Positions 1 through 64,000 of a stretch of DNA of 64,000 bases are shown piece after piece. The notes under the pieces were generated by a model. The model was not told where the DNA came from. It saw only the letters and a program-made list of their open reading frames with translations, and made no database searches. Location: the NCBI RefSeq assembly GCF_000255295.1, contig NC_017030.1:3224001-3288000 (forward strand), read 5' to 3'. Position 1 is the stretch's first letter. Each line of letters opens with the position of its first letter. Source of the stretch: Corallococcus coralloides DSM 2259 (GTDB lineage: Bacteria > Myxococcota > Myxococcia > Myxococcales > Myxococcaceae). The translations under genes were made by a program, and so were the position numbers.

Positions 1-3000
1 GGAACGTCGAGCGCGGATCCAGCCGGGCGCGCAGGACCAGGGTGTTGATGAAGAAGCCGATGAGGCCTTCGGTCTCCGCCTGCGTGCGGCCAGCAATCGG
101 CGAACCGACACTGACGTCGTCCTGCGCGGAGTAGCGCGACAGCAGCACCTGGAAGGCCGCCAGCAGCGTCATGAAGGGCGTCGCGCCTTCACGCTGAGCC
201 AGGGCCTTGAGCGCGTCACAGACCCGCGCGGGAATCCGCACCTCCACGGTGGCGCCCCGGTGGGACTGCACGGGCGGACGCGGGTGGTCCGTCGGTAGCT
301 CGAGTGCGGAAGGTGCTCCAGACAGCTGCTGCTTCCAGTAGCCCAGTTGCGCTTCGAGCACCTCGCCCTGGAGCCAGTCGCGCTGCCACGTGGCGAAGTC
401 CGCGTACTGCACGGGCAGCGGCGGGAGGGCCGGAGTGCCTCCCATGGTGAAGGCCTCGTAGAAGGCCACCATCTCGCGCACGAGGACGCCCATGGACCAG
501 CCGTCGGAGACGATGTGGTGCATCGTCACCAGCAGCAGGTGTTCATTCTCCTCCAGGCGCACCAGCGTGCTGCGCAGCAGCGGACCCCTGGCGAGATCGA
601 ATGGCCGTCGCGCTTCCGCGTCGGCCAGCCGCCGGGATTCTTCCTTTCGCTGGGCCTCCGGCAGCGAAGAGAGGTCCACCCGAGGCAGTGTCCACTCCAC
701 CGGCGCATGGATGCGCTGGGTGGGTTGGCCCTGGTGTTCGTGGAAGGTGGTGCGCAGTGCTTCATGACGCTGGACGAGCGATTCGAAGGCGCGGCGCAAG
801 GCCTCCACATCCAGGTGTCCGGAGAGCTGGAGCGCGGTGGGGAGATTGTAGGACGAGTCTCCGGGCTGGAGTTGATCCAACAGCCACAGCCGCTGCTGCG
901 CGAAGGACAGCAGCTCCAAGGCGCCGCGGGCCGCCGCCCTCCGAAGGGGAACCGACGGCGCGGTGGTCCCCTCGGAGTCGATGCGTCGGGCGAGGGCGGC
1001 GACGGTGGGCGCCTCGAAGAGAGCCCGCAGTGGCAGTTCCCTGCGGAAGGTGGCGCGCACGCGCGAGACGAGCTGGGTGGCCAGCAGCGAATGGCCTCCG
1101 AGCGCGAAGAAGTCGTCGTAGATGCCCACGCGCTCCACGTGCAGCACCTGCGTGAAGAGGGCCGCGAGCTGCTCTTCGGCAGAGGTGCGCGGCGCGACAT
1201 AGGTGGAGTCGAGCGCGGTGCCCTGAGGCGCGGGCAGGGCCTTTCGGTCCACCTTGCCGTTGGTATTGAGCGGCAGTGCTTCCAGCACGAGGAGCGCGGA
1301 GGGGCGCATGTGCTCCGGCAGGAGTTGCTTGAGCCAGTCCTTGAGGGCCTCGGGCGTGGGAGCCGTCTCCGTGCCTTCCGAAGGCACCACGTACGCGACG
1401 AGCCGCTTGTCGCCAGGCACGTCCTCGCGAGCCAGCACTACGGCGGCGTGCACCTGGGGATGCTTGAGGAGCGCGGCTTCGATTTCGCCCAGCTCGATGC
1501 GGAATCCGCGCACCTTCACCTGGAAGTCGGCGCGGCCCAGGTAGTCGAGCATCCCGTCCGCGCGCCAGCGCACCACGTCGCCGGTGCGGTAGAGGCGTGC
1601 ACCCGGGGTGGAGGAGAAGGCGTCGGGGATGAAGCGCTCCGCCGTCAGCTCCGGGCGGTTGAGGTAGCCGCGCGCGACGCCCTCACCGCCGATGAAGAGC
1701 TCACCGGCGACGCCGATGGGCACGGGGCGCAGCGTGCGGTCCAGCACGTAGACGCGCACGTTGGGCAGAGGCCTGCCAATGGTGGGCGTGGGAGAAGCGT
1801 CGAAGGCGCAGGCGGTGGCGTCGACGGTGCACTCGGTGGGGCCGTAGACATTGAAGACGCGCGGGCGCGGGGCCTGGGCGAGGTGGCGCCAGGTGGCCGG
1901 GTCCACGGCCTCGCCGCCGACAAGGACGCGGCTGGGGATGGCCTTGCGCTCCAGCAGGCCTTCATCCACCAGCAGGCGCAGGTGCGCGGGAGAGCAGTCG
2001 AGGACGTCCAGTGAGTCCTGGCCGATGCGATTCACCAGCTCGGCCACGTCGGCGCGGGCCTCGTCAGGGACGATGCAGAGGGTGTGGCCGTCAAGCACCT
2101 GGATGAGCTGCTTGACGGAGGCGTCGAAGGAGAGCGGCGCGTTGACGCTGACACGCTCTCCCGGCTGGGCCCCGGCGTGCACCGTCGTGGCAAGCGCGAC
2201 GCGAAGATTGAGCACGGAGCGGTGCTGAATCATCACGCCCTTGGGACGGCCGGTGCTGCCAGAGGTGTAGATGATGTACGCCAGATGCTCCGGCGTGACG
2301 GACGTCACGGGAACATCCTGGGACTCAAGAGCAAGGTCCGCGGAGTCGGAGTCCAGGCAGAGGGTGTGGGCGGAGTGCGGAGGCAGTGAGTCGCGCAGGC
2401 GCTGCTGGGTGAGCACCACCGGAGCGCCGGTGTCCTGGAGGACGTGGGCAAGCCACTCGCGCGGGTAGCTGGGGTCGATGGGGACGTAGGCACCGCCAGC
2501 CTTGAGGGCGCCGAGGATGCCAACGAGGGCCTCCACGGAGCGCTCCACGCACAGAACGACGCGCACGTCGGGGCCGACGCCGAGCTTCACCAGCCGGTGG
2601 GCCAGTTGGTTTGCGCGCGTGTCCAGCTCCCGGAAGGTGAGCTGCTCCTCGCGGCAGATGACGGCCAGCGCGTCGGGCGTGCGAAGGGCCTGGGCGCTGA
2701 AGGCCTCATGGAGGCAGAGGTCGCGAGGGAACTCAGCGCTGGGGCCATTCCAGTCCACGAGGAGCCTCTGGCGCTCCGGAGCGGTGAGCAGCGGCAGACT
2801 CGCGAGCGTCGAATCCGGCTGCGTGGCGATGGCCGCCAGCAGCACGCCCAGATGGCCCACCATGCGCTGCATGGTCGACGCATCGAAGAGGTCGCTGCTG
2901 TACTCCAGGACGCCCACGAAGCCCTGGGGCGAGTCCTGCATCGTCAGCGTCAGGTCGAACTTCGCGGAGTTCGATTCGAGCGGAAGCTGCTCGAACGACA

Positions 3001-6000
3001 AACCCGGCACACGCAGCGCTTCCATGGGCGCGTTCTGCAGGGAGAACATCGCCTGGAAGAGCGCGCTGCGGCTCAGGTCGCGCACGGGCTGGAGGACTTC
3101 CACCAGCTTCTCGAACGGCACGTGCTGGTGCTCGTAGGCCGCGAGCGTCGTGCCGCGCACCTGCGCCAGCAGTTCGCGGAACGTCGCCCGGGGCTCCACG
3201 CGCGCGCGCAGGACCAGGGTGTTGATGAAGAATCCGATGAGGCCTTCGGTCTCCGCCTGCGTGCGGCCCGCAATCGGCGAACCCACGCTGATGTCGTCCT
3301 GACCAGAGTAGCGGGACAGCAGCAACTGCCAGGCGGCGAGCAGCAGCATGAAGGGCGTCGCGCCCTCGCGCTGGGCCAGGGCCTTGAGGGCTTGTGAGAC
3401 CTCTGGATGCAGGCGCACGTCCACCGTGGCGCCACGGTGCGACTGCACGGGCGGACGCGGACGGTCCGTGGGCAGGTCCAGCGCAGCGGGTGCACCCGCG
3501 AGCTTCTCCCTCCAGTAGGCAAGCTGGGTCTCCAGCGTTTCGCCCTGGAGCCACGCCTGCTGCCAGACGGAGAAGTCCGCGTACTGCACGGGCAGCGGCG
3601 CGAGGGCCGGCACCTGTCCCGCGTGGAACGCCGCGTAGAGCGCGGTGAGCTCACGGACAAGTACGCCCATGGACCAGCCGTCGGAGACGATGTGGTGCAT
3701 CGTCACCAGCAGCAGGTGCTCCGCGTCACCCAGGCGCACCAGGGACGTGCGCAGGAGCGGACCCGCCTCCAGGTCGAAGGGACGCCGGGCCTCCAGGTTC
3801 GCGAGGCGGCGCGCTTCTTCTTCCCGCTGGGCCTCAGGCAGTGAGGACACGTCGAGCAGAGGCAGCGTCCACGTTCCGGGCGCGTGGATGCACTGCGCGG
3901 GCTGGCCCTGGTGCTGGACGAGCGTGGTGCGCAGCGTCTCGTGCCGGGCGACCAGGGCCTCGAAGGCGCGGCGTAGGGCTTCGATGTCCACCTGGCCCTT
4001 CAGCCGGAGGGCCGCGGGGATGTTGTACGCGGCGCTGCCCGGCTGGAGCTGATCCAACAGCCACAGCCGCTGCTGCGCGAAGGAGAGCGGCGGCGGCCCT
4101 TCGTGCGCGACGCGGGTGAGCGGTGGCAGTCGCGGGCCGGACGTCGCGGTGCGCAGGCGCTCAGCGAGGGCGGCGACGGTGGGGGCTTCGAAGAGGGAGC
4201 GCAGAGGCAGCTCCGCATTGAAGGCCGCGCGGATACGAGAGACGAGCTGGGTGGCCAGCAGCGAGTGGCCACCGAGCGAGAAGAAGTCGTCGTGGACGCC
4301 CACACGCTCCACGCGCAGGACCTGGGCGAAGACGTCCGCGAGCTTCTCCTCAATGGGATTGCGCGGTCCGACGTAGTCCGCGAGAGGCGAGGCCTCCGGG
4401 ACGGGAAGGGCCTTGCGGTCCACCTTCCCGTTGGACGTCAGTGGCAGCGCGTCCATGGGGACGAAGGTGGAGGGCACCATGTACTCGGGCAGGTGCTGCT
4501 TGAGGTGGGCGCGCAGGGCCGTGACGTCGATGGCTTCTCCCACGACGTAGGCGACGAGGCGCTTGTCACCAGAGACGTCCTCGCGGGCGAGGACGACGGC
4601 TTCATGCACGGAAGCATGGGCGAGGAGCGAGGCCTCGATTTCACCCAGCTCGATGCGGAAGCCACGCACCTTCACCTGGAAGTCGAGCCGCTGGAGGTAG
4701 TCCAGCTGGCCGTCTGCCAGCCAGCGCACGACGTCACCGGTGCGGTAGAGGCGGGCACCAGGGGTGGAGGAGAAAGGGTGCGGGATGAAGCGCTCGGCAC
4801 TCAGGGCGGGCTGGCCCAGGTAGCCCCAGGCCAGGCCTTCACTCGCGAGGAAAAGCTCACCGGGGACACCCACGGGCACCGGCTGCAACCAGGCATCGAG
4901 GACGTAGGTGCGGGTATTGGCGATGGGGCGGCCAATGGGAGGCCGCGTGCCGTCGTCGCGCGTGACGGCGGTGAAGGTGGCGACGACGGTGCTTTCAGTA
5001 GGCCCGTAGTGGTTGAAGAGGGTGGCGGGCACTGAAGGCGGCGGGCCGTGGTGCAGGGCGTCTCCGCCCGTCAGCAGGGCGCGCAGGGCCATGGGGCGCG
5101 GCCACTCTTCACGCAGCACGGCCTCGGCCAGGGGCGTCGGCATGAAGCAGGTGGTGATGGCTTCACGGGCCAGCCACTGAAGCAGCAGGGAAGGCTCCGC
5201 GCGCACGGCGTCGGGCGGGATGACGAGGCTGGCGCCGGAAGCAAGCGAAGGCCACACCTCCCAGGTGGAAGCGTCGAAGGCGACGCCCGCGGTGAGGGCG
5301 GTGGAGTCCTGGGGCGTCAGCGAATAGGTGCGCTGGTGCCAGGAGACGAGGTTCATCAACGCGCGGTGGTGGACGGCGACGCCCTTGGGACGACCGGTGC
5401 TGCCAGAGGTGTAGATGACGTAGGCCAGGTCCTCCGGGCCCACGGGCGTCACCGACAGCGGCTGCTGCGTTGCACCCGTTTCCATCTCCAGCGAGAGGAC
5501 GCGCGCGGGGAGGGGCGGCAGCGAGTCCCGCAGGTGCTGCTGGGTGAGGAGGACGGAAGCGCCGCAGTCCTCCAGCATGAAAGCCAGGCGTTCCGGAGGA
5601 ACACCGGGAGAGACGGGGACGTAGGCGGCACCCACCTTGAGGGCGCCCAGCAAGCCCGCCACCAACTCCGGGGACCGCTCCGCGAGGACCGCGACGCGGC
5701 TGCCCCGAGTGACACCGGCCGCGTGCAACTGGACGGCAAACCCGTGAGCCCATGCGTTGAGGGCAGAGTAGGTGACGCTTCGCTCCCCCATGCGCACAGC
5801 CACCGCGTCAGGCGAGCGGCGAGCGTGCTCGGCGACGACATGGTGGATGCAGGTGTCGCGCGGGAAGGCGACGTCCGTGTCATTCCACTCGATGAGGAGC
5901 TGCTTCCGCTCCTCCGCAGTCATCACCTCCAGCGTGGACACGCGAGCGTCCGGTTGTGCGGAGAGAGAGGCGAGGAGGACGCCGAAGTGGCCCATGAGGC

Positions 6001-9000
6001 GCTGGACGGTGGCGGCATCGAAGAGGTCGGAGCTGTACTCAAGGAAGCCTGTGAGGCCCTGGGGCACCTCGAAGAGGGTGAGGGCCAAATCGAAGCGGGA
6101 GGAGTTGCCCTCCAGGGGAATGGGCTGGAAGGCCATGCCCGGCACACGCAGCGCTTCGGCGGGTGCGTTCTGCAGGACGAGCATCACCTGGAAGAGGGGA
6201 CTGCGGCTCAAGTCACGCGAGGGCTGGAGGACCTCCACCAGCTTCTCGAAGGGGACGTGCTGGTGCTCGTAGGCGGCGAGGGTGGTGGCCTTCACCTGGG
6301 AGAGCAGCTGACGGAAGGATTCCGCCGGGCGCACGTGGGCACGCAGGACGAGCGTGTTGACGAAGAAGCCGATGAGGCCTTCGGCCTCGGCATGGGTACG
6401 GCCGGCGATGGGGGAGCCGACGCTGATGTCGTCCTGGCCGGAGTAGCGCGATAGCAGCAGCTGGAAGGCAGAGAGCAGCAGCATGAAGGGCGTCGCGCCC
6501 TCCTGCTGAGCGAGGCTGCGCAGCGAGTCCGTCAGCTCCGAGGGGAAGTGCACGGGCACCGTGGCACCACGGCGGGACTGCACGGCTGGCCGAGGACGGT
6601 CCGTGGGCAGCTCCAGCGCGGCGGGGGCACCGGCCAGCTGCTGCTTCCAGTATCCGAGCTGCGCATCCAGCGTCTCCCCCTGGAGCCACTGGCGCTGCCA
6701 GAGGGCGAAGTCCGCGTACTGCACCGGCAGTGTCGCGAGCGAAGGCTCACGGCCCGCGGAGAAGGCGGCGTAGCTCGTCGCCAATTCCTTCACGAGGACA
6801 CCCATGGACCAGCCGTCGGAGACGATGTGGTGCATCGTCACGAGGAGGACGTGTGTCTCTTCCTCCAACCTCAAGAGAGCCGTGCGTAGCAGGGGCCCGT
6901 GGACGAGGTGGAAGGGCTGCCGGGCCTCACGGGTGGCAAGCCGTAGGGTCTCCGCCTCGCGCGCGGACTCCTCCAGCCCGGACAGGTCCTCCACGGGGAG
7001 CGCCCAGGTCGCCGGGGCGTGGATGCGCTGGAAGGGCTGGCCTTGCTCTTCGAAGAAGGTGGTGCGCAGGGCTTCGTGCCGCGCCACCAGCGCCTCGAAG
7101 GCACGACGCAGGGACTCCACGTCGAGGCGGCCCAGGAGGCGCAGCGCGACGGGGAGGTTGTAGGACGCGTCATCCGGCGCCAGCTGGTCGAGGAACCAGA
7201 GGCGCTGTTGGGCGAACGAAAGCGGCTGCGGGCCCTCGGTGCGCGTGCGAGTCAGAGGCGGCAGGCGCGCACCGGTAGAGGTCCGCTGCAACTTCCCCGC
7301 GAGCGCGGCGATGGTGGGGGCTTCGAAGAGGGCGCGGAGAGGCAGTTCCACGTCGAACGCGGCACGCACGCGGGCCACCAACTGCGTAGCAAGCAGCGAG
7401 TGGCCACCCAGTTCGAAGAAGTTGTCCGTGCGGCCTACCGTCGGGACGCGCAGCACTTCGCTCCAGAGGGCCGCGAGCTTCTCCTCCAGCGGTGTCGCCG
7501 GGGCTTCGTAAGCGTGCGAGGCCCGGAGCAGGCCTGCGTCCGGAGCAGGCAGGGCCTTGCGGTCCACCTTGCCGTTGGACGTCAGCGGCAGTGCGTCCAT
7601 GGGGACGAAGGCGGCGGGCACCATGTACTCAGGCAGGTGCTGCTTGAGGTGCGAGCGGAGGGCCGTGACGTCGAGAGCTTCACCCACGACGTAGGCGACG
7701 AGGCGCTTGTCGCCCGGGGAATCCTCGCGGGCGAGCACGACGGCGTCCTTCACGGCAGGGGCGGCGCGCAGGGCGTTCTCGACTTCGCCCAGCTCGATGC
7801 GGAAGCCGCGCACCTTCACCTGGGCGTCGATGCGGCCAACGAAGTCCAGTTGGCCATCCGCGCGCCAGCGCACCACGTCGCCCGTGCGGTAGAGGCGAGC
7901 CCCCTCTTCACCTGAGAAGGCATCCGGCACGAAGCGCTCAGCGGTGAGGCCCGGGCGTCCCGCATAGCCACGCGCCACGCCTACTCCGCCGATGTGCAAC
8001 TCACCGCGCACGCCCACGGGCACCGGCTGTCCGTGCGCGTCCAAGACATAGACGCGCACGTTCGCCAGCGGCTTGCCGATGGAGGGCACGTTGCCATCCG
8101 CGACCACCTCACCGAAGGTGGCGATGACGGTGGCTTCGGTGGGACCGTAGGTGTTGAGCAGGCGCCGTCCCGGGGCCCAGCGCGCGACGACATCCGCGGG
8201 CAGGGCTTCGCCGCCGGAGATGACGGTGCACACCTTGGGCAGCCCCTCGGAGGACGTGGCCGCCAGTGCCGCGGGGGTGAGGCTGACGACGCTCAACTCC
8301 TGCTCACGCAGCAGCACGGGCAGCGGTGCGCCCGGCATCAGCTTCTCCAGCGGTGCCAACACCAGCGTGGCGCCGTTGCAGAGGGTGGTGAAAATCTCCT
8401 CCACGGAGAGGTCGAAGCTGATGCTGGCGAACTGCAACACGCGGCTGCCGGGGCCGATGCCGTAGGCCACCGCCTCGTGGGTGACGAGGTTGGCGACGCT
8501 GCGGTGTTCCACCGCCGTGCCCTTGGGCGTGCCAGTGCTGCCCGAGGTGTAGAGCAGGTACGCCATGTTTGCCGGCGTCACGCCCGTCACCGGCGCATCC
8601 GTCGGCTCCTGCGCCAGCGACTCGCGCTCCGTGTCCACGCAGAGCGCGCGGGCATGCAGCGCTTCGGGGAAGCGGTCCACCAGTGGCTGCTGGGTGACGA
8701 GCACCTGGGCCGCGCTGTCCTCCAGCATGAACGCCAGGCGCTCCCGGGGCAGGAGCGGATCCACGGGCACCCAGGCACCACCGGCCTTCAGGATGCCAAG
8801 CAACCCGATGACGACGTCAAGGGAGCGCTCGACGCTGAGGGCGACGCGGACTTCGGGCCCTACGCCACGGCGGCGCAGCGCATGCGCGAGCTGATTGGCG
8901 CGCGCGTCCAGCTGCGCATACGTCAGGTGCGTTCCTTCGAAGACGGCAGCCACCGATTCAGGGGCGCGACGCACCTGCGCCTCGAAGAGCGAATGCATGC

Positions 9001-12000
9001 ACGCTTCGGGGAAGGGCGCCCGCGTGGCATTCCACTCCACCAGCACCTGCTGCCGCTCCTCCCCCGCGAGCAACTGCAGCGACGACACGCGCTGATCCGG
9101 ATGCGCGACGAAGCCCTCCACGAGCAGCCGCAGGTGCCGCATCATCCGCACGACGGTCGACCTGTCGAAGAGGTCGGTGTCGTACTCCAGCTCTCCAGTG
9201 AAGCCGTCCTCGCTCCGCGCGAGCGACAGGGTGAGGTCGAACTTCGCGGAGGCGCCCATGCGCTCCTCGACCCGCACCTTCACGCCCGCGAGCGAGAGGT
9301 CCACCTCCGGGATGTTCTGCATGAGGAACAGCACGTTGAACAACGGCGACCCGCGCAGGTCGCGCATCGGCTGGAGCTCTTCGAACGGCACGTACTGGTT
9401 CGCGAGCACCCCCAGCGTGGTGGTGCGCACGCGGCCCAGCAGCTGCCGCACGGTGGGCTCGCCGCCCATCCGGGTGCGCAGCACGAGCGTGTTGATGAAG
9501 AACCCGAGCAGTCCCTCCAGCTGCGCGTCGTTCCGGCCCGCCACGGAGGAGCCGATGCTCACGTCGTCCTGACCGGAGTAGCGGCCAATCAACACCTGGA
9601 GCGCGCCGAGCAGGAACATGAAGGGCGTGAGGCCCTCGCGCACACAGAGGGCCTCCACGGCCCGCGTCAGCTCCAGGGGGAACGCGACCTGCATCAGCGC
9701 GCCGGGATGCGCCTCGCGGAGGCCGCGCGGACGGTCGGTGGGCAGCTCCAGCACGGACGGCATCCCCTCGAGCTGCTGGCGCCACCAGTCGAGCTGCCGC
9801 TCCTTCTCCGCCCCCGACAGCCACTGGCGCTGCCACACCGCGAAGTCCGCGTACTGGAAGGGCAGCGCGGGCAGGACGGGCTGCGTCCCCGCCACCAGGG
9901 CCCGGTAGGACTCCGCCAGCTCCCGCATCAGGATGCTCATGGACCAGCCGTCGAAGACGGCGTGGTGGAGGGTCAACAGCACCAGGTGCTCCTGCGCATC
10001 CAGCACCAGCGCCGACACGCGCAGCAGCGGTCCCACCTCCAGGTTGAATGGGAGCCGCACCTCCAGCTCCGAGCGGCGCTTCACCTCCGCGTCGCGCTGC
10101 TCCGGTGAAAGCGCGCGCAGGTCCACCACCGGCAGCACCAGCGGCTCGGGAGGTGCGATGACCTGCACGGGCGCGCCGGCGTCCTGACGGAAGGTGGTGC
10201 GCAGCGCCTCATGCCGGTGCACCACCAGCTCCAGGGCGCGGCGCAGGGCCTCCAGGTTCAGCGCCCCGGTCAGCCGCAGTGAGAACGGCATGTTGTACGC
10301 GGCCGAGCCCGGATCGAGCTGCTCCAGCACCCAGAGGCGCTGCTGCGCGAAGGACGCGGGCAGCTTCTGGGTGCGCGGCACCGGCACCACCGGGGGCGGG
10401 GCCGCGAAGCGCGGATCCTTCGCCGAGGCCGCGATGCGCACCGCCAGGTCCGCCACGGAGGGGGACTCGAACAACGCCTGCAGGGGCAGGTCCACCTGGT
10501 ACGCCGTGCGCAACCGCGACATCAGCCGCGTGGCCAGCAGCGAGTGCCCTCCCAGCTCGAAGAAGCTGTCGGTGGCGCCCACCCGCTGTACCTGGAGGAG
10601 CGACGCGTAGAGCTCCGCGATCTGGGCCTCCATCGGCGTGCGCGGCGCGACGAACTCGCGCACGGCTTCCGTGGACACGTCCGGCGCGGGCAGGGCCTTG
10701 CGGTCCACCTTGCCGTTGGGCGTCAGGGGCATCGCGTCCAGCACGACCAGCGCGGACGGCACCATGTACTCGGGCAGCCGCTCCTTCATGAGCGCGCGCA
10801 GGGCCTGGGACTCCAGCGTCTGTCCGGGACGCGCCACCACGTAGCCCACGAGCCGTGCGTCGGCCCCGCTGCCGCGCACCACCACGGCGGCGTCGCGCAC
10901 GCCCGGGGCCTGGCTCAGCACCGCTTCAATCTCTCCCAGCTCGATGCGGTAGCCGCGCAGCTTCACCTGGTTGTCGACGCGGTTGAGGTACTCCAGCACG
11001 CCGTGAGCGGCCCACCGCACGCGGTCGCCCGTGCGGTACACGCGCAGGCCCGGCACGCCGCCGTACGCGTCCGGGATGAAGCGATCCGCGGTGAGGTCCG
11101 GCCGGTGGAGGTAGCCCCGGGTGACGCCCTCGCCGCCGATGAACAGCTCGCCCGGCACGCCGCGCGGCACCGGGTTCAGCCCGCTGTCCAGCACGTACAC
11201 CTGCGTGCCGGAGATGGGCCGGCCAATCGGCACGCCGCCCGTACCCGAGGCCACCGCGTGCGCGGTGGACCACACCGTCGTCTCCGTGGGGCCGTACACG
11301 TTCCACAGCACGCGGCAGCGCTGGAGCAGCGACTCGGCCAACTCGCGCGGCAGGGCCTCGCCGCCGGTGAGCGCCGTCAGCTCCGGGCCCTTCCAGTCCG
11401 TCTCCAGGAGCAGCCGCCAGGTGCTGGGCGTGGCCTGGAGCACCGTCGCCCCGCACCGCTGGAGCAGGGCGGCGAGCCGCGAACCGTCCACCGCGATGTC
11501 TCGCGACGCGATGACGACCTGGCCGCCCACCGACAGCGGCAGGAACAGCTCCAGCACCGCGATGTCGAACGACAGCGTGGTGACGGCCACGAGCACGTCC
11601 TTCGAGGACATGCCGGTCGTCTCGCGCAGCGCCGCCAGGAAGCGCACCACCGCGCCATGCGGCACCTGCACGCCCTTGGGACGGCCGGTGCTGCCGGAGG
11701 TGAAGAGCACGTACGCCACGGCCTCCGGCGGCACCGCGTCGCGCAGCGGCGAGCCGTCCTCCGCCGCGATGGCCTCCGCGTCCCCGTCCAGCAGCACCAC
11801 GCGCGCCGAGTGCGGCGGCAGGATGGACTCCAGCGGGCGCTGCGACACCAGCACCGGCATCCCGCTCGCTTCCACCATGTACGCCAGGCGGTCCGTGGGG
11901 AACGCAGGGTCGAGCGGCACGTAGGTGCCCCCGGCCTTCAGCACGGCGAGCACCGCCACCAGCATGTCGAGCGAACGCTCCACGCACAGGCCCACCCGCA

Positions 12001-13657
12001 CTTCCGTGTCCACTCCCAGCCGGCGCAGGTGCCGCGCCAGCCGCGACGCGCGGGCCTCCAACTGCGCGTACGTGAGCGACTGGTCCCCGAAGGTGACGGC
12101 GACCGCGTCCGGCGTGAGGTCCACCTGGGCTTCGAAGGCGCCGTGCTGCGAGCTCCACGGCAGCGGGGCGGGGCGGGGCGGCTGCCAGGCGAGGAGCACC
12201 TCGTGGCGCTCGGCGTCGGTGAGCAGCGGCAGGCGGGAGACGGCCTCGTGCGGACGGCGCACGGCACCCTCCAGCAGCACGCGCAGGTGCTCCGCCATGC
12301 GCGCCATCGTGGGCGCGGTGAAGAGGTCGGTGTCGTATTCGAGGAAGCCCTTGAGGCCCGCTTCCGTCTCCAGCACCTGGAGCATCAGGTCGAACTTCGA
12401 CGTGAACGTGTCCAGCTCCAGGGCCTCCAGCTTCACGCCCTCCACGGACGCCGCGCCGCGGAAGGAGGCCTGGAGCGTGAGCATCACCTGGAAGAACGGC
12501 GTGCGCCCCTGGGTGCGCTCCGGGCGCAGCTCCTCCACCAGCCGCTCGAAGGGGAACTCCTGGTGCTCATGGGCCGCGAGCACCGTCTCGCGCACCTGGT
12601 GCAGCAGCGCGCGGAAGGACGCGGAGGGCTCCACCTGCGTGCGCAGCACCACCGTGTTGACGAACAGGCCGATGAGGCCCTCCACCTCGCCGCGCGTGCG
12701 GCCCGCCACCGGCGAGCCCACCGTCACGTCCTCCTGCCCCGCGTAGCGCGACAGCAGCACCTGCCAGCCCGTCAGCAGCACCATGTAGAGAGAGGCCCCC
12801 TCCTGCTGCGCCAGGGCCTTCAGCGCGTCCGTCAGCTCGCGCGACAGCACGAGCTCATGCCGGGCGCCCCGGCCACTTCGGGCCGCGGGGCGGGAGAAGT
12901 CGGTGGGCAGCTCCAGCGCGGAGGGCACTCCTGCCAGCTGGCGCTTCCAGTAACCGAGTTGCTTCTCCAGCCGGGGCCCCTGCATCCACTCGCGCTGCCA
13001 GACACCGAAGTCCGCGTACTGGATGCCTGGCGGCGGCAGGGGCACGGCCTGTCCTCGCGCGAAGGCTCCGTAGAGGAGCGCCACCTCGCGCACCAGCAGC
13101 GTCATGGACCAACCGTCGGAGACGATGTGGTGCACCACCACCACGAGCAGGTGCTCGTTCGGCCCGGACGTCAGCAGCAGCGTGCGCAGCAGCGGTCCCT
13201 TGTCGAGGTGGAAGGGCCGGGCCGCGGCTTCACGGGCCAGTTGCCATGCTTTCTCCGGCGGCGAGCCCTGGAGGTCGTGCTGCTCCAGCGTGAGCGCCGG
13301 CTCCGGAGACACCACCTGCACGGGGCCGGATTCGTCCTCGCGGAAGGTGGTGCGCAGCACTTCGTGACGGCGCACCACTTCGAGCAGCGCGCGCTCCAGC
13401 ACGGCCACGTCGAGCACGCCTTCCAGGCGCACCGCCATGGGCACGTTGTAGAGGGACGTGCCGGGCTGCAGCTGATCAATGAACCAGAGGCGCTGCTGGG
13501 CGAAGGACAGGGGCAGCGGGCGCGTACGGTCCTGTACCGGGATGAGGCCCTGGACGGAGGTGCCGGCGATGGCCTTCTGCGCGGCCATCTTCTTGAGCAG
13601 CTCCGCGCGCTTCTCGGGTGAGAGGTTCGCGATCCGCTTCGACAGCTCCTGGCTCAT
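1..13657 (-). CDS. Non-ribosomal peptide synthetase, four C-A-T modules plus a partial fifth C domain (3' end outside window)
   Basis: Cytoplasmic assembly-line enzyme. 4552 codons are open from ATG at 13657 (GGAG 8 nt upstream) to the left edge. Order: C1 ~30-470, A1 ~490-985, T1, C2 ~1085-1530, A2 ~1545-2035, T2, C3 ~2130-2575, A3 ~2590-3085, T3, C4 ~3175-3620, A4 ~3640-4140, T4, C5 from ~4235. The HHxxxDG histidines of the C domains start at residues 176, 1231, 2276, 3321 and 4380, all intact. TSGSTG of the A domains starts at 653, 1704, 2750 and 3798. The phosphopantetheine serines in GGHS are 1039, 2087, 3132 and 4190. No epimerase, methyltransferase or thioesterase is present in the visible part. 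Ten-residue codes read by eye: A1 DILQLGVVWK (Gly-like), A2 DLESIGTVIK (unassigned), A3 DAWFLGHVVK (Leu-like), A4 DAKDLGVVDK (Glu, or Gln). A C domain at the N-terminus implies an acyl starter or an upstream partner; no synthetase gene lies upstream here. Confidence 0.97.
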   Translation of the reverse strand, partial: MSQELSKRIANLSPEKRAELLKKMAAQKAIAGTSVQGLIPVQDRTRPLPLSFAQQRLWFIDQLQPGTSLYNVPMAVRLEGVLDVAVLERALLEVVRRHEVLRTTFREDESGPVQVVSPEPALTLEQHDLQGSPPEKAWQLAREAAARPFHLDKGPLLRTLLLTSGPNEHLLVVVVHHIVSDGWSMTLLVREVALLYGAFARGQAVPLPPPGIQYADFGVWQREWMQGPRLEKQLGYWKRQLAGVPSALELPTDFSRPAARSGRGARHELVLSRELTDALKALAQQEGASLYMVLLTGWQVLLSRYAGQEDVTVGSPVAGRTRGEVEGLIGLFVNTVVLRTQVEPSASFRALLHQVRETVLAAHEHQEFPFERLVEELRPERTQGRTPFFQVMLTLQASFRGAASVEGVKLEALELDTFTSKFDLMLQVLETEAGLKGFLEYDTDLFTAPTMARMAEHLRVLLEGAVRRPHEAVSRLPLLTDAERHEVLLAWQPPRPAPLPWSSQHGAFEAQVDLTPDAVAVTFGDQSLTYAQLEARASRLARHLRRLGVDTEVRVGLCVERSLDMLVAVLAVLKAGGTYVPLDPAFPTDRLAYMVEASGMPVLVSQRPLESILPPHSARVVLLDGDAEAIAAEDGSPLRDAVPPEAVAYVLFTSGSTGRPKGVQVPHGAVVRFLAALRETTGMSSKDVLVAVTTLSFDIAVLELFLPLSVGGQVVIASRDIAVDGSRLAALLQRCGATVLQATPSTWRLLLETDWKGPELTALTGGEALPRELAESLLQRCRVLWNVYGPTETTVWSTAHAVASGTGGVPIGRPISGTQVYVLDSGLNPVPRGVPGELFIGGEGVTRGYLHRPDLTADRFIPDAYGGVPGLRVYRTGDRVRWAAHGVLEYLNRVDNQVKLRGYRIELGEIEAVLSQAPGVRDAAVVVRGSGADARLVGYVVARPGQTLESQALRALMKERLPEYMVPSALVVLDAMPLTPNGKVDRKALPAPDVSTEAVREFVAPRTPMEAQIAELYASLLQVQRVGATDSFFELGGHSLLATRLMSRLRTAYQVDLPLQALFESPSVADLAVRIAASAKDPRFAAPPPVVPVPRTQKLPASFAQQRLWVLEQLDPGSAAYNMPFSLRLTGALNLEALRRALELVVHRHEALRTTFRQDAGAPVQVIAPPEPLVLPVVDLRALSPEQRDAEVKRRSELEVRLPFNLEVGPLLRVSALVLDAQEHLVLLTLHHAVFDGWSMSILMRELAESYRALVAGTQPVLPALPFQYADFAVWQRQWLSGAEKERQLDWWRQQLEGMPSVLELPTDRPRGLREAHPGALMQVAFPLELTRAVEALCVREGLTPFMFLLGALQVLIGRYSGQDDVSIGSSVAGRNDAQLEGLLGFFINTLVLRTRMGGEPTVRQLLGRVRTTTLGVLANQYVPFEELQPMRDLRGSPLFNVLFLMQNIPEVDLSLAGVKVRVEERMGASAKFDLTLSLARSEDGFTGELEYDTDLFDRSTVVRMMRHLRLLVEGFVAHPDQRVSSLQLLAGEERQQVLVEWNATRAPFPEACMHSLFEAQVRRAPESVAAVFEGTHLTYAQLDARANQLAHALRRRGVGPEVRVALSVERSLDVVIGLLGILKAGGAWVPVDPLLPRERLAFMLEDSAAQVLVTQQPLVDRFPEALHARALCVDTERESLAQEPTDAPVTGVTPANMAYLLYTSGSTGTPKGTAVEHRSVANLVTHEAVAYGIGPGSRVLQFASISFDLSVEEIFTTLCNGATLVLAPLEKLMPGAPLPVLLREQELSVVSLTPAALAATSSEGLPKVCTVISGGEALPADVVARWAPGRRLLNTYGPTEATVIATFGEVVADGNVPSIGKPLANVRVYVLDAHGQPVPVGVRGELHIGGVGVARGYAGRPGLTAERFVPDAFSGEEGARLYRTGDVVRWRADGQLDFVGRIDAQVKVRGFRIELGEVENALRAAPAVKDAVVLAREDSPGDKRLVAYVVGEALDVTALRSHLKQHLPEYMVPAAFVPMDALPLTSNGKVDRKALPAPDAGLLRASHAYEAPATPLEEKLAALWSEVLRVPTVGRTDNFFELGGHSLLATQLVARVRAAFDVELPLRALFEAPTIAALAGKLQRTSTGARLPPLTRTRTEGPQPLSFAQQRLWFLDQLAPDDASYNLPVALRLLGRLDVESLRRAFEALVARHEALRTTFFEEQGQPFQRIHAPATWALPVEDLSGLEESAREAETLRLATREARQPFHLVHGPLLRTALLRLEEETHVLLVTMHHIVSDGWSMGVLVKELATSYAAFSAGREPSLATLPVQYADFALWQRQWLQGETLDAQLGYWKQQLAGAPAALELPTDRPRPAVQSRRGATVPVHFPSELTDSLRSLAQQEGATPFMLLLSAFQLLLSRYSGQDDISVGSPIAGRTHAEAEGLIGFFVNTLVLRAHVRPAESFRQLLSQVKATTLAAYEHQHVPFEKLVEVLQPSRDLSRSPLFQVMLVLQNAPAEALRVPGMAFQPIPLEGNSSRFDLALTLFEVPQGLTGFLEYSSDLFDAATVQRLMGHFGVLLASLSAQPDARVSTLEVMTAEERKQLLIEWNDTDVAFPRDTCIHHVVAEHARRSPDAVAVRMGERSVTYSALNAWAHGFAVQLHAAGVTRGSRVAVLAERSPELVAGLLGALKVGAAYVPVSPGVPPERLAFMLEDCGASVLLTQQHLRDSLPPLPARVLSLEMETGATQQPLSVTPVGPEDLAYVIYTSGSTGRPKGVAVHHRALMNLVSWHQRTYSLTPQDSTALTAGVAFDASTWEVWPSLASGASLVIPPDAVRAEPSLLLQWLAREAITTCFMPTPLAEAVLREEWPRPMALRALLTGGDALHHGPPPSVPATLFNHYGPTESTVVATFTAVTRDDGTRPPIGRPIANTRTYVLDAWLQPVPVGVPGELFLASEGLAWGYLGQPALSAERFIPHPFSSTPGARLYRTGDVVRWLADGQLDYLQRLDFQVKVRGFRIELGEIEASLLAHASVHEAVVLAREDVSGDKRLVAYVVGEAIDVTALRAHLKQHLPEYMVPSTFVPMDALPLTSNGKVDRKALPVPEASPLADYVGPRNPIEEKLADVFAQVLRVERVGVHDDFFSLGGHSLLATQLVSRIRAAFNAELPLRSLFEAPTVAALAERLRTATSGPRLPPLTRVAHEGPPPLSFAQQRLWLLDQLQPGSAAYNIPAALRLKGQVDIEALRRAFEALVARHETLRTTLVQHQGQPAQCIHAPGTWTLPLLDVSSLPEAQREEEARRLANLEARRPFDLEAGPLLRTSLVRLGDAEHLLLVTMHHIVSDGWSMGVLVRELTALYAAFHAGQVPALAPLPVQYADFSVWQQAWLQGETLETQLAYWREKLAGAPAALDLPTDRPRPPVQSHRGATVDVRLHPEVSQALKALAQREGATPFMLLLAAWQLLLSRYSGQDDISVGSPIAGRTQAETEGLIGFFINTLVLRARVEPRATFRELLAQVRGTTLAAYEHQHVPFEKLVEVLQPVRDLSRSALFQAMFSLQNAPMEALRVPGLSFEQLPLESNSAKFDLTLTMQDSPQGFVGVLEYSSDLFDASTMQRMVGHLGVLLAAIATQPDSTLASLPLLTAPERQRLLVDWNGPSAEFPRDLCLHEAFSAQALRTPDALAVICREEQLTFRELDTRANQLAHRLVKLGVGPDVRVVLCVERSVEALVGILGALKAGGAYVPIDPSYPREWLAHVLQDTGAPVVLTQQRLRDSLPPHSAHTLCLDSDSADLALESQDVPVTSVTPEHLAYIIYTSGSTGRPKGVMIQHRSVLNLRVALATTVHAGAQPGERVSVNAPLSFDASVKQLIQVLDGHTLCIVPDEARADVAELVNRIGQDSLDVLDCSPAHLRLLVDEGLLERKAIPSRVLVGGEAVDPATWRHLAQAPRPRVFNVYGPTECTVDATACAFDASPTPTIGRPLPNVRVYVLDRTLRPVPIGVAGELFIGGEGVARGYLNRPELTAERFIPDAFSSTPGARLYRTGDVVRWRADGMLDYLGRADFQVKVRGFRIELGEIEAALLKHPQVHAAVVLAREDVPGDKRLVAYVVPSEGTETAPTPEALKDWLKQLLPEHMRPSALLVLEALPLNTNGKVDRKALPAPQGTALDSTYVAPRTSAEEQLAALFTQVLHVERVGIYDDFFALGGHSLLATQLVSRVRATFRRELPLRALFEAPTVAALARRIDSEGTTAPSVPLRRAAARGALELLSFAQQRLWLLDQLQPGDSSYNLPTALQLSGHLDVEALRRAFESLVQRHEALRTTFHEHQGQPTQRIHAPVEWTLPRVDLSSLPEAQRKEESRRLADAEARRPFDLARGPLLRSTLVRLEENEHLLLVTMHHIVSDGWSMGVLVREMVAFYEAFTMGGTPALPPLPVQYADFATWQRDWLQGEVLEAQLGYWKQQLSGAPSALELPTDHPRPPVQSHRGATVEVRIPARVCDALKALAQREGATPFMTLLAAFQVLLSRYSAQDDVSVGSPIAGRTQAETEGLIGFFINTLVLRARLDPRSTF

Positions 13658-14020
13658 CTCATGGACTCCGCGCTCGGGGATGTCATCGCGAGCGCCACTT
13701 GGGGGAGTGGCATTCGCGAGAACTCAGGCCTGCTGATGATTCTGGATTGCCACCCTGCGCTGCTCTCTCGCGAGAAGCAGGGGGTGGGTCGAATCCACGC
13801 TGACCACGCTATTCCGTGGGCAGCCAGGCTGTCATGGGGGCGCCCAGCCGGAAGTTCGAGTGAATCCGGGTATTTATGGGAAGAAAAGGGAGCCCCGAAC
13901 TCATCACCGGAAGGACTCACGGTGTCGCTCAGAGGGGAACCTTCTCGCGGGGTCGTCCCCCCGCATGGAGGGGGAGCAGGCCTGGGGTTGGCCTGCTCTC
14001 CACCCGTCATCGACTGTGTT
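13658..14020. other. Intergenic region between the NRPS gene and mscS
   Basis: 363 bases with no convincing gene. It holds the start-side leader of the NRPS gene, an AT-richer patch near 13868-13888 that could be part of its promoter (no clear -35/-10 pair), three short palindromic CTCGCGAG/TCGCGA cores between about 13709 and 13774, and the hairpin at 13973-13999 annotated separately. Confidence 0.6.
13973..13999 (-). terminator. Hairpin downstream of mscS
   Basis: Inverted repeat GAGCAGGCC - 7 nt - GGCCTGCTC, nine perfect pairs extendable by one G-U pair, starting about 20 nt after the mscS stop codon. There is no U-tract, so it is an intrinsic-terminator-like hairpin only; termination is inferred from position. 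Confidence 0.45.
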
Positions 14021-14851
14021 TCAGCCCACCTTCGCCAGCGGCGGCGGCGCGGCCAGCACGGCCGGCGTGGGCACGGTGTAGCCCACGGCCAGGAGGATCT
14101 CCGCGATGGCATCGCCCACGTTGGCCTGCGTGTCGTTGTACTCGGTGGGCTTGCAGAAGATGCACACCGCCAGGACGGGGCCCTGGAGCGTGAACTCCGC
14201 GATCTCCACCTGCGGCACGGGCTTCTCCTGGACGCCCTTCACCGTGGTCATGCGATCCACCAGGGCCTGCTGAAGCACCCGCACGTCCACGCCGTGCATC
14301 AGCGGCACCTTGACCGTCATCTTGCGGTACGGGTGGTGGCTGTAGTTGATGATGTTGTCGCTGAACATCTGGTTGTTGCCCACGGCGATCCGCACGTTGT
14401 CCGACGTGTCGAGCGTGGTGACGAACAGGCCGATCTCCTGGACGATGCCCACGACTCCGCCGGCTTCGATCTCCTCGCCCACGCGGAAGGGGCGCAGCAC
14501 CAGCAGGAAGATGCCCGCGGCGAAGTTGGCCAGCAGCCCGGACCAGGCCGCGCCAATGGCGATACCCGCGGCGGCGATCAACGCGGCGAAGGACGTGGTC
14601 TCCACGCCCATCAGCCCCAGGATGCCGACGATGAGCATCAACGTGAGCGTGCCGGTGAACAGCGAGCCGACGTAGCGGATCAGCGTGGCGTCCAACTGCC
14701 GCCGCTGCAGGCCCATGTCCAGCACCTTGCGGAAGCCGGCGATGACCGTCCGCCCGATGAACCAGATGAACAGCGCCCCAATGACCTTGAGCAGCAGCGG
14801 GAGCGCTTCGGTCAGGGCAAGTGACTTCAATTGAACGACGATTTCATCCAT
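14021..14851 (-). CDS. MscS-family small-conductance mechanosensitive ion channel
   Basis: Inner-membrane channel of 276 aa that would open under membrane tension and release solutes on osmotic downshock. Three hydrophobic segments at about residues 15-38, 58-80 and 85-115. The third is Gly/Ala-rich (AAAGIAIGAAWSGLLANFAAG), as in the MscS pore helix. A soluble beta domain follows (FRVGEEIEAGG...GIVQEIGLFVTTL) and then an alpha/beta C-terminal region. ATG at 14851 is preferred over the upstream in-frame start because GGGAG lies 8 nt before it. The length matches the short E. coli-type MscS class. It is co-directional with the NRPS gene but separated from it by 363 bases and a hairpin, so it is probably a separate unit. 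Confidence 0.92.
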   Translation of the reverse strand: MDEIVVQLKSLALTEALPLLLKVIGALFIWFIGRTVIAGFRKVLDMGLQRRQLDATLIRYVGSLFTGTLTLMLIVGILGLMGVETTSFAALIAAAGIAIGAAWSGLLANFAAGIFLLVLRPFRVGEEIEAGGVVGIVQEIGLFVTTLDTSDNVRIAVGNNQMFSDNIINYSHHPYRKMTVKVPLMHGVDVRVLQQALVDRMTTVKGVQEKPVPQVEIAEFTLQGPVLAVCIFCKPTEYNDTQANVGDAIAEILLAVGYTVPTPAVLAAPPPLAKVG

Positions 14852-15029
14852 GGCTCGAACTCCCTTGACCCGGACCGGGCGTGCGCCCTGCCTTTTGCAC
14901 GGGACTGGCCGGGGCATGCAAGTCGGGTTGCTTTGAATCCATATTTTTACAGGAGGGCAGTCCTGACCCGCCTGGGGTCATGATTCCCGGGCCTTGCGTG
15001 GAACGACCGCGTGGCCGACGTTGCGGCGC

Positions 15030-16196
15030 ATGCGCCTCTTCCCGCCGGTCGCGGTCTCGTTGTTGCTGAGCGCCTGTACGGCCTCCCGCGTCGCGTTGCC
15101 TCCACCCACGGGCGAGGAGGTGACGGTCTTCATCCATGGGTACCGCGGGTCGTTCCTCACGACGGCGGAGGGCGAGCGCGAGCGGGCCTGGGTGTCCGTG
15201 GGCGACCTGCTGACGCGCGGCGAGCGTTCGCTGGCGCTGCCGTTTCCCGGGCAGCGGGAGTCGCCGGGCTTCGGGCCGCTGGAGGCGGACGGACCGATGA
15301 CGCGCTTCACGGTGCTGCCGTGGGTGGCGCGCTACGACATCTACAAAAGCTTCCTGGAGTTCGGGCGCGAGCGGCTGCCGGGCTTCGTCGTCTTCGACTA
15401 CGACTGGCGGCAGGACAACCGCGTGACGGCGAAGCGGCTGTGCGCGCTGCTGGACTCGCTCGCGGAGGCGCGGGGGGGCCGGGTGAAGGTGAACCTGGTG
15501 GCGCACAGCATGGGCGGGCTCGTCACGCTGCACTGCCTGCGCTACGGCACCGGGGACGACACGGGCGAGCCCACGTGGGCGGGCGCCCGGCACGTGAAGC
15601 GCGTGGTGTTCCTGGGCACGCCGTTCCGGGGCGCGCCGGGCATGTTCGACGACTTCACCCTGGGCACGCCGGTGGGGCGCAACCGGGCGCTCCTGTCACC
15701 GGAGGCGCTCTTCACCTTCGCGTCCGCGTTCCAGTTGCTGCCGGCGGAGAGCGACTTCTTCGTGGACGCGAGCGGCCAGCCCGTGTCGTTCGATGCCTAC
15801 CGGCCGGACGCGTGGGTCGAAGGCGGGTGGGGCGTGTTCCAGGATCCGGCGGTGCGGAAGCTGCCCGCGTATCGCCAGTGGCTGGAGCGCATGCTGGCGG
15901 CGCGCTCGGAGCTGGCGCGAGCCCTCTCCGAGATCGACGGACCGCCGCCGCCCTTCCGCACGCTGGCGGTGGTGGGCGTGGGGCATCCGTTGATCAAGTC
16001 GTTCCGGATCATCGACGGGAAGCCCACGTTCGAGGATCCGGTGCTCGCGGACGGAGACGGTTCGGTCCTGACGGCGCGGGCCCTGCCTCCGCCGCCCATC
16101 CACGTGGACCGGCTGGAGACGCAGGCGGACCACGTGGGGATGATGGGCGACGAGGAGGTCCAGGAGGCCGTCGCGCGCTTCGTCACCGGCGACTGA
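15030..16196 (+). CDS. Alpha/beta-hydrolase (lipase/esterase-like) lipoprotein
   Basis: 388 aa from ATG at 15030. The start is chosen because it gives a signal peptide with a lipobox (LLSAC, cysteine about residue 15); a TTG 36 nt upstream is in frame but buries the signal. After lipidation the protein would sit on a cell-envelope membrane. The oxyanion region appears as TVFIHGYRG, the nucleophile elbow as VAHSMGG, and a C-terminal histidine candidate as QADHVGM. The arrangement resembles the lecithin:cholesterol acyltransferase/PGAP1-like lipases; the substrate cannot be told from sequence. It is divergent from mscS and ends 12 nt from the convergent lipoprotein gene. Confidence 0.85.
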   Translation: MRLFPPVAVSLLLSACTASRVALPPPTGEEVTVFIHGYRGSFLTTAEGERERAWVSVGDLLTRGERSLALPFPGQRESPGFGPLEADGPMTRFTVLPWVARYDIYKSFLEFGRERLPGFVVFDYDWRQDNRVTAKRLCALLDSLAEARGGRVKVNLVAHSMGGLVTLHCLRYGTGDDTGEPTWAGARHVKRVVFLGTPFRGAPGMFDDFTLGTPVGRNRALLSPEALFTFASAFQLLPAESDFFVDASGQPVSFDAYRPDAWVEGGWGVFQDPAVRKLPAYRQWLERMLAARSELARALSEIDGPPPPFRTLAVVGVGHPLIKSFRIIDGKPTFEDPVLADGDGSVLTARALPPPPIHVDRLETQADHVGMMGDEEVQEAVARFVTGD

Positions 16197-16208
16197 CGTG
16201 CGGGCAAC

Positions 16209-16847
16209 TCAGTCGCCCTGGATGGCGGCCTGCCAGTCGCCGTCCGCGGAGATGCCCACGCGCATGCCGATGTAGCTCTTCTGCTCGCGCATGTCGGTGA
16301 TCATCTCGTCCGGATAGATGCCCTTGAGCAGGGCGAAGTCCGCGTCGGTGGCGCCTTCACGGAAGGCGGTGGGCCACCAGTAGAGGTTGCCCTCCTGGTA
16401 GAAGGGGAGGTTGAGGACGTGGACCAGCCGCGCCAGCACCGGCTGCGGGCTGTCCTTCCACTCCTCCTGGATGCGCCAGGTGGTGGCCATGTCCTGGTCG
16501 GGGTCGTAGGAGAAGCGCACGCTCGGGCCCTTCTCGTCGCCCAGCTTCTGGAGCCCCGCGTAGTCGCACGCCACGGCGGCCTTGATGATGCGCTCGCGCA
16601 TGGACGCCACGGCCGGGGGCAGGGGCTTCGCGGTGGGCCTGGGGATGGGGCTCAGCCGGCTCGCCGAGCACGACGCCGCGGCCGGGGCGCTCGGCTTGGA
16701 GGCAGGCGGAGCAGGGGGCGGGGCGGGCTTGGGCGGGGTGGGCATGGTCGGGCTCGGGGCAGGGGACGCCGCGGGCGTCCGGGGTGACTCCGTGCAGGCC
16801 AGGCAGGCAGCGAGCAGACCAGCGGATAGCAGGGGAGCGCGGTTCAT
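16209..16847 (-). CDS. Hypothetical lipoprotein with Pro/Ala-rich linker
   Basis: 212 aa, not recognised as a named family. Signal peptide with lipobox-like LLAAC near residue 15, then a low-complexity Pro/Ala/Ser stretch to about residue 75 that probably spans the periplasm or cell wall. A compact C-terminal domain follows, rich in Trp and Tyr (TTWRIQEEW, NLYWWPTAF). The domain ends SADGDWQAAIQGD. CTAGACC stands 7 nt before the ATG with no Shine-Dalgarno, which suggests a leaderless transcript. It is convergent with the hydrolase gene. Confidence 0.75.
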   Translation of the reverse strand: MNRAPLLSAGLLAACLACTESPRTPAASPAPSPTMPTPPKPAPPPAPPASKPSAPAAASCSASRLSPIPRPTAKPLPPAVASMRERIIKAAVACDYAGLQKLGDEKGPSVRFSYDPDQDMATTWRIQEEWKDSPQPVLARLVHVLNLPFYQEGNLYWWPTAFREGATDADFALLKGIYPDEMITDMREQKSYIGMRVGISADGDWQAAIQGD

Positions 16848-16886
16848 GTCCCCGGGTCTAGTCCAGGGCAGGTCAGGATTGCGTGC

Positions 16887-16915
16887 TTGCGTCGTCTGGG
16901 GACTTCGGTTACTCC
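16887..16915 (+). promoter_or_regulatory. Weak candidate promoter for tRNA-Arg
   Basis: TTGCGT, 17 nt, TACTCC ends 22 nt before the mature tRNA. It matches sigma-70-type spacing, but both boxes are imperfect. Confidence 0.3.
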
Positions 16916-16937
16916 TCCGACACCGGAAAGCGGTTCT

Positions 16938-17011
<74 letters not shown>

Positions 17012-17021
17012 CAGATGCAAG

Positions 17022-17069
17022 GGCCCGGAATCACTGGGGAAATCCCAGGGATTCCGGGCCTTTGTTTTT
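17022..17069 (+). terminator. Intrinsic terminator of tRNA-Arg, inside the 3' end of the opposite gene
   Basis: GGCCCGGAATC pairs with GATTCCGGGCC (11 bp). The intervening 17 nt hold a second small stem (CTGGG/CCCAG). TTTGTTTTT follows, the only clear T-tract terminator in this part of the window. It starts 10 nt after the tRNA. Its bases also encode the last dozen residues of the DUF3626 gene on the other strand. Confidence 0.85.
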
Positions 17070-17900
17070 GAGCCCTTCCCAGCTCCGTCTGAAGCGGGCC
17101 AGGCAGTGCCAGACCTTCTTGAGGGCCTGGGGATCCACCGACGCGTCCGCGCGGGCCCGTCCAAGAATGAACGGCGTGAGGCGTTCATCGTCCGCGAGCT
17201 GCTCCGCGAGCCGGAGGATGTCTTCACCCCGGTAGCTCGCGTGAGGACGCAGCTCGTTCAGCGTGACGGCATAGCCCGGATGCCATTCCACGCGGACGCC
17301 CAGCGCGCGCGCTTCGTCCTCGATGGGAGTTCCCTGGTAGCTCGGGTCGAGCACCAGGGCCTCGATGTCCTCTGGAATCCGGAGGTCGCCATGGACGTGG
17401 GCCTCGACGTACCCGTCCAGCGGATCCTCGAACGGCGTGGCCTCCGCCAGGCCAATCAGCGCCATCCGCTCGGAGGTCCCGAAGGACGTGGGCTCGAAGA
17501 CGCTGTCCGGGAAGCAGAAGCTGGAGCGGTCCAGGGCGGGCTCCGTCAGCCGGAAGTAGCTGGAGCCGAAGCGGGGGGAACCCCCATGGGCATCGCTCCG
17601 GAAGTTCAGCGAGCCGTACTTGGGGCGCTCGCTGCCGTGGCGCGCGTCATAGAAGCCATTGAAGAGGCGGCTCTCCCACCGCCAGCGGGCTCCGTCGGGA
17701 AACGCCGTGAGCCCGCCGTTGCTCGTGCGCGTCTCGAACTGGGAACGGTACCGCGCGTCACGCCGCATCGCGGTCAGGATGCCGCCTCCCTCGAAGAGGA
17801 CATCCGGATGGAAGTGCAGGGTGACCCGGAGCTGGCGATCCATGGGGCCGCCCCGGGCCTGCTGATGGACATGCTCCAGGGCGGGGTGACGCGAGCGCAT
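17031..17900 (-). CDS. DUF3626 domain protein
   Basis: 289 aa of unknown function. Recognisable DUF3626 features in order: VTLHFHPD near residue 25, a YRSQFETRTSNGGLTAFP block near residue 50, RWESRLFNG, PKYGSLN, a PRFGSSYF segment, and DGYVEAHVHGDL near residue 165. No signal peptide or membrane segment, so probably cytoplasmic. It starts 7 nt after the glycosyltransferase stop and is probably translated from the same mRNA. Its last codons overlap the tRNA-Arg terminator on the opposite strand. The family is known mainly as a conserved domain; I assign no reaction. Confidence 0.85.
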   Translation of the reverse strand: MRSRHPALEHVHQQARGGPMDRQLRVTLHFHPDVLFEGGGILTAMRRDARYRSQFETRTSNGGLTAFPDGARWRWESRLFNGFYDARHGSERPKYGSLNFRSDAHGGSPRFGSSYFRLTEPALDRSSFCFPDSVFEPTSFGTSERMALIGLAEATPFEDPLDGYVEAHVHGDLRIPEDIEALVLDPSYQGTPIEDEARALGVRVEWHPGYAVTLNELRPHASYRGEDILRLAEQLADDERLTPFILGRARADASVDPQALKKVWHCLARFRRSWEGLKNKGPESLGFPQ

Positions 17901-17907
17901 GTCCTGC

Positions 17908-19005
17908 TCAGACCCCCGTCACCTGACGGATGAACGCGAGCATCCGTGAACACGTCGTGTCCAGGTCCATGTGCGCCTCGGCCATGCGGCGGGCCTCCCG
18001 TCCCATGGCCTCCAGTGTAGCCGGGCGCTGCAACAGCGCGTCCAGCATGTGCGCCAGCGCCGTGTAGTCCCCCGCCGGCACGATGCGCCCGTCCACGCCG
18101 TCGCGCACCAGCTCGCCCACGCCGCCCGCGGGCGTGGACAGCACCGCCAGGCCCGCGGCCTTCGCCTCCGCGATGGCCCAGGACGACATGTCCGCCATCG
18201 TCGGCAACACGAAGAGGTCCGCCGCCTGAGCCAGGCCAATCAGCTCCGGCGAGTTCGGCTGCACGCCCACGTGGAGGTGAACTCCCGGCGGCGCCTCGAA
18301 GGGCGTGGACGTCACCAGGTCCAACCGCCAGTTCCTCCGCCGCGTCTCCCGCGCCCAGCGCAGGAGCAGCTGGCCGCCCTTGCGCCCCAGGTCGCTTCCC
18401 ACGAAGAGCAGCCGCACCACGCCGTCCCGGGGCTTCTTCTCCGGCGCCGGCCGCCACAGCGTCGTGTCCACGCTGGGCCAGACCACGTGCACGCTTTTGT
18501 CGGGCACGCCGTACTCCTCCACCAGCGAGCGCTTGGTGTACTGCGAGAAGGACAGCATCCCCTTCGCGATGGCGTACGTGCGCCGGTGCAGCACGTTCTT
18601 CGCCCGGCCCAGCCAGCCCGCGTGCTGCGTGCGCAGGCCGTAGTAGCGCAGGTATTCCTCCAGACCGCTGGGCGTCGCGTCCGTGGAGATGACGCTCGGC
18701 ACGCGGCGCATGAAGTCGTGCGACAGGTGCGCCAGCCGCTGCGTGTGCACCACCGCGGCCCGCACCGGCTCCCGCGAGGAGGCCTGGTTCAGCGCGACGC
18801 GGGCCCGCAGCCCTCCGCGCATCGACAGCCGCGAGCGCACCATCGGCAGGTGCTCCCAGAGGTCATTCACGTGCTCGTCGATGGGCAGCCACACCGGCGT
18901 GATGTCGGTGCGGCGCCCCATGGCCCGCTTGAGGTTGTCCAGGAACACCGCGTTGCCGAGCGTCGTCTCGATGACGAACGCGATCCGTGGGGCTGAGGAC
19001 TGCAT
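17908..19005 (-). CDS. Glycosyltransferase, GT4-like (GT-B fold)
   Basis: 365 aa. The C-terminal half is typical of family 4 retaining glycosyltransferases: LLFVGSDLGRKGG near residue 205, a segment ending LVTSTP, ADLFVLPTMADMSSWAIAEAKAAGL, then GGVGELVRDG. These match the nucleotide-sugar binding and E(x7)E-like regions. The N-terminal half has an acceptor-binding Rossmann fold (RIAFVIETTLGN). ATG at 19005 is preferred to one 45 nt upstream because GGGGAGG precedes it and the family N-terminus starts there. The acceptor is unknown; a cell-surface polysaccharide or glycolipid is usual for the family. It is probably co-transcribed with the DUF3626 gene. Confidence 0.88.
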   Translation of the reverse strand: MQSSAPRIAFVIETTLGNAVFLDNLKRAMGRRTDITPVWLPIDEHVNDLWEHLPMVRSRLSMRGGLRARVALNQASSREPVRAAVVHTQRLAHLSHDFMRRVPSVISTDATPSGLEEYLRYYGLRTQHAGWLGRAKNVLHRRTYAIAKGMLSFSQYTKRSLVEEYGVPDKSVHVVWPSVDTTLWRPAPEKKPRDGVVRLLFVGSDLGRKGGQLLLRWARETRRRNWRLDLVTSTPFEAPPGVHLHVGVQPNSPELIGLAQAADLFVLPTMADMSSWAIAEAKAAGLAVLSTPAGGVGELVRDGVDGRIVPAGDYTALAHMLDALLQRPATLEAMGREARRMAEAHMDLDTTCSRMLAFIRQVTGV

Positions 19006-19125
19006 CCGCTGCGCGCGCCTCCCCAGGGCTGGGGTGCCCCTCCCGGGCATATAGGTGCCCGGTGCGGCATCTCCAACGGGACCCCGGGGCAGCGTCCGGA
19101 TTCACACGAAGGGGAGGGACCGCCG

Positions 19126-20460
19126 TCACGCCTCCGGCTGCACGGGCTGCTCCAGCAGGTGGAAGCGCACCTCGCGCACGCGGCGCGGCGACGCCTCCAC
19201 CACCTCCAGCACCGTGCCGTCCGGCATGGACAGCTTCGTGCCCGGCTCCGGGATGGCGCCTCCCGCGAGCGCGATGCACAGGCCCGCGACGGTGGAGTAG
19301 TCCTCGCTCTCCTCCAGCTCCAGCCCCAGCGCGCGGTTCACCTCGCGCAGGCTCGCCTCGCCCTGCACCACCGCGAGGGTGGGGCTCTCGCGCCGCACCA
19401 GCACCTCCGGCGTCTCGGACTCGCTGAGGATGTCCCCCACCAGCTCCTCCACCAGGTCCTCCACCGTCACCAGCCCCACCACGCCGCCGTGCTCGTCCAC
19501 CACCACCGCCAGCTGCATCCGCCGGCGCTGCAGCTCCTTCATCGCCGCGATGGCGCGCATGGACTCCACCAGGAACAGCGGCGGGCGCAGCACGTCCTCC
19601 AGGACGATGAGGTGCCCTTCCCAGGCCACGCCCAGGAGGTCCTTGGCCACGATGTAGCCCACCACGTTGTCGATGGTGCCCTCGTACACCGGCATCCGCG
19701 AGTGCCCGTGCTCCAGCAGCACCTGGCGGATCTCCTCGTTGCTCGCGTGCCGACGCAGCGCGACGATGTGCTCGCGCGTCACCATCACCTCGCCCAACGT
19801 CAAATCCCCCAGCTCGAAGGCCCGCGACGCAATCTCCCCCGCGCGCGGATCCAACGTGCCCTGCTTCGACGCCTCCTCCACCAGCTGCATCAACTCGTCC
19901 GGCGACAGGCGCGACTCGGAGAAGTTCGTCTTGTCCCCGAAGAGCTTCAGCACCACGTTGGAGCTCGCGGTGAGGAACCACACCAGGGGCCGCATCACCC
20001 ACGCCAACGCCTTGAGCGGCCGGCCCAGCGTCAGCGCGTACTGCTCGGAGAAGCGCAGCGCCAGGGACTTGGGCACCAGCTCCCCCAGCACCAGCGACAG
20101 GTACGACACCAGCGCGACCACCAGCGCGAACGCCACCTGGCTCGCCGTGGCCTCCGGCACGCCCAGGCCGGACAGGACGCCCGCCAGCCGCTGCGCGATG
20201 CTCGCGCCGCCGAAGGCCGCCGCCGTGGAGCCAATCACCGTGATGCCAATCTGCACCGTGGCGAGCAGCCGCTCCGGATCATCCCGCAGCGCCGCGACGG
20301 CCTTCGCGGACTTGCTGCCCTGCTCCAGGAGCTCCTTCAGCCGCGTCTTGCGCACGGACAGGAGGCCCAGCTCGGCGCCCGCGAAGACGCCGTTGGCCAG
20401 GACCAGCAAGAGGATGATGACGAGCTCCGTGACGATGGCGGACCTCCCGGCTGGACCCAC
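19126..20460 (-). CDS. CNNM/CorC-type transporter-associated membrane protein (hemolysin family)
   Basis: 444 aa from a GTG start. Domains in order: a DUF21/CNNM transmembrane domain at about residues 8-200 (ELVIILLLVLANGVFAGAE, GELVPKSLALRFSE), a pair of CBS domains at about 215-335 (VMVTREHIVALRR, VVVDEHGGVVGLVTVEDL), then a C-terminal CorC/HlyC domain to 435. Proteins of this type sit in the inner membrane and are linked to Mg2+/Co2+ homeostasis; 'hemolysin' is a historical name. The only in-frame start near the first helix is GTG at 20460, with GGGAGG rather far (about 23 nt) upstream, so the exact start is uncertain. Confidence 0.92.
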   Translation of the reverse strand: MGPAGRSAIVTELVIILLLVLANGVFAGAELGLLSVRKTRLKELLEQGSKSAKAVAALRDDPERLLATVQIGITVIGSTAAAFGGASIAQRLAGVLSGLGVPEATASQVAFALVVALVSYLSLVLGELVPKSLALRFSEQYALTLGRPLKALAWVMRPLVWFLTASSNVVLKLFGDKTNFSESRLSPDELMQLVEEASKQGTLDPRAGEIASRAFELGDLTLGEVMVTREHIVALRRHASNEEIRQVLLEHGHSRMPVYEGTIDNVVGYIVAKDLLGVAWEGHLIVLEDVLRPPLFLVESMRAIAAMKELQRRRMQLAVVVDEHGGVVGLVTVEDLVEELVGDILSESETPEVLVRRESPTLAVVQGEASLREVNRALGLELEESEDYSTVAGLCIALAGGAIPEPGTKLSMPDGTVLEVVEASPRRVREVRFHLLEQPVQPEA

Positions 20461-20492
20461 CCCGCGTCATGGCGGCGGGTGACCCTCCCGTC

Positions 20493-20876
20493 CTACACCC
20501 CCAGCGATTGCAGGAGGAGCGACAATTGGTCGCGACTCGCACCCTTGGGCAGGTAGTAGTGGGGACCCGACATGAGTGCGCTGCCTACATCCTGCGCCGC
20601 CGCGGAGGTGAGGAAGACGATGCGCGGGGTGGTGGCCGCGCGTGGCAGCTTCTCCACGACCTCCAGGCCACTCATTCCCGGCATGTTCAGGTCCAGCAGC
20701 ATGACCCCGAAGCGCTCGCCCCGCTTGAGCGAGTCGAGCGCCTCCTGTCCGTCCGCTGCCTCGGTCGTCTCATAGCCGAGGTCCTCCAGGCTCACCCGGA
20801 GGAACTCCCTCCAGTCCGCGTCGTCGTCCACGACCAGGACCTTCCGGGCTCCATCATCCAGCGCGAGTCTCCCCAA
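20493..20876 (-). CDS. Single-domain response regulator (CheY-like receiver)
   Basis: 127 aa, receiver domain only, no output domain. The acidic pair is VVDDDAD (about residue 18), the phospho-acceptor Asp62 lies in LLDLNMPGMSG, the switch Thr/Ser is in IVFLTSAAA, and the conserved Lys is in YYLPKGAS. Start chosen: TTG at 20876, four bases after a perfect AGGAGG; no in-frame ATG lies nearby. The AGGAGG is also followed immediately by an out-of-frame ATG opening an 8-codon ORF. No partner kinase is adjacent. Confidence 0.85.
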   Translation of the reverse strand: MGRLALDDGARKVLVVDDDADWREFLRVSLEDLGYETTEAADGQEALDSLKRGERFGVMLLDLNMPGMSGLEVVEKLPRAATTPRIVFLTSAAAQDVGSALMSGPHYYLPKGASRDQLSLLLQSLGV

Positions 20877-20971
20877 GCATCCTCCTGACCTGGGGAGAAC
20901 CTTCCGGGGACCGGCTGGCATTCGCGACACTTGGACTTGGGGACAGCCTCCAGCAGGCAGCCGGTCAGGCC

Positions 20972-21823
20972 CTAGAAGAGCGCCATGCCCAGCTGGCCCA
21001 CCAGGTACTGGAGGGCAGGCCGGACGTTGTGGACCGCCGTGCGCGGCTTCGCGGGCTCCGACGCCTGACACCACGCGGGCTCGCCCACCAGCCGGCCGGC
21101 CATGTGACTGAAGACGCGGAAGCGCCCCAGGTCCGTGCTGCTGCCGGAGTTGTAGACGCGCAAGGAGCGCTCGCCCGGGGTGCCCAGGTCCGCCTCGCTG
21201 GGGATGTGCCGGTGGCCGTGCAGCACCAGGTCCGCCCTGCCGCCCACGCGCTCCAGCAGTCGGCTTCCCAACGCGAGCTCCGACGCGTGGGGCAGGCCGC
21301 ACTTCGTGGCGATCCACTCCGGGAAGCTCTCCAGCGGAAGCGGCATCACGTGGTGGTGCAGCAGCACCGCGACCAGCGCGTCCTTCGGCGCGTGCTCCAG
21401 CACGCGGTCCACTTCGTCCACGACGCCTTCCGTCAGTTCGCCGTGGCTGTGGAAATAGTTGCGGTTGTGCTCACCGGTGGAGTCCACGCAGACCAGGAAG
21501 AGGCCCGCCTTCTCCACGGTGTGGACCTTGCGACCCTCCATGAAGCCGCTGCCCACATCCTCGCCGGGCCGGTCATGGTTGCCAGGGATGAAGGTGAGGC
21601 GTCCGGTCTCCATCCAGGGCGAGAAGTGTTCACGGAAGCGCTGGAACTCGGCGTGGGAGCCGCGGTGCGTGAGGTCACCCGTCACCACCACGTGATCCAC
21701 CTCCTGCGCTGTCAGAGCCTTCACCAGGGAGGACGCTGACGCGTCGCTCTCGCGGCTCATGTCCAGGTGAAGATCCGAAAGATGCGCCAGCTTCAGGGAG
21801 GGCATGCTGAAGGAGATAGGCAT
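20972..21823 (-). CDS. Calcineurin-like metallophosphoesterase
   Basis: 283 aa with the full two-metal set: DLHLD (near 17-21), GDLTHRG (about 49), GNHDRP (about 81), LLHHHVMP (about 155) and GHRH (about 200). It resembles the Icc/CpdA class of cyclic-nucleotide phosphodiesterases in motif order, but the substrate cannot be inferred. No signal peptide. A second in-frame ATG six codons in is an alternative start; neither has a good Shine-Dalgarno. A separate, unrelated phosphoesterase gene lies at 34994-35944. Confidence 0.9.
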   Translation of the reverse strand: MPISFSMPSLKLAHLSDLHLDMSRESDASASSLVKALTAQEVDHVVVTGDLTHRGSHAEFQRFREHFSPWMETGRLTFIPGNHDRPGEDVGSGFMEGRKVHTVEKAGLFLVCVDSTGEHNRNYFHSHGELTEGVVDEVDRVLEHAPKDALVAVLLHHHVMPLPLESFPEWIATKCGLPHASELALGSRLLERVGGRADLVLHGHRHIPSEADLGTPGERSLRVYNSGSSTDLGRFRVFSHMAGRLVGEPAWCQASEPAKPRTAVHNVRPALQYLVGQLGMALF

Positions 21824-21884
21824 CGGTTCTTCGAGCGGCGAGGGTTGCTGTACGAAGGTTCGTCAAAAGTTGGGCCAGCGTCGT

Positions 21885-23072
21885 TCACCCCACCCCGTTG
21901 CTGGGGATCCACTCCGTCGCGGGAGTGCTTCGAGCACGCATCGGCACCAGGCGCGTGCCTGACACCACGCGCAACCGCGTGCCGCGCCAGTCCACCGTGC
22001 GCCGGAACGCTCCGTGCCACCATGCGGCGAAGAGCAGCGCGTCCTTCACCAGCACCGCGGGCACCGCGCGCAGGGACACCGGCTGGGGCCGCAGCGACCG
22101 GAACACCGCCACGTCCACCCAGACCTTGCCCAGCGCCACCGCCAGCGCCGCCAGGCCGGTGAGGGCGGACGGGTGGATCACCGCGCCCAGCACCGCGAGT
22201 GGAACCGGGTTGAGGAGCGCCTGCGCCACGTACGTCGAGGGCGATACCGCTGTGCGGTGAATGACGCTCCAGCGCAGGTAGCGCTGGAAGAAGGCGTCCA
22301 CGCTCTTGCGCAGGGACACGTTGAAGACAGGGGCGTGCGCCAGCACCACGCGCTTGCCCAGCTTGCGCGTCACCCACTGGCCAATGACGTAGTCCTCCGC
22401 CAGCACGTCCTTCACGGAGAAGAAGCCGCCCAGCGCCTCCACGTCCTCGCGGCGCAGCGCCATGGACTTGCCCACCACGATGTCCCGGTCCGCCACGTGC
22501 TTCGCGGCGATCATCCCCGCCGCCGCGCTGGAGGACAGGTGCAGGTTGTCCAGGAGCGAACCGAAGGTCTGCTCACCCAGGCCGACCACCGGGTGCGTCA
22601 CGCAGCCCACCGTGGGGTCCTCGAAGGCAGCGGCGATCTCCTCCAGGTAGCCGTCCCCCACGCGGGTGTTGCTGTCGCTCACGACCCACAAGTCAAAGCG
22701 GGCCTCGGACGACAGCGTCACCAGCTGGTTCACCTTGGGGTTGAGGCCGGGCTCGCCCTCCTGGAGCACCACGCGCATGACGTGGGGCCACTTCGCCTGC
22801 GCGGCCCGCGCCACCGCCCAGGCCGGGTCGCGCGCGTCCTTCACGCCCAGCAGGACTTCGTAGTGGGGGTAGGGCAGCCGCGCGAACCGGGCGAGGTTGG
22901 CTTCCAGGTCGTCATCCACGCCGCACAGCGGCTTGAGGATGGACAGGCCGGGTTTGTGCGTGGGGGCCGCGGGGACGGTGCGGCGGTGGCGGCGCACGAA
23001 CAGCGCCTGGAGGAGGAGGGCCACGAGGCCCACTGCGGACGCGGCCAGGAGGAGGCTGGAGGCGATGAGCAT
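21885..23072 (-). CDS. GT21-family glycosyltransferase (ceramide glucosyltransferase/HpnI-like)
   Basis: 395 aa membrane-bound glycosyltransferase. An N-terminal helix (residues 3-25) is followed by a GT-A domain with KPLCGVDDDLEANL, D1 and D2 in SDSNTRV (about 135), D3 in LAEDYVIG (about 228) and QRYLRW (about 268), the signature order of family 21. Hydrophobic C-terminal segments lie at about 288-330. Known members glucosylate ceramide or attach N-acetylglucosamine to bacteriohopanetetrol (HpnI). No hpnH/hpnK genes lie beside it, so the lipid acceptor stays open. CTAGGGT ends 6 nt before the ATG with no Shine-Dalgarno. It lies 87 nt downstream of phoU. Confidence 0.88.
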   Translation of the reverse strand: MLIASSLLLAASAVGLVALLLQALFVRRHRRTVPAAPTHKPGLSILKPLCGVDDDLEANLARFARLPYPHYEVLLGVKDARDPAWAVARAAQAKWPHVMRVVLQEGEPGLNPKVNQLVTLSSEARFDLWVVSDSNTRVGDGYLEEIAAAFEDPTVGCVTHPVVGLGEQTFGSLLDNLHLSSSAAAGMIAAKHVADRDIVVGKSMALRREDVEALGGFFSVKDVLAEDYVIGQWVTRKLGKRVVLAHAPVFNVSLRKSVDAFFQRYLRWSVIHRTAVSPSTYVAQALLNPVPLAVLGAVIHPSALTGLAALAVALGKVWVDVAVFRSLRPQPVSLRAVPAVLVKDALLFAAWWHGAFRRTVDWRGTRLRVVSGTRLVPMRARSTPATEWIPSNGVG

Positions 23073-23086
23073 GTCGCCACCCTAGA

Positions 23087-23105
23087 GGTCCCACAAGGCG
23101 GGACC
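23087..23105 (-). terminator. Small hairpin between phoU and the GT21 gene
   Basis: GGTCCC - 7 nt - GGGACC, six pairs, about 55 nt past the phoU stop and just upstream of the next gene. No T-tract. It could weakly end the pst-phoU message. Confidence 0.3.
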
Positions 23106-23159
23106 GGGGCGGCGGGGCGGCGGGACGGCCAACTCGCCGTGACACCCCGGTGAAGCCGC

Positions 23160-23843
23160 CTACTCCAGGTCCCGGCTTCGCGGGTGGCGGACGTCCTTGC
23201 CGCGCACCATGTAGATGACCATCTCCGCCACGTTGAGCGCGTGGTCGCCAATGCGCTCCAGGTGCTTCGCGATGAACATCAGCGCCGTGGCCCGGCGGAT
23301 GTTGCGCGAGTCCTCCATCATGTAGGCCAGCAGCTCGTTGAAGATCTTGAGGAAGAGGGCATCCAGCAGGTCGTCCCCCTTGAGGACGTCCTCCGCCTTG
23401 GCCGCGTCCCCGGACACGAACGCGTCCAGGGCCTTCTTCACCTGCTGCTGCGCCAGCTCCGCCAGCTTCGGTGTGTCCACGTACGGCGCCAGCGGCGGCG
23501 CCTGGTTCAGGTCCATGGCGCGCTCGGCGATGTTCACCGCCAGGTCGCCAATGCGCTCCAGGTCGGTGACGATCTTCAGCGCCGTGGTGATGAGGCGCAG
23601 GTCGGAGGCGGCCGGCTGGCGCAGCGCGAGGATGCGGCGGCACAGGTCGTCGATGTCGACCTCCAGCCGGTTCACCTCGCGGTCCGCCCCTACCACCTGC
23701 TCGGCCAGCGCGGAGTCGCGGTCGGTGAGGGCGCGGGTGCTCTGGGAGATGAGGGTCTCCACCTTGGCCCCCATGGCGAGCAGCTTCTCGCGCAGGTTGC
23801 GCAGGTCCTGCTCGAATGCCTTGTCGGTGTGCGTGGCCGCCAT
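23160..23843 (-). CDS. phoU: Phosphate signalling regulator PhoU
   Basis: 227 aa, two tandem PhoU three-helix repeats. The metal-binding E/DxxxD-type motifs are visible as TDLERIGDLAVNIAERA (about residue 98) and KHLERIGDHALNVAEM (about 200). PhoU links the Pst transporter to the PhoR kinase and keeps the Pho response off when phosphate is plentiful; it acts at the inner face of the membrane. ATG at 23843 with AGGA 4 nt upstream. It lies 29 nt after pstB and is the last gene of the pst block, the usual order. Confidence 0.96.
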   Translation of the reverse strand: MAATHTDKAFEQDLRNLREKLLAMGAKVETLISQSTRALTDRDSALAEQVVGADREVNRLEVDIDDLCRRILALRQPAASDLRLITTALKIVTDLERIGDLAVNIAERAMDLNQAPPLAPYVDTPKLAELAQQQVKKALDAFVSGDAAKAEDVLKGDDLLDALFLKIFNELLAYMMEDSRNIRRATALMFIAKHLERIGDHALNVAEMVIYMVRGKDVRHPRSRDLE

Positions 23844-23872
23844 GTCGTCCTGTTCCGTCGCGCGGGAGGGCT

Positions 23873-24649
23873 TCAACCGAACTTCCCGGTGACGTAGTCC
23901 TCCGTGCGCTTCTCGTGGGGATTGGTGAAGATCTGCTCCGTGGGACCGCACTCCACCAATTCCCCCATGTAGAAGAAAGCCGTCCGGTCGCTCACGCGCG
24001 CGGCCTGCTGCATGTTGTGGGTCACGATGGCGATGGTGTACGTGGCCTTGAGCTCGTGGATGAGCTCTTCGATCTTCGCCGTGGCGATGGGATCCAACGC
24101 GGACGCGGGCTCGTCCATCAGCAGCACCTCCGGCTCCACCGCCAGGGCGCGCGCGATGCACAGGCGCTGCTGCTGACCGCCGGACAGGCCCAGGGCGCTC
24201 TCCTCCATCCGGTCCTTCACCTCGTCCCACAGCGCCGCGCCGCGCAGGGACTTCTCCACCCGGGCGGCGAGCTTCGCCTTGTCCTTGAGGCCGCCCACGC
24301 GCAGGCCGTAGGCGACGTTCTCGAAGATGGACTTGGGGAAGGGGTTGGACTTCTGGAAGACCATGCCCACGCGCCGGCGCAGGTCCACCACGTCCAGGGA
24401 GCGGTCGTGGATGCTGCGGCCGTCCAGGAACACGCTGCCGTCGTGGTTCGCGCCGGGGATGAGGTCGTTCATCCGGTTGAGCGAGCGCAGGAAGGTGGAC
24501 TTTCCGCAGCCGGACGGGCCGATGAGTGCCGTCACCTTGTGCTCGAGGATGGCCAGGCTCACCTGCTTGATGGCCACCTTGCTGCCGTAGCGCAGGGTGA
24601 GCTCGCGGGCTTCCATCTTGTTGTGCGGCGTGGCGGAGGAGAGGGGCAT
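23873..24649 (-). CDS. pstB: Phosphate ABC transporter ATP-binding protein PstB
   Basis: 258 aa cytoplasmic ATPase that powers phosphate uptake through PstCA. Walker [10 protein letters not shown] (about residue 43), Q-loop VFQKSNPFP, signature LSGGQQQR (about 155), Walker [14 protein letters not shown] and the switch histidine in [12 protein letters not shown]. Length and motifs match PstB rather than a general ABC protein (SLNRMNDL after Walker A is typical). It starts 13 nt after the pstA stop. Confidence 0.97.
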
Positions 24650-24662
24650 GGGATGAAGGGCG

Positions 24663-25574
24663 TCAGTGGCCGGCCGCGGCCTTGCGGCGCGTGCGCGTGC
24701 GGATGAGGACCGCGACCAGGTTGAGGGCGAAGGTGAGCAGCAGCAGCACCAGCACCGTCGCGTACAGCAGCGGGCGGGTGGCCTCCACGTCCGGCGACTG
24801 CGTGGCCAGCACGTAGGTGTGGTAGCCCAGGTGCATGAACTGCGAGTTCAGGCTCGTGGGCAGGTCCGGCAGGAAGTACGCCGCGCCGGTGAAGAGGATG
24901 GGGGCCACTTCCCCCGCGCCGCGGGAGACGGCCAGCACCGCGCCCGTGAGGATGCCCGGCAGCGCGCCCGGCAGCACCACCCGCGCCAGCGTCTGCGACT
25001 GGGTGGCCCCCAGCGCGAGGCTCGCGGTGCGCTGCTCCTGAGGCACGGCGCGCAGCGCTTCCTCCGTGGACACGATGACCACGGGCAGGGTGAGCACCGC
25101 CAGCGTGAGCGACGCCCAGAGGATGCCCGGCTGGGCCCAGTGCAGCTCCTCGTAGCCCAGCGCGTGGTCCAGGCCCTTGCCCACGAAGAGGATGAAGAAG
25201 CCCAGGCCGAAGAGGCCGAACACGATGGAGGGCACGCCCGCCAGGTTCGCCACCGCCACGCGCACCGCGCGAGCCAGGAAGCTGGAGGGCCGCGCGTACT
25301 CGTGCAGGTACACCGCCGTGAGCACGCCCACCGGCATCACCGCCAGGGTCATGAGCAGCGTGAGCGCCGCGGTGCCGAAGAGGGCGGGGAAGATGCCGCC
25401 GCCCATCATCCCGTCCGTGGGCGCCTGGGAGAGGAACTGCCAGGACACGTGGCTCCAGCCGCCCTGGACGACGTCCAGCAGGATGAAGGCGAGCATCGCC
25501 ACCATGATGAACGCGGCCAGCGCCGTGAGGGACACGAGCGACAGGCCCACGACCTTGCGAGTGGCGTGCTTCAC
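24663..25574 (-). CDS. pstA: Phosphate ABC transporter permease PstA
   Basis: 303 aa inner-membrane permease with about six helices. The ABC-permease EAA loop appears as [22 protein letters not shown] (about residues 175-196), followed by [26 protein letters not shown]. The start is GTG at 25574, which overlaps the pstC stop (GTGA); the longer in-frame ATG upstream would lie inside pstC. The tight overlap suggests translational coupling with PstC, its partner in the channel. Confidence 0.95.
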
Positions 25575-26587
25575 CCCGCACCTCCCTTGAGCCGCTGGAT
25601 GACCTTCTTCGTCCACATCCCCGCGAGCAGGTTGAGCACGAAGGTGAAGAGGAACAGCTCCACGCCGATGAAGAAGAGCAGCGCGTAGTGCGGGCTGCCC
25701 ACCACCACCTCGCCCATCTCCGCGGCGATGGTGGCGGACAGCGAGCGCACGGAGTCGCCCAGGTTCCAGGACACGATGGCCGCGTTGCCGGAGGCCATGA
25801 GGACGATCATCGTCTCACCGATGGCGCGCCCGAAGCCCAGCACGCACGCGGCGAGGATGCCGGGGGCCGCCGCCGGGAGCACCACCTTCCACGCGGTCTC
25901 CCAGGGCGTGGCGCCCAGCGCCAGGGACGCCTCCCGGTAGCTGCGCGGCACGGCGGTGAGCGCGTCCTCCGTCACCGTGAAGATGACCGGCACGATGGCC
26001 AGCGCCAGGCCCAGGCCCGCCACCACGGCATTGAGCCGGGACGTGAAGCCGAACGTCTCCTGGAGGAAGGAGGCCATGACCATCAGGGCGAAGAAGCCCA
26101 GCACCACGGAGGGGATGCCGGCGAGCAGCTCGATGGTGGGCTTGAGCACTTCGCGCAGGCGGCGCGGGGCGAACTCCGCGGCGAACAGCGCGCCGAAGAT
26201 GCCCAGGGGCACGGCCACCAGCATGGACACGGCCGTCGTCTTCAGCGTGCCGATGAAGAGCGGAATCATGCTGACCTTGGGCACGTTGGACACCGGCTGC
26301 CACACGTAGCCCAGGGGCTTTCCCTTCCGCACCATCTGCGGGAGGAACATCTTGGAGAAGCTGGCCTCCTCGCGCGCGGCCGCGTCGGTGACGAGCGTCA
26401 GTGCCTCCTTCGCCACGAAGACGAGGATGAGCACCAGCGCGGCGATGCCCGTGAAGGCGACCGCGGTGATGAGCGCGGCGATGGCCTTCTCCTTCAGCTG
26501 GCGCCGGCGTGCCGCGTGCGACAGCGTGGGCAGCGCCACGGGGGGCGCGAGGTCCTGCTCCTGCATGACGGCCTGTCTATCCAACAT
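25571..26587 (-). CDS. pstC: Phosphate ABC transporter permease PstC
   Basis: 338 aa inner-membrane permease. Cytoplasmic N-terminus of about 35 residues, a first helix at about 38-58, then a periplasmic loop (about 60-105) before the core helices. The EAA loop is [26 protein letters not shown] (about 203-228), followed by LPAAAPGILAACVLGFGRAIGET. It starts 37 nt after pstS and its stop overlaps the pstA start. It forms the membrane channel with PstA. Confidence 0.95.
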   Translation of the reverse strand: MLDRQAVMQEQDLAPPVALPTLSHAARRRQLKEKAIAALITAVAFTGIAALVLILVFVAKEALTLVTDAAAREEASFSKMFLPQMVRKGKPLGYVWQPVSNVPKVSMIPLFIGTLKTTAVSMLVAVPLGIFGALFAAEFAPRRLREVLKPTIELLAGIPSVVLGFFALMVMASFLQETFGFTSRLNAVVAGLGLALAIVPVIFTVTEDALTAVPRSYREASLALGATPWETAWKVVLPAAAPGILAACVLGFGRAIGETMIVLMASGNAAIVSWNLGDSVRSLSATIAAEMGEVVVGSPHYALLFFIGVELFLFTFVLNLLAGMWTKKVIQRLKGGAG

Positions 26588-26624
26588 GGAAACCCCGCGC
26601 CGGGTGACAATCGCGTGACGCCAA

Positions 26625-27449
26625 CTACTTCACAGGGAAGTAGCCAACCTGGGTGACGATGGCCTGGCCCTCGGCGGACAGCGCGAAGTCGATGAAGGCC
26701 TTCACCTCACCCGAGGGCGCCTTGCCCAGGTAGAAGAACAGGTCGCGCGACAGCGGGTACTTGCCGCTCTTCACGTTCTCCGCGGAGGGGGCGATGGCCT
26801 CATGGCCCTTCTTCACCTTCAGCTCCTTGATGCCCTTGCCGTACGCGGCGCCGCCGTAGCCGATGCCGTTCTTCTCCTTGGCCACCGCGTTGACCACCGC
26901 GGCCGTGCCGGGGAGCGTCTGCGCCTCCGGGGCGAAGTCCTCGCCGCCCAGCACGTGGTCCTTCACGAAGACGTAGGTGCCGGAGGAGTTCTCACGCGAG
27001 TACGGGACGATGGGGGCGTCCTGCCCGCCCACGTCCTTCCAGTTCGTCGTGTCGCCCAGGTAGATGGCCTTGAGCTGCTCCACCGTGAGCGCCTCCACCT
27101 TGTTGGTCTCGTTGACGTAGAAGGTGACGCCGTCCTTGGCCACGGACAGCGCGGTGGGCGGGGCGTTGTTGCGGGCGCGGATCTTCGCGGCTTCCGCCTC
27201 CTTGATCTCCCGGCTGGACATGGCGATGTCGGTGGTGCCGTTCTGCAGGGCCGCCAGGCCCGTGCCGGAGCCACCGCCCGTCACTTGAATCTTCGTGGCG
27301 GGGTTCTTCTTCATGAACGCCTCCGCCCAGCGCTGGGCGAGGATGACCATGGTGTCCGAGCCCTTCACCGTCACCGTGCCTGCCTGGGCGGTCAGAGGGA
27401 GGACGGCAAGCCCGAAGGCGACGAAGCCAGAGAGCAGAGTCTTCTTCAT
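26625..27449 (-). CDS. pstS: Periplasmic phosphate-binding protein PstS
   Basis: 274 aa with an N-terminal signal peptide (residues 1-23, cleavage likely after AQA). The phosphate-binding elements of the family are present: VKGSDTMV near residue 29, GGGSGTGLAALQNGTTDIAMSSR near 58-80, and SRENSSGTYVFVKD near 146. It captures phosphate and hands it to PstCA. It is first in the pstSCAB-phoU block, and a Pho-box-like repeat lies about 80 nt upstream. It belongs to the shorter PstS class. Confidence 0.96.
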   Translation of the reverse strand: MKKTLLSGFVAFGLAVLPLTAQAGTVTVKGSDTMVILAQRWAEAFMKKNPATKIQVTGGGSGTGLAALQNGTTDIAMSSREIKEAEAAKIRARNNAPPTALSVAKDGVTFYVNETNKVEALTVEQLKAIYLGDTTNWKDVGGQDAPIVPYSRENSSGTYVFVKDHVLGGEDFAPEAQTLPGTAAVVNAVAKEKNGIGYGGAAYGKGIKELKVKKGHEAIAPSAENVKSGKYPLSRDLFFYLGKAPSGEVKAFIDFALSAEGQAIVTQVGYFPVK

Positions 27450-27528
27450 GAGGTGTCTCCTCCCTCGAAGATGCTGTCGAGGACACGTGACGATCTATGG
27501 GCCCGATGTGGCTGTTTGACGGCCCTTG

Positions 27529-27547
27529 CGTGACAAATGGGTAACGG
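27529..27547 (-). promoter_or_regulatory. Candidate Pho box upstream of pstS
   Basis: Read toward pstS, GTTAC and GTCAC are repeated with an 11-bp period inside GTTACCCATTTGTCACG. The Pho box consensus is two TGTCA-like repeats at 11-bp spacing. It lies about 80-98 nt before the pstS start, between the PhoB-like regulator stop and pstS. Confidence 0.45.
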
Positions 27548-27562
27548 AAAGGGAGCCCCTGG

Positions 27563-28252
27563 CTACCCGGCCGCCGGGTCCACGATGCGATAGCCAACGC
27601 CACGCACCGTCTCCAGGAGGGCTCGGGCAGGGCCCAGCTTGTCGCGCAGGCGCATCACATGCGTGTCGATGGTGCGCGTCTCCAGCGCGCTGGACAGGCC
27701 CCAGACCTGCTCCAGCAACTGTTCGCGGGTCTGTACCCGGCCCAGCCGGGCCATGAGGTACTCCAGCAGGCGGAACTCCAGCGCGGTGAGGGGCGTCTCC
27801 TTCTCCTCCACGAAGAAGCGGTGCTGGGTGACGTCCAGGCGCAGGGGGCCCAGCGCCAGGGGCGGTGTGCCCTCCTGGGGCGAGGACGCGCGCCGGAGGA
27901 TGGCCTTGAGCCGCAGCACCAGCTCGCGCACGGAGAAGGGCTTGACGACATAGTCGTCCGCGCCGACCTCGAAGCCGCGGATGCGGTCCGCCTCCTCGCT
28001 CTTCGCGGTGAGCATGACGATGAGCACGTCACGCAGCCGGGGGTTGGCGCGCAGGTGGCGGCAGACCTCGATGCCGGACAGGTCCGGCAGCATCAGGTCC
28101 AGCAGCACCACGTCCGGGGGCTGCTCGCGCGCGGCGGTGAGCGCCGCCTCTCCGGTGAAGGCCACGCGGGTGGTGAAGCCCGCGCCGCGCAGGTTGAAGT
28201 CGATGAGCTCCGCGAGGTCGCGCTCGTCGTCGACGATGAGTACGTGGGACAT
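27563..28252 (-). CDS. OmpR/PhoB-family response regulator, no adjacent kinase (PhoB-like, upstream of pstS)
   Basis: 229 aa. Receiver domain 1-120 with VDDERD, Asp52 in LLDLMLPDLSG, MLTAKSEE and the conserved Lys in DDYVVKPFS. A winged-helix Trans_reg_C domain spans about 130-225 with LTALEFRLLEYLM, TREQLLEQVWG, RTIDTHVMRLRDKLG and VRGVGYRI. ATG at 28252, internal to a longer frame, matches the family N-terminus. It stands directly upstream of pstSCAB-phoU in the same direction but without its kinase, while a second PhoB-like regulator with phoR lies at 36-38 kb. M. xanthus has an orphan Pho regulator named PhoP4; whether this is its counterpart I cannot check. Confidence 0.93.
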   Translation of the reverse strand: MSHVLIVDDERDLAELIDFNLRGAGFTTRVAFTGEAALTAAREQPPDVVLLDLMLPDLSGIEVCRHLRANPRLRDVLIVMLTAKSEEADRIRGFEVGADDYVVKPFSVRELVLRLKAILRRASSPQEGTPPLALGPLRLDVTQHRFFVEEKETPLTALEFRLLEYLMARLGRVQTREQLLEQVWGLSSALETRTIDTHVMRLRDKLGPARALLETVRGVGYRIVDPAAG

Positions 28253-28288
28253 GGCGGGCACGTACTGTGCGCGCATCGCTTCGCGCCT

Positions 28289-28319
28289 ACGTGACGCGCC
28301 GGCAACAAGTGCGTCACGT
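28289..28319. promoter_or_regulatory. Palindromic operator candidate upstream of the PhoB-like regulator
   Basis: ACGTGACGC - 13 nt - GCGTCACGT: nine perfect pairs, centred 52 nt before the ATG at 28252. A third CGTCACG copy follows at 28321-28327. Long half-sites with a spacer of this size suit a dimeric DNA-binding protein; the regulator is unknown. Confidence 0.5.
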
Positions 28320-28351
28320 CCGTCACGGGAAGGTGTGCGCGAGATACGACG

Positions 28352-28397
28352 GGCGCGGACGGGCCCCGGGGAGAAGGGGGACGGGGCCGTCCGCGCC
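28352..28397 (-). terminator. Long GC-rich hairpin, possible terminator
   Basis: GGCGCGGACGG(G)CCCCG pairs with CGGGGCCGTCCGCGCC: 16 pairs with one bulged G and a 13-nt loop. It lies downstream of the hypothetical gene ending at 28555 and upstream of the PhoB-like regulator, so it probably separates the two units. There is no T-tract on either strand. Confidence 0.45.
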
Positions 28398-28554
28398 GCT
28401 TGTCCTCGCCCGGGTTGCGCGAGGCCATCTTCGGCGTGCGGTCCAGCGCATCCGCGCCGTGGCCGTCGCCATGATCCTGTCTGTGGGGCACCGCCCGCAT
28501 GGCGGCATCCACGCCGCGCGGCTCATGGGCTCAAGGCGCGGGGGACGGCGGACG

Positions 28555-29046
28555 TCAGACGGCGGCTGCTTCGTCCAGGCCACCGCGGCGCGGCAGCTGT
28601 TTGCGGCGCAGCGCGATGCCCTGCTCGTCCGGAGCGTCAGGCGGGGCCACGGAGGCCCCGCCGCGCAACGCGGGCTGGAGCGAGGCAATGAACGCGGCCA
28701 GGCCGCATTCGGTGGGGACCGGCTCGATGAACAGGCCGCCCGAACGGCGCTGCTTCTCCGCGAAGACCTTGATGCCAACATCGGCACGGTGGTGGTCTTC
28801 CTCGAAGGGGCCCTGATTGCCCTGTCCCTGGCTCATCGGGACGATGGGCGTGAAGGGCTTGTTGGGCGCCATCACCCCGGGCAGGACCCCGAGCCCGATG
28901 ACGACCAGGGTGATCAGCTTCAGCTTCAGCAGGCTGAGCACGCGTGCCACGACCGACGCGCGCGCGTGCTCCAGGCCGTGTCCGGCACCGGGAGCCGCAA
29001 GGGCTGTGGCCTGTGAAAAACGCATGTTTCGCTGGAGCACGAACAT
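28555..29046 (-). CDS. Hypothetical single-pass membrane protein
   Basis: 163 aa if started at ATG 29046; an alternative ATG lies at 29025. Not recognised. One hydrophobic segment at about residues 40-58 (LKLITLVVIGLGVLPGVMA) is followed by a soluble tail with PFTPIVPMSQGQGNQGPFEEDHH and FIEPVPTECGLAAFIASL. Codon third positions are strongly G/C, as in the neighbours, which supports real coding. No Shine-Dalgarno is convincing at either start. It stands alone between two minus-strand units. Confidence 0.6.
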   Translation of the reverse strand: MFVLQRNMRFSQATALAAPGAGHGLEHARASVVARVLSLLKLKLITLVVIGLGVLPGVMAPNKPFTPIVPMSQGQGNQGPFEEDHHRADVGIKVFAEKQRRSGGLFIEPVPTECGLAAFIASLQPALRGGASVAPPDAPDEQGIALRRKQLPRRGGLDEAAAV

Positions 29047-29137
29047 CCTGACGGAGCGTGTACTCCTGCATGTGACGGGGGTGCTTCGCAAGCCCTCGTA
29101 CGGGGAAACCGCATCTTTCTGAAGCCACGAGCGTGGC

Positions 29138-29617
29138 TTACGGGCGCCGCAGGGACCGCCCCGGCGCGGCCATCCACTGCAGGGAGAAGACGCGTCCCTC
29201 GGGCCGCAGGGCGACCGCGCAGCCCTTGCGGAGCTTGTCCGGCAGCGCATGGCCCAGCGCGAGCGCGGCGGCGCGCTCCAGCGAGGGATTGTGTCCCACC
29301 AGCGCCCAGCCCGGGCCCACGTCGCGCGCCAGCTTGAGCACGTTGCGGGCCGCGCCCTTCATGGGCACGAGCGCGGGGTGGACCTCCACGTGGGACAGGC
29401 CGAGCGCGTCCGCGAGCAGCTCCGCGGTCTGCACCGCGCGCACCAGGGGGCTGGTGATGATGCCCATGAGCGGCGTGAGGCGCGTGAGCTTCTTCGCGTG
29501 CTGACGGAAGGCGGCGCGGCCCTGGGGCGTGAGGGCGCGGGCCTCGTCACCCAGGGCGTGGGAGTCCTCGGCCACGGCGTGGCGCACGAGGAGGAGGGGC
29601 AGATCGCGTTCGGCCAT
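29138..29617 (-). CDS. sixA: SixA-like histidine phosphatase (phosphoglycerate mutase superfamily)
   Basis: 159 aa, a minimal histidine-phosphatase domain. The catalytic RHA motif has His13 (LLVRHAVAED), the second basic cluster is SPLVRAVQTAELL (about residue 55), and the C-terminal catalytic histidine is in LVGHNPSLE (about 109). The length matches SixA, which removes phosphate from histidine phosphotransfer proteins. In a myxobacterium rich in two-component systems that role is plausible but inferred; other small phosphatases share this fold. CTACAAC lies 8 nt before the ATG. Confidence 0.85.
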   Translation of the reverse strand: MAERDLPLLLVRHAVAEDSHALGDEARALTPQGRAAFRQHAKKLTRLTPLMGIITSPLVRAVQTAELLADALGLSHVEVHPALVPMKGAARNVLKLARDVGPGWALVGHNPSLERAAALALGHALPDKLRKGCAVALRPEGRVFSLQWMAAPGRSLRRP

Positions 29618-29682
29618 GGGCGCGCGTTGTAGTGCGATTCGCGCCCGCGTGGATGTGACGAACGGGTGGACTGCTGAGTGGA

Positions 29683-30129
29683 CTACTCCACACCGCCCAG
29701 CAGGAAGGCGAGCAGGAGCAGCGCGAGCACGCCGGTGGTGATGGCGGCGAAGGTGCGGTCCTTCTGCGCGCGGAAGATGCCCAGGGACAGCGCCACGCGC
29801 AGCACGGGCACGGTGATCATCACCAGGAGCCCCGCCATCACGAAGGACTGGCCGCGCACGGCCATGACGCCCTCGAAGACGTCCGTCAGTTGGTGCGGCG
29901 CGTCGTCCGGCGAGGTGAGGCGCTGGAGCGCGTCCGAGGACGAGAAGTAGTCCGGGTGCCGGAAGAAGGTCATCACCATGCCGCACGTGACGAGCGACAG
30001 GCTGAGCAGCACTCCGCCGCGCAACAGCTGGCTGATGAGCAGCTCCGGCGTGAGCGGCACCACCTCGTCCTGCGCGACGGCGGTGGTCGTCGTCTCCCGA
30101 GGAGACGGAGGTTCGGGTTCCGGGCTCAT
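29683..30129 (-). CDS. DUF1634 membrane protein, partner of the TauE/SafE permease
   Basis: 148 aa. Cytoplasmic N-terminus rich in Pro/Glu/Thr to about residue 32, then three hydrophobic segments at about 36-55, 95-113 and 126-146. DUF1634 proteins are commonly encoded next to TauE/SafE-type exporters, as here: the ATG overlaps the stop of the permease gene (ATGA), indicating translational coupling. It is likely an accessory subunit in the inner membrane; no biochemical role is established from sequence. Confidence 0.82.
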   Translation of the reverse strand: MSPEPEPPSPRETTTTAVAQDEVVPLTPELLISQLLRGGVLLSLSLVTCGMVMTFFRHPDYFSSSDALQRLTSPDDAPHQLTDVFEGVMAVRGQSFVMAGLLVMITVPVLRVALSLGIFRAQKDRTFAAITTGVLALLLLAFLLGGVE

Positions 30130-30989
30130 CCGTGGATTCCCTTGGACAGCATCTCGTACGACACCCACAGCAGCACGGCCACGAAGAGCTTGCGCAGGGA
30201 GCCGCTCTTGAGCTTCGTGAGGTAGCGCGAGCCCGCGAACGCGCCCAGCGTGACGCCCACGCAGACGGGGCCGGCGATGAACGGGTCGATGTCGCCGCGC
30301 GCGAAGTAGATGCCCGCGCTGGCCGCCGCCGTGACGCCGATCATGAAGTTGCTGGTGGCGGTGGAGACCTTGATGGGCAGCCCCATCGCCAGGTCCATGG
30401 CCGGCACCTTCAGCGCGCCGGAGCCGATGCCCAGGAGCCCGCTCACCGTGCCCGCGAGGTACATGAGCCCCAGGCCCATGAGCGGACGGTGCACGCGGTA
30501 GGTCACCTCGCCGCCGGTGGACACGTCGTAGTAGCTGCCGTGCAGCGCGAGCCTGTCCGCGAGGGCATCCGGCGGTGGCTCTTCCCGGGGGCTGTCGTCC
30601 TCGCGCAGCTTGCGCAGCATCGCGAGCGCCGAATAGGCCATCACCGCGCCGAAGAGGAAGTACAGCGCGCGGCCACCCACCGCGCCCGCGAGCATCGCGC
30701 CCGTGACGGCGCCCGCCACGGTGGCCAGCTCCAGGAACATGGCCACACGCATGTTGGCCAGGCCGTCGCGCACGTACGCCGCCGCCGCGCCGCTGGACGT
30801 GGCGATGACGGACACGATGGAGGCTCCCACCGCGTAGCGGATGTCCACCTTGAGCACGAGCGTGAGGACGGGGATGAGGATGAGACCCCCGCCCAGGCCC
30901 AGCAGCGAACCCAGCAGGCCCGCTCCAATGGAGACGCACAGCACGATGGCGACGAAGTTGAACGGAGTGGCGTCCAAGGCGGTGGCCAT
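30126..30989 (-). CDS. TauE/SafE-family sulfite/anion exporter-like permease
   Basis: 287 aa inner-membrane protein with about eight helices. The two family repeats show GAGLLGSLLGLGGGLILIPVL near residue 22 and GTVSGLLGIGSGALKVPAM near 180, the Gly-rich hairpins that mark TauE/SafE. A hydrophilic loop of about 45 residues (128-172) separates the halves. The family exports sulfite, sulfoacetate or related organosulfur anions; the substrate here is unknown. A GGGAGGAAG ribosome site precedes the ATG. Confidence 0.9.
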   Translation of the reverse strand: MATALDATPFNFVAIVLCVSIGAGLLGSLLGLGGGLILIPVLTLVLKVDIRYAVGASIVSVIATSSGAAAAYVRDGLANMRVAMFLELATVAGAVTGAMLAGAVGGRALYFLFGAVMAYSALAMLRKLREDDSPREEPPPDALADRLALHGSYYDVSTGGEVTYRVHRPLMGLGLMYLAGTVSGLLGIGSGALKVPAMDLAMGLPIKVSTATSNFMIGVTAAASAGIYFARGDIDPFIAGPVCVGVTLGAFAGSRYLTKLKSGSLRKLFVAVLLWVSYEMLSKGIHG

Positions 30990-31085
30990 CTTCCTCCCGA
31001 CCCTCCCGCATGCAAGCGCTTCACGCGCAGCCCGGCTGGTTGCCCGCCCTGGACCGTCCCTTCAGGGTGAGAGGACGGTGGACCT

Positions 31086-31343
31086 TCAACGTTGCCGGGG
31101 CGCGTCGGACGGCTTCGAGTCGTGTGACGGAGGCGTATCCGGGGGCTGAGGGACGGGCCAACCCTGGAACAGCGGCCAACCCCGGTAGGGATTGCCCCGG
31201 GTGGGTTCTTCCGTGGGTATGAGTCCTTCGGGACGATGCTGACCGGGGCGGGGTGGGGTGCGCAGCAGCACCCACGTCAGCACGGCGCACAGCAGGCTCA
31301 TCACGACGATGCTCCACGCGCGCGTGCGGGGCTCCAGCTCCAT
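31086..31343 (-). CDS. Small membrane protein next to the CLC channel gene
   Basis: 85 aa, unrecognised. One N-terminal helix (RAWSIVVMSLLCAVLTWVLL, residues 8-27) and a Pro-rich soluble tail (RTPPRPGQ, PLFQGWPVPQPPDTPP). Its ATG follows the CLC stop with no spacing (TAGATG), so it is almost certainly translated from the CLC message. It could be an accessory or stability subunit; this is inference. Confidence 0.65.
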   Translation of the reverse strand: MELEPRTRAWSIVVMSLLCAVLTWVLLRTPPRPGQHRPEGLIPTEEPTRGNPYRGWPLFQGWPVPQPPDTPPSHDSKPSDAPRQR

Positions 31344-33119
31344 CTAGAAGCGCCCCCGCTTGAGCAGGTCGCCCTTGGAGAGCGAACCCAGCAGGCGCCG
31401 GCTTCCGTCCACCACGGGCAGCCGGTCCAGCTCCGTGTGGCCGAACCGCGCGGCCACCTCCGACAGGGACAGGTCCGGGGTGATGGGCTGCACGCCGGTG
31501 TCCATCACGTCCGCGGCCACGGTGGCCTGGAGCAGCGAGTGGTCCGGCAGGTGGCCCTTGAGCGCGTCCAGGGTGATGACGCCCAGCAGGCGCCCCTCCG
31601 CGTCGGTGACGTAGAGGTCCGCGCCCGCGGGCTGCTCCAGGAGCAGCACCACCACCTCGTCGAAGGGCGCGGAAGGTGGCACCCGCTGCGTGGCCGGTGA
31701 CAAGAGCGAGCGCACGCCTTCCTCCCGCAGCCAGTGCGGCACGGAGGCGGGCACGCGCACGTCGCGCTTCGCGAGCACGGACGTGTAGAGCGACTCCGGC
31801 TCCAGTCGGCGGCTGACGACGGCCGCCACCACCGCGGCGAGCATCAGCGGGAGGATGAGATCGTAGTCGCCGGTCATCTCGAAGATCATCAGCACCGCGG
31901 ACACGGACGCATGCGTGGTGCCCGCGAGCACCGCGCCCATGCCGAGCAGCGCGTAGGCCCCGCTGGGCGCCGCGCCACCCGGAAGCGCCCGCTCCACGAG
32001 CATCCCGAACGCGCCGCCCAGGAGCGCGCCGAAGAAGAGGGACGGGGTGAAGAGCCCGCCCGGCACCCCCGCGCCCGCGCACAGCGACGTCACCGCCAGC
32101 TTCGCCAGGGGCAGGATGAGCAGCAGCGTGAGGGGCAGCGTCCCGTGCAGCGCCATGTTCACGGAGTCGTAGCCGTTGCCCATGAGGTACGGCCCCGCGA
32201 TGGCGGTGAGGCCCACCACCGTCATGGCGACCAGCGGCATGAACGGGGTGAGCCACGACGGCAGCCTGTCCAGGAGGTCCGACGTGAAGTTGATGCCGCG
32301 CACGTAGAGCGCGGAGGCCCCACCCACGAGCACGCCCAGCATGAGCGCGAGCAGCAGCTCCCGCGGGTGGGTGAGGGCGTAGTGGGGGATGACGTAGCTG
32401 GGGTGGTCCGCGATGAGCGTGCGCGACACGAGCGTCGCCACCACGCACGACACGACGATGGGGCCGAAGAGCTCCAGCGCGAAGCTGCCCAGCAGCACCT
32501 CCAGGCCGAAGAGGGCCGCGCCGATGGGGACGTTGTACGCGGACGCGATGCCCGCCGAAGCGCCGCACGCCACCAGCACGCGCGCCTGGCCCGGCCCCAG
32601 CTTCAGCCACCCGGACAGCGCGGACCCGCTGGCCGCGCCCGTCTGGAGGAGCGCGCCCTCGCGGCCCAGAGGCGCCCCCAGCGCCACCGCGAGGATGGAT
32701 ACGAAGCCGCGCAACAGCGCGCGAGGGAAGGGCAGCCGGCCGGACTTCACCCAGATGGATTCGATGATGCCCGCCGTGCCGTGGCCTCGCAGGGGCTGGC
32801 CCACCACCAGCGACACCAGCGTCACCAGTGCGCCGCCCAGCACCGGCACCAGGAACCGGCGCCAGCCCGGCGACGCGAGCGCGCCCTCCAGGAAGTGCTC
32901 CGTGTTGCTCTGCCAGAACAGGTGCTGGGTGAAGCGCAGCACGGCGAGCAGCGCCACCGCGCCCAGGCCGGAGATGAGGCCCACGCCCACCACCAGCACC
33001 CAGAAGCGCCGCTCCTGCCCCAACAGGCCCTGGAGGATCCGCCGCAGCCAGGGCGAGGGAGCCCCCGTCCTCAAGTCGGGATGCACGGCTCCGGATGCGG
33101 GTTCGGGCATGGCCTCCAC
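31344..33119 (-). CDS. CLC-family chloride channel/transporter with C-terminal CBS pair
   Basis: 591 aa. The membrane domain (about 35-435) has the CLC selectivity segments: LGAPLGREGALLQTG (GREG-type, with Ala where Pro is usual), AYNVPIGAALFGLEVLLGSF, and GAGVPGGLFTPSLFFGALLG. The gating-glutamate position of GREGP is retained. The C-terminal part (about 460-590) is two CBS domains that usually bind adenine nucleotides. The start is taken as GTG at 33119, because a -10-like TACATT lies 8 nt before it; an ATG three codons in (33110) is the alternative. Cl-/H+ exchange or channel activity cannot be told apart here. Confidence 0.92.
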   Translation of the reverse strand: MEAMPEPASGAVHPDLRTGAPSPWLRRILQGLLGQERRFWVLVVGVGLISGLGAVALLAVLRFTQHLFWQSNTEHFLEGALASPGWRRFLVPVLGGALVTLVSLVVGQPLRGHGTAGIIESIWVKSGRLPFPRALLRGFVSILAVALGAPLGREGALLQTGAASGSALSGWLKLGPGQARVLVACGASAGIASAYNVPIGAALFGLEVLLGSFALELFGPIVVSCVVATLVSRTLIADHPSYVIPHYALTHPRELLLALMLGVLVGGASALYVRGINFTSDLLDRLPSWLTPFMPLVAMTVVGLTAIAGPYLMGNGYDSVNMALHGTLPLTLLLILPLAKLAVTSLCAGAGVPGGLFTPSLFFGALLGGAFGMLVERALPGGAAPSGAYALLGMGAVLAGTTHASVSAVLMIFEMTGDYDLILPLMLAAVVAAVVSRRLEPESLYTSVLAKRDVRVPASVPHWLREEGVRSLLSPATQRVPPSAPFDEVVVLLLEQPAGADLYVTDAEGRLLGVITLDALKGHLPDHSLLQATVAADVMDTGVQPITPDLSLSEVAARFGHTELDRLPVVDGSRRLLGSLSKGDLLKRGRF

Positions 33120-33211
33120 ACCTGTCCAATGTACGGAGGCGGGAAGGGCCTTCCCGAAACCGCGTGGTGATTACCGGTGGCGCCCGCCCGGCTGACTGCC
33201 CTCCGGGAGGG

Positions 33212-34807
33212 CTACCGGCCCGCCGGAGTCCTGGCCGACTTGCCCTGCGTGCTCTTCGCGGGTTGGCGCGCTCCGGTGTCACGAGGCGGCGCGCGCGCAG
33301 GGGGCTGGCTCGCCGGCTCCCCTGTGAGGCCCAGGTGGATGCCGGGCGGCGGAGGGTTCTTCAGCACGGACTCCGTGCGCGTCGCGGGCTCCGTGTCGTC
33401 CGGCGCGAAGCGGTCCGCCAGCTCCGCGACGGCGTCACTCAGCTCCCGGTGCGCGACGATGGTGCGCTCCAGCGTCTTGCCCAGCCGGGCCGACGTGTCG
33501 AAGGTCTGCCGGGATTCGTCCGAGCCCGGCAGCGAGTCCTGGTACGAGAACGTCAGCGTCGCGTCCCGGCGCAGCGCATCCAGCAGCCGGGCCAGCTGCT
33601 GTTGCAGCTCCGCGTCCTGCTCCGCGCGCGGGCGCTCCAGCAGGCCCCGCTCGCCTCCGAACCAGACGCGCCCCACCTTCCCGAAGCCCTCGTCCGGGGA
33701 GGCCAAGGGCAGGTCTTCCAGCACGAGCAGCGGGTGCACGCGGCGCGGGAAGTCCTGTTCATACAGCGCGAAGAGCAGGGTGCCATCCGCACGAGGGAAC
33801 ACCGCCGCGGTGCGCGAGCCGAAGGGGAAGAAGGGCGTGGCGGACACCTCCGCGCGCTTCGCCACGCGGGCTCGGGCCAGTGCGTCCAGCGGCGTCGTGT
33901 CCTCCATGGCGCGCCTGGGCGTGCGGCGCAGGTTGTTCATCAGGTCGCGCGCCTGGTCGATGCCCACCACCACGTTGAGCGCACTGCCTCGCGAGTAGCC
34001 CGCGTGGTAGACGCCCACCAGCTCGAACTCGCCCGTCTTGCAGGAGATGGCGAGCACGGGCGACCCCGAGTTGCCCTGCGACAGCAGCGCGTCGATGACG
34101 AAGTCGTCGTGGTACCACTCCTTGTACTCGTCGCGGTCGTAGGCGGAGATGACCTTGCCCATGTTGGTGGCGTTGAAGACGCCCAGCGGGAAGCCGCGCA
34201 CGTCCACCACGTCGCGCTCGCGCACGGCGGCGCTCTTGCCCACCTTCCACGGCATCACCGTCAGGGGCGCCTTGGACTTGATGACGGCCAGGTCAAGCTG
34301 CGGATCCACCACCGCCTTGGACAGCGGGATGTCGTCGCGGTCGTAGTGGTCCGCCTCGTTCTCCACGATGCTCAGCGCGTCCTTCACGCGCTTGCAGCCG
34401 GAAGGCACGCCGTCCACCGGGTGCGCGTCGCTGGTGACGTCCGGCCACTCGACGACGTGCTCGTTGGTGAGCAGCAGCGTCTCCCCGGCCTGCTGCTTGT
34501 ACGCGAACGCGGTGCCGTGCGCGGATACCGGCGTGCGCGTGCGGCGCACGTTGCCCTCCGCGCCGTAGGACAGGCACTCGTACACGGCGGTGCTGCGCAC
34601 GCAGTACGTGTACTTCTTCTGCATCGCCTGCTCGAAGGCCCGAGCCTTGGGGGACAGCGCGGCGTAGCTGTCCGCGTATTCGCCCTCGCAGTACGGCGCG
34701 GGCGGCGGCGCTTCCACCGTGGGCGGTGGAGTCGCGGGGGGCGCCTCTGCTCCGGCAGCGGTCAGGGACACCGCCACCACCGACAGTCCGACCATCCACC
34801 CGACCAT
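33212..34807 (-). CDS. Secreted trypsin-like serine protease with long C-terminal extension
   Basis: 531 aa from ATG at 34807 (GGGAGG 4 nt upstream; a longer in-frame start lacks this). Signal peptide of about 23 residues, then a Pro-rich linker. The S1-type protease domain spans about 60-310, with catalytic His in LLTNEHVVEWP, Asp in DPQLDLAVIKS and Ser in LLSQGNSGSPVL. Two Cys pairs can be seen (YCEGEY/YTYCVR, SGCKRV/ISCKTG). The extra ~220 residues have no recognised domain and end in a Pro/Arg/Thr-rich tail. Probably exported to the periplasm or beyond. Confidence 0.87.
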   Translation of the reverse strand: MVGWMVGLSVVAVSLTAAGAEAPPATPPPTVEAPPPAPYCEGEYADSYAALSPKARAFEQAMQKKYTYCVRSTAVYECLSYGAEGNVRRTRTPVSAHGTAFAYKQQAGETLLLTNEHVVEWPDVTSDAHPVDGVPSGCKRVKDALSIVENEADHYDRDDIPLSKAVVDPQLDLAVIKSKAPLTVMPWKVGKSAAVRERDVVDVRGFPLGVFNATNMGKVISAYDRDEYKEWYHDDFVIDALLSQGNSGSPVLAISCKTGEFELVGVYHAGYSRGSALNVVVGIDQARDLMNNLRRTPRRAMEDTTPLDALARARVAKRAEVSATPFFPFGSRTAAVFPRADGTLLFALYEQDFPRRVHPLLVLEDLPLASPDEGFGKVGRVWFGGERGLLERPRAEQDAELQQQLARLLDALRRDATLTFSYQDSLPGSDESRQTFDTSARLGKTLERTIVAHRELSDAVAELADRFAPDDTEPATRTESVLKNPPPPGIHLGLTGEPASQPPARAPPRDTGARQPAKSTQGKSARTPAGR

Positions 34808-34993
34808 GGCCCCTCCCGCGTTGTCGTCGCCTGAGGTGTTGCTAAGGCCCGGAGCGCCCACGTGCATCTGTGCGCGCGGGAGGCCGAGCGGATTTCGCGG
34901 TGCGAAAAGCCCGCTGTCCGTCAGAAGTGACGGAGCGCGTGTCCATTCCCGGACGGGCAGGCCCCATGCGCACGCACCCGGTGGGCGTGGGCC

Positions 34994-35944
34994 TCACCCG
35001 TCCAGGTCGTTGAGCGCGTCAGGCGGCAGCGGCGAGGCGCCCGTCACCGTGCCGTCCATGTCCAGGGGCAGCGTGGACGGATCGACCTCTGGCGGAGGGC
35101 TGTTCTCGAAGGGCGCGGCGAGCACGGGGCGAGCGCCACCCGCACCGGGAGGCGGACGCAGCACGGGCCCAGGAGGAGGCAGCCCCGAGTGCCGCCGCGC
35201 GGCCTCCATCAGGGCGTTGTGGTGGCGGTACCGCGCCTCCACGAGCTTGTGGATGAGCAGCGGCCCGCCGGGCACGCGGCGCGCGGTGAGGGCCTGGGTG
35301 GCCTTGCGCACCGGGTAGCGCACGCGGCGGATCTGCACGCGCCAGCCCTTGGGGGTGAAGGTGAAGACGCCGTAGGCGGGGCGCAGGTCGCCATCGCGCG
35401 GAATGCCGGCGCTGGCCACGTCCGCGATGAGCATCCGGCCCACGCGCCGGCGGTAGGGGAAGTGCAGGTGCCCGAAGGCGCACGCGGCCGCGTCCAGGTG
35501 CGTGAAGAAGCGGCGCACCGCGTGGTCGTCCAGCGTGGGGTCCAGCGACTCCTCCAGGTTGCGGGGATTCGCGTGGCAGATGAACAGGTCCTGTCCCTTG
35601 CGCGGCGTGTAGCGCAGGGAGAAGGGCATCTGCCCCAGCTGATGGAGCAGCGCGTCGCCCAGCTGGTCGCGCGTCCAGCGCAAGAGCTCCGTCTTCCAGT
35701 GGTCGCGCTCGCGGTACGCACCGCCCAGGTAGTTGCCGGCGAGGTACGCGTCCGTGTTGCCCATGATGAGGGCGTGGCACTTGCTGAAGAGCAGCTCCAC
35801 CGTCTCGCGCGGATGCGCGCCGCGCAGGGCCAGGTCTCCGGCCGCGACGATGTAATCCGGCGCCACCGATTTGGTGATGTCGTCCAGCACGGCCTCGCAG
35901 GCCGGAAGGTTCCCGTGAATGTCCGCGAGGATGGCGACCCGCAT
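34994..35944 (-). CDS. YfcE/MJ0936-type metallophosphoesterase
   Basis: 316 aa. N-terminal calcineurin-like domain with ILADIHGN (residue 4), AAGDLALRG (about 36), MGNTDAYL (about 62), ICHANPR (about 120) and FGHLHFPY (about 158), a complete metal site. After residue 230 a Pro/Gly-rich tail of about 80 residues follows, unusual for the family. ATG at 35944 fits the family start; CTAGGAT lies 10 nt before it, suggesting a nearly leaderless message. The substrate is unknown. Its start is only 13 bases from the phoR stop. Confidence 0.87.
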   Translation of the reverse strand: MRVAILADIHGNLPACEAVLDDITKSVAPDYIVAAGDLALRGAHPRETVELLFSKCHALIMGNTDAYLAGNYLGGAYRERDHWKTELLRWTRDQLGDALLHQLGQMPFSLRYTPRKGQDLFICHANPRNLEESLDPTLDDHAVRRFFTHLDAAACAFGHLHFPYRRRVGRMLIADVASAGIPRDGDLRPAYGVFTFTPKGWRVQIRRVRYPVRKATQALTARRVPGGPLLIHKLVEARYRHHNALMEAARRHSGLPPPGPVLRPPPGAGGARPVLAAPFENSPPPEVDPSTLPLDMDGTVTGASPLPPDALNDLDG

Positions 35945-35957
35945 GGCCGCCCCCATC

Positions 35958-37319
35958 CTAGCCCGTCGCCGCCGTCGGGCCAGCCGCCGCGGGTAGAAAA
36001 ATGACGAAGGTACTGCCCACGTTCGGCTGGCTCTCCACCTTCACCTCGCCGTCCATCGCGCCCATCAGGTGCTTCACGATGGAAAGGCCCAGTCCCGTCC
36101 CCCCCATGTCCCGGCTGCGGCCCTTGTCCACCCGGTAGAATCGCTCGAAAATCCGGGAAAGATGCTTGGGCTCGATTCCCACGCCTGTGTCGCGCACGCG
36201 CACGACACACCGGCCGCCCTCGTACGCTCCGTCCACATCCACCCGGCCGCCCGCGGACGTGTACTTCACCGCGTTGTCGAGCAGGTTGAGGAGCACCTGC
36301 TCGATGGCCCGCCCATCCCCCATGGCCACCAGCTCCGGAGGCACGTGCAACCCGATTTGCTGGTTCTTGCCCTCGGCCTTGGGGCGCACGCCTTCCGCGG
36401 CGCGGGAGACGGCCAGGGCCAGGGGGACCTCCGTGCGCTGGAAGGTCATCTCGCGCGCCTCCAGGCGGGAGAGCTCCAGCAGGTCCTCCACCAGCTCGGA
36501 GAGGCGCTCGGACTGACGGTGGATGATCTCCACCATCTTCGGCGCCACCTGGGTGTCCTGGAGCGCGCCGCCCTGGAGCGTCTCCGCGTAGCCTCGGATG
36601 GCGGTGATGGGCGTGCGCAGCTCGTGGGAGACGTTGGCCACGAAGTCCTTGCGCACCTTCTCCAGCCGGCGCAGTTCCGTGACGTCGTGGAAGACGGCGG
36701 CGCTGCCGGGCAAATCCCGCCCCACGGGCGTCACGCGCACGGCCAGGGTGCGGGAGTACAGCCCCTCGAGCGTCAGCTCCAGCCGCGTGGAGGCGCCTTC
36801 ATGACAGGCGCGGGCCACCGCGTCGTTGAGGGCCTCGTTGCGGATGAGCGCGAGCGGCCGCTGGCCCACGATGGCGCCGTTGGGGGGCCGGAGCATCTCC
36901 GCGAGCGCGTCGTTGTGACGCACCACGGTGCCCTCCGCGTCCGTTACCCAGAGCCCCTCCGCCATGCCGTCCAGCACGGCGGTGAGGATGCGCGCTTCCT
37001 GATTGAGCGCGGCGGCGCGCATGGACAGCTTGTCGTCCAGCGTGTCGATGGCGTCTTCCAGCTGCGCCAGGTCATCCGTGCGCTCCAGGCCCGCGGGCGG
37101 TGCCACGTCCATGCCCTCGGCCAGCGACTGCGTCTTCTGGGTCAGCGCGCGAAGCTGCCGCTCCATGGCCACGCGGCTGGTGCCCAGGGCCAGCGCGGAG
37201 CCCGCCAGCGTGACGAGCCCCGCGGCGAGCGCGCCCGCCGGGTGCCCGAAGAGCACGAGCAGCGTCGAGACCAGCAGGGGAGGAACGAGCAGGGCCAGGA
37301 GCGTGAAGCGCAGGGGCAT
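35958..37319 (-). CDS. phoR: Phosphate-regulon-type sensor histidine kinase PhoR
   Basis: 453 aa. Two N-terminal hydrophobic segments (about 4-24 and 30-48) without a large periplasmic domain, as in PhoR. A HAMP-like stretch follows, then a PAS domain at about 110-215 (DGMAEGLWVTDAEG). The HisKA region has His232 in SHELRTPITAIRGY, and the HATPase domain shows NLLDNAVKYT (N box), VRDTGVGIEPKHL (G1), IFERFYRVD (F) and GGTGLGLSIVKHL (G2). It starts 7 nt after the phoB stop. It should phosphorylate the adjacent regulator at low phosphate and be restrained by PstSCAB-PhoU; the family role is known, the link here is inferred. Confidence 0.92.
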   Translation of the reverse strand: MPLRFTLLALLVPPLLVSTLLVLFGHPAGALAAGLVTLAGSALALGTSRVAMERQLRALTQKTQSLAEGMDVAPPAGLERTDDLAQLEDAIDTLDDKLSMRAAALNQEARILTAVLDGMAEGLWVTDAEGTVVRHNDALAEMLRPPNGAIVGQRPLALIRNEALNDAVARACHEGASTRLELTLEGLYSRTLAVRVTPVGRDLPGSAAVFHDVTELRRLEKVRKDFVANVSHELRTPITAIRGYAETLQGGALQDTQVAPKMVEIIHRQSERLSELVEDLLELSRLEAREMTFQRTEVPLALAVSRAAEGVRPKAEGKNQQIGLHVPPELVAMGDGRAIEQVLLNLLDNAVKYTSAGGRVDVDGAYEGGRCVVRVRDTGVGIEPKHLSRIFERFYRVDKGRSRDMGGTGLGLSIVKHLMGAMDGEVKVESQPNVGSTFVIFLPAAAGPTAATG

Positions 37320-37326
37320 GGCGGCC

Positions 37327-38007
37327 TCACGGAGGGCTGAGCTTGTAGCCCACGCCGCGCACGGTCTCGATGATGTCGCCCGCGGGGCCCAGCTTCTCGC
37401 GCAGGCGCTTGATGTGCGTGTCCACGGTGCGCGTGTGGATCTCGGCCTGGATCCCCCAGACGTCGGACAGGAGCACCTCGCGCGTCTGCACGCGGTCGCT
37501 GCGCTCCAGGAGCGTGCGCAGCAGGCGGAACTCCAGCGCGGTGAGGATGATCTCCTCGCCCTTCACCCGCACCTGGTGGCGCGACGTGTCCAGGCTGATG
37601 TCGCCCGCGGCCAGCACCGCGGCGGGGCCTTCCTCCGCGTCCGCGCGGCGCAGCACGGCCTTCACGCGCAGGAGCAGCTCGCGCACGGAGAAGGGCTTCA
37701 CCACGTAGTCGTCCGCGCCCAATTCCAGGCCCTGGATGCGGTCGGCCTCCTGGCCCTTGGCGCTGACGATGACGACCGCGGCCTTCTTCAGCTCCGCGTC
37801 GCTCTTGAGCATGCGCAGGACTTCACCGCCCGCCACGTCCGGCAGCATCAGGTCCAGCAGCACCAGGTCCGGAGGATGGGCCCGCGCCCGGGCGAGGCCC
37901 CCCGCGCCGGAGTTCGCCGTGTCCGTTTCGAAGCCCGCCGCGCGGAGGTTGTAGTCGACGAGTCCGGCCAGGTCCTGCTCGTCCTCGATGATGAGGATGC
38001 GCGCCAT
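37327..38007 (-). CDS. phoB: PhoB-type response regulator paired with PhoR
   Basis: 226 aa. Receiver domain with IIEDEQD, Asp52 in LLDLMLPDVAG, the VSAKGQE switch and the conserved Lys in VVKPFSVREL; winged-helix output domain with LTALEFRLLRTLL, TREVLLSDVWG, RTVDTHIKRLREKLG and VRGVGYKL. It is close in sequence to the regulator at 27563-28252, so the two arose by duplication or share a recent ancestor. ATG at 38007 has GGGAG about 8 nt upstream. A perfect 10-bp direct repeat with 11-bp period, of Pho-box form, lies 67-87 nt upstream and suggests autoregulation. Confidence 0.92.
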   Translation of the reverse strand: MARILIIEDEQDLAGLVDYNLRAAGFETDTANSGAGGLARARAHPPDLVLLDLMLPDVAGGEVLRMLKSDAELKKAAVVIVSAKGQEADRIQGLELGADDYVVKPFSVRELLLRVKAVLRRADAEEGPAAVLAAGDISLDTSRHQVRVKGEEIILTALEFRLLRTLLERSDRVQTREVLLSDVWGIQAEIHTRTVDTHIKRLREKLGPAGDIIETVRGVGYKLSPP

Positions 38008-38073
38008 GAAGGTGCTCCCGCGAAGGGATGGAATGCGTGGCGTCCCGTAACAGATTCGTTCCGGCACGCTCGG

Positions 38074-38094
38074 GACATCCATGTGACATCCATG
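38074..38094 (-). promoter_or_regulatory. Pho-box-like direct repeat upstream of phoB
   Basis: GACATCCATG is repeated perfectly with one base between copies (period 11). Read toward phoB it gives TGTCAC and TGTCCC at 11-bp spacing, the geometry of a PhoB binding site, 67-87 nt before the start codon. Confidence 0.55.
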
Positions 38095-38301
38095 CCCCAT
38101 GCCCGCCCGCCTCCCCACCCGTGCGGCCGGGGAGGGGGAGGGGGCGTACGGGCCCATGCCGGCAGGGCGGCCATCCGCCCGGGCCCCCCAGACCCGGAGT
38201 GTGCCCGCGAACGTCGGGCGGGGGAGCGCATCAGATGGAAAGCGAGCCGTGCGGTGTTGAGTGGATCCACGCGGCACGGCTCGCGAGTCCAACCCGGCGT
38301 G

Positions 38302-38330
38302 TTGACTGAAGGGGGGAGTCCCTCTATGTT
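38302..38330 (+). promoter_or_regulatory. Promoter of the yceD-rpmF-plsX-fab operon
   Basis: TTGACT (38302-38307), 17 nt, TATGTT (38325-38330). This is the best sigma-70-type promoter in the window and ends 29 nt before the yceD ATG. Confidence 0.7.
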
Positions 38331-38359
38331 GCGCGCCCTTTTGCCGGGAAGCCTTGTAG

Positions 38360-38959
38360 ATGGTCGTAAAGATTGAACAAATCAAAGAAGCGGGGCTGAC
38401 GCTCGACGAGCCCATCGCTCCTGGCCTCCTCAAGGAGGCCCTGGAAGGCCAGGGGTCCGCCGAGGGCACCGGCTTTCAGGCGACCGCTCCGTCCGCGCTC
38501 CACGCCACCCTGCGCAGGGTCAGCGGGGGCGTGCTGCTGAAGGGCAACTTCACCGTCCACGTGGGCGCGCCCTGCAAGCGCTGCCTCACGGACGTGAAGC
38601 TGGACCTGCCCGTGTCCTTCACCATCAACCTGGTGCCGGAGTCCCTGGCCCGGGGCGACGACTTCAAGGACGACGACGAAAAGTCCATGGAGAAGAAGGA
38701 ACGCACCCAGGGTGAATCCGCGGGCACCTTCGAACTGGACGACACGGACGAGCAGGTTTTCGATGGCAAGACGATCGATCTGGATCCGATCGTCCGGGAA
38801 CAGGTATTGCTCGCGCTCCCGATGAGCGCGGTCTGTCGGGAAGACTGCCAGGGGCTCTGCTCGCAGTGCGGCCAGAACCTCAATGAGAAGAAGTGCGGCT
38901 GCGAGCCGAAGGTCGTGGACCCTCGACTGTCGCCGCTGAAGAACATCAAGCTGAACTGA
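38360..38959 (+). CDS. yceD: YceD/DUF177 family protein (23S rRNA accumulation)
   Basis: 199 aa. The central DUF177 signature appears as CKRCLTDVKLDLPVSF (about residue 72) and the C-terminal cysteine set as CREDCQGLCSQCGQNLNEKKCGC (about 158-180), which looks zinc-binding. An acidic/lysine-rich insert at about 100-130 lies between. The family is needed for 23S rRNA accumulation in E. coli and plants. It is first in the operon, directly before the L32 gene, its usual neighbour. The start fits a promoter 29 nt upstream. Confidence 0.93.
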   Translation: MVVKIEQIKEAGLTLDEPIAPGLLKEALEGQGSAEGTGFQATAPSALHATLRRVSGGVLLKGNFTVHVGAPCKRCLTDVKLDLPVSFTINLVPESLARGDDFKDDDEKSMEKKERTQGESAGTFELDDTDEQVFDGKTIDLDPIVREQVLLALPMSAVCREDCQGLCSQCGQNLNEKKCGCEPKVVDPRLSPLKNIKLN

Positions 38960-39017
38960 CGGTCCCTATGCCCCTCGCAAGTCGCGAGGGGGGACGGGTC
39001 CGATGCCGAGGTGAGCC

Positions 39018-39206
39018 GTGGGAGTTCCCAAGAAGCGGACGTCGAAGATGCGCCGGGACCGTCGTCGGGCCGGCAACAACAACCTGCGGACCCCCGTGCA
39101 GGTCATCAAGTGCTCCAAGTGCAAGGAGCCCGTGATGCCGCACCGCGCCTGCGCGGCCTGTGGCAACTACGGTGGCCGTGAGGTCATCGCGACCGCCGCG
39201 GAGTAG
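39018..39206 (+). CDS. rpmF: 50S ribosomal protein L32
   Basis: 62 aa from GTG at 39018 with GAGG about 6 nt upstream. The N-terminal MGVPKKRTSKMRRDRRR motif is diagnostic. A zinc ribbon is formed by CSKCKEPV and CAACG, so this is the cysteine-containing (zinc-bound) L32 form. It lies between yceD and plsX as in many bacteria. Confidence 0.97.
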   Translation: MGVPKKRTSKMRRDRRRAGNNNLRTPVQVIKCSKCKEPVMPHRACAACGNYGGREVIATAAE

Positions 39207-39226
39207 TTGAAAGCGGAAGGCTGCCG

Positions 39227-40288
39227 GTGCGGCTCGTCCTCGACGCGATGGGTGGCGACCACGCCCCCGACGCCGTCGTGGACGGGGGCGTGCTGTTCGC
39301 GCGAGCGTATCCCGGGCACGAACTCGTGCTGGTCGGGGACGCCACGCGTGTACGCCCTGTCCTGGAACGCGCCGGCGCGCCTCCCAACATCCACCTCCAC
39401 CACGCATCCGAAGTGGTGGAGATGGACGACCCCGCGACCGCCGCGTTCCGGCGCAAGCGGGACTCCTCGCTCCGGGTGGGCTTCGAGCTCGTCCGGCAAG
39501 GGGAGGCGTCCGCCCTCGTGTCGGCGGGCAACTCCGGCGCGGTGATGGCGGGTGGCATGTTGACGCTCGGCCGGATCCCCGGCGTGGAGCGTCCGGCCAT
39601 CGCGGCCCTGTTCCCGGCCCTCAAGGGCGAAGGACGCTGCCTGCTCCTGGACGCGGGCGCCAACGTGGACTGCCGCCCCTCGCACCTGGCCCAGTTCGCC
39701 GTGCTCGGCGAGGCGTACTCGCGCACTCGCCTGGGCGTGAAGCGCCCCCGGGTGGCGGTGCTCTCCAACGGCGAAGAGGAGTCCAAGGGCACGCAGCTCA
39801 CGCGGGACGCATGCGCGCTCCTGCGCCGCTCGGACCTGGAGTTCGTGGGCTACGTGGAGGGCAAGGACCTGTTCTCCGGCGACGTGGAGGTCGTCGTGAC
39901 GGACGGCTTCACCGGCAACATCGTCCTCAAGACCTCCGAGGGCGTGGGCATGGGCATCACCGGCCTCCTGCGCTCCGCCATCGAGAAGCGCGGCGGGCTG
40001 CCGGAGAAGCTGGGCGCGCTCCTGCTCAAGCCCACCCTGCTGGGGCTGCGCCGCGTCATGGACTACGCCGAATACGGCGGCGCGCCGCTCCTGGGCCTCC
40101 AGGGGGTGGGCATCGTCGCGCACGGCCGCTCCTCTCCCCGCGCCATCCACAACGCGCTCGTCACCACGCTGCAGCATGTGCGCGCGGGCGTGCAGGAAGA
40201 GCTGACGCGCTGCATTGCCAACGCCGCCGCCTGGCTTCCTCCCCACCAGCGGGGAAGGAAGGCGGACGGGGACGAAGGGGCCGATTAG
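39227..40288 (+). CDS. plsX: Phosphate acyltransferase PlsX
   Basis: 353 aa. Converts acyl-ACP to acyl-phosphate, the donor for the first acylation of glycerol-3-phosphate. Family motifs: LDAMGGDHAP (residue 5), VSAGNSGAVMAGG (about 98), LLDAGANVDCRP (about 138), VTDGFTGNIVLKTSEG (about 223) and YGGAPLLGLQGVGIVAHGRS (about 284). GTG start at 39227, preceded by GGAAGG. It is 20 nt after rpmF. The enzyme is peripheral on the inner face of the membrane. Confidence 0.97.
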   Translation: MRLVLDAMGGDHAPDAVVDGGVLFARAYPGHELVLVGDATRVRPVLERAGAPPNIHLHHASEVVEMDDPATAAFRRKRDSSLRVGFELVRQGEASALVSAGNSGAVMAGGMLTLGRIPGVERPAIAALFPALKGEGRCLLLDAGANVDCRPSHLAQFAVLGEAYSRTRLGVKRPRVAVLSNGEEESKGTQLTRDACALLRRSDLEFVGYVEGKDLFSGDVEVVVTDGFTGNIVLKTSEGVGMGITGLLRSAIEKRGGLPEKLGALLLKPTLLGLRRVMDYAEYGGAPLLGLQGVGIVAHGRSSPRAIHNALVTTLQHVRAGVQEELTRCIANAAAWLPPHQRGRKADGDEGAD

Positions 40289-40332
40289 AGCGCGCCGGCC
40301 ATGCGTTGGACTCCGACGACTCCGGAGGCCTC

Positions 40333-41334
40333 GTGGCACGCACGCACATCATCGGAACCGGTTCCTATGCTCCCACGCAGGTCCTGACCAACCAGGACCT
40401 GGAGCGCCTGGTGGAGACGAGCGACGCGTGGATCCGCGAGCGCACCGGCATCCAGGAGCGCAGGCAGGCCGCCCCCGACGAGGCGACGAGCGACCTGGCG
40501 GTGAACGCCGCCCGCAACGCGCTGGAGATGGCGGGCGTGGCGCCCGGCGACCTGGACCTCATCGTCGTGGGCACCGTCACCGCGGACATGCCCATGCCGT
40601 CCTGCGCCGCGCTGGTGCAGTCGAAGCTGGGGGCGAAGCGCGCCTTCGCCTTCGACGTGTCCGCCGCGTGCGCCGGGGGGCTGTACGCGCTGAGCGTGGC
40701 GGACCAGTTCGTGCGCTCGGGGCAGGTGAAGCGCGCGCTCGTCGTGGGCGCGGACCTGCTCACCCGCGCGGTGGACTGGACGGACCGCAACACCTGCGTC
40801 CTCTTCGGAGACGGCGCGGGCGCCCTGGTGCTGGGGGCGGAGCAGGACGCGGACGAAGACGCCATGGCGCCGCGCGGCATCCTCTCCACCCACCTGCGCA
40901 CCGACGGCGACCTCGCGAACCTGCTCTGCATCCCCGCCGGTGGCTCGCGGACCCCCGTCACCGCGGACAACGTGGATGCAAATCTTCACAAGCTCAAGAT
41001 GAACGGGAAGGAAGTGTTCCGCTTCGCGGTGCGCGCGCTGGTGGAATCCACCCAGGCATCCTTGGGGGCCCACGGAATGGATACGACGCAGGTGGACCAT
41101 GTCATCGCCCATCAGGCGAACCTGCGAATCCTGGAAGCCGTGATGGAGCGGCTGGAGATTCCCAAGGAAAAATGCTGGCTCAACCTGCACAAGTACGGCA
41201 ACACGTCGTCCGCCTCGCTGCCCATGTCGCTGGACGAGGCGCAGCGCGCCGGCCGCCTCAAGCGCGGCGACGTCATCGCGATGATGGCCATTGGCGCGGG
41301 GATGGCGTGGGGCAGCGCGGTGGTGCGCTGGTAG
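40333..41334 (+). CDS. fabH: Beta-ketoacyl-ACP synthase III (FabH)
   Basis: 333 aa. Starts fatty-acid synthesis by condensing an acyl-CoA primer with malonyl-ACP. Catalytic Cys113 in DVSAACAGGLYAL, His in VIAHQANLRI (about 257) and Asn in LHKYGNTSSAS (about 288). The start is GTG at 40333 with GGAGG 3 nt upstream; the longer open frame reaches back into plsX and is not real. Primer choice (acetyl or branched, the latter giving the iso-fatty acids common in myxobacteria) cannot be read from the sequence alone. Confidence 0.97.
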   Translation: MARTHIIGTGSYAPTQVLTNQDLERLVETSDAWIRERTGIQERRQAAPDEATSDLAVNAARNALEMAGVAPGDLDLIVVGTVTADMPMPSCAALVQSKLGAKRAFAFDVSAACAGGLYALSVADQFVRSGQVKRALVVGADLLTRAVDWTDRNTCVLFGDGAGALVLGAEQDADEDAMAPRGILSTHLRTDGDLANLLCIPAGGSRTPVTADNVDANLHKLKMNGKEVFRFAVRALVESTQASLGAHGMDTTQVDHVIAHQANLRILEAVMERLEIPKEKCWLNLHKYGNTSSASLPMSLDEAQRAGRLKRGDVIAMMAIGAGMAWGSAVVRW

Positions 41335-41362
41335 GCAGGACGACACAAGGAAGGACCGCAAC

Positions 41363-42301
41363 ATGGCGAAGGTCGCGTTCGTGTTTCCCGGGCAGGGCAG
41401 TCAGGCCGTGGGGATGGGCAAGGACCTCTACGAGCAGTTCCCTGAAGCGCGGGCCGTCTTCGACGCCGTGGACGACGCGCTGCACGAGAAGCTCTCCACC
41501 TCCTGCTTCGAGGGCCCGGAAGAGGCGCTGAAGCTCACCGCCAACACCCAGCCGGCCATCCTCACGGTGTCGGCCGCGGTTCACGCGGTGTTCCAGAAGC
41601 GGGGACCTGCCCCCGCGTTCGTCGCGGGCCACTCGCTGGGCGAGTACTCCGCGCTGGTGGCCGCGGGTGCGATGGACCTCCAGGACGCGGCGCGGGCGGT
41701 GCGCGCGCGCGGCACCTTCATGCAGGAGGCGGTGCCCGTGGGCACGGGCGGCATGGCCGTCATCCTGGGCCTCACCCCGGACGCGGTGAAGGCCGCCTGC
41801 GACGCCGCGGCGGAAGGGCAGGTCGTCTCCCCGGCCAACTACAACTCGCCCGAGCAGACGGTCATCGCGGGCCACGCGGCCGCGGTGGAGCGCGCGGGCG
41901 CGAGGTGCAAGGAGGCCGGGGCCAAGCGCGTCATGCCGCTGCCCGTCTCCGCGCCCTTCCACTGCGCGCTGATGGACCCCGTGAAGCCGCGCCTGGCGGA
42001 GGTGCTGGCGGGCGTGCGCATCAATGCGCCGTCCGTGCCGGTGGTGAGCAACGTGGAGGCCAGGCCCAACGCGGACGCCTCCCGCATCGTGCCGCTGCTC
42101 CTGGATCAGGTGAGCGCGCCCGTGCGTTGGATTGAATGCGTGGAGTCGCTGAAGGCGAACGGCGTCACGCACGTGGTGGAGCTGGGGCCGGGCAAGGTGC
42201 TGGGCGGACTCATCAAGCGCATCACCAAGGACATCGAATCGTTCAACGTCGAGAATGCCGCGACCCTGGAGAAGGTGCTCGCCGCGTTGGGGGCAGCATG
42301 A
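41363..42301 (+). CDS. fabD: Malonyl-CoA:ACP transacylase FabD
   Basis: 312 aa. Moves malonyl from CoA to the acyl carrier protein. FVFPGQGSQ at the N-terminus, nucleophile Ser91 in AGHSLGEYSAL, the arginine in RARGTFMQ, and the catalytic histidine in VSAPFHCALM (about residue 195). ATG at 41363; AAGGAAGGACC lies just upstream. The stop overlaps the fabG start by 4 nt (ATGA). Confidence 0.97.
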   Translation: MAKVAFVFPGQGSQAVGMGKDLYEQFPEARAVFDAVDDALHEKLSTSCFEGPEEALKLTANTQPAILTVSAAVHAVFQKRGPAPAFVAGHSLGEYSALVAAGAMDLQDAARAVRARGTFMQEAVPVGTGGMAVILGLTPDAVKAACDAAAEGQVVSPANYNSPEQTVIAGHAAAVERAGARCKEAGAKRVMPLPVSAPFHCALMDPVKPRLAEVLAGVRINAPSVPVVSNVEARPNADASRIVPLLLDQVSAPVRWIECVESLKANGVTHVVELGPGKVLGGLIKRITKDIESFNVENAATLEKVLAALGAA

Positions 42302-43047
42302 GCGGCTTCAAGGACAAGGTGGTGCTGGTGACGGGCGGCTCGCGCGGCATCGGCCGGGCGTGCGCGCAGGCCTTCGCGAAGGCGGGCGCGTCCACCGTGG
42401 TCATCAGCTACGTGGGCAACGAGGCCGCCGCGCAGGAGACGGTCGGCCTGCTCCAGCAGGCGGGCGCGAAGGCGGAGGCCGTGAAGTTCGACCTGGCGGA
42501 CACCGCCGCGTGCGCGGGCGCCATCGACGGCGTCGTCAAGACGCACGGCCGGCTGGACGTGCTGGTGAACAACGCGGGCATGGCCATTGACGGCCTGGTG
42601 ATGCGCGTCAAGGACGAGGACTGGGACCGGCAGCTGGACACCAACCTCCGGGGCGCCTTCGCGCTCATCCGCGCCGCCAGCCGCCCCATGATGAAGCAGC
42701 GCTCTGGCGCCATCATCAACATCACCTCGGTCGTGGGGGAGATGGGCAACCCGGGGCAGGCGGCCTACTCGGCGGCCAAGGCGGGGCTCATCGGCCTGAC
42801 CAAGTCGGTGGCCAAGGAGCTGGCCACCCGGAGCATCCGCGTCAATGCCGTGTCCCCCGGGTTCATCGGGACGGACATGACGTCGCACCTGGACGACGAG
42901 CTGCGGCAGAAGATGGTGGGCGGAATCGCGCTCGGCCGCCTGGGCAACCCGGAGGAGGTCGCCGGGGCCGTGGTGTTCCTCGCGAGTGATGCGGCGTCCT
43001 ACATCACCGGCGAGGTCCTGAAGGTCAACGGCGGCATGTACATGTAA
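42298..43047 (+). CDS. fabG: 3-oxoacyl-ACP reductase FabG
   Basis: 249 aa short-chain dehydrogenase, NADPH-dependent reduction of 3-oxoacyl-ACP. Cofactor loop VTGGSRGIGRA (residues 11-21), NNAG (about 90), catalytic Ser in NITSVVGEMG and Tyr/Lys in AAYSAAKAG (about 155). The C-terminus SYITGEVLKVNGGMYM is typical of FabG. Overlaps fabD by 4 nt, so translation is coupled. Confidence 0.97.
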   Translation: MSGFKDKVVLVTGGSRGIGRACAQAFAKAGASTVVISYVGNEAAAQETVGLLQQAGAKAEAVKFDLADTAACAGAIDGVVKTHGRLDVLVNNAGMAIDGLVMRVKDEDWDRQLDTNLRGAFALIRAASRPMMKQRSGAIINITSVVGEMGNPGQAAYSAAKAGLIGLTKSVAKELATRSIRVNAVSPGFIGTDMTSHLDDELRQKMVGGIALGRLGNPEEVAGAVVFLASDAASYITGEVLKVNGGMYM

Positions 43048-43054
43048 GCCAAGG

Positions 43055-43083
43055 TTGGATTGCCGCCGGGCGTGGGATATACC
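43055..43083 (+). promoter_or_regulatory. acpP: Internal promoter upstream of acpP
   Basis: TTGGAT (43055-43060), 17 nt, TATACC (43078-43083), about 70 nt before the acpP start. A hairpin (GGCCCGC - 11 nt - GCGGGCC, 43101-43125) sits in the predicted leader. Extra transcription of acpP is usual because the carrier protein is abundant. Confidence 0.6.
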
Positions 43084-43153
43084 GCGCCCGCCTTGAAGAC
43101 GGCCCGCGACTCAAAACGGCGGGCCCCATCTGTAGCTGGAGGGTTCTGCACGT

Positions 43154-43402
43154 ATGTCCACCACCGCAACCGACGTGGAAACCAAGATCAAGTCCATCAT
43201 CGCCGACCAGCTCGGTGTGGGTGAGGATGAGATCAAGCCTGAGTCGTCCTTCATCGAAGACCTGGGCGCGGACAGCCTCGACATCGTCGAGCTGGTCATG
43301 GCGATGGAAGAGGAGTTCGAGGTCGAGATTCCGGATGACGAGGCGGAGAACATCAAGACCGTCGGCGACGCCGTGAACTACGTGAAGACCCACAAGAAGT
43401 AG
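43154..43402 (+). CDS. acpP: Acyl carrier protein
   Basis: 82 aa, very acidic. Phosphopantetheine attachment Ser41 in [13 protein letters not shown]; helix III ends with the usual [18 protein letters not shown]. It carries the growing acyl chain between Fab enzymes. A GGAGG lies about 10 nt upstream. Its own promoter precedes it. A 4-residue N-terminal extension (STTA) distinguishes it slightly from the E. coli protein. Confidence 0.97.
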
Positions 43403-43487
43403 GCAGTCGCGACACCCGGAAGTCCGGGGCCTGGGGAGCGTCCTCACCGGCGCTTCCGCGCCCCATCGCGGTCAGCGGAGAAGAACA

Positions 43488-44744
43488 GTGTCAAACCGTC
43501 GAGTCGTCATCACCGGCACCGGCATCATTTCTGCGCTGGGCACCGGCACCGAGAAGAACTGGCAGGCGATGCTGGCCGGGCAATCCGGTATCAGCACGAT
43601 CACCCGTTTCGACCTGGGGAAGCTCGACGCGCGAATCGCGGGCGAGGTGAAGGACTTCCAGCCCGAGCAGTTCATCGACAGGCGCGAAGTGCGCCGGATG
43701 GACCTGTTCGCCCAGTACGCGATGGCCGCGGCCGACATGGCGGTGAAGGAGTCGGGCCTGCCCATCGGCCCGGACGCGCCCCATGGCTACATCCCGGAGC
43801 GCGTGGGTGTCATCGTGGGCTCCGGCATCGGCGGCATCTCCTCTCTGGAGGAGCAGCACCGCAAGGGGCTGGAGAAGGGGTTCGACCGGCTGTCGCCCTT
43901 CTTCATCATCCAGATGATCGTCAACATGGCGCCTGGGCTCATCTCCATGCGCTACAACTGCAAGGGCCCCAACTGGGCCCCGGTGTCCGCGTGCGCCACC
44001 AGCGCGCACGCCATCGGCGAGGCCTGGAAGTCCATCCGCCTGGGTGAGACGGACGCGGCCATCGCCGGCGGCGCGGAAGCGGCCATCACGCCCCTGGGCA
44101 TGGGCGGCTTCTCCGTGATGAAGGCCCTGTCCACGCGCAACGACGACCCGGCGCGCGCCAGCCGTCCCTTCGACAAGGAGCGCGACGGCTTCGTGATGGG
44201 CGAGGGCGCGGGCATCGTCGTCCTGGAGGAGATGGAGGCCGCGAAGAAGCGCGGCGCCAACATCCTGGCGGAGGTGGTGGGGTACGGGGCCAACTCGGAC
44301 GCGTACCACGTCACCCAGCCGGCCCCGGAGGGCGAGGGCGCGGCGCGCTGCATGCGCCTGGCGCTGGCGTCCGCGGGCATGCGGCCGGACGAGGTGGGCT
44401 ACGTCAACGCCCACGGCACGTCCACGCCGTTCAACGACGCCAACGAGACCAAGGCCCTCAAGGCCGTGTTCGGCGACCACGCACGCAAGCTGGCGGTGTC
44501 GTCCACCAAGTCCATGACGGGCCACATGCTCGGCGCGGCGGGTGGCGCGGAGGCGGTGGTGAGCGTGCAGGTGCTCACCAAGAACGTGCTGCCGCCCACC
44601 ATCAACATGACGTCGCCGGACCCGGACTGCGACCTGGACTACGTGCCCAACACGGCGCGCGACGCCCGCGTCGACGCGGTGATGAGCAACTCGTTCGGCT
44701 TCGGCGGCACCAACGCGGTGCTGGTGTTCAAGCGCTTCGCCTGA
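43488..44744 (+). CDS. fabF: Beta-ketoacyl-ACP synthase II (FabF)
   Basis: 418 aa elongating condensing enzyme. Catalytic Cys in [16 protein letters not shown] (about residue 166), His in NAHGTSTP (about 307) and His in [11 protein letters not shown] (about 344). C-terminal [15 protein letters not shown] is typical. GTG start at 43488 after a purine-rich leader (GCGGAGAAGAACA). It is last in the fab group; a hairpin follows about 12 nt past the stop. Confidence 0.97.
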
Positions 44745-44756
44745 CGGCCTTCCGGC

Positions 44757-44782
44757 CCGCTGCTCCCGGTGACGGGCAGCGG
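44757..44782 (+). terminator. Hairpin after fabF
   Basis: CCGCTGC pairs with GCAGCGG (7 bp), extended by two pairs past a bulged T. It stands 12 nt after the fabF stop and before rpiB. No T-tract, so termination or mRNA end protection is a guess. Confidence 0.35.
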
Positions 44783-44847
44783 CGGGCAGGGGCCCTCCTT
44801 CCCGGCCCCGCCCTCACGGCGCGGGCCCCGCCTTCCGGAGTCCGGCC

Positions 44848-45294
44848 GTGAAAGTCATCCTCGCCTCCGACCATGCGGGCATCGAGCTGCGCCAGGAGCT
44901 GGTGACGCTCCTGAAGGAGCGCGGCACCGACTTCCAGGACCTGGGCCCCCAGACGCGCGAGTCCGTGGACTACCCGGACTTCGCCTCGCGGGTGGCGCAG
45001 GCGGTGGTTTCCGAGTCCGACACGCTGGGCGTGCTGGTGTGCGGCACCGGCATCGGGATGAGCATCGTGGCCAACAAGCACCGGGGCATCCGGGCGGCCC
45101 TCTGCACCACCGAGTTCGAGGCGCGGATGACCCGCGCGCACAACGACGCCAACGTGTTGTGCCTGGGCCAGCGCGTGGTGGGCGCGGGCGTGGCGCGCGG
45201 CATCCTGGAGGCCTTCCTCTCCACCGCCTTCGAGGGCGGCCGCCACGAGAAGCGCGTCCAGAAGATTCGCGACGTCGAGGCCCAGCAGCGCTGA
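44848..45294 (+). CDS. rpiB: Ribose-5-phosphate isomerase B
   Basis: 148 aa. Interconverts ribose-5-phosphate and ribulose-5-phosphate in the pentose phosphate pathway. RpiB features: ASDHAGIELRQ at residue 6, DYPDFASRVA (about 41), catalytic Cys in LVCGTGIGMSIVANK (about 66), and RAHNDANVLCLGQRVVG (about 94). GTG start at 44848 with CCGGAG upstream. It lies just before glyA, a common bacterial pairing. Confidence 0.95.
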   Translation: MKVILASDHAGIELRQELVTLLKERGTDFQDLGPQTRESVDYPDFASRVAQAVVSESDTLGVLVCGTGIGMSIVANKHRGIRAALCTTEFEARMTRAHNDANVLCLGQRVVGAGVARGILEAFLSTAFEGGRHEKRVQKIRDVEAQQR

Positions 45295-45354
45295 CGGGCC
45301 TGGCAGGCGTCCCTCAAGCAGTCCCCTTCGTTCGTACGCCAGGAGGCAACCCCC

Positions 45355-46611
45355 ATGGAGAACACCCGCACGCTGTCCCAGGTGGATCCTGAAATCGCCC
45401 AGGTGCTCCGGCACGAGACGGAGCGTCAGGAGGAGGGGCTGGAGCTCATCGCCTCCGAGAACTTCGTCAGCCCGGCGGTGCTGGAGGCGGTGGGCTCCGT
45501 GCTCACCAACAAGTACGCGGAAGGCTACCCCGGCAAGCGCTACTACGGCGGCTGCGAGGTGGTGGACGTGGCGGAGAACCTGGCCATCGCGCGCGCGAAG
45601 GAGCTGTTCGGCGCGGACGCGGTGAACGTGCAGGCGCACTCCGGCAGCCAGGCCAACATGGGCGCCTTCATGGCGCTGATGAAGCCGGGCGACACCATGC
45701 TGTCGCTGGACCTGAACTCCGGCGGCCACCTCACCCACGGCGCGGCGTTCAACTTCTCCGGCAAGCTCTACAAGGTCGTCCACTACGGCCTGTCCCGCGA
45801 CACGGAGACCATCGACTTCGCGCAGGTGGAGTCGCTGGCCCTGGAGCACAAGCCCAAGGTGCTGGTGGTGGGCGCGAGCGCGTACCCGCGCACGCTCGAC
45901 TTCGCGAAGTTCCGGGAGATCGCCGACAAGGTGGGCGCCGCCATGCTGGTGGACATGGCCCACATCGCGGGCCTGGTGGCCGCGGGCGTGCACCCGTCGC
46001 CCGTTCCCTTCGCTGAAATCGTCACCACCACCACGCACAAGACGCTGCGCGGCCCGCGTGGCGGCATGGTGCTCAGCCGCGAGGCCTTCGCGAAGACCAT
46101 CAACAGCCAGATCTTCCCCGGCATCCAGGGCGGCCCGCTGATGCACGCCATCGCGGGCAAGGCGGTGGCCTTCAAGGAGGCGCTGTCGCCGGAGTTCAAG
46201 ACGTACCAGAAGCAGATTGTGTCCAACGCGCAGGCGCTGGCGGAGGCGCTGAAGTCCGCGGGCCTGCGGCTGTGCTCGGGCGGCACGGACAACCACCTGA
46301 TGCTGGTGGACCTGCGCGCCAAGAAGCTCACCGGCAAGGTGGCCGAGGACGTGCTGGGCAAGGCGGGCATCACGGTCAACAAGAACATGATCCCCTTCGA
46401 CCCGGAGAAGCCCACGACGACCTCTGGCGTCCGGGTGGGCACCCCGGCCATCACCACGCGCGGCATGCGCGAGGCGGAGATGGCGGTGGTGGGCCGGCTC
46501 ATCGGCCAGGCGCTGGACGTCGCGCAGGACGACGCGGCGCTCGCGCGGGTGAAGGGGCAGGTGAAGGAGTTGGCCCAGGGCTTCCCGCTGTACGCCTCGC
46601 GGCTGAAGTAA
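45355..46611 (+). CDS. glyA: Serine hydroxymethyltransferase
   Basis: 418 aa PLP enzyme that converts serine and tetrahydrofolate to glycine and 5,10-methylene-THF. [16 protein letters not shown] near residue 28, [15 protein letters not shown] near 50, the PLP lysine in [14 protein letters not shown] (about 228), and [10 protein letters not shown] near 361. AGGAGG lies 7-8 nt before the ATG. It supplies glycine and one-carbon units; A1 of the NRPS probably uses glycine, but no link is implied. Confidence 0.97.
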
Positions 46612-46620
46612 AGAAAGCCC

Positions 46621-47124
46621 GTGCGCTGCCCCTTCTGTCAGGACCCGGAGAACAAGGTCATCGACTCGCGCGAGTCGCACGAGGGCTCCGTCATCCGGCG
46701 GCGCCGCGAGTGCCTGGCCTGCAAGCGCCGCTTCACCACGTACGAGCGGGTGGAGGAGCTCTACCCGCTCATCGTGAAGAAGGACGGGCGCCGTGAGGCC
46801 TTCGACCGCGAGAAGATGCTCAACGGCCTGAAGAAGGCGTGTGAGAAGCGCCCGGTGTCCGCCGCGCAGCTGGAGGCGACGGTGGAGGACATCGAGCGGC
46901 TGCTCCAGGGGATGGGGGAGAAAGAGGTTCCCTCCTCATCCATTGGCGAGCACGTGATGCGGCGGTTACAGCAGCTGGACGAGGTGGCCTACGTGCGCTT
47001 CGCGTCCGTGTACCGAAGCTTCCGGGACATCTCCGAGTTCATGCACGAGCTGAAGGACCTGCTCGAGGACCAGGAGCGTGAGCGCAAGGCGAAGCCGCCT
47101 GTGACTCCGCCCAAGGACGGTTAG
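46621..47124 (+). CDS. nrdR: Transcriptional repressor NrdR
   Basis: 167 aa. N-terminal zinc ribbon ([15 protein letters not shown] ... [13 protein letters not shown]) and an ATP-cone domain at about 50-140 ([16 protein letters not shown]). NrdR represses ribonucleotide reductase genes in response to dATP/ATP. GTG start at 46621, 9 nt after glyA. A C-terminal Lys/Pro tail (about 150-167) is longer than in E. coli. The glyA-nrdR-rib order is conserved in several bacterial groups. Confidence 0.97.
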
Positions 47125-47134
47125 GAAGGGCGGT

Positions 47135-48298
47135 ATGCGCTTGCTCACGCGGTCACGGTTGCAGGCGGTGAAGACGCCCCGCTCCAAGCGCGCGGCGGAC
47201 TTCGACCACGCGGTGGCCGAGTTCTTCATGCGCATCGCCCTGGAGGAGGCCGCCAAGGGCCTGGGCCGCACCAGCCCCAACCCCGTCGTGGGGGCGGTGC
47301 TGGTGAAGGGCGGGCGCATCATCGCGCGCGGCCACCACAAGAAGGCCGGCACGGCGCACGCGGAGGTCGTCGCGCTGGAGGCCGCGGGCTCCAAGGCGCG
47401 CGGCGCGGACCTCTACACGACGCTGGAGCCGTGCGACCACTACGGGCGCACCCCGCCGTGCAGCCTGGCGGTGCTGGAGGCCGGCGTGCGGCGCGTGTTC
47501 AGCGCTTCGTCGGACCCGAATCCGCTCGTCAGTGGCAAGGGGCTCAACCGGCTCAAGCGCGGCGGCGTGGCGGTGGTGACGCACGTCCTCAAGGACGAAG
47601 CGGACGCGCTCAACCGGCCCTTCTTCAAGATGATGCGCACGGGCCTGCCGTGGGTGACGCTCAAGGCCGCGGTGACGCTGGACGGGAAGATCGCCGCGCC
47701 CTCGGGCGACTCGCGCTGGGTGACGGGCGAGGCGTCACGCGCGTGGGTGCACCGGCTGCGCGACCAGGTGGACGCCATCCTCGTGGGCGCCAACACCGTG
47801 CGCATGGACGACCCGCAGCTCACCACGCGGCTGCCGGGCGGCGGGGGCAAGGACCCGGTGCGCGTGGTGGTGGACTCGCACCTCAAGCTGTCCCCGGGGC
47901 ACACCGTCTTCACGCAGCGCAGCCCCGCGCGCACCGTCATCGCCACGCTGGAGGACCCGGAGGGCCGGCGCGCCCGGCGCTTCCTGGCCCAGGGCGTGGA
48001 GGTGTGGAACGTGCGCGCGAAGCAGGACCGCGTGGACCTGAAGGCCGTCCTCAAGCGCGTGAAGAAGGAGGGGCTCAACCACGTGCTCGTGGAGGGCGGC
48101 GCGGGCCTGTATGGCACGCTGCTTCGCGAGCACCTGGCGGATGCGCTCGCCCTGTTCCTCGCCCCCAAGCTGGTGGGGGCCGGGGGCCTGACGTGGGCGG
48201 GCGAGCTGGGCGTGAAGGACATGGCCCATGCCCTGGCCGTGAAGGACCTGACGATGGAGAAGGTGGGGGACGACGTCCTCCTGCGCGCGCTGCTCTGA
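47135..48298 (+). CDS. ribD: Bifunctional diaminohydroxyphosphoribosylaminopyrimidine deaminase / 5-amino-6-(5-phosphoribosylamino)uracil reductase RibD
   Basis: 387 aa. The N-terminal deaminase domain has the zinc set HAEVVALEAAG and TLEPCDHYGRTPPCSLAVLEAG. The C-terminal reductase domain (about 170-385) has VTLDGKIA, SRWVTG and the VEGGAGLYGTLL block. It catalyses steps two and three of riboflavin synthesis. ATG at 47135 has GGAAGG upstream; this gives about 30 residues before the family's usual MxxALxLA start, a small N-terminal extension. No FMN riboswitch fits in the 10-nt gap before it. Confidence 0.96.
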   Translation: MRLLTRSRLQAVKTPRSKRAADFDHAVAEFFMRIALEEAAKGLGRTSPNPVVGAVLVKGGRIIARGHHKKAGTAHAEVVALEAAGSKARGADLYTTLEPCDHYGRTPPCSLAVLEAGVRRVFSASSDPNPLVSGKGLNRLKRGGVAVVTHVLKDEADALNRPFFKMMRTGLPWVTLKAAVTLDGKIAAPSGDSRWVTGEASRAWVHRLRDQVDAILVGANTVRMDDPQLTTRLPGGGGKDPVRVVVDSHLKLSPGHTVFTQRSPARTVIATLEDPEGRRARRFLAQGVEVWNVRAKQDRVDLKAVLKRVKKEGLNHVLVEGGAGLYGTLLREHLADALALFLAPKLVGAGGLTWAGELGVKDMAHALAVKDLTMEKVGDDVLLRALL

Positions 48299-48338
48299 AG
48301 GCCAGCGCCCGGACGGGGCATCCGTTAAGGTTCCGGCC

Positions 48339-49004
48339 ATGTTCACCGGACTCATCCAGGACACTGGCACCGTCACCCGCGTCACCTCTGGCGCGATGAC
48401 CGACTTCTGGATTCGCACCTCGCTGGGCGCGGAGGCCTTCGCCCTGGGGGAATCCATCGCCGTGGACGGCGCGTGCCTCACGGTGGTGGAGAAGGGCGGA
48501 GACACCTTCCGCGTGCAGGCGGCCCCGGAGACGCTGCGGCGCACCACCCTGGGGGACCGGAAGACGGGCGACAAGGTGAACCTGGAGCGGGCGCTCGCCC
48601 TGGGGGACCGGCTGGGCGGACACCTGGTGTCGGGCCACGTGGACGCCGTCAGTGAAGTGCTGGAGACGTTCGCGGAGGGCGGCTCGTGGGTGATGGTGTT
48701 CCGGCTGCCCCCGGAGCTGGCGCCCTGCTTCATTGAAAAGGGCTCCGTCACCATCGACGGCATCAGCCTCACGGTGAACGCGGTGGATGCCAGCACCTTC
48801 CGGGTGCAGCTGATTCCGGAGACGCAAGCGCGCACCACCCTGCACGGCAAGGGCCCTGGGGCGAAGGTGAACCTGGAGGGCGACCTCATTGGCAAGTACG
48901 TGGCCCGGCTGTACGCCCTCCGGGGGGCCCCGGAGGCCGCCGCCCAGGGAGCGGGGCTGACGGAGGCGGTGGTACGGGCAGCGGGTTTCAGCCCTCGCGG
49001 GTAG
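48339..49004 (+). CDS. ribE: Riboflavin synthase, alpha chain
   Basis: 221 aa made of two lumazine-binding repeats. MFTGLIQDTGTV opens the first; the second repeat begins near residue 100, with CFIEKGSVTIDGISLTVNAVD. It dismutates two 6,7-dimethyl-8-ribityllumazine molecules into riboflavin. TTAAGGT ends 7 nt before the ATG. It is 40 nt after ribD. Confidence 0.96.
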   Translation: MFTGLIQDTGTVTRVTSGAMTDFWIRTSLGAEAFALGESIAVDGACLTVVEKGGDTFRVQAAPETLRRTTLGDRKTGDKVNLERALALGDRLGGHLVSGHVDAVSEVLETFAEGGSWVMVFRLPPELAPCFIEKGSVTIDGISLTVNAVDASTFRVQLIPETQARTTLHGKGPGAKVNLEGDLIGKYVARLYALRGAPEAAAQGAGLTEAVVRAAGFSPRG

Positions 49005-49031
49005 GGGCGCAGGTGGTGTAAGGAGCGCGCC

Positions 49032-49532
49032 ATGCCTCGCTATTTCGAAGGGGATTTCCTCCCCCCCCAGGGCCGGTTCGCCATCTGCGTGTCCCGGTTC
49101 AACAGCTTCATCACGGAGGAGCTCTTGAAGGGCGCCGTGGACACCCTGGTACGCCATGGCGTGAAGGACGACGCCATCGACGTGTACCGCTGCCCCGGCA
49201 CCTATGAGCTGCCCGGCCTCACCCGCCGCGTGTCGGAGGGTGGCCAGTACGCGGGCATCATCGTCCTGGGCGCGGTGATTCGCGGCGGCACCCCCCACTT
49301 CGACTACGTGGCCGGCGAATGCGCCAAGGGCATTGGTTCGGTGGCGTTCAGCGCGGCGGCCGGCCCGAAGCCGGCGTCGGTGACGTTCGGCGTCCTCACG
49401 TGCGATACCGTGGAGCAGGCCATCGACCGGGCGGGCGTGAAGGCGGGCAACAAGGGCGCGGAGGCCGCGCTGGCCTGCATCGAGATGGTCAACCTCTTCG
49501 CGCGCATGACGGGCGCGGAGCGAAAGGGGTAA
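49032..49532 (+). CDS. ribH: 6,7-dimethyl-8-ribityllumazine synthase
   Basis: 166 aa. [17 protein letters not shown] near the N-terminus, PGTYELP (about 56), and [21 protein letters not shown] (about 80-100) with the catalytic histidine in [22 protein letters not shown] and [13 protein letters not shown] close the fold. It forms an icosahedral or pentameric enzyme in the cytoplasm. AAGGAG 6 nt before the ATG. No ribA/ribB (GTP cyclohydrolase/DHBP synthase) lies between ribE and ribH, so that step is encoded elsewhere. Confidence 0.96.
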
Positions 49533-49537
49533 CCGCG

Positions 49538-49963
49538 ATGGGCGCGCGCAGAACAGCACGGGAGCGGGCGCTGCAGGCGCTCTACAAGTTGGAGATGACC
49601 CAGGGCGCCACCACGCGGGAGGCCCTGGACGCGGCGTGGGCCGCCTCCGCGGAGGACGGCACACCGGAGCCGGACGCGGTGAAGTTCGCCAAGGAGATCG
49701 TGGAGGGCGTGGAGGCCCACCGCGAGGAGATTGACGGGCTCATCGAACGCCACAGCCACAACTGGCGCCTGGACCGCATGTCCCGCATCGACCGCAACGT
49801 CCTGCGGCTGGGCATCTTCGAATTGAAGTACCGCCCGGACATCCCCCGCAAGGTGACCATCAACGAGGCGGTGGAGCTGGGGAAGAACTTCGGCAACGAG
49901 GAGTCGAGCGCCTTCGTCAACGGCCTCTTGGACCGCGTCGCGGTGGCGCTCGGGAAGCCGTGA
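49538..49963 (+). CDS. nusB: Transcription antitermination protein NusB
   Basis: 141 aa all-helical RNA-binding protein. RRTARERALQALYKLEM at the N-terminus, then LIERHSHNWRLDRMSRIDRNVLRLGIFEL and TINEAVELGKNFGNEESSAFVNGLLDRV, all diagnostic. With NusE it binds boxA RNA and supports rRNA antitermination. It starts 5 nt after ribH, a common arrangement, and its stop overlaps the next GTG by 4 nt. Confidence 0.97.
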   Translation: MGARRTARERALQALYKLEMTQGATTREALDAAWAASAEDGTPEPDAVKFAKEIVEGVEAHREEIDGLIERHSHNWRLDRMSRIDRNVLRLGIFELKYRPDIPRKVTINEAVELGKNFGNEESSAFVNGLLDRVAVALGKP

Positions 49964-50451
49964 GCCAGACGCAGACCCTGGACGTGGGCCTGGAGGGCCT
50001 GGACGCGCTGACCGGGGTGGACGCCCTCTGCCTCTTCGTGGCCGAGGACGACCGCCCCCTGCCGTCCTCCGCCGGCTACGTGGACTGGCGGCTGTGCGGC
50101 GCCCTGTCCCGCGTGCTCCAGGGCGGGTTCTTCACCGGCGTGAAGGACGACTGGCTCCTGTTGCCGTCGGACGGGAAGCTGACCGTGCCGCGCATCTTCG
50201 TGGTGGGGCTGGGCTCCCGGAAGCGCCTGGACGCGGCCTCGCTGGGAGAGGCACTGGCGGGCGCGGCGAAGGTCTTGAGCCGCGCGAAGGTGGAAGCCGT
50301 GGCCTTGGAGGTGCCCCAGGGGTCTTCCCTGAGCGACTCCGCCCGCGCGGAGGCGTACCAGCGGCAGTTCCTGCCCGCGTTCAAGGGGGGACGGGTGTCG
50401 CTCCTCGCGGACAAGGGGCTTGTCGGGTCGCTGTCATCCCGGAAGGGTTGA
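49960..50451 (+). CDS. Free-standing M17 leucyl-aminopeptidase N-terminal domain protein
   Basis: 163 aa. The whole protein corresponds to the N-terminal (non-catalytic) domain of M17 aminopeptidases: ALCLFVAEDDRPL, then PRIFVVGLGSRKRLDAASLGEALAGAA and VEAVALEVP. The metal-binding catalytic half (about 300 residues) is absent; the gene ends cleanly with TGA and no remnant follows. GTG start overlaps the nusB stop. In M17 enzymes this macro-like domain aids hexamer formation or DNA binding. Its role alone is unknown; a link to the cheY 54 nt downstream is possible but unproven. Confidence 0.82.
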   Translation: MSQTQTLDVGLEGLDALTGVDALCLFVAEDDRPLPSSAGYVDWRLCGALSRVLQGGFFTGVKDDWLLLPSDGKLTVPRIFVVGLGSRKRLDAASLGEALAGAAKVLSRAKVEAVALEVPQGSSLSDSARAEAYQRQFLPAFKGGRVSLLADKGLVGSLSSRKG

Positions 50452-50505
50452 CGCACAGCGGCCAGGCAGGGGTTCTGCTAGCATCCGGCCCTTGAGGCGC
50501 GCGCG

Positions 50506-50880
50506 ATGAAGTTCAAGGTGTTGATCGTCGAGGACTCCAAGGTGTCGCGCGAGCACATCGCCGCGACCGTGGAGGCCGTGGATGGCGTGGAGGCCATTGC
50601 CACCGCCAGCGGCTTCGAGGCGCTGAAGCTGCTGCCGCGCCAGCGCTTCGACCTCATCATCACCGACATCAACATGCCCGACATCAACGGGCTGGAGCTC
50701 ATCAACTTCGTCAAGAAGAACCCCAACTACCGGGACGTGCCGCTCATCATCGTCACCACCGAGGGGCGTGAGCAGGACCGCTCGCGGGGCATGGCGCTGG
50801 GGGCCGCCGGCTACCTGGTGAAGCCGTTCCAGCCGGAGGACCTGGAGGCGCTCCTGCGGCGCTTCCTGAAGCCGCTGTGA
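50506..50880 (+). CDS. CheY-like response regulator (first of the Che cluster)
   Basis: 124 aa receiver only. Acidic pair in IVEDSKVSR, phospho-acceptor Asp54 in IITDINMPDINGLEL, Thr in IVTTEGREQDR, Lys in GYLVKPFQPEDLEALL. It opens the chemosensory cluster. TGCTAGCAT, a -10-like element, lies 22 nt before the ATG. Its stop overlaps the cheA start (GTGA), so kinase and regulator are made together. Confidence 0.92.
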   Translation: MKFKVLIVEDSKVSREHIAATVEAVDGVEAIATASGFEALKLLPRQRFDLIITDINMPDINGLELINFVKKNPNYRDVPLIIVTTEGREQDRSRGMALGAAGYLVKPFQPEDLEALLRRFLKPL

Positions 50881-53126
50881 CGCCCGGAGGCAAGGCTCTG
50901 GCGGAGTTCGTCGCCGAGGCCACCGAAATCCTGGATGCGCTGGGCCGCGACCTGCTGGCCCTGGACGAGGCGCGGGGCCAGGAAGCGGACCCCGAGCACA
51001 TCAACGGCATCTTCCGCGCGGCGCACTCGCTCAAGGGCCTGTCGGGCCTCTTCGGCCAGGAGCGCATCAGCCAGCTGGCGCACGCGGCGGAGGACCTGCT
51101 GGACCGGCTGCGGCTGGGCCGGCTGACGCTGGACGACGGGGTCCTGGACACGCTGGTGGACGCGCTGGACACGTTCCAGGCGCTGCTGGGCGAAGCGTCC
51201 CGGAGCGAGGAGGGCCCCGAACTCTCCCAGCGCACCCGCGACATGGAGGACCGCATGGCGCGGCTGGGGTCGCCCCCGCCCGCCGTGGAAGAGGATCCGC
51301 TGGAGCGGCTGGAGCTGGACGCGACGGTGCGCGCCGTCTTCACCGAGTACGAAGAGCACCGGCTGCGCGAGAACGTGCGGCGCGGCGTGGCGCTGTGGCG
51401 GGTGCGCGCGGCGTTCGACCTCACGGACTTCGACCAGGGCCTGGCGGACCTGAACGCGCGCCTCAAGCCCCTGGGCGAGGTCATCAGCACGCTGCCCTCG
51501 TCGCGGCCGGGTGGCGCCAACGGCATCGCGTTCGACCTCATCTTCGGCGCGAAGGTCGGCGCGCGGGCACTGGAGGACGGCCTCCGGGGCTCGCCCGCGG
51601 AGCTGGCGCCGCTGTCCGTCCGTCCGCCGGAAGCAGGCTCGGCGGAGCCTGCGTTCAACGTGCCTCCGCCGCGCGATGCCGCGGCCGTGCGCGAGGACGT
51701 CGAGGTCCTGCCTCCGGATGCTGACGAGGACGGGGCCGACGAGGACGCCGAAGCGCCGGTGGAGACCACGAGCCTCGCGACCGTGTCTGCGCACCCGGGG
51801 GCCGGTTCTCCGCGCATGCGGGCGGTGACGCCTCCGGCCACGGTGGTGGGGCTCCAGGCCGCCGCGTCCGCGCCGATTCCCGCCGGCCGTCCCAAGGCGG
51901 AAGAGACGTCCCTGCGCTCGCTCACGCAGACGGTGCGCGTGGACATCGGGCGGCTGGACGGGCTCATCAACATGGTGGGCGAGCTCTTGCTCATCAAGGC
52001 CAACCTCCAGCGGCTGGCGGAGACGTCCCGGCAGGACGGCACCGTCGCGCTGTCCAAGCTCTTCGGCCAGGAGCTGTCGCGGGAGACGCGGCAGCTGGAG
52101 CGCAAGCTGGAGGCGCTCCAGGAGGGGTTGCTCGAAGCGCGCATGGTCCCGGTGGGCCAGGTCTTCGACAAGCTGGCGCGGCTGGTGCGGAAGATTGCCC
52201 GCGAGGCCGGCAAGGAGATCGACTTCGTCAGCTCCGGTGGCGAGGTGGAGCTGGACAAGCTCATCGTCGAGGAGCTCAGCGACCCGTTGATGCACCTCAT
52301 CCGCAACGCCATCGACCATGGCGCGGAAGGCCCGGAGTCGCGGCTGTCCGCGGGCAAGCCCCGGCGCGCGACGGTGCGGCTGCGCGCGGAGCAGAAGGGC
52401 AACCACGTCGTCATCAGCGTGTCCGACGACGGCTCGGGCATCGACGAGGTGCGCGTGCGCGAGGTGGCGCTGTCGCGCGGGCTCGTCACGCCGTCGCAGG
52501 TCAGTGAGATGACGCGGCGCGAGCTGCTCAACCTCATCTTCCTGCCGGGCTTCTCCACCCGCTCCAGCGTCAGCTCGCTCTCCGGACGGGGCGTGGGACT
52601 GGACGTGGTGAAGAACAACCTGGGCAACCTCTCCGGCATCATCGACGTGTGGAGCGAGCGCGGGAAGGGCACGGCCTTCCACCTGACGCTGCCGGTGACG
52701 CTGGCCATCGTGCGCGCGCTGGTGGTGGGCGTCAGCGGCCGCACCTACGCGGTGCCGCTCAACAGCGTGCTGGAAATCCTCTCCGTGCAGCCGCGCGACA
52801 TCCGCACCGTGGAGCGGCGCGAGGTGTTGGACCTGCGCGGCCAGACGCTGCCCTTCCTGCGGCTGGGGCGCCTGTTCCACCTGCCGGAGCGCGAGGTGAG
52901 CCGCCACTTCGTCGTCGTGGTGGGCCTGGCGCAGCAGCGGCTGGGCATCGCGGTGGATGAACTCTTCGGCCAGCAGGACATCGTCACCAAGCCCCTGGGC
53001 GGCCGGCTGAGCCGCGTGAAGGGCATCTCCGGCGCCACCGACCTGGGCAACCGCCGCACCGTCCTGGTGCTGGATGTCGCGGAACTCCTGGAAGAGGGCA
53101 TCGCGCAGGAGCGGCGCCGCGCTTGA
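50877..53126 (+). CDS. cheA: Chemotaxis histidine kinase CheA
   Basis: 749 aa. HPt domain with phosphorylatable His50 in FRAAHSLKGLSGLFG. A long variable region (about 110-345) rich in Pro/Ala/Glu replaces a recognisable CheY-binding P2 domain. Dimerisation helices follow at about 350-415 (DIGRLDGLINMVGELLLIKANL), then the HATPase with HLIRNAIDHG, VSDDGSGID, GFSTRSSVSSLSGRGVGLDVV. The C-terminal CheW-like P5 domain spans about 615-745. No receiver is fused. GTG start overlaps the cheY stop. It would phosphorylate the two CheY proteins and CheB. Confidence 0.96.
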   Translation: MTPGGKALAEFVAEATEILDALGRDLLALDEARGQEADPEHINGIFRAAHSLKGLSGLFGQERISQLAHAAEDLLDRLRLGRLTLDDGVLDTLVDALDTFQALLGEASRSEEGPELSQRTRDMEDRMARLGSPPPAVEEDPLERLELDATVRAVFTEYEEHRLRENVRRGVALWRVRAAFDLTDFDQGLADLNARLKPLGEVISTLPSSRPGGANGIAFDLIFGAKVGARALEDGLRGSPAELAPLSVRPPEAGSAEPAFNVPPPRDAAAVREDVEVLPPDADEDGADEDAEAPVETTSLATVSAHPGAGSPRMRAVTPPATVVGLQAAASAPIPAGRPKAEETSLRSLTQTVRVDIGRLDGLINMVGELLLIKANLQRLAETSRQDGTVALSKLFGQELSRETRQLERKLEALQEGLLEARMVPVGQVFDKLARLVRKIAREAGKEIDFVSSGGEVELDKLIVEELSDPLMHLIRNAIDHGAEGPESRLSAGKPRRATVRLRAEQKGNHVVISVSDDGSGIDEVRVREVALSRGLVTPSQVSEMTRRELLNLIFLPGFSTRSSVSSLSGRGVGLDVVKNNLGNLSGIIDVWSERGKGTAFHLTLPVTLAIVRALVVGVSGRTYAVPLNSVLEILSVQPRDIRTVERREVLDLRGQTLPFLRLGRLFHLPEREVSRHFVVVVGLAQQRLGIAVDELFGQQDIVTKPLGGRLSRVKGISGATDLGNRRTVLVLDVAELLEEGIAQERRRA

Positions 53127-53160
53127 GGCGTCCGTGCCGGGGGCTGCTATCCTCCCGGGC

Positions 53161-53724
53161 GTGTCCCGTTTCGAAGCCCTGCTCGACGCGTTCTTCTACC
53201 GCCCGGACGAGGACGTCGGCGGCCTGCTGGACTTCGCCGCGGGCAGTGACGACCTGGCGCGGCCGCTGCTGGAGGAGGAGCCCGTCGAGTACCTGGCCTT
53301 CCGCCTGGAGGCGGAGTGCTACGCGGTGCCCATCCTCGCGGTGAGGGAGATCTGCAAGGTGCCGCTGCTCACGGAGATTCCGCGCGCGGAGCCGCAGCTT
53401 TTGGGCGTGATGAACCTGCGCGGGGAGCTGTTGCCCGTCTACGACGTGAAGCTGCGGCTGCGGCTGGCGGACGCGCCTCCGTTGGTGGCGGGGCCGGACG
53501 CGGGCCTGCCGCCCCGGGCCGCGCGCATCCTGGTGCTCAAGACGGCGGACGGGCCCGCGGGCGTGTGGGTGGACTCGGTGGCGGGCGTGGTGCGGCTCAA
53601 GCCGTCCATGGTGGAGCTGTCGCCCGCGGGGCTGCGCGGGGACCGCGACTGCGTGGCGGGGCTGGGGCGCAAGGGCTCGCAGCTCTACATCCTGTTGGAT
53701 CCGGAGCAGGCGCTCGCCCCATGA
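53161..53724 (+). CDS. cheW: CheW-like coupling protein with N-terminal extension
   Basis: 187 aa. CheW fold at about residues 42-185: EYLAFRLEAECYAVPILAVREI, LLGVMNLRGELLPVYDVKLRL, and VWVDSVAGVVRLKPSM. The first 40 residues (VSRFEALLDAFFYRPDED...) form an acidic, probably helical extension not usual for CheW. GTG at 53161; a -10-like TGCTATCCT ends 7 nt before it and there is no Shine-Dalgarno, suggesting a leaderless transcript. It overlaps the next cheW by 4 nt. Confidence 0.9.
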   Translation: MSRFEALLDAFFYRPDEDVGGLLDFAAGSDDLARPLLEEEPVEYLAFRLEAECYAVPILAVREICKVPLLTEIPRAEPQLLGVMNLRGELLPVYDVKLRLRLADAPPLVAGPDAGLPPRAARILVLKTADGPAGVWVDSVAGVVRLKPSMVELSPAGLRGDRDCVAGLGRKGSQLYILLDPEQALAP

Positions 53725-54248
53725 CGGACCCCGTAAACCTGCTGGCCCGCCGTCCGCGCGGTGAGAAGGCCTCCGAGACGCCCGCGGCCGAAGCGGAGGT
53801 GCAGCTGTGCGCCTTCTTCATCGGCAACGAGGAGTACGTCCTGGACATCATGCGCGTGGAGGAGATCCTCCCGCCCCAGCGCGTGATTCCCATCCCGCAC
53901 GCGCCCGACTTCGTGGAGGGCGTGCTGCACCTGCGCGGCGCGATGCTGCCCGTGGTGGACCTGCACCGGCGCTTGTTGGGGCAGCCCGCGCAAGAGACGC
54001 GGCGCACGCGGCTGCTCGTGTGCCGGCTGGGGACGCGGCGCGTGGTGACTCGGGTGGACCGCGTGGCGGAGGTGCTGCGCGTGCGCCGCAGTGACATCAA
54101 GCCCGCGCCAGCGCTCATGGCCGGGGGCCGCACGCCGTTCGTGGTGGGCGTATGCGGGCCGCCGGAGCGGCTGCGGCTGCTGTTGGACCTGAAGGCGCTC
54201 CTGCGCGCGGAGCTGGAGCGCGACTCCCGCCCGCCCTCCGCGGGCTGA
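53721..54248 (+). CDS. cheW: Second CheW-like coupling protein
   Basis: 175 aa. CheW fold from about residue 25: LCAFFIGNEEYVLDIMRVEEIL, IPHAPDFVEGVLHLRGAMLPVVDLHRRL, then VTRVDRVAEVLRVRRSDIKPAP. The GV(L/M)xLRG motif fits canonical CheW well, better than the first copy. The two CheWs share little beyond the fold. ATG overlaps the preceding stop (ATGA). CheW joins CheA to receptors; here no receptor gene is in the cluster. Confidence 0.92.
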   Translation: MTDPVNLLARRPRGEKASETPAAEAEVQLCAFFIGNEEYVLDIMRVEEILPPQRVIPIPHAPDFVEGVLHLRGAMLPVVDLHRRLLGQPAQETRRTRLLVCRLGTRRVVTRVDRVAEVLRVRRSDIKPAPALMAGGRTPFVVGVCGPPERLRLLLDLKALLRAELERDSRPPSAG

Positions 54249-54294
54249 GCGCGCGGCTTTCGCCGGACACCCACCGGATTTAGAGAAGGGCGTC

Positions 54295-54684
54295 ATGCGA
54301 GACCTGAGCGGGCACCGGAAGTCGCTGGGGTTCCTCTACGTGTTCGTGCACCTGCTGGTGCTGCTGGCCGCGGGCGCGCTGGCGTACTTCACCTGGAATC
54401 TGGTCTTCGTCATGGCCGCCGGGAACTCCACGCGCGCCGTGCCAGTGTGGGAGAACCCGGCCGTCCCCATCATGGGGGTCTTCATCGTGCTGCTCGTGGC
54501 GATGGCCTTCGCGGGGCTCTCCCAGGGCCTGGGGCTGGTGCGCGGCCGGCCCGTCTCCAAGGGCCTGGCAACGCTGCTCGCCATCCTGGCGCTGCCCACC
54601 TTTCCCCTGGGCACGGTGCTGGGGGTCTATTCCCTCTGGTTCTTCGGTCAGGAGGGCTGGGACGTGGACCTCCAGGCGGCCTGA
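54295..54684 (+). CDS. Small integral membrane protein in the Che cluster
   Basis: 129 aa, not recognised. Three hydrophobic segments: about 12-40 (FLYVFVHLLVLLAAGALAYF), 55-78 (VPIMGVFIVLLVAMAFAGL) and 88-114 (LATLLAILALPTFPLGTVLG). No catalytic motif. It sits between cheW and the HEAT-repeat gene, in the place where a receptor gene might be expected, and could anchor the complex to the membrane; this is inference from position only. Confidence 0.72.
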   Translation: MRDLSGHRKSLGFLYVFVHLLVLLAAGALAYFTWNLVFVMAAGNSTRAVPVWENPAVPIMGVFIVLLVAMAFAGLSQGLGLVRGRPVSKGLATLLAILALPTFPLGTVLGVYSLWFFGQEGWDVDLQAA

Positions 54685-54843
54685 GCGCGCCGCGTGTGGC
54701 GAAGGGTGCGAAGGTGAACGTTTCCATCCGGCGCAGGGCTGCCCACCGGCGGTGGGAGCCGTCTCGTGGGACGCGACTCCCCCGGCGGCTTCAAGCAGGA
54801 TGCGGGCATTCCGAGCAACACGAGCCCCGAAGGAGGACGGCGA

Positions 54844-56835
54844 ATGAGCGACACGATGCAGTCCCCCGCAGGGCAGGAAGAGGCGCGGTATCGGGCGCTG
54901 CAGGCGGTGGATCCGCGCGCGCCCAGCGCCCTGGAGACCTTCACCACCGGCCTGCATGACGAGAGCTGGCGTGTGCGCCACGCGGCGGCGGAGGGCCTGC
55001 GCCGCGTGCCGGATGCGCCGGGCGTCACCGCGCGGCTCATCTCCGTCCTGGGCGAGCGCGGCGAGACGGGCGCGCGCAACGCGGCGGCCGAGGCGCTGGC
55101 CGGAATGGGGCCGGTGGCGGTACCTCCGCTGGTGCACCTGCTGGAGCATGAGGATCCGGATCAGCGCAAGCTGGCGGCGGACATCCTGGGCCAGCTGGGC
55201 CGGCCGGAGGTGGAGGACGTGCTCCTGCGCGCGCTCTCCGACGACGACCTCAACGTGCGCGTGGCGGCTGCGGAGGCGCTGGGCCGGATGGGCGGGGACG
55301 CCGCGGCGCGAGCGCTGGAAGGCCTTCTGGACGCACCCACGCTCCTGTTGCGGCTGGCCGCGCTGGAGGGGCTCGCGTCGCTCAAGCGCGCACCTCCGTT
55401 GGAGCGCGTGATGGCGCTGGTGGAGGACCCGGGGGTGCAGCGCAGCGCCCTGCGGCTGTTGGGCCTGTACGCCCCGGGCGTGGCCACGGAGCGCATCTGC
55501 CGGGCGCTGGCGTCGCCGGTGCGTTCGGTGCGCGAGGCTGCGCTCGTCGCGCTCGGGAAGCAGGCCGTGGGGCTGGGCCCGTATGAGCGGGGTGAGCTGG
55601 ATGCCGTGGCGCGCTCGGTGCTGAGCGGCATCCCGGGCGTGACGGCGCACGTGGCGCAGGCCCTGGACGGCGATGACGTCCGGGTGCGCGCCGGCGCTCT
55701 GGTGGCGGCCGGAGCGCTGGGCGAAGCGTCGCTCGCGGTGGCGGTGGCGGAGGTGGCGCGCGAGGACCGGCTGTTGCGCGAGGTGCTCTTCACGCTGGGC
55801 CAGCTGGGGCCGGAGGGCCGGCGCCTGCTGCTCGGGAGCATGGGCACGCTGTCGCTGCCCGCGCGCACGGTGGCGGCCGAGGCGCTGGTGCTGCTGGTGG
55901 ACTCGACGTCGGTGCCGGAGCTGTGCGCGCTCCTGGAGTGGGCGGAGGACGACCTGCGCGCGGTGGTGGTGCGCGCGCTGGGGCGCACGCACTCGCCGGA
56001 TGCCGTGGCGCCGCTGGTGGAGCTGCTCTCGGACCCCACGCTGTCGGCCATGGCGGCGCGAGCGCTGGAGCAGCTGACCGTGGCCCACCCGCTGGAGGCG
56101 CTGGCCGCGCTGGAGGCGGCGGTGGAGCAGCGCACGACGCCCGCGGCGGTGGCGGTGCTGGGCCGGCTGGGCGGCGCGAGGGTGTTGCCCGTGCTGCGGC
56201 GGATTGCCCGCGATGAAGACGCTTCCTGGCGCGCGGCGGCGGTGGAGGCCGCGGGCCGTGCGGACGGCGAGGCCGGCCTGGAGCTGGCGCGCGGCGCGCT
56301 GGCGGACGAATCCCCCAAGGTGCGCATCGCCGCGGTGCGCTCCCTGGGGCAGCAAGGCGGCCGGGAGGCCGCGACGTTCCTGGGGCTCGCGCTGAAGGAC
56401 GAGGACCGCGGCGTGCGCGTGGCCGCGGTGGAGGCCGTGGGCGTGGCGGGCGCGAAGGAGCGCTCGCCGGACCTGGAGGCCCTGGTGCGCCACGGCGACG
56501 GTGCGCTCGCGATGCTGGCGGTGCGCGCGCTGACGAAGCTGGGGACGGTGGGCACGGGCGTGCTGTGGGACGCGCTCAGCCATCACGACGCGGAGGTGGT
56601 GAAGGCGGCGTTGCCGGCGCTGGGGTCGGCGGAGGCCTCGGCGGATGGGGCGGCGCTGGCGATGTCGCTCCTGGGTCATCCCCGCTGGGACGTGCGGGTG
56701 GCCGCGGCGCGCGTGCTGGGCGGAATGGGGCGGCCGGAGTGCCTGCCCGCGCTCCAGCAGGCGATGTCGGTGGAGCAGGACGCGCTGGCGCAGGTGGCGC
56801 TGGCGGAAGCGGTCGTCCGGTTGTCGGGGCGGTGA
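54844..56835 (+). CDS. HEAT-repeat (PBS-lyase-like) scaffold protein in the Che cluster
   Basis: 663 aa built almost wholly of about 20 HEAT repeats of about 31 residues. Typical units: DESWRVRHAAAEGLRRV, DDLNVRVAAAEALGRMGG, DDLRAVVVRALGRTHSPDAV, DESPKVRIAAVRSLGQQGG, PRWDVRVAAARVLGGMG. No other domain. ATG at 54844 is 8 nt after GGAGG. HEAT arrays bind proteins along a curved surface. A HEAT/PBS-lyase protein (Cpc7) is known in the Myxococcus Che7 system, so a role as a partner of this CheA/CheW/CheB group is reasonable but not shown. Confidence 0.9.
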   Translation: MSDTMQSPAGQEEARYRALQAVDPRAPSALETFTTGLHDESWRVRHAAAEGLRRVPDAPGVTARLISVLGERGETGARNAAAEALAGMGPVAVPPLVHLLEHEDPDQRKLAADILGQLGRPEVEDVLLRALSDDDLNVRVAAAEALGRMGGDAAARALEGLLDAPTLLLRLAALEGLASLKRAPPLERVMALVEDPGVQRSALRLLGLYAPGVATERICRALASPVRSVREAALVALGKQAVGLGPYERGELDAVARSVLSGIPGVTAHVAQALDGDDVRVRAGALVAAGALGEASLAVAVAEVAREDRLLREVLFTLGQLGPEGRRLLLGSMGTLSLPARTVAAEALVLLVDSTSVPELCALLEWAEDDLRAVVVRALGRTHSPDAVAPLVELLSDPTLSAMAARALEQLTVAHPLEALAALEAAVEQRTTPAAVAVLGRLGGARVLPVLRRIARDEDASWRAAAVEAAGRADGEAGLELARGALADESPKVRIAAVRSLGQQGGREAATFLGLALKDEDRGVRVAAVEAVGVAGAKERSPDLEALVRHGDGALAMLAVRALTKLGTVGTGVLWDALSHHDAEVVKAALPALGSAEASADGAALAMSLLGHPRWDVRVAAARVLGGMGRPECLPALQQAMSVEQDALAQVALAEAVVRLSGR

Positions 56836-56848
56836 GGGGAGGACTCGG

Positions 56849-57721
56849 ATGCCACGCTTCGACGAGGGCCGCCCGGAGATGACGCTGGAGGAGTTCCGCC
56901 TGCTGCGCGACCACGTCTACGCGCACTGCGGAATCCTCATCCACGAGAACATGAAGTTCGTGATGGAGCGCCGGCTGTGGCCCCGGCTGGAGGCGCTGGG
57001 GATCCAGGACTTCGGCTCCTATCACCGCTACCTGCGCTACGACGCCCAGCGCAGCGCGGAGCTGGAAGCGGCGGTGGAGTCGCTCACCACGCACGAGACG
57101 TACTTCTTCCGCGAACCCGCGCAGCTCAAGGCCTTCTGCGAGGAGCTGGTCCCCATCCTGGAGAAGCGCAACGCGCACACGCGGCGGCTGCGGCTGTGGT
57201 CGGCGGGGTGTTCCTCCGGTGAGGAGGCGTACACGCTGGCCATGCTGCTCAAGGAGAGCGGCCGCTTCGACGACTGGGACGTGGAGGTGCTGGGTACGGA
57301 CCTGTCGCGCCGCGTGCTGGCCGTGGCCCGCCGCGCCGAGTACGGCCCCAGCGCCCTGCGCGCGACGCCGCCGGACCTGCTGGAGCGCTACTTCATCCCC
57401 GTGGGAGTGAACCGCGTCCGCGTGCGCGACGACGTGAAGGCGTGGGTGAACTTCGGTCACCACAACCTGTCGGACGTGGCGGGCAGCCAGCTGGTGCCGC
57501 GCTCGGACGTCGTCTTCTGCCGCAACGTGATGATCTACTTCGACCTGGCCGCGCGCCGCCGCGTGCTGGGCGTCATCCGCGACCGGCTCTGTCCCGGGGG
57601 CTACCTGCTCCTGGGCCACGCGGAGAACCTGCTCAGCCTGGGCGCGGACTTCGAGCTGGTGCACCTGAAGGGCGACCTCGTCTACCGCCGGCCCGAGCTT
57701 CCGGGCGGGGAGGGCCGCTGA
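56849..57721 (+). CDS. cheR: Chemotaxis protein methyltransferase CheR
   Basis: 290 aa. Short N-terminal helical domain (FRLLRDHVYAHCGI...) followed by the SAM-dependent methyltransferase: SLTTHETYFFREPAQL (about residue 80), LWSAGCSSGEEAYTLAM (SAM motif I, about 115), VLGTDLSRRVL, and VVFCRNVMIYFD (about 226). It methylates receptor glutamates, yet no receptor is encoded beside it. GGAGG lies 6 nt upstream. The stop shares one base with the cheB ATG (TGATG). Confidence 0.96.
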   Translation: MPRFDEGRPEMTLEEFRLLRDHVYAHCGILIHENMKFVMERRLWPRLEALGIQDFGSYHRYLRYDAQRSAELEAAVESLTTHETYFFREPAQLKAFCEELVPILEKRNAHTRRLRLWSAGCSSGEEAYTLAMLLKESGRFDDWDVEVLGTDLSRRVLAVARRAEYGPSALRATPPDLLERYFIPVGVNRVRVRDDVKAWVNFGHHNLSDVAGSQLVPRSDVVFCRNVMIYFDLAARRRVLGVIRDRLCPGGYLLLGHAENLLSLGADFELVHLKGDLVYRRPELPGGEGR

Positions 57722-58764
57722 TGGCACGCCCGCTCACGGTGCTCGTCATCGACGACTCGGCCACCAACCGGCGCACGCTCACCACGCTGCTGGAGTCCTC
57801 CCAGGAGGTGATGGTGCTGGACTGGGCCCAGGACGGCGAGGAGGGGCTCAAGAAGGTCCTGGACCTGAAGCCCGACGTGGTGACGCTGGACCTGGAGATG
57901 CCCCGGCTGGGCGGCCACACCTTCCTGCGGCTGCTCATGCGCGCGGCGCCCACGCCCGTCATCGTCATCTCCAGCTACGCGCACAGCTCGGACGTGGGCA
58001 AGGCGCTGGAGCTGGGCGCGTTCGACTTCATCGCCAAGCCGCCCCAGGGCACACCCGCGGCGCTGGAGCACCTGCGGCGCGAGCTGCTCGACAAGGTGCT
58101 CGCGGCGCGCCACGCGAAGTCCGGGGGGCGCCACGGGGCCCCGCCGCGCGCCTCCCTGCTGACGGGGGAGGTGCCGCAGGTCATCGCCGTGGGCGCGTCC
58201 ACGGGCGGGCCTCCCGCGGTGCAGCGGCTGCTGGAGGGACTGGCCGTCGAGCCGACCGTCAGCGTGCTGGTGGGCCAGCACATGCCCTCGCAGTTCACCA
58301 AGGCCTTCGCGGAGCGGTTGGACCGCATCGGCCCCTTCACGGTGACGGAGGCATGCGAGGGCGACGTGGTGAAGCCGGGCCACGTCTACATCGCACCAGG
58401 AGGCCGCCACCTGGTGCTGTCGGACCGCACCGGGCGCCTGGAGCTGCGCACCCCGTCGCCGGTGCCCATGGACAAGTACGCACCGTCGGTGGACCGGCTC
58501 TTCGAGAGCGCGGCGGAGGTGCTGGGGCCGCGCGCGGTGGCGGTGGTGCTGACGGGGATGGGGGCGGACGGGGCGCAGGGGGTGCGCGCGGTCCGCCGCG
58601 AGGGCGGAGAGACGTGGGCCGAGTCCGAGGACACGGCGGTGGTGTACGGCATGCCCAAGGAGGCCATCGCCACGGGCGCGGTGAGCCGGGTGCTGGCCCT
58701 GGACGCCATCGGGACGGAGTTGGCCGCGCTGGTGCGCCGCCGACGCCAGTCTGGCGGGCAGTGA
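57721..58764 (+). CDS. cheB: Chemotaxis response regulator/methylesterase CheB
   Basis: 347 aa. Receiver domain (VIDDSATNRR, phospho-Asp in TLDLEMPRLGG, Lys in IAKPPQG) joined by a short linker to the methylesterase domain. Catalytic Ser in AVGASTGGPPAVQ (about residue 162), His in GQHMPSQFT (about 188) and Asp in TGMGADGAQG (about 282). It removes receptor methyl groups when phosphorylated by CheA. Overlaps cheR by one base, so adaptation enzymes are made together. Confidence 0.96.
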   Translation: MARPLTVLVIDDSATNRRTLTTLLESSQEVMVLDWAQDGEEGLKKVLDLKPDVVTLDLEMPRLGGHTFLRLLMRAAPTPVIVISSYAHSSDVGKALELGAFDFIAKPPQGTPAALEHLRRELLDKVLAARHAKSGGRHGAPPRASLLTGEVPQVIAVGASTGGPPAVQRLLEGLAVEPTVSVLVGQHMPSQFTKAFAERLDRIGPFTVTEACEGDVVKPGHVYIAPGGRHLVLSDRTGRLELRTPSPVPMDKYAPSVDRLFESAAEVLGPRAVAVVLTGMGADGAQGVRAVRREGGETWAESEDTAVVYGMPKEAIATGAVSRVLALDAIGTELAALVRRRRQSGGQ

Positions 58765-58833
58765 ATCGCTGGCTGCATGACAGCCGCCGCACAATCCCGG
58801 GCCGGCCGGCGCGCGGGTGCTAGGCTGGTGCCC

Positions 58834-59217
58834 ATGTCGCAGCAGATCCGCGCGCTGGTGGTGGATGACTCGCAGGCCATGCGCCGCAGCATCATGTACG
58901 CGCTCCAGCGCCTGGCCGACGTGGTCTGTATCGAGGCCCAGGACGGCGTGGAGGGGCTGAAGAAGCTCTCCACGCAGGGCCGCTTCGACCTGGTGATGAC
59001 GGACATCAACATGCCGTTGATGGATGGGCTGAAGCTCATCCACCACATCCGCCAGACGGAAGACCACCGGGCGGTGCCCATCGTCGTGGTGACGACGGAG
59101 GGCGCGGCGGCGGACCGGGCGCGGGCCATGGCGCTGGGGGCCACGGCCTACCTGGTGAAGCCCGTGCAGGCCCGCGTGGTGCTGGACACGGTGAAGGAAC
59201 TGCTGAAGCTCGGCTGA
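58834..59217 (+). CDS. CheY-like response regulator (last of the Che cluster)
   Basis: 127 aa receiver. VVDDSQAMRRS, phospho-acceptor Asp57 in VMTDINMPLMDGLKL, Thr in VVVTTEGAAADR and Lys in YLVKPVQAR. It matches the first CheY closely around the phosphorylation site but differs elsewhere. ATG at 58834, with TGCTAGGCT ending 7 nt before it and no Shine-Dalgarno. Two CheYs in one cluster allow one output regulator and one phosphate sink. Confidence 0.92.
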   Translation: MSQQIRALVVDDSQAMRRSIMYALQRLADVVCIEAQDGVEGLKKLSTQGRFDLVMTDINMPLMDGLKLIHHIRQTEDHRAVPIVVVTTEGAAADRARAMALGATAYLVKPVQARVVLDTVKELLKLG

Positions 59218-59244
59218 GCTTCGACAGGACCCCCAAGGGCACGC

Positions 59245-60018
59245 ATGGAACCGGCGCTGGACGTCGAGGGGCTGGAGAAGACGTACGGCGCGGTGCGGGC
59301 GGTGCGCGGCCTCTCCTTCCAGGTGGCACCGGGCGAGGTGCTGGGCCTCGTGGGACCCAACGGCGCGGGCAAGACGTCCACGCTGCGGTGTCTGGCCGGC
59401 ATCCTCCCGCCCTCCGCGGGGCGCGTGCGGGTGGCGGGCTTCGACGTGGCACAGGCCCCGGTGGAGGCGAAGCGCCAGCTGGCCTTCCTTCCGGACGAGC
59501 CGCGCTTCTTCGAGTACCTCACCGTCTGGGAGCACCTGAACTTCACCGCGCGCCTCTACGGCGTGGAGGACTGGGAGGAGCGGGGCCGCGCGCTCCTGGA
59601 GGAGATGGAGCTCACCGGCCGGGAGAAGTCGCTGCCGGGCGAGCTGTCGCGGGGCATGAAGCAGAAGCTGTCCATCGCGTGCGGCTTCCTGCACCAGCCC
59701 CGGCTCATCCTCCTGGATGAACCGCTGACGGGGTTGGATCCGCTGGGCATCCGCCGCATGAAGGCCTCGCTGCGCCGCCGCGCGGAGGAGGGCACGGCGC
59801 TGGTGCTGTCGTCGCACCTGCTCCCGCTGGTGGAGGAGCTGTGCCACCGGCTGCTCGTCATCGCCGGAGGGCGCGCGGTGGCGCTGGGCTCGCTGCCGGA
59901 GATCCGCGAGCAGATGGCGGGCGGAGCCGGGGACGGCGCGTCGCTGGAGGAGCTGTTCGTGCGCATCACCAGCGCGGCGTCGGAGGAGGCGCGGGCGCGG
60001 GGGAACGAACCGGCGTGA
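59245..60018 (+). CDS. ABC transporter ATP-binding protein (exporter type)
   Basis: 257 aa. Walker A LVGPNGAGKTSTLRCL (about residue 37), signature ELSRGMKQKLSIACG (about 133), Walker B LILLDEPLTGLDPLG and a switch histidine in SSHLLPLVEEL. The LSRGMKQ signature with a short C-terminal tail is typical of the CcmA/NatA-like ABC-2 group. Stop overlaps the permease start (GTGA). The transported compound is unknown. Confidence 0.93.
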   Translation: MEPALDVEGLEKTYGAVRAVRGLSFQVAPGEVLGLVGPNGAGKTSTLRCLAGILPPSAGRVRVAGFDVAQAPVEAKRQLAFLPDEPRFFEYLTVWEHLNFTARLYGVEDWEERGRALLEEMELTGREKSLPGELSRGMKQKLSIACGFLHQPRLILLDEPLTGLDPLGIRRMKASLRRRAEEGTALVLSSHLLPLVEELCHRLLVIAGGRAVALGSLPEIREQMAGGAGDGASLEELFVRITSAASEEARARGNEPA

Positions 60019-61736
60019 GCTTCCCGAGCGCGGTGGCGTTCCTCTGGGTGAGGACGTGGCGCAACCGGGTGGTGCGCCAGGTGCAGCGGCTGAAGCGTCC
60101 GCGCTACCTCCTGGGCGCGCTGGTGGGGCTCGCGTACCTGTACTCGCTGGTGGGGCGCAGCGTCTTCGTGCAGGGCACGGGCCGCGCGGTGTCCCCCAAC
60201 GCGAGGCTGTTCGCGGAGTTCTCGCTGGAGGTCTCCGTGCTGGGCACGCTGGTGACGGCGTGGGTGCTGGGGGCGGACCGGCCCGCACTGACCTTCACGC
60301 AGACGGAGGTGCAGACCTTCTTCGCCGCGCCCGTCACGCGCAAGGCGCTGCTGCACTACAAGCTGCTGCGCGGCCTCTTGAGCGCGATGCTCGCGGCGCT
60401 GGCGGCGACCCTCTTCGTGGGGCGCTTCACCAGCCCCCGCCCGGTGCTCTTCTTCCTGGGCGCGGCGCTGGCCATGGGGACGCTCTACCTGCACGGCACG
60501 GCGGCGTCCTTCGTGCGCGCGTGGCTCGTGTCTCAAGGCCGCTGGGGCAGCGCGGTGCGGTGGGCGGTCGTGGCGGTGGTGATGGTTGCGGGGATGGGCA
60601 CGCTGCTGTCCACGCTGCGCGATTACCCGCTGCCGGAGAACCTCTCTCGTCCCTTCGCCGTGCGCGAGTGGTTGCGCGAGGTGCTCGACGCCCCCGGGCC
60701 CCGAGCGGTGCTGTGGCCGGGCCGGGCGCTGGTGGCCCCCGCGATGGCGCGAAGCTGGGAGGGCTTCCTGCGCTACCTGCCCGCGTCGCTGGCGCTGCTG
60801 GTGGCGCACTATGCCTGGGTGCTCGCGGTGGAGGTGCCCTTCGAGGACTCCGCGGTGGCCGGGGCGGAAGCGCGGACGCGGCGGCGGGAGCAGCGGGCCG
60901 CGCGCTCGGGCTCCATCCGCGTGGGCCGGGTGCCCTTCGTGCTGAAGGCCCGGGGGCGTCCGGAGGTCGCGCTCCTATGGAAGAACCTCATCGCGCGCAG
61001 GCGCATGGGCAGCGGACTGGTGATGCTGCTGTCCTTCGGGGTGCTGGGCGCCGTGTTCGCGCTGGTGATGGGAGACACGCGGCTGTTCTCCAACAGCCGT
61101 GAGTTCCTGGGGCCCATGGCCTTGATGGTCGCGCTGGCCATGGCCGTGATTGGCCCGAGCGCGTTCCGCACCGACCTGCGCATGGACCTGCCGAAGCTGG
61201 AGCTCTTGCGCGCGCTGCCGCTCACGGGGTGGCAGGTGGTGGGCGCGGAGCTGGCGGCATCCGCGCTGACGTTGGGCGTGGCGCAATGGGTGATGTTGCT
61301 CCTGGCGCTGGTGCTGGGCGTGGGCGCGGACGACGTGACGCTCGCGCCGTGGTCCACACCGGTGGTGCTGGGGCTCCTGCCGGTGTTGCCGGCGCTGGGG
61401 CTGGCGGGGCTGTTCGTGCAGAACGCGGCGGTGGTGCTGCTGCCCGCGTGGATTCCGGCGGACTCCGAGCGGGCGCGCGGCGTGGAGGCGCTGGGCCAGC
61501 GGCTGCTTACGCTGGTGGGCACGCTGGTGGTGACGTTCCTGGGACTGTTGCCGGCCGCCGTGGTGGCCCTCCTCGTGGGCTATCCGCTGTTCACTGTCAT
61601 GGGGCGGTGGGCGGTTCCGCTCGCGGGGCTGGCGGCGGCGGGGGCACTCTTCGCGGAGGTGGCGCTGGGCGTCGCCGTCCTGGGCCGCGCCTTCGAGCGG
61701 CTGGACGTGTCGGAAGAACAGTCGAACGAAGCGTGA
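60015..61736 (+). CDS. Large ABC transporter permease
   Basis: 573 aa polytopic membrane protein with about twelve hydrophobic segments in two clusters (about 35-295 and 345-560), separated by a hydrophilic Arg-rich stretch (GAEARTRRREQRAARSG, about 290-320). GTG start at 60015 overlaps the ATPase stop. The family is not recognised more closely; it resembles double-length ABC-2 type exporters. With the ATPase it should form a complete exporter, since both halves of a channel seem to be in one chain. Confidence 0.83.
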   Translation: MSFPSAVAFLWVRTWRNRVVRQVQRLKRPRYLLGALVGLAYLYSLVGRSVFVQGTGRAVSPNARLFAEFSLEVSVLGTLVTAWVLGADRPALTFTQTEVQTFFAAPVTRKALLHYKLLRGLLSAMLAALAATLFVGRFTSPRPVLFFLGAALAMGTLYLHGTAASFVRAWLVSQGRWGSAVRWAVVAVVMVAGMGTLLSTLRDYPLPENLSRPFAVREWLREVLDAPGPRAVLWPGRALVAPAMARSWEGFLRYLPASLALLVAHYAWVLAVEVPFEDSAVAGAEARTRRREQRAARSGSIRVGRVPFVLKARGRPEVALLWKNLIARRRMGSGLVMLLSFGVLGAVFALVMGDTRLFSNSREFLGPMALMVALAMAVIGPSAFRTDLRMDLPKLELLRALPLTGWQVVGAELAASALTLGVAQWVMLLLALVLGVGADDVTLAPWSTPVVLGLLPVLPALGLAGLFVQNAAVVLLPAWIPADSERARGVEALGQRLLTLVGTLVVTFLGLLPAAVVALLVGYPLFTVMGRWAVPLAGLAAAGALFAEVALGVAVLGRAFERLDVSEEQSNEA

Positions 61737-61761
61737 ACGCGAGCACGAAGGGAGCATCTCC

Positions 61762-62652
61762 ATGAAGGTCGGCTTCATCGGGTTGGGGAACATGGGCACG
61801 CCGATGGCGAAGAACCTCGCCGACGCGGGCCATGAACTCGTCGTCTGGAACCGCACCGCCTCCAAGGCGGATCCGCTGAAGCAGCAGGGCGCGCGCGTGG
61901 CGAAGACGCCCGCGGAGGCCGCTCGCGACGTGGAGGTCGTCGTGTCCATGCTCGCGGATGACCACGCCGCGGAAGAAGCCGTGCTGGGGAAGGACGGCAT
62001 CGTCAGTGCCCTTCCGAAGAACGCCATCCATGTCTCCTCCAGCACCATCTCCGTCGCGTTGTCGGAGCGCCTGACGAAGGCGCACACGGACGCGGGGCAG
62101 GGCTACGTCTCCGCCCCCGTCTTCGGCCGGCCCGAAGCCGCCGCGGGCAAGCAGCTCTGGGTGGTCGCCGCGGGCCCGAAGGCGCAGGTGGAACGCGTGC
62201 GTCCGGTGCTCACGGCCCTGGGGCGCGGCCTCACGGAGCTGGGGGAACGGCCCTCCGCCGCGAACACGGTGAAGCTGTCCGGCAACTTCCTCATCGCGTC
62301 GATGATGGAGGCGCTGTCGGAGGCCTTCGCGCTCGCGGAGAAGTGCGGCGTGGAGCGCGCCGCGTTCCTGGACGTCTTCAAGTCCGTCTTCGCCAAGGCT
62401 CCCATCTTCGAGAACTACGCCGGCGCCATCGCGAAGGGGCAGTACTCGCCCGCGGGCTTCGCGCTGCGCCTGGGCCTCAAGGACGTGTCGCTGGCGCTCG
62501 AAGCGGGAAGGGCCGCCGAGGTGCCGCTGCCACTCGCGAGCCTCCTGCGCGACCACTTCCTCACCGGCGTCGCCCAGGGGCGCGGCGATGAGGACTGGTC
62601 CGCGCTCGGCGCGCTCGCACAGGAGCGCGCCGGCATCACGAAGAAGGGCTGA
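61762..62652 (+). CDS. NAD(P)-dependent beta-hydroxyacid dehydrogenase (3-hydroxyisobutyrate dehydrogenase family)
   Basis: 296 aa. Rossmann motif GFIGLGNMGTPMAKNL at the N-terminus (GxGxMG), WNRTASKADPL for cofactor choice, STISVALSE (about 93), substrate loop APVFGRPEAAAGKQLWVVAAG (about 116-136) and the catalytic Lys in NTVKLSGNF (about 173). The Arg-Thr after the second strand suggests NADPH, as in glyoxylate/succinic semialdehyde reductases of this family. GGAGC lies upstream. It ends the plus-strand run. Confidence 0.92.
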   Translation: MKVGFIGLGNMGTPMAKNLADAGHELVVWNRTASKADPLKQQGARVAKTPAEAARDVEVVVSMLADDHAAEEAVLGKDGIVSALPKNAIHVSSSTISVALSERLTKAHTDAGQGYVSAPVFGRPEAAAGKQLWVVAAGPKAQVERVRPVLTALGRGLTELGERPSAANTVKLSGNFLIASMMEALSEAFALAEKCGVERAAFLDVFKSVFAKAPIFENYAGAIAKGQYSPAGFALRLGLKDVSLALEAGRAAEVPLPLASLLRDHFLTGVAQGRGDEDWSALGALAQERAGITKKG

Positions 62653-62658
62653 AAGACG

Positions 62659-62693
62659 AAGGGCCTTCCGTGGACGCGCCACGGAAGGCCCTT
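62659..62693. terminator. Bidirectional terminator hairpin
   Basis: AAGGGCCTTCCGTGG - 5 nt - CCACGGAAGGCCCTT, 15 perfect pairs. It lies between the convergent dehydrogenase and asnS genes and can serve both strands. The longest perfect hairpin I found in the window. A/T-rich ends of the stem act in place of a long T-tract. Confidence 0.8.
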
Positions 62694-62720
62694 GCTGACT
62701 TCAGTGCGCGATGGCCCGGG

Positions 62721-64000
<1,280 letters not shown>

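Follow-up and report, generated by a model that had tools for sequence, protein, structure and literature searches.

TAnnnT boxes close to start codons as candidate promoters of leaderless or nearly leaderless mRNAs in Corallococcus coralloides

Leaderless mRNAs transcribed from a TANNNT box next to the start codon are a class of phenomenon already known from other bacteria, and they were predicted for delta-proteobacteria in 2011 (PMC3160421). In that study, Zheng et al. (2011) reported TA-like leaderless signals in 8 of 33 delta-proteobacterial genomes, with a mean of 15.8% of genes; its main text leaves the eight positive genomes unnamed and has no matches for Myxococc, Sorangium or Anaeromyxobacter. 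TANNNT and leaderless mRNA have likewise been treated together in Mycobacterium tuberculosis and Streptomyces, in work which is based on RNA sequencing and concerns another phylum (PMC3898074, PMC4895711). No report of leaderless transcripts in myxobacteria was recognised from titles or the beginnings of abstracts in the literature searched.

The window analysed here is a 64,000-nt stretch of C. coralloides DSM 2259 (positions 3224001-3288000 of one contig of 10,080,619 bases; G+C 70.4%). A preliminary description of it proposed that genes lacking a Shine-Dalgarno sequence carry a CTAnnn(T) element at a fixed short distance from the start codon, and that their transcripts begin at that codon. 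Judged on sequence, it is very probable that such elements are sigma-70-type -10 boxes giving rise to leaderless mRNAs, or to nearly leaderless ones with leaders of 1-4 nt.

Boxes in the window

The seven strings cited in the preliminary description are all present in the window, at the spacing and before the start codons given for them. They are listed below together with an eighth case. Throughout, the gap is the number of nucleotides between the end of the 6-nt box and the start codon.

53145-53153, plus strand: extended -10 box TGC-TATCCT of cheW1, with TATCCT at 53148-53153
53161-53163, plus strand: GTG start of cheW1 and predicted +1 of its mRNA; gap 7, start called by the motif-blind caller
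58820-58836, plus strand: CTAGGCT-7-ATG of cheY2 (ATG 58834); TAGGCT at 58821-58826 with TG before it, the extended -10 form
48326-48341, plus strand: TAAGGT-7-ATG of a 221-aa ORF (ATG 48339); a clear case absent from the preliminary description
23070-23085, minus strand: CTAGGGT-6-ATG of the family 21 glycosyltransferase gene GT21 (ATG 23072; Pfam Glyco_transf_21)
33117-33133, minus strand: TACATT-8-GTG of a CLC channel gene (GTG 33119; Pfam Voltage_CLC)
35942-35961, minus strand: CTAGGAT-10-ATG of a YfcE-like metallophosphoesterase gene (ATG 35944; Pfam Metallophos PF00149)
16845-16861, minus strand: CTAGACC-7-ATG of a lipoprotein-like ORF (ATG 16847); weak box, no final T
29615-29632, minus strand: CTACAAC-8-ATG of the SixA-like histidine phosphatase gene sixA (ATG 29617; Pfam His_Phos_1); weak box, no final T

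Five of the seven cited examples carry TAnnnT, while sixA (TACAAC) and the lipoprotein-like gene (TAGACC) lack the final T. The window has 31 TAnnnT over both strands; 6 of them lie at gap 6-10 from a plausible start.

Among the genes examined, cheW1 (53161) is the best case. Its product has a CheW domain (Pfam PF01584, E 6.5e-29). Together with its TG, the box (TGCTATCCT or TGCTATCTT) is found in 16/16 genomes of the genus, the studied genome included. TGCTATCCT also precedes cheW1 in two other genera, G018 (gap 8) and G022 (gap 7), where the spacer has changed and protein identity is about 66%; since the distance from box to GTG differs by 1 nt in a relative, the stretch between them is not coding. 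The box is absent in G016, G019 and G020, and the upstream DNA suggests that in these genomes cheW1 abuts or overlaps its upstream neighbour. No conserved -35 was found among the cheW1 upstream regions compared. The product of cheY2 is a response-regulator receiver (Pfam Response_reg PF00072), and in G018 and G022 this gene is preceded by TATGTT at gap 7.

Conservation varies between the other genes. All five genus relatives with readable DNA upstream of GT21 have TAGGGT at gap 6 or 7 (the sixth is cut off there); G018, G022, G016 and G021 have an AGGAG-type start in place of the box. A switch of initiation mode between genera is possible at GT21 (21885-23085, minus strand; loci L132, L133, L134 and L136). 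TACATT precedes the CLC gene in 5/5 close orthologues aligned. The YfcE-like gene has TAnnnT at gap 9-11 in 12/12 relatives. In relatives of the lipoprotein-like ORF, which has no Pfam match, the corresponding string is TAGACC, TAAACC, TACACC or TACAAC, and the box is lost in G013. TACAAC is found before sixA in 5/6 relatives and is absent in G022.

A gene caller blind to the motif chose other starts for cheY2 (58828), the YfcE-like gene (35956), the CLC gene (32999) and the lipoprotein-like gene (16610). Orthologue alignments fit the starts at 58834, 35944 and 16847 for cheY2, the YfcE-like gene and the lipoprotein-like gene, respectively.

Distance peak and probable promoter character of the box

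The genome-scale sample consisted of four 400-kb blocks (1.6 Mb, about 16% of the genome), and relatives from the same genus, from other genera and from another family of the same order were compared with it. Genes were called by codon usage, blind to promoters and Shine-Dalgarno sequences. From 1101 calls in the studied genome 1095 were kept; those dropped lay less than about 150 nt from a block edge or were without an upstream neighbour. Starts less than 25 nt from a neighbour on the same strand were classed as operon-internal and tallied apart (n=216; other starts, n=879). Distance counts were compared with 100 dinucleotide shuffles. For the same script, a 200-kb portion of a plasmid of Deinococcus deserti, whose group is known to have leaderless genes, served as positive control, and a 200-kb portion of a Caballeronia plasmid as negative control; the latter record was picked via tblastn of cheY2 against plasmids, and the G+C contents of the two (61% and 63%) are below that of the studied genome. 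In a comparison with 29 and 42 annotated genes of the control plasmids, the caller found the stop of 26 and 39, and its start matched the annotated one in 18/26 and 31/39 of these. Within positions 1-14020 of the window the caller placed no gene wholly inside, though the list of ORFs has entries as long as 1025 aa in that stretch.

The genome-wide comparison with shuffles, which the preliminary description had itself named as a test, gives a clear peak. TAnnnT stands at gap 6-10 before 64/879 starts that are not operon-internal, compared with a shuffle mean of 8.9 (sd 2.9, maximum 15). The excess before starts exceeds chance and reaches beyond the window. The distance is short, as had been proposed; it is not fixed, and gaps 6, 7, 8, 9 and 10 form a band with 11, 14, 15, 15 and 9 cases against about 2 per position elsewhere. 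The C of the proposed element also falls away: it precedes TA in 36% of the 64 motif genes and in 34% of the background, so it was rejected as part of the motif, which has TAnnnT as its core. Subtracting the shuffle mean from the strict count (64 minus 8.9, of 879) leaves about 6% of the non-operon starts, probably a minimum, since a gene is counted only if it has TAnnnT and its start was called correctly. When any plausible start is allowed, TAnnnT is found in 100/879 cases and seven permuted A/T motifs in 26-71; this count is less clean than the strict one.

The peak depends on genomic context, with 35/364 divergent starts, 29/515 same-strand starts (at least 25 nt from the neighbour) and 6/216 operon-internal starts having the box (shuffle mean for the last 1.4, maximum 5). 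Internal in-frame ATG or GTG decoys have it in 3/7363 cases. Among intergenic ATG or GTG triplets upstream of genes the figure is 18/663; part of the boxes may therefore belong to promoters of leadered mRNAs or to different starts. In the Deinococcus deserti plasmid the peak is 11/84, most of it at gap 6, and the Caballeronia plasmid gives 0/104. TAnnnT is also in excess in G066, another genus of the same family (11/226; shuffle mean 2.3), and in G032, which belongs to another family of the same order (29/214; shuffle mean 1.7). In G032 (L197-L216) the signal is denser and the gaps are possibly bimodal at 6 and 10, though numbers are small.

Motif genes in general lack a Shine-Dalgarno sequence, as the preliminary description had noted for its examples: a Shine-Dalgarno 4-mer is present in 4/68 of them and in 266/811 others (p 4e-7). 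Three places in the genome have an intact anti-Shine-Dalgarno pattern of 16S RNA, so Shine-Dalgarno-led and leaderless genes can coexist. Upstream of the box, TTGACA is matched best at spacers 17 and 16 (means of 1.66 and 1.55 over a pool of 112 motif genes); spacers other than 16-18 have a mean of 1.27 (sd 0.12, maximum 1.53). A -35 signal 16-17 nt upstream of the box is thus present but weak. Extended -10 promoters have the form TGnTATAAT. TGnTAnnnT is likewise carried by cheW1 and cheY2; unlike extended -10 promoters, however, the pooled motif genes mostly have G alone at -14 (68/112, p 2e-8), with TG in only 11/112, and the extended form was rejected as the general one. The G at -14 and the -35 match are typical of a sigma-70-type -10 box whose -35 is weak.

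Other origins of the boxes were considered. TAnnnT occurs where the Shine-Dalgarno sequence is missing, as would be expected if it were a translation element that keeps the start region A/T-rich and unstructured. This is very improbable: such an element would be equally useful at operon-internal genes, where TAnnnT is rare; TAnnnT goes together with the G at -14 and with the -35 match at spacers 16-17; and the permuted motifs CATnnnT, ATCnnnT, TCAnnnT, ACTnnnT and TACnnnT show no comparable peak at the starts of the studied genome. The peak could also be a by-product of stop codons, if starts are often directly preceded by the TAG or TAA that ends the neighbouring gene, or by the in-frame stop that delimits their own ORF. 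TAG does make up half of the boxes in the studied genome (34/68). However, the third base is G equally often with TA in frame (13/26) and out of frame (21/42), the peak is strong at divergent genes, TAT and TAC boxes such as that of cheW1 exist, and a T at the sixth base sharpens the peak. A stop-codon origin is extremely improbable and was rejected for the peak. It is scarcely credible that the seven examples were picked by chance in looking for CTA: CTA occurs 270 times in the window (92 + 178 on the two strands) and the final T is missing in 2/7 examples, but the excess at genome scale and the conservation of the cheW1 and cheY2 boxes across genera contradict it, with sixA and the lipoprotein-like gene excepted.

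Stop codons are retained as a confounder for the YfcE-like gene, where the TAG of the box (35955-35961, minus strand) doubles as the stop codon of the upstream gene. The box is likewise a stop after a long open frame in 5/6 genus relatives and in G018, G022 and G019; in the sixth genus relative, a 102-aa frame lies ahead of it. In three other genera (G016, G020 and G021) TAnnnT is retained and the upstream gene does not terminate in it. By eye, the C-terminus encoded by the gene upstream of the YfcE-like gene resembles a histidine kinase.

Two further observations were counted against the promoter reading: those M. xanthus transcription start sites that were taken from PMC8844925 are located 21-297 nt ahead of their genes, and GT21 orthologues in other genera use Shine-Dalgarno sequences. 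What the sequence statistics establish is the box itself, the peak in its distance, the context in which it occurs, the lack of a Shine-Dalgarno sequence and the purine pattern described below. Candidate leaderless promoters, as first proposed, are supported by a mostly non-operon-internal peak at genes lacking a Shine-Dalgarno sequence, the weak -35 match and the avoidance of purines.

Position of the predicted 5' end

Bacterial RNA polymerase prefers to start at position 7 after the -10 box, with positions 6-9 in reach, and favours a purine as +1 that follows a pyrimidine as -1; discriminators rich in pyrimidines move starts downstream (PMC5730371). An RNA start fixed at position 7-8 would predict purines there at larger gaps. 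At gap 8 (21 genes), purines occupy the 7th base in 14% and the 8th base in 24% of cases; at gaps 10-11 (26 genes) the 7th base is a purine in 19%, and at gap 9 (21 genes) in 48%. In a test whose strata were distances from the start codon and whose null was 2000 gap permutations, purines are depleted at positions from 7 onwards after the box and before the start codon (z -4.04, reached by 0/2000 permutations). Twelve control motifs give z -0.93 to +3.29, the highest (GAnnnT) having the opposite sign, and TAnnnA/C/G gives z -2.66. The depletion is found in the studied genome (z -3.89), in G032 (z -2.46) and in same-strand genes (z -3.77); divergent genes alone show a weaker effect (z -1.75, n=56). 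The base at -1 is a pyrimidine in 56/68 motif genes and in 176/266 Shine-Dalgarno-led genes (p 0.012), which fits the known preference for purine +1 and pyrimidine -1 (PMC5730371); in G032 the difference is not significant (p 0.19). General work on start sites was found in the literature searched, and no description of this purine-window pattern was recognised there.

The purine depletion can be read as selection for a start codon that is the first usable initiating purine, a reading which is firmest at gaps 6-8; at gaps of at least 9, a leader of 1-4 nt is also possible. In the proposed mechanism, a sigma-70-type promoter with core TAnnnT, often a G two bases ahead and a weak -35 would direct RNA polymerase to start at the start codon or within a few nucleotides of it. 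Where the box is farther away, the positions at which initiation is normally expected tend to be pyrimidines, and the first good initiating nucleotide would then be the A or G with which the start codon begins. The resulting mRNAs would be leaderless or nearly so, and the ribosome would initiate on them without a Shine-Dalgarno sequence. From these patterns we infer that the box drives transcription, where exactly the 5' end lies and that the leaderless mRNA is translated.

A variant compatible with the mechanism is that the boxes are real -10 boxes and that in many genes RNA starts 1-4 nt before the start codon. Gaps of 8-10 are found in 39/64 strict motif genes, compared with 6-7 bp in Deinococcus radiodurans (PMC12340547); the modal start in E. 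coli is 7 bp past the box, and starts more than 2 bp past this position are rare (PMC5730371), so gaps 9-10 (24/64) may yield short leaders. In the YfcE-like and CLC genes of the window, the 7th base past the box is G. On the other hand, gaps 8 and 10-11 mostly have pyrimidines, which are disfavoured as +1, at positions 7 and 8, and pyrimidine-rich discriminators push starts downstream (PMC5730371). Short leaders in many genes are possible, but on balance unlikely. A bolder form of the start-codon reading, put forward tentatively, is that the distance from box to start is loose and that pyrimidine filling sets the 5' end, the start codon being the first purine met; the translation start would then be set by the scanning of polymerase for a start site, and exactly leaderless mRNAs could arise at all gaps of 6-11. 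Initiation at the start codon, originally claimed for all seven examples, is best qualified: the YfcE-like and CLC genes may have leaders of 1-4 nt, and the case for sixA and the lipoprotein-like gene is weaker.

Comparison with known systems

If this explanation holds, leaderless mRNAs carry some first genes of Myxococcaceae, among them a CheW gene directly behind another gene of its cluster. Gene starts could then be corrected and internal promoters predicted, and a Gram-negative, developmentally complex group would become available for studies of leaderless translation.

A close likeness is to the TA-led genes of Zheng et al. (2011), in which TANNNT replaces the Shine-Dalgarno sequence as it does here; theirs lies about 12 bp upstream of the start, while the first T here is 12-16 bp upstream (PMC3160421). 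The tests of context, -35, purines and conservation are additions of the present analysis. In Deinococcus-Thermus, TANNNT adjoins the start codon as it does here, is conserved between species and is followed by a rise in RNA (PMC12340547). The distance there is about 6-7 bp, compared with 6-10 here, most being 7-9. In D. radiodurans, genes of this kind make up nearly one third of the total (PMC12340547); in C. coralloides the predicted ones are fewer.
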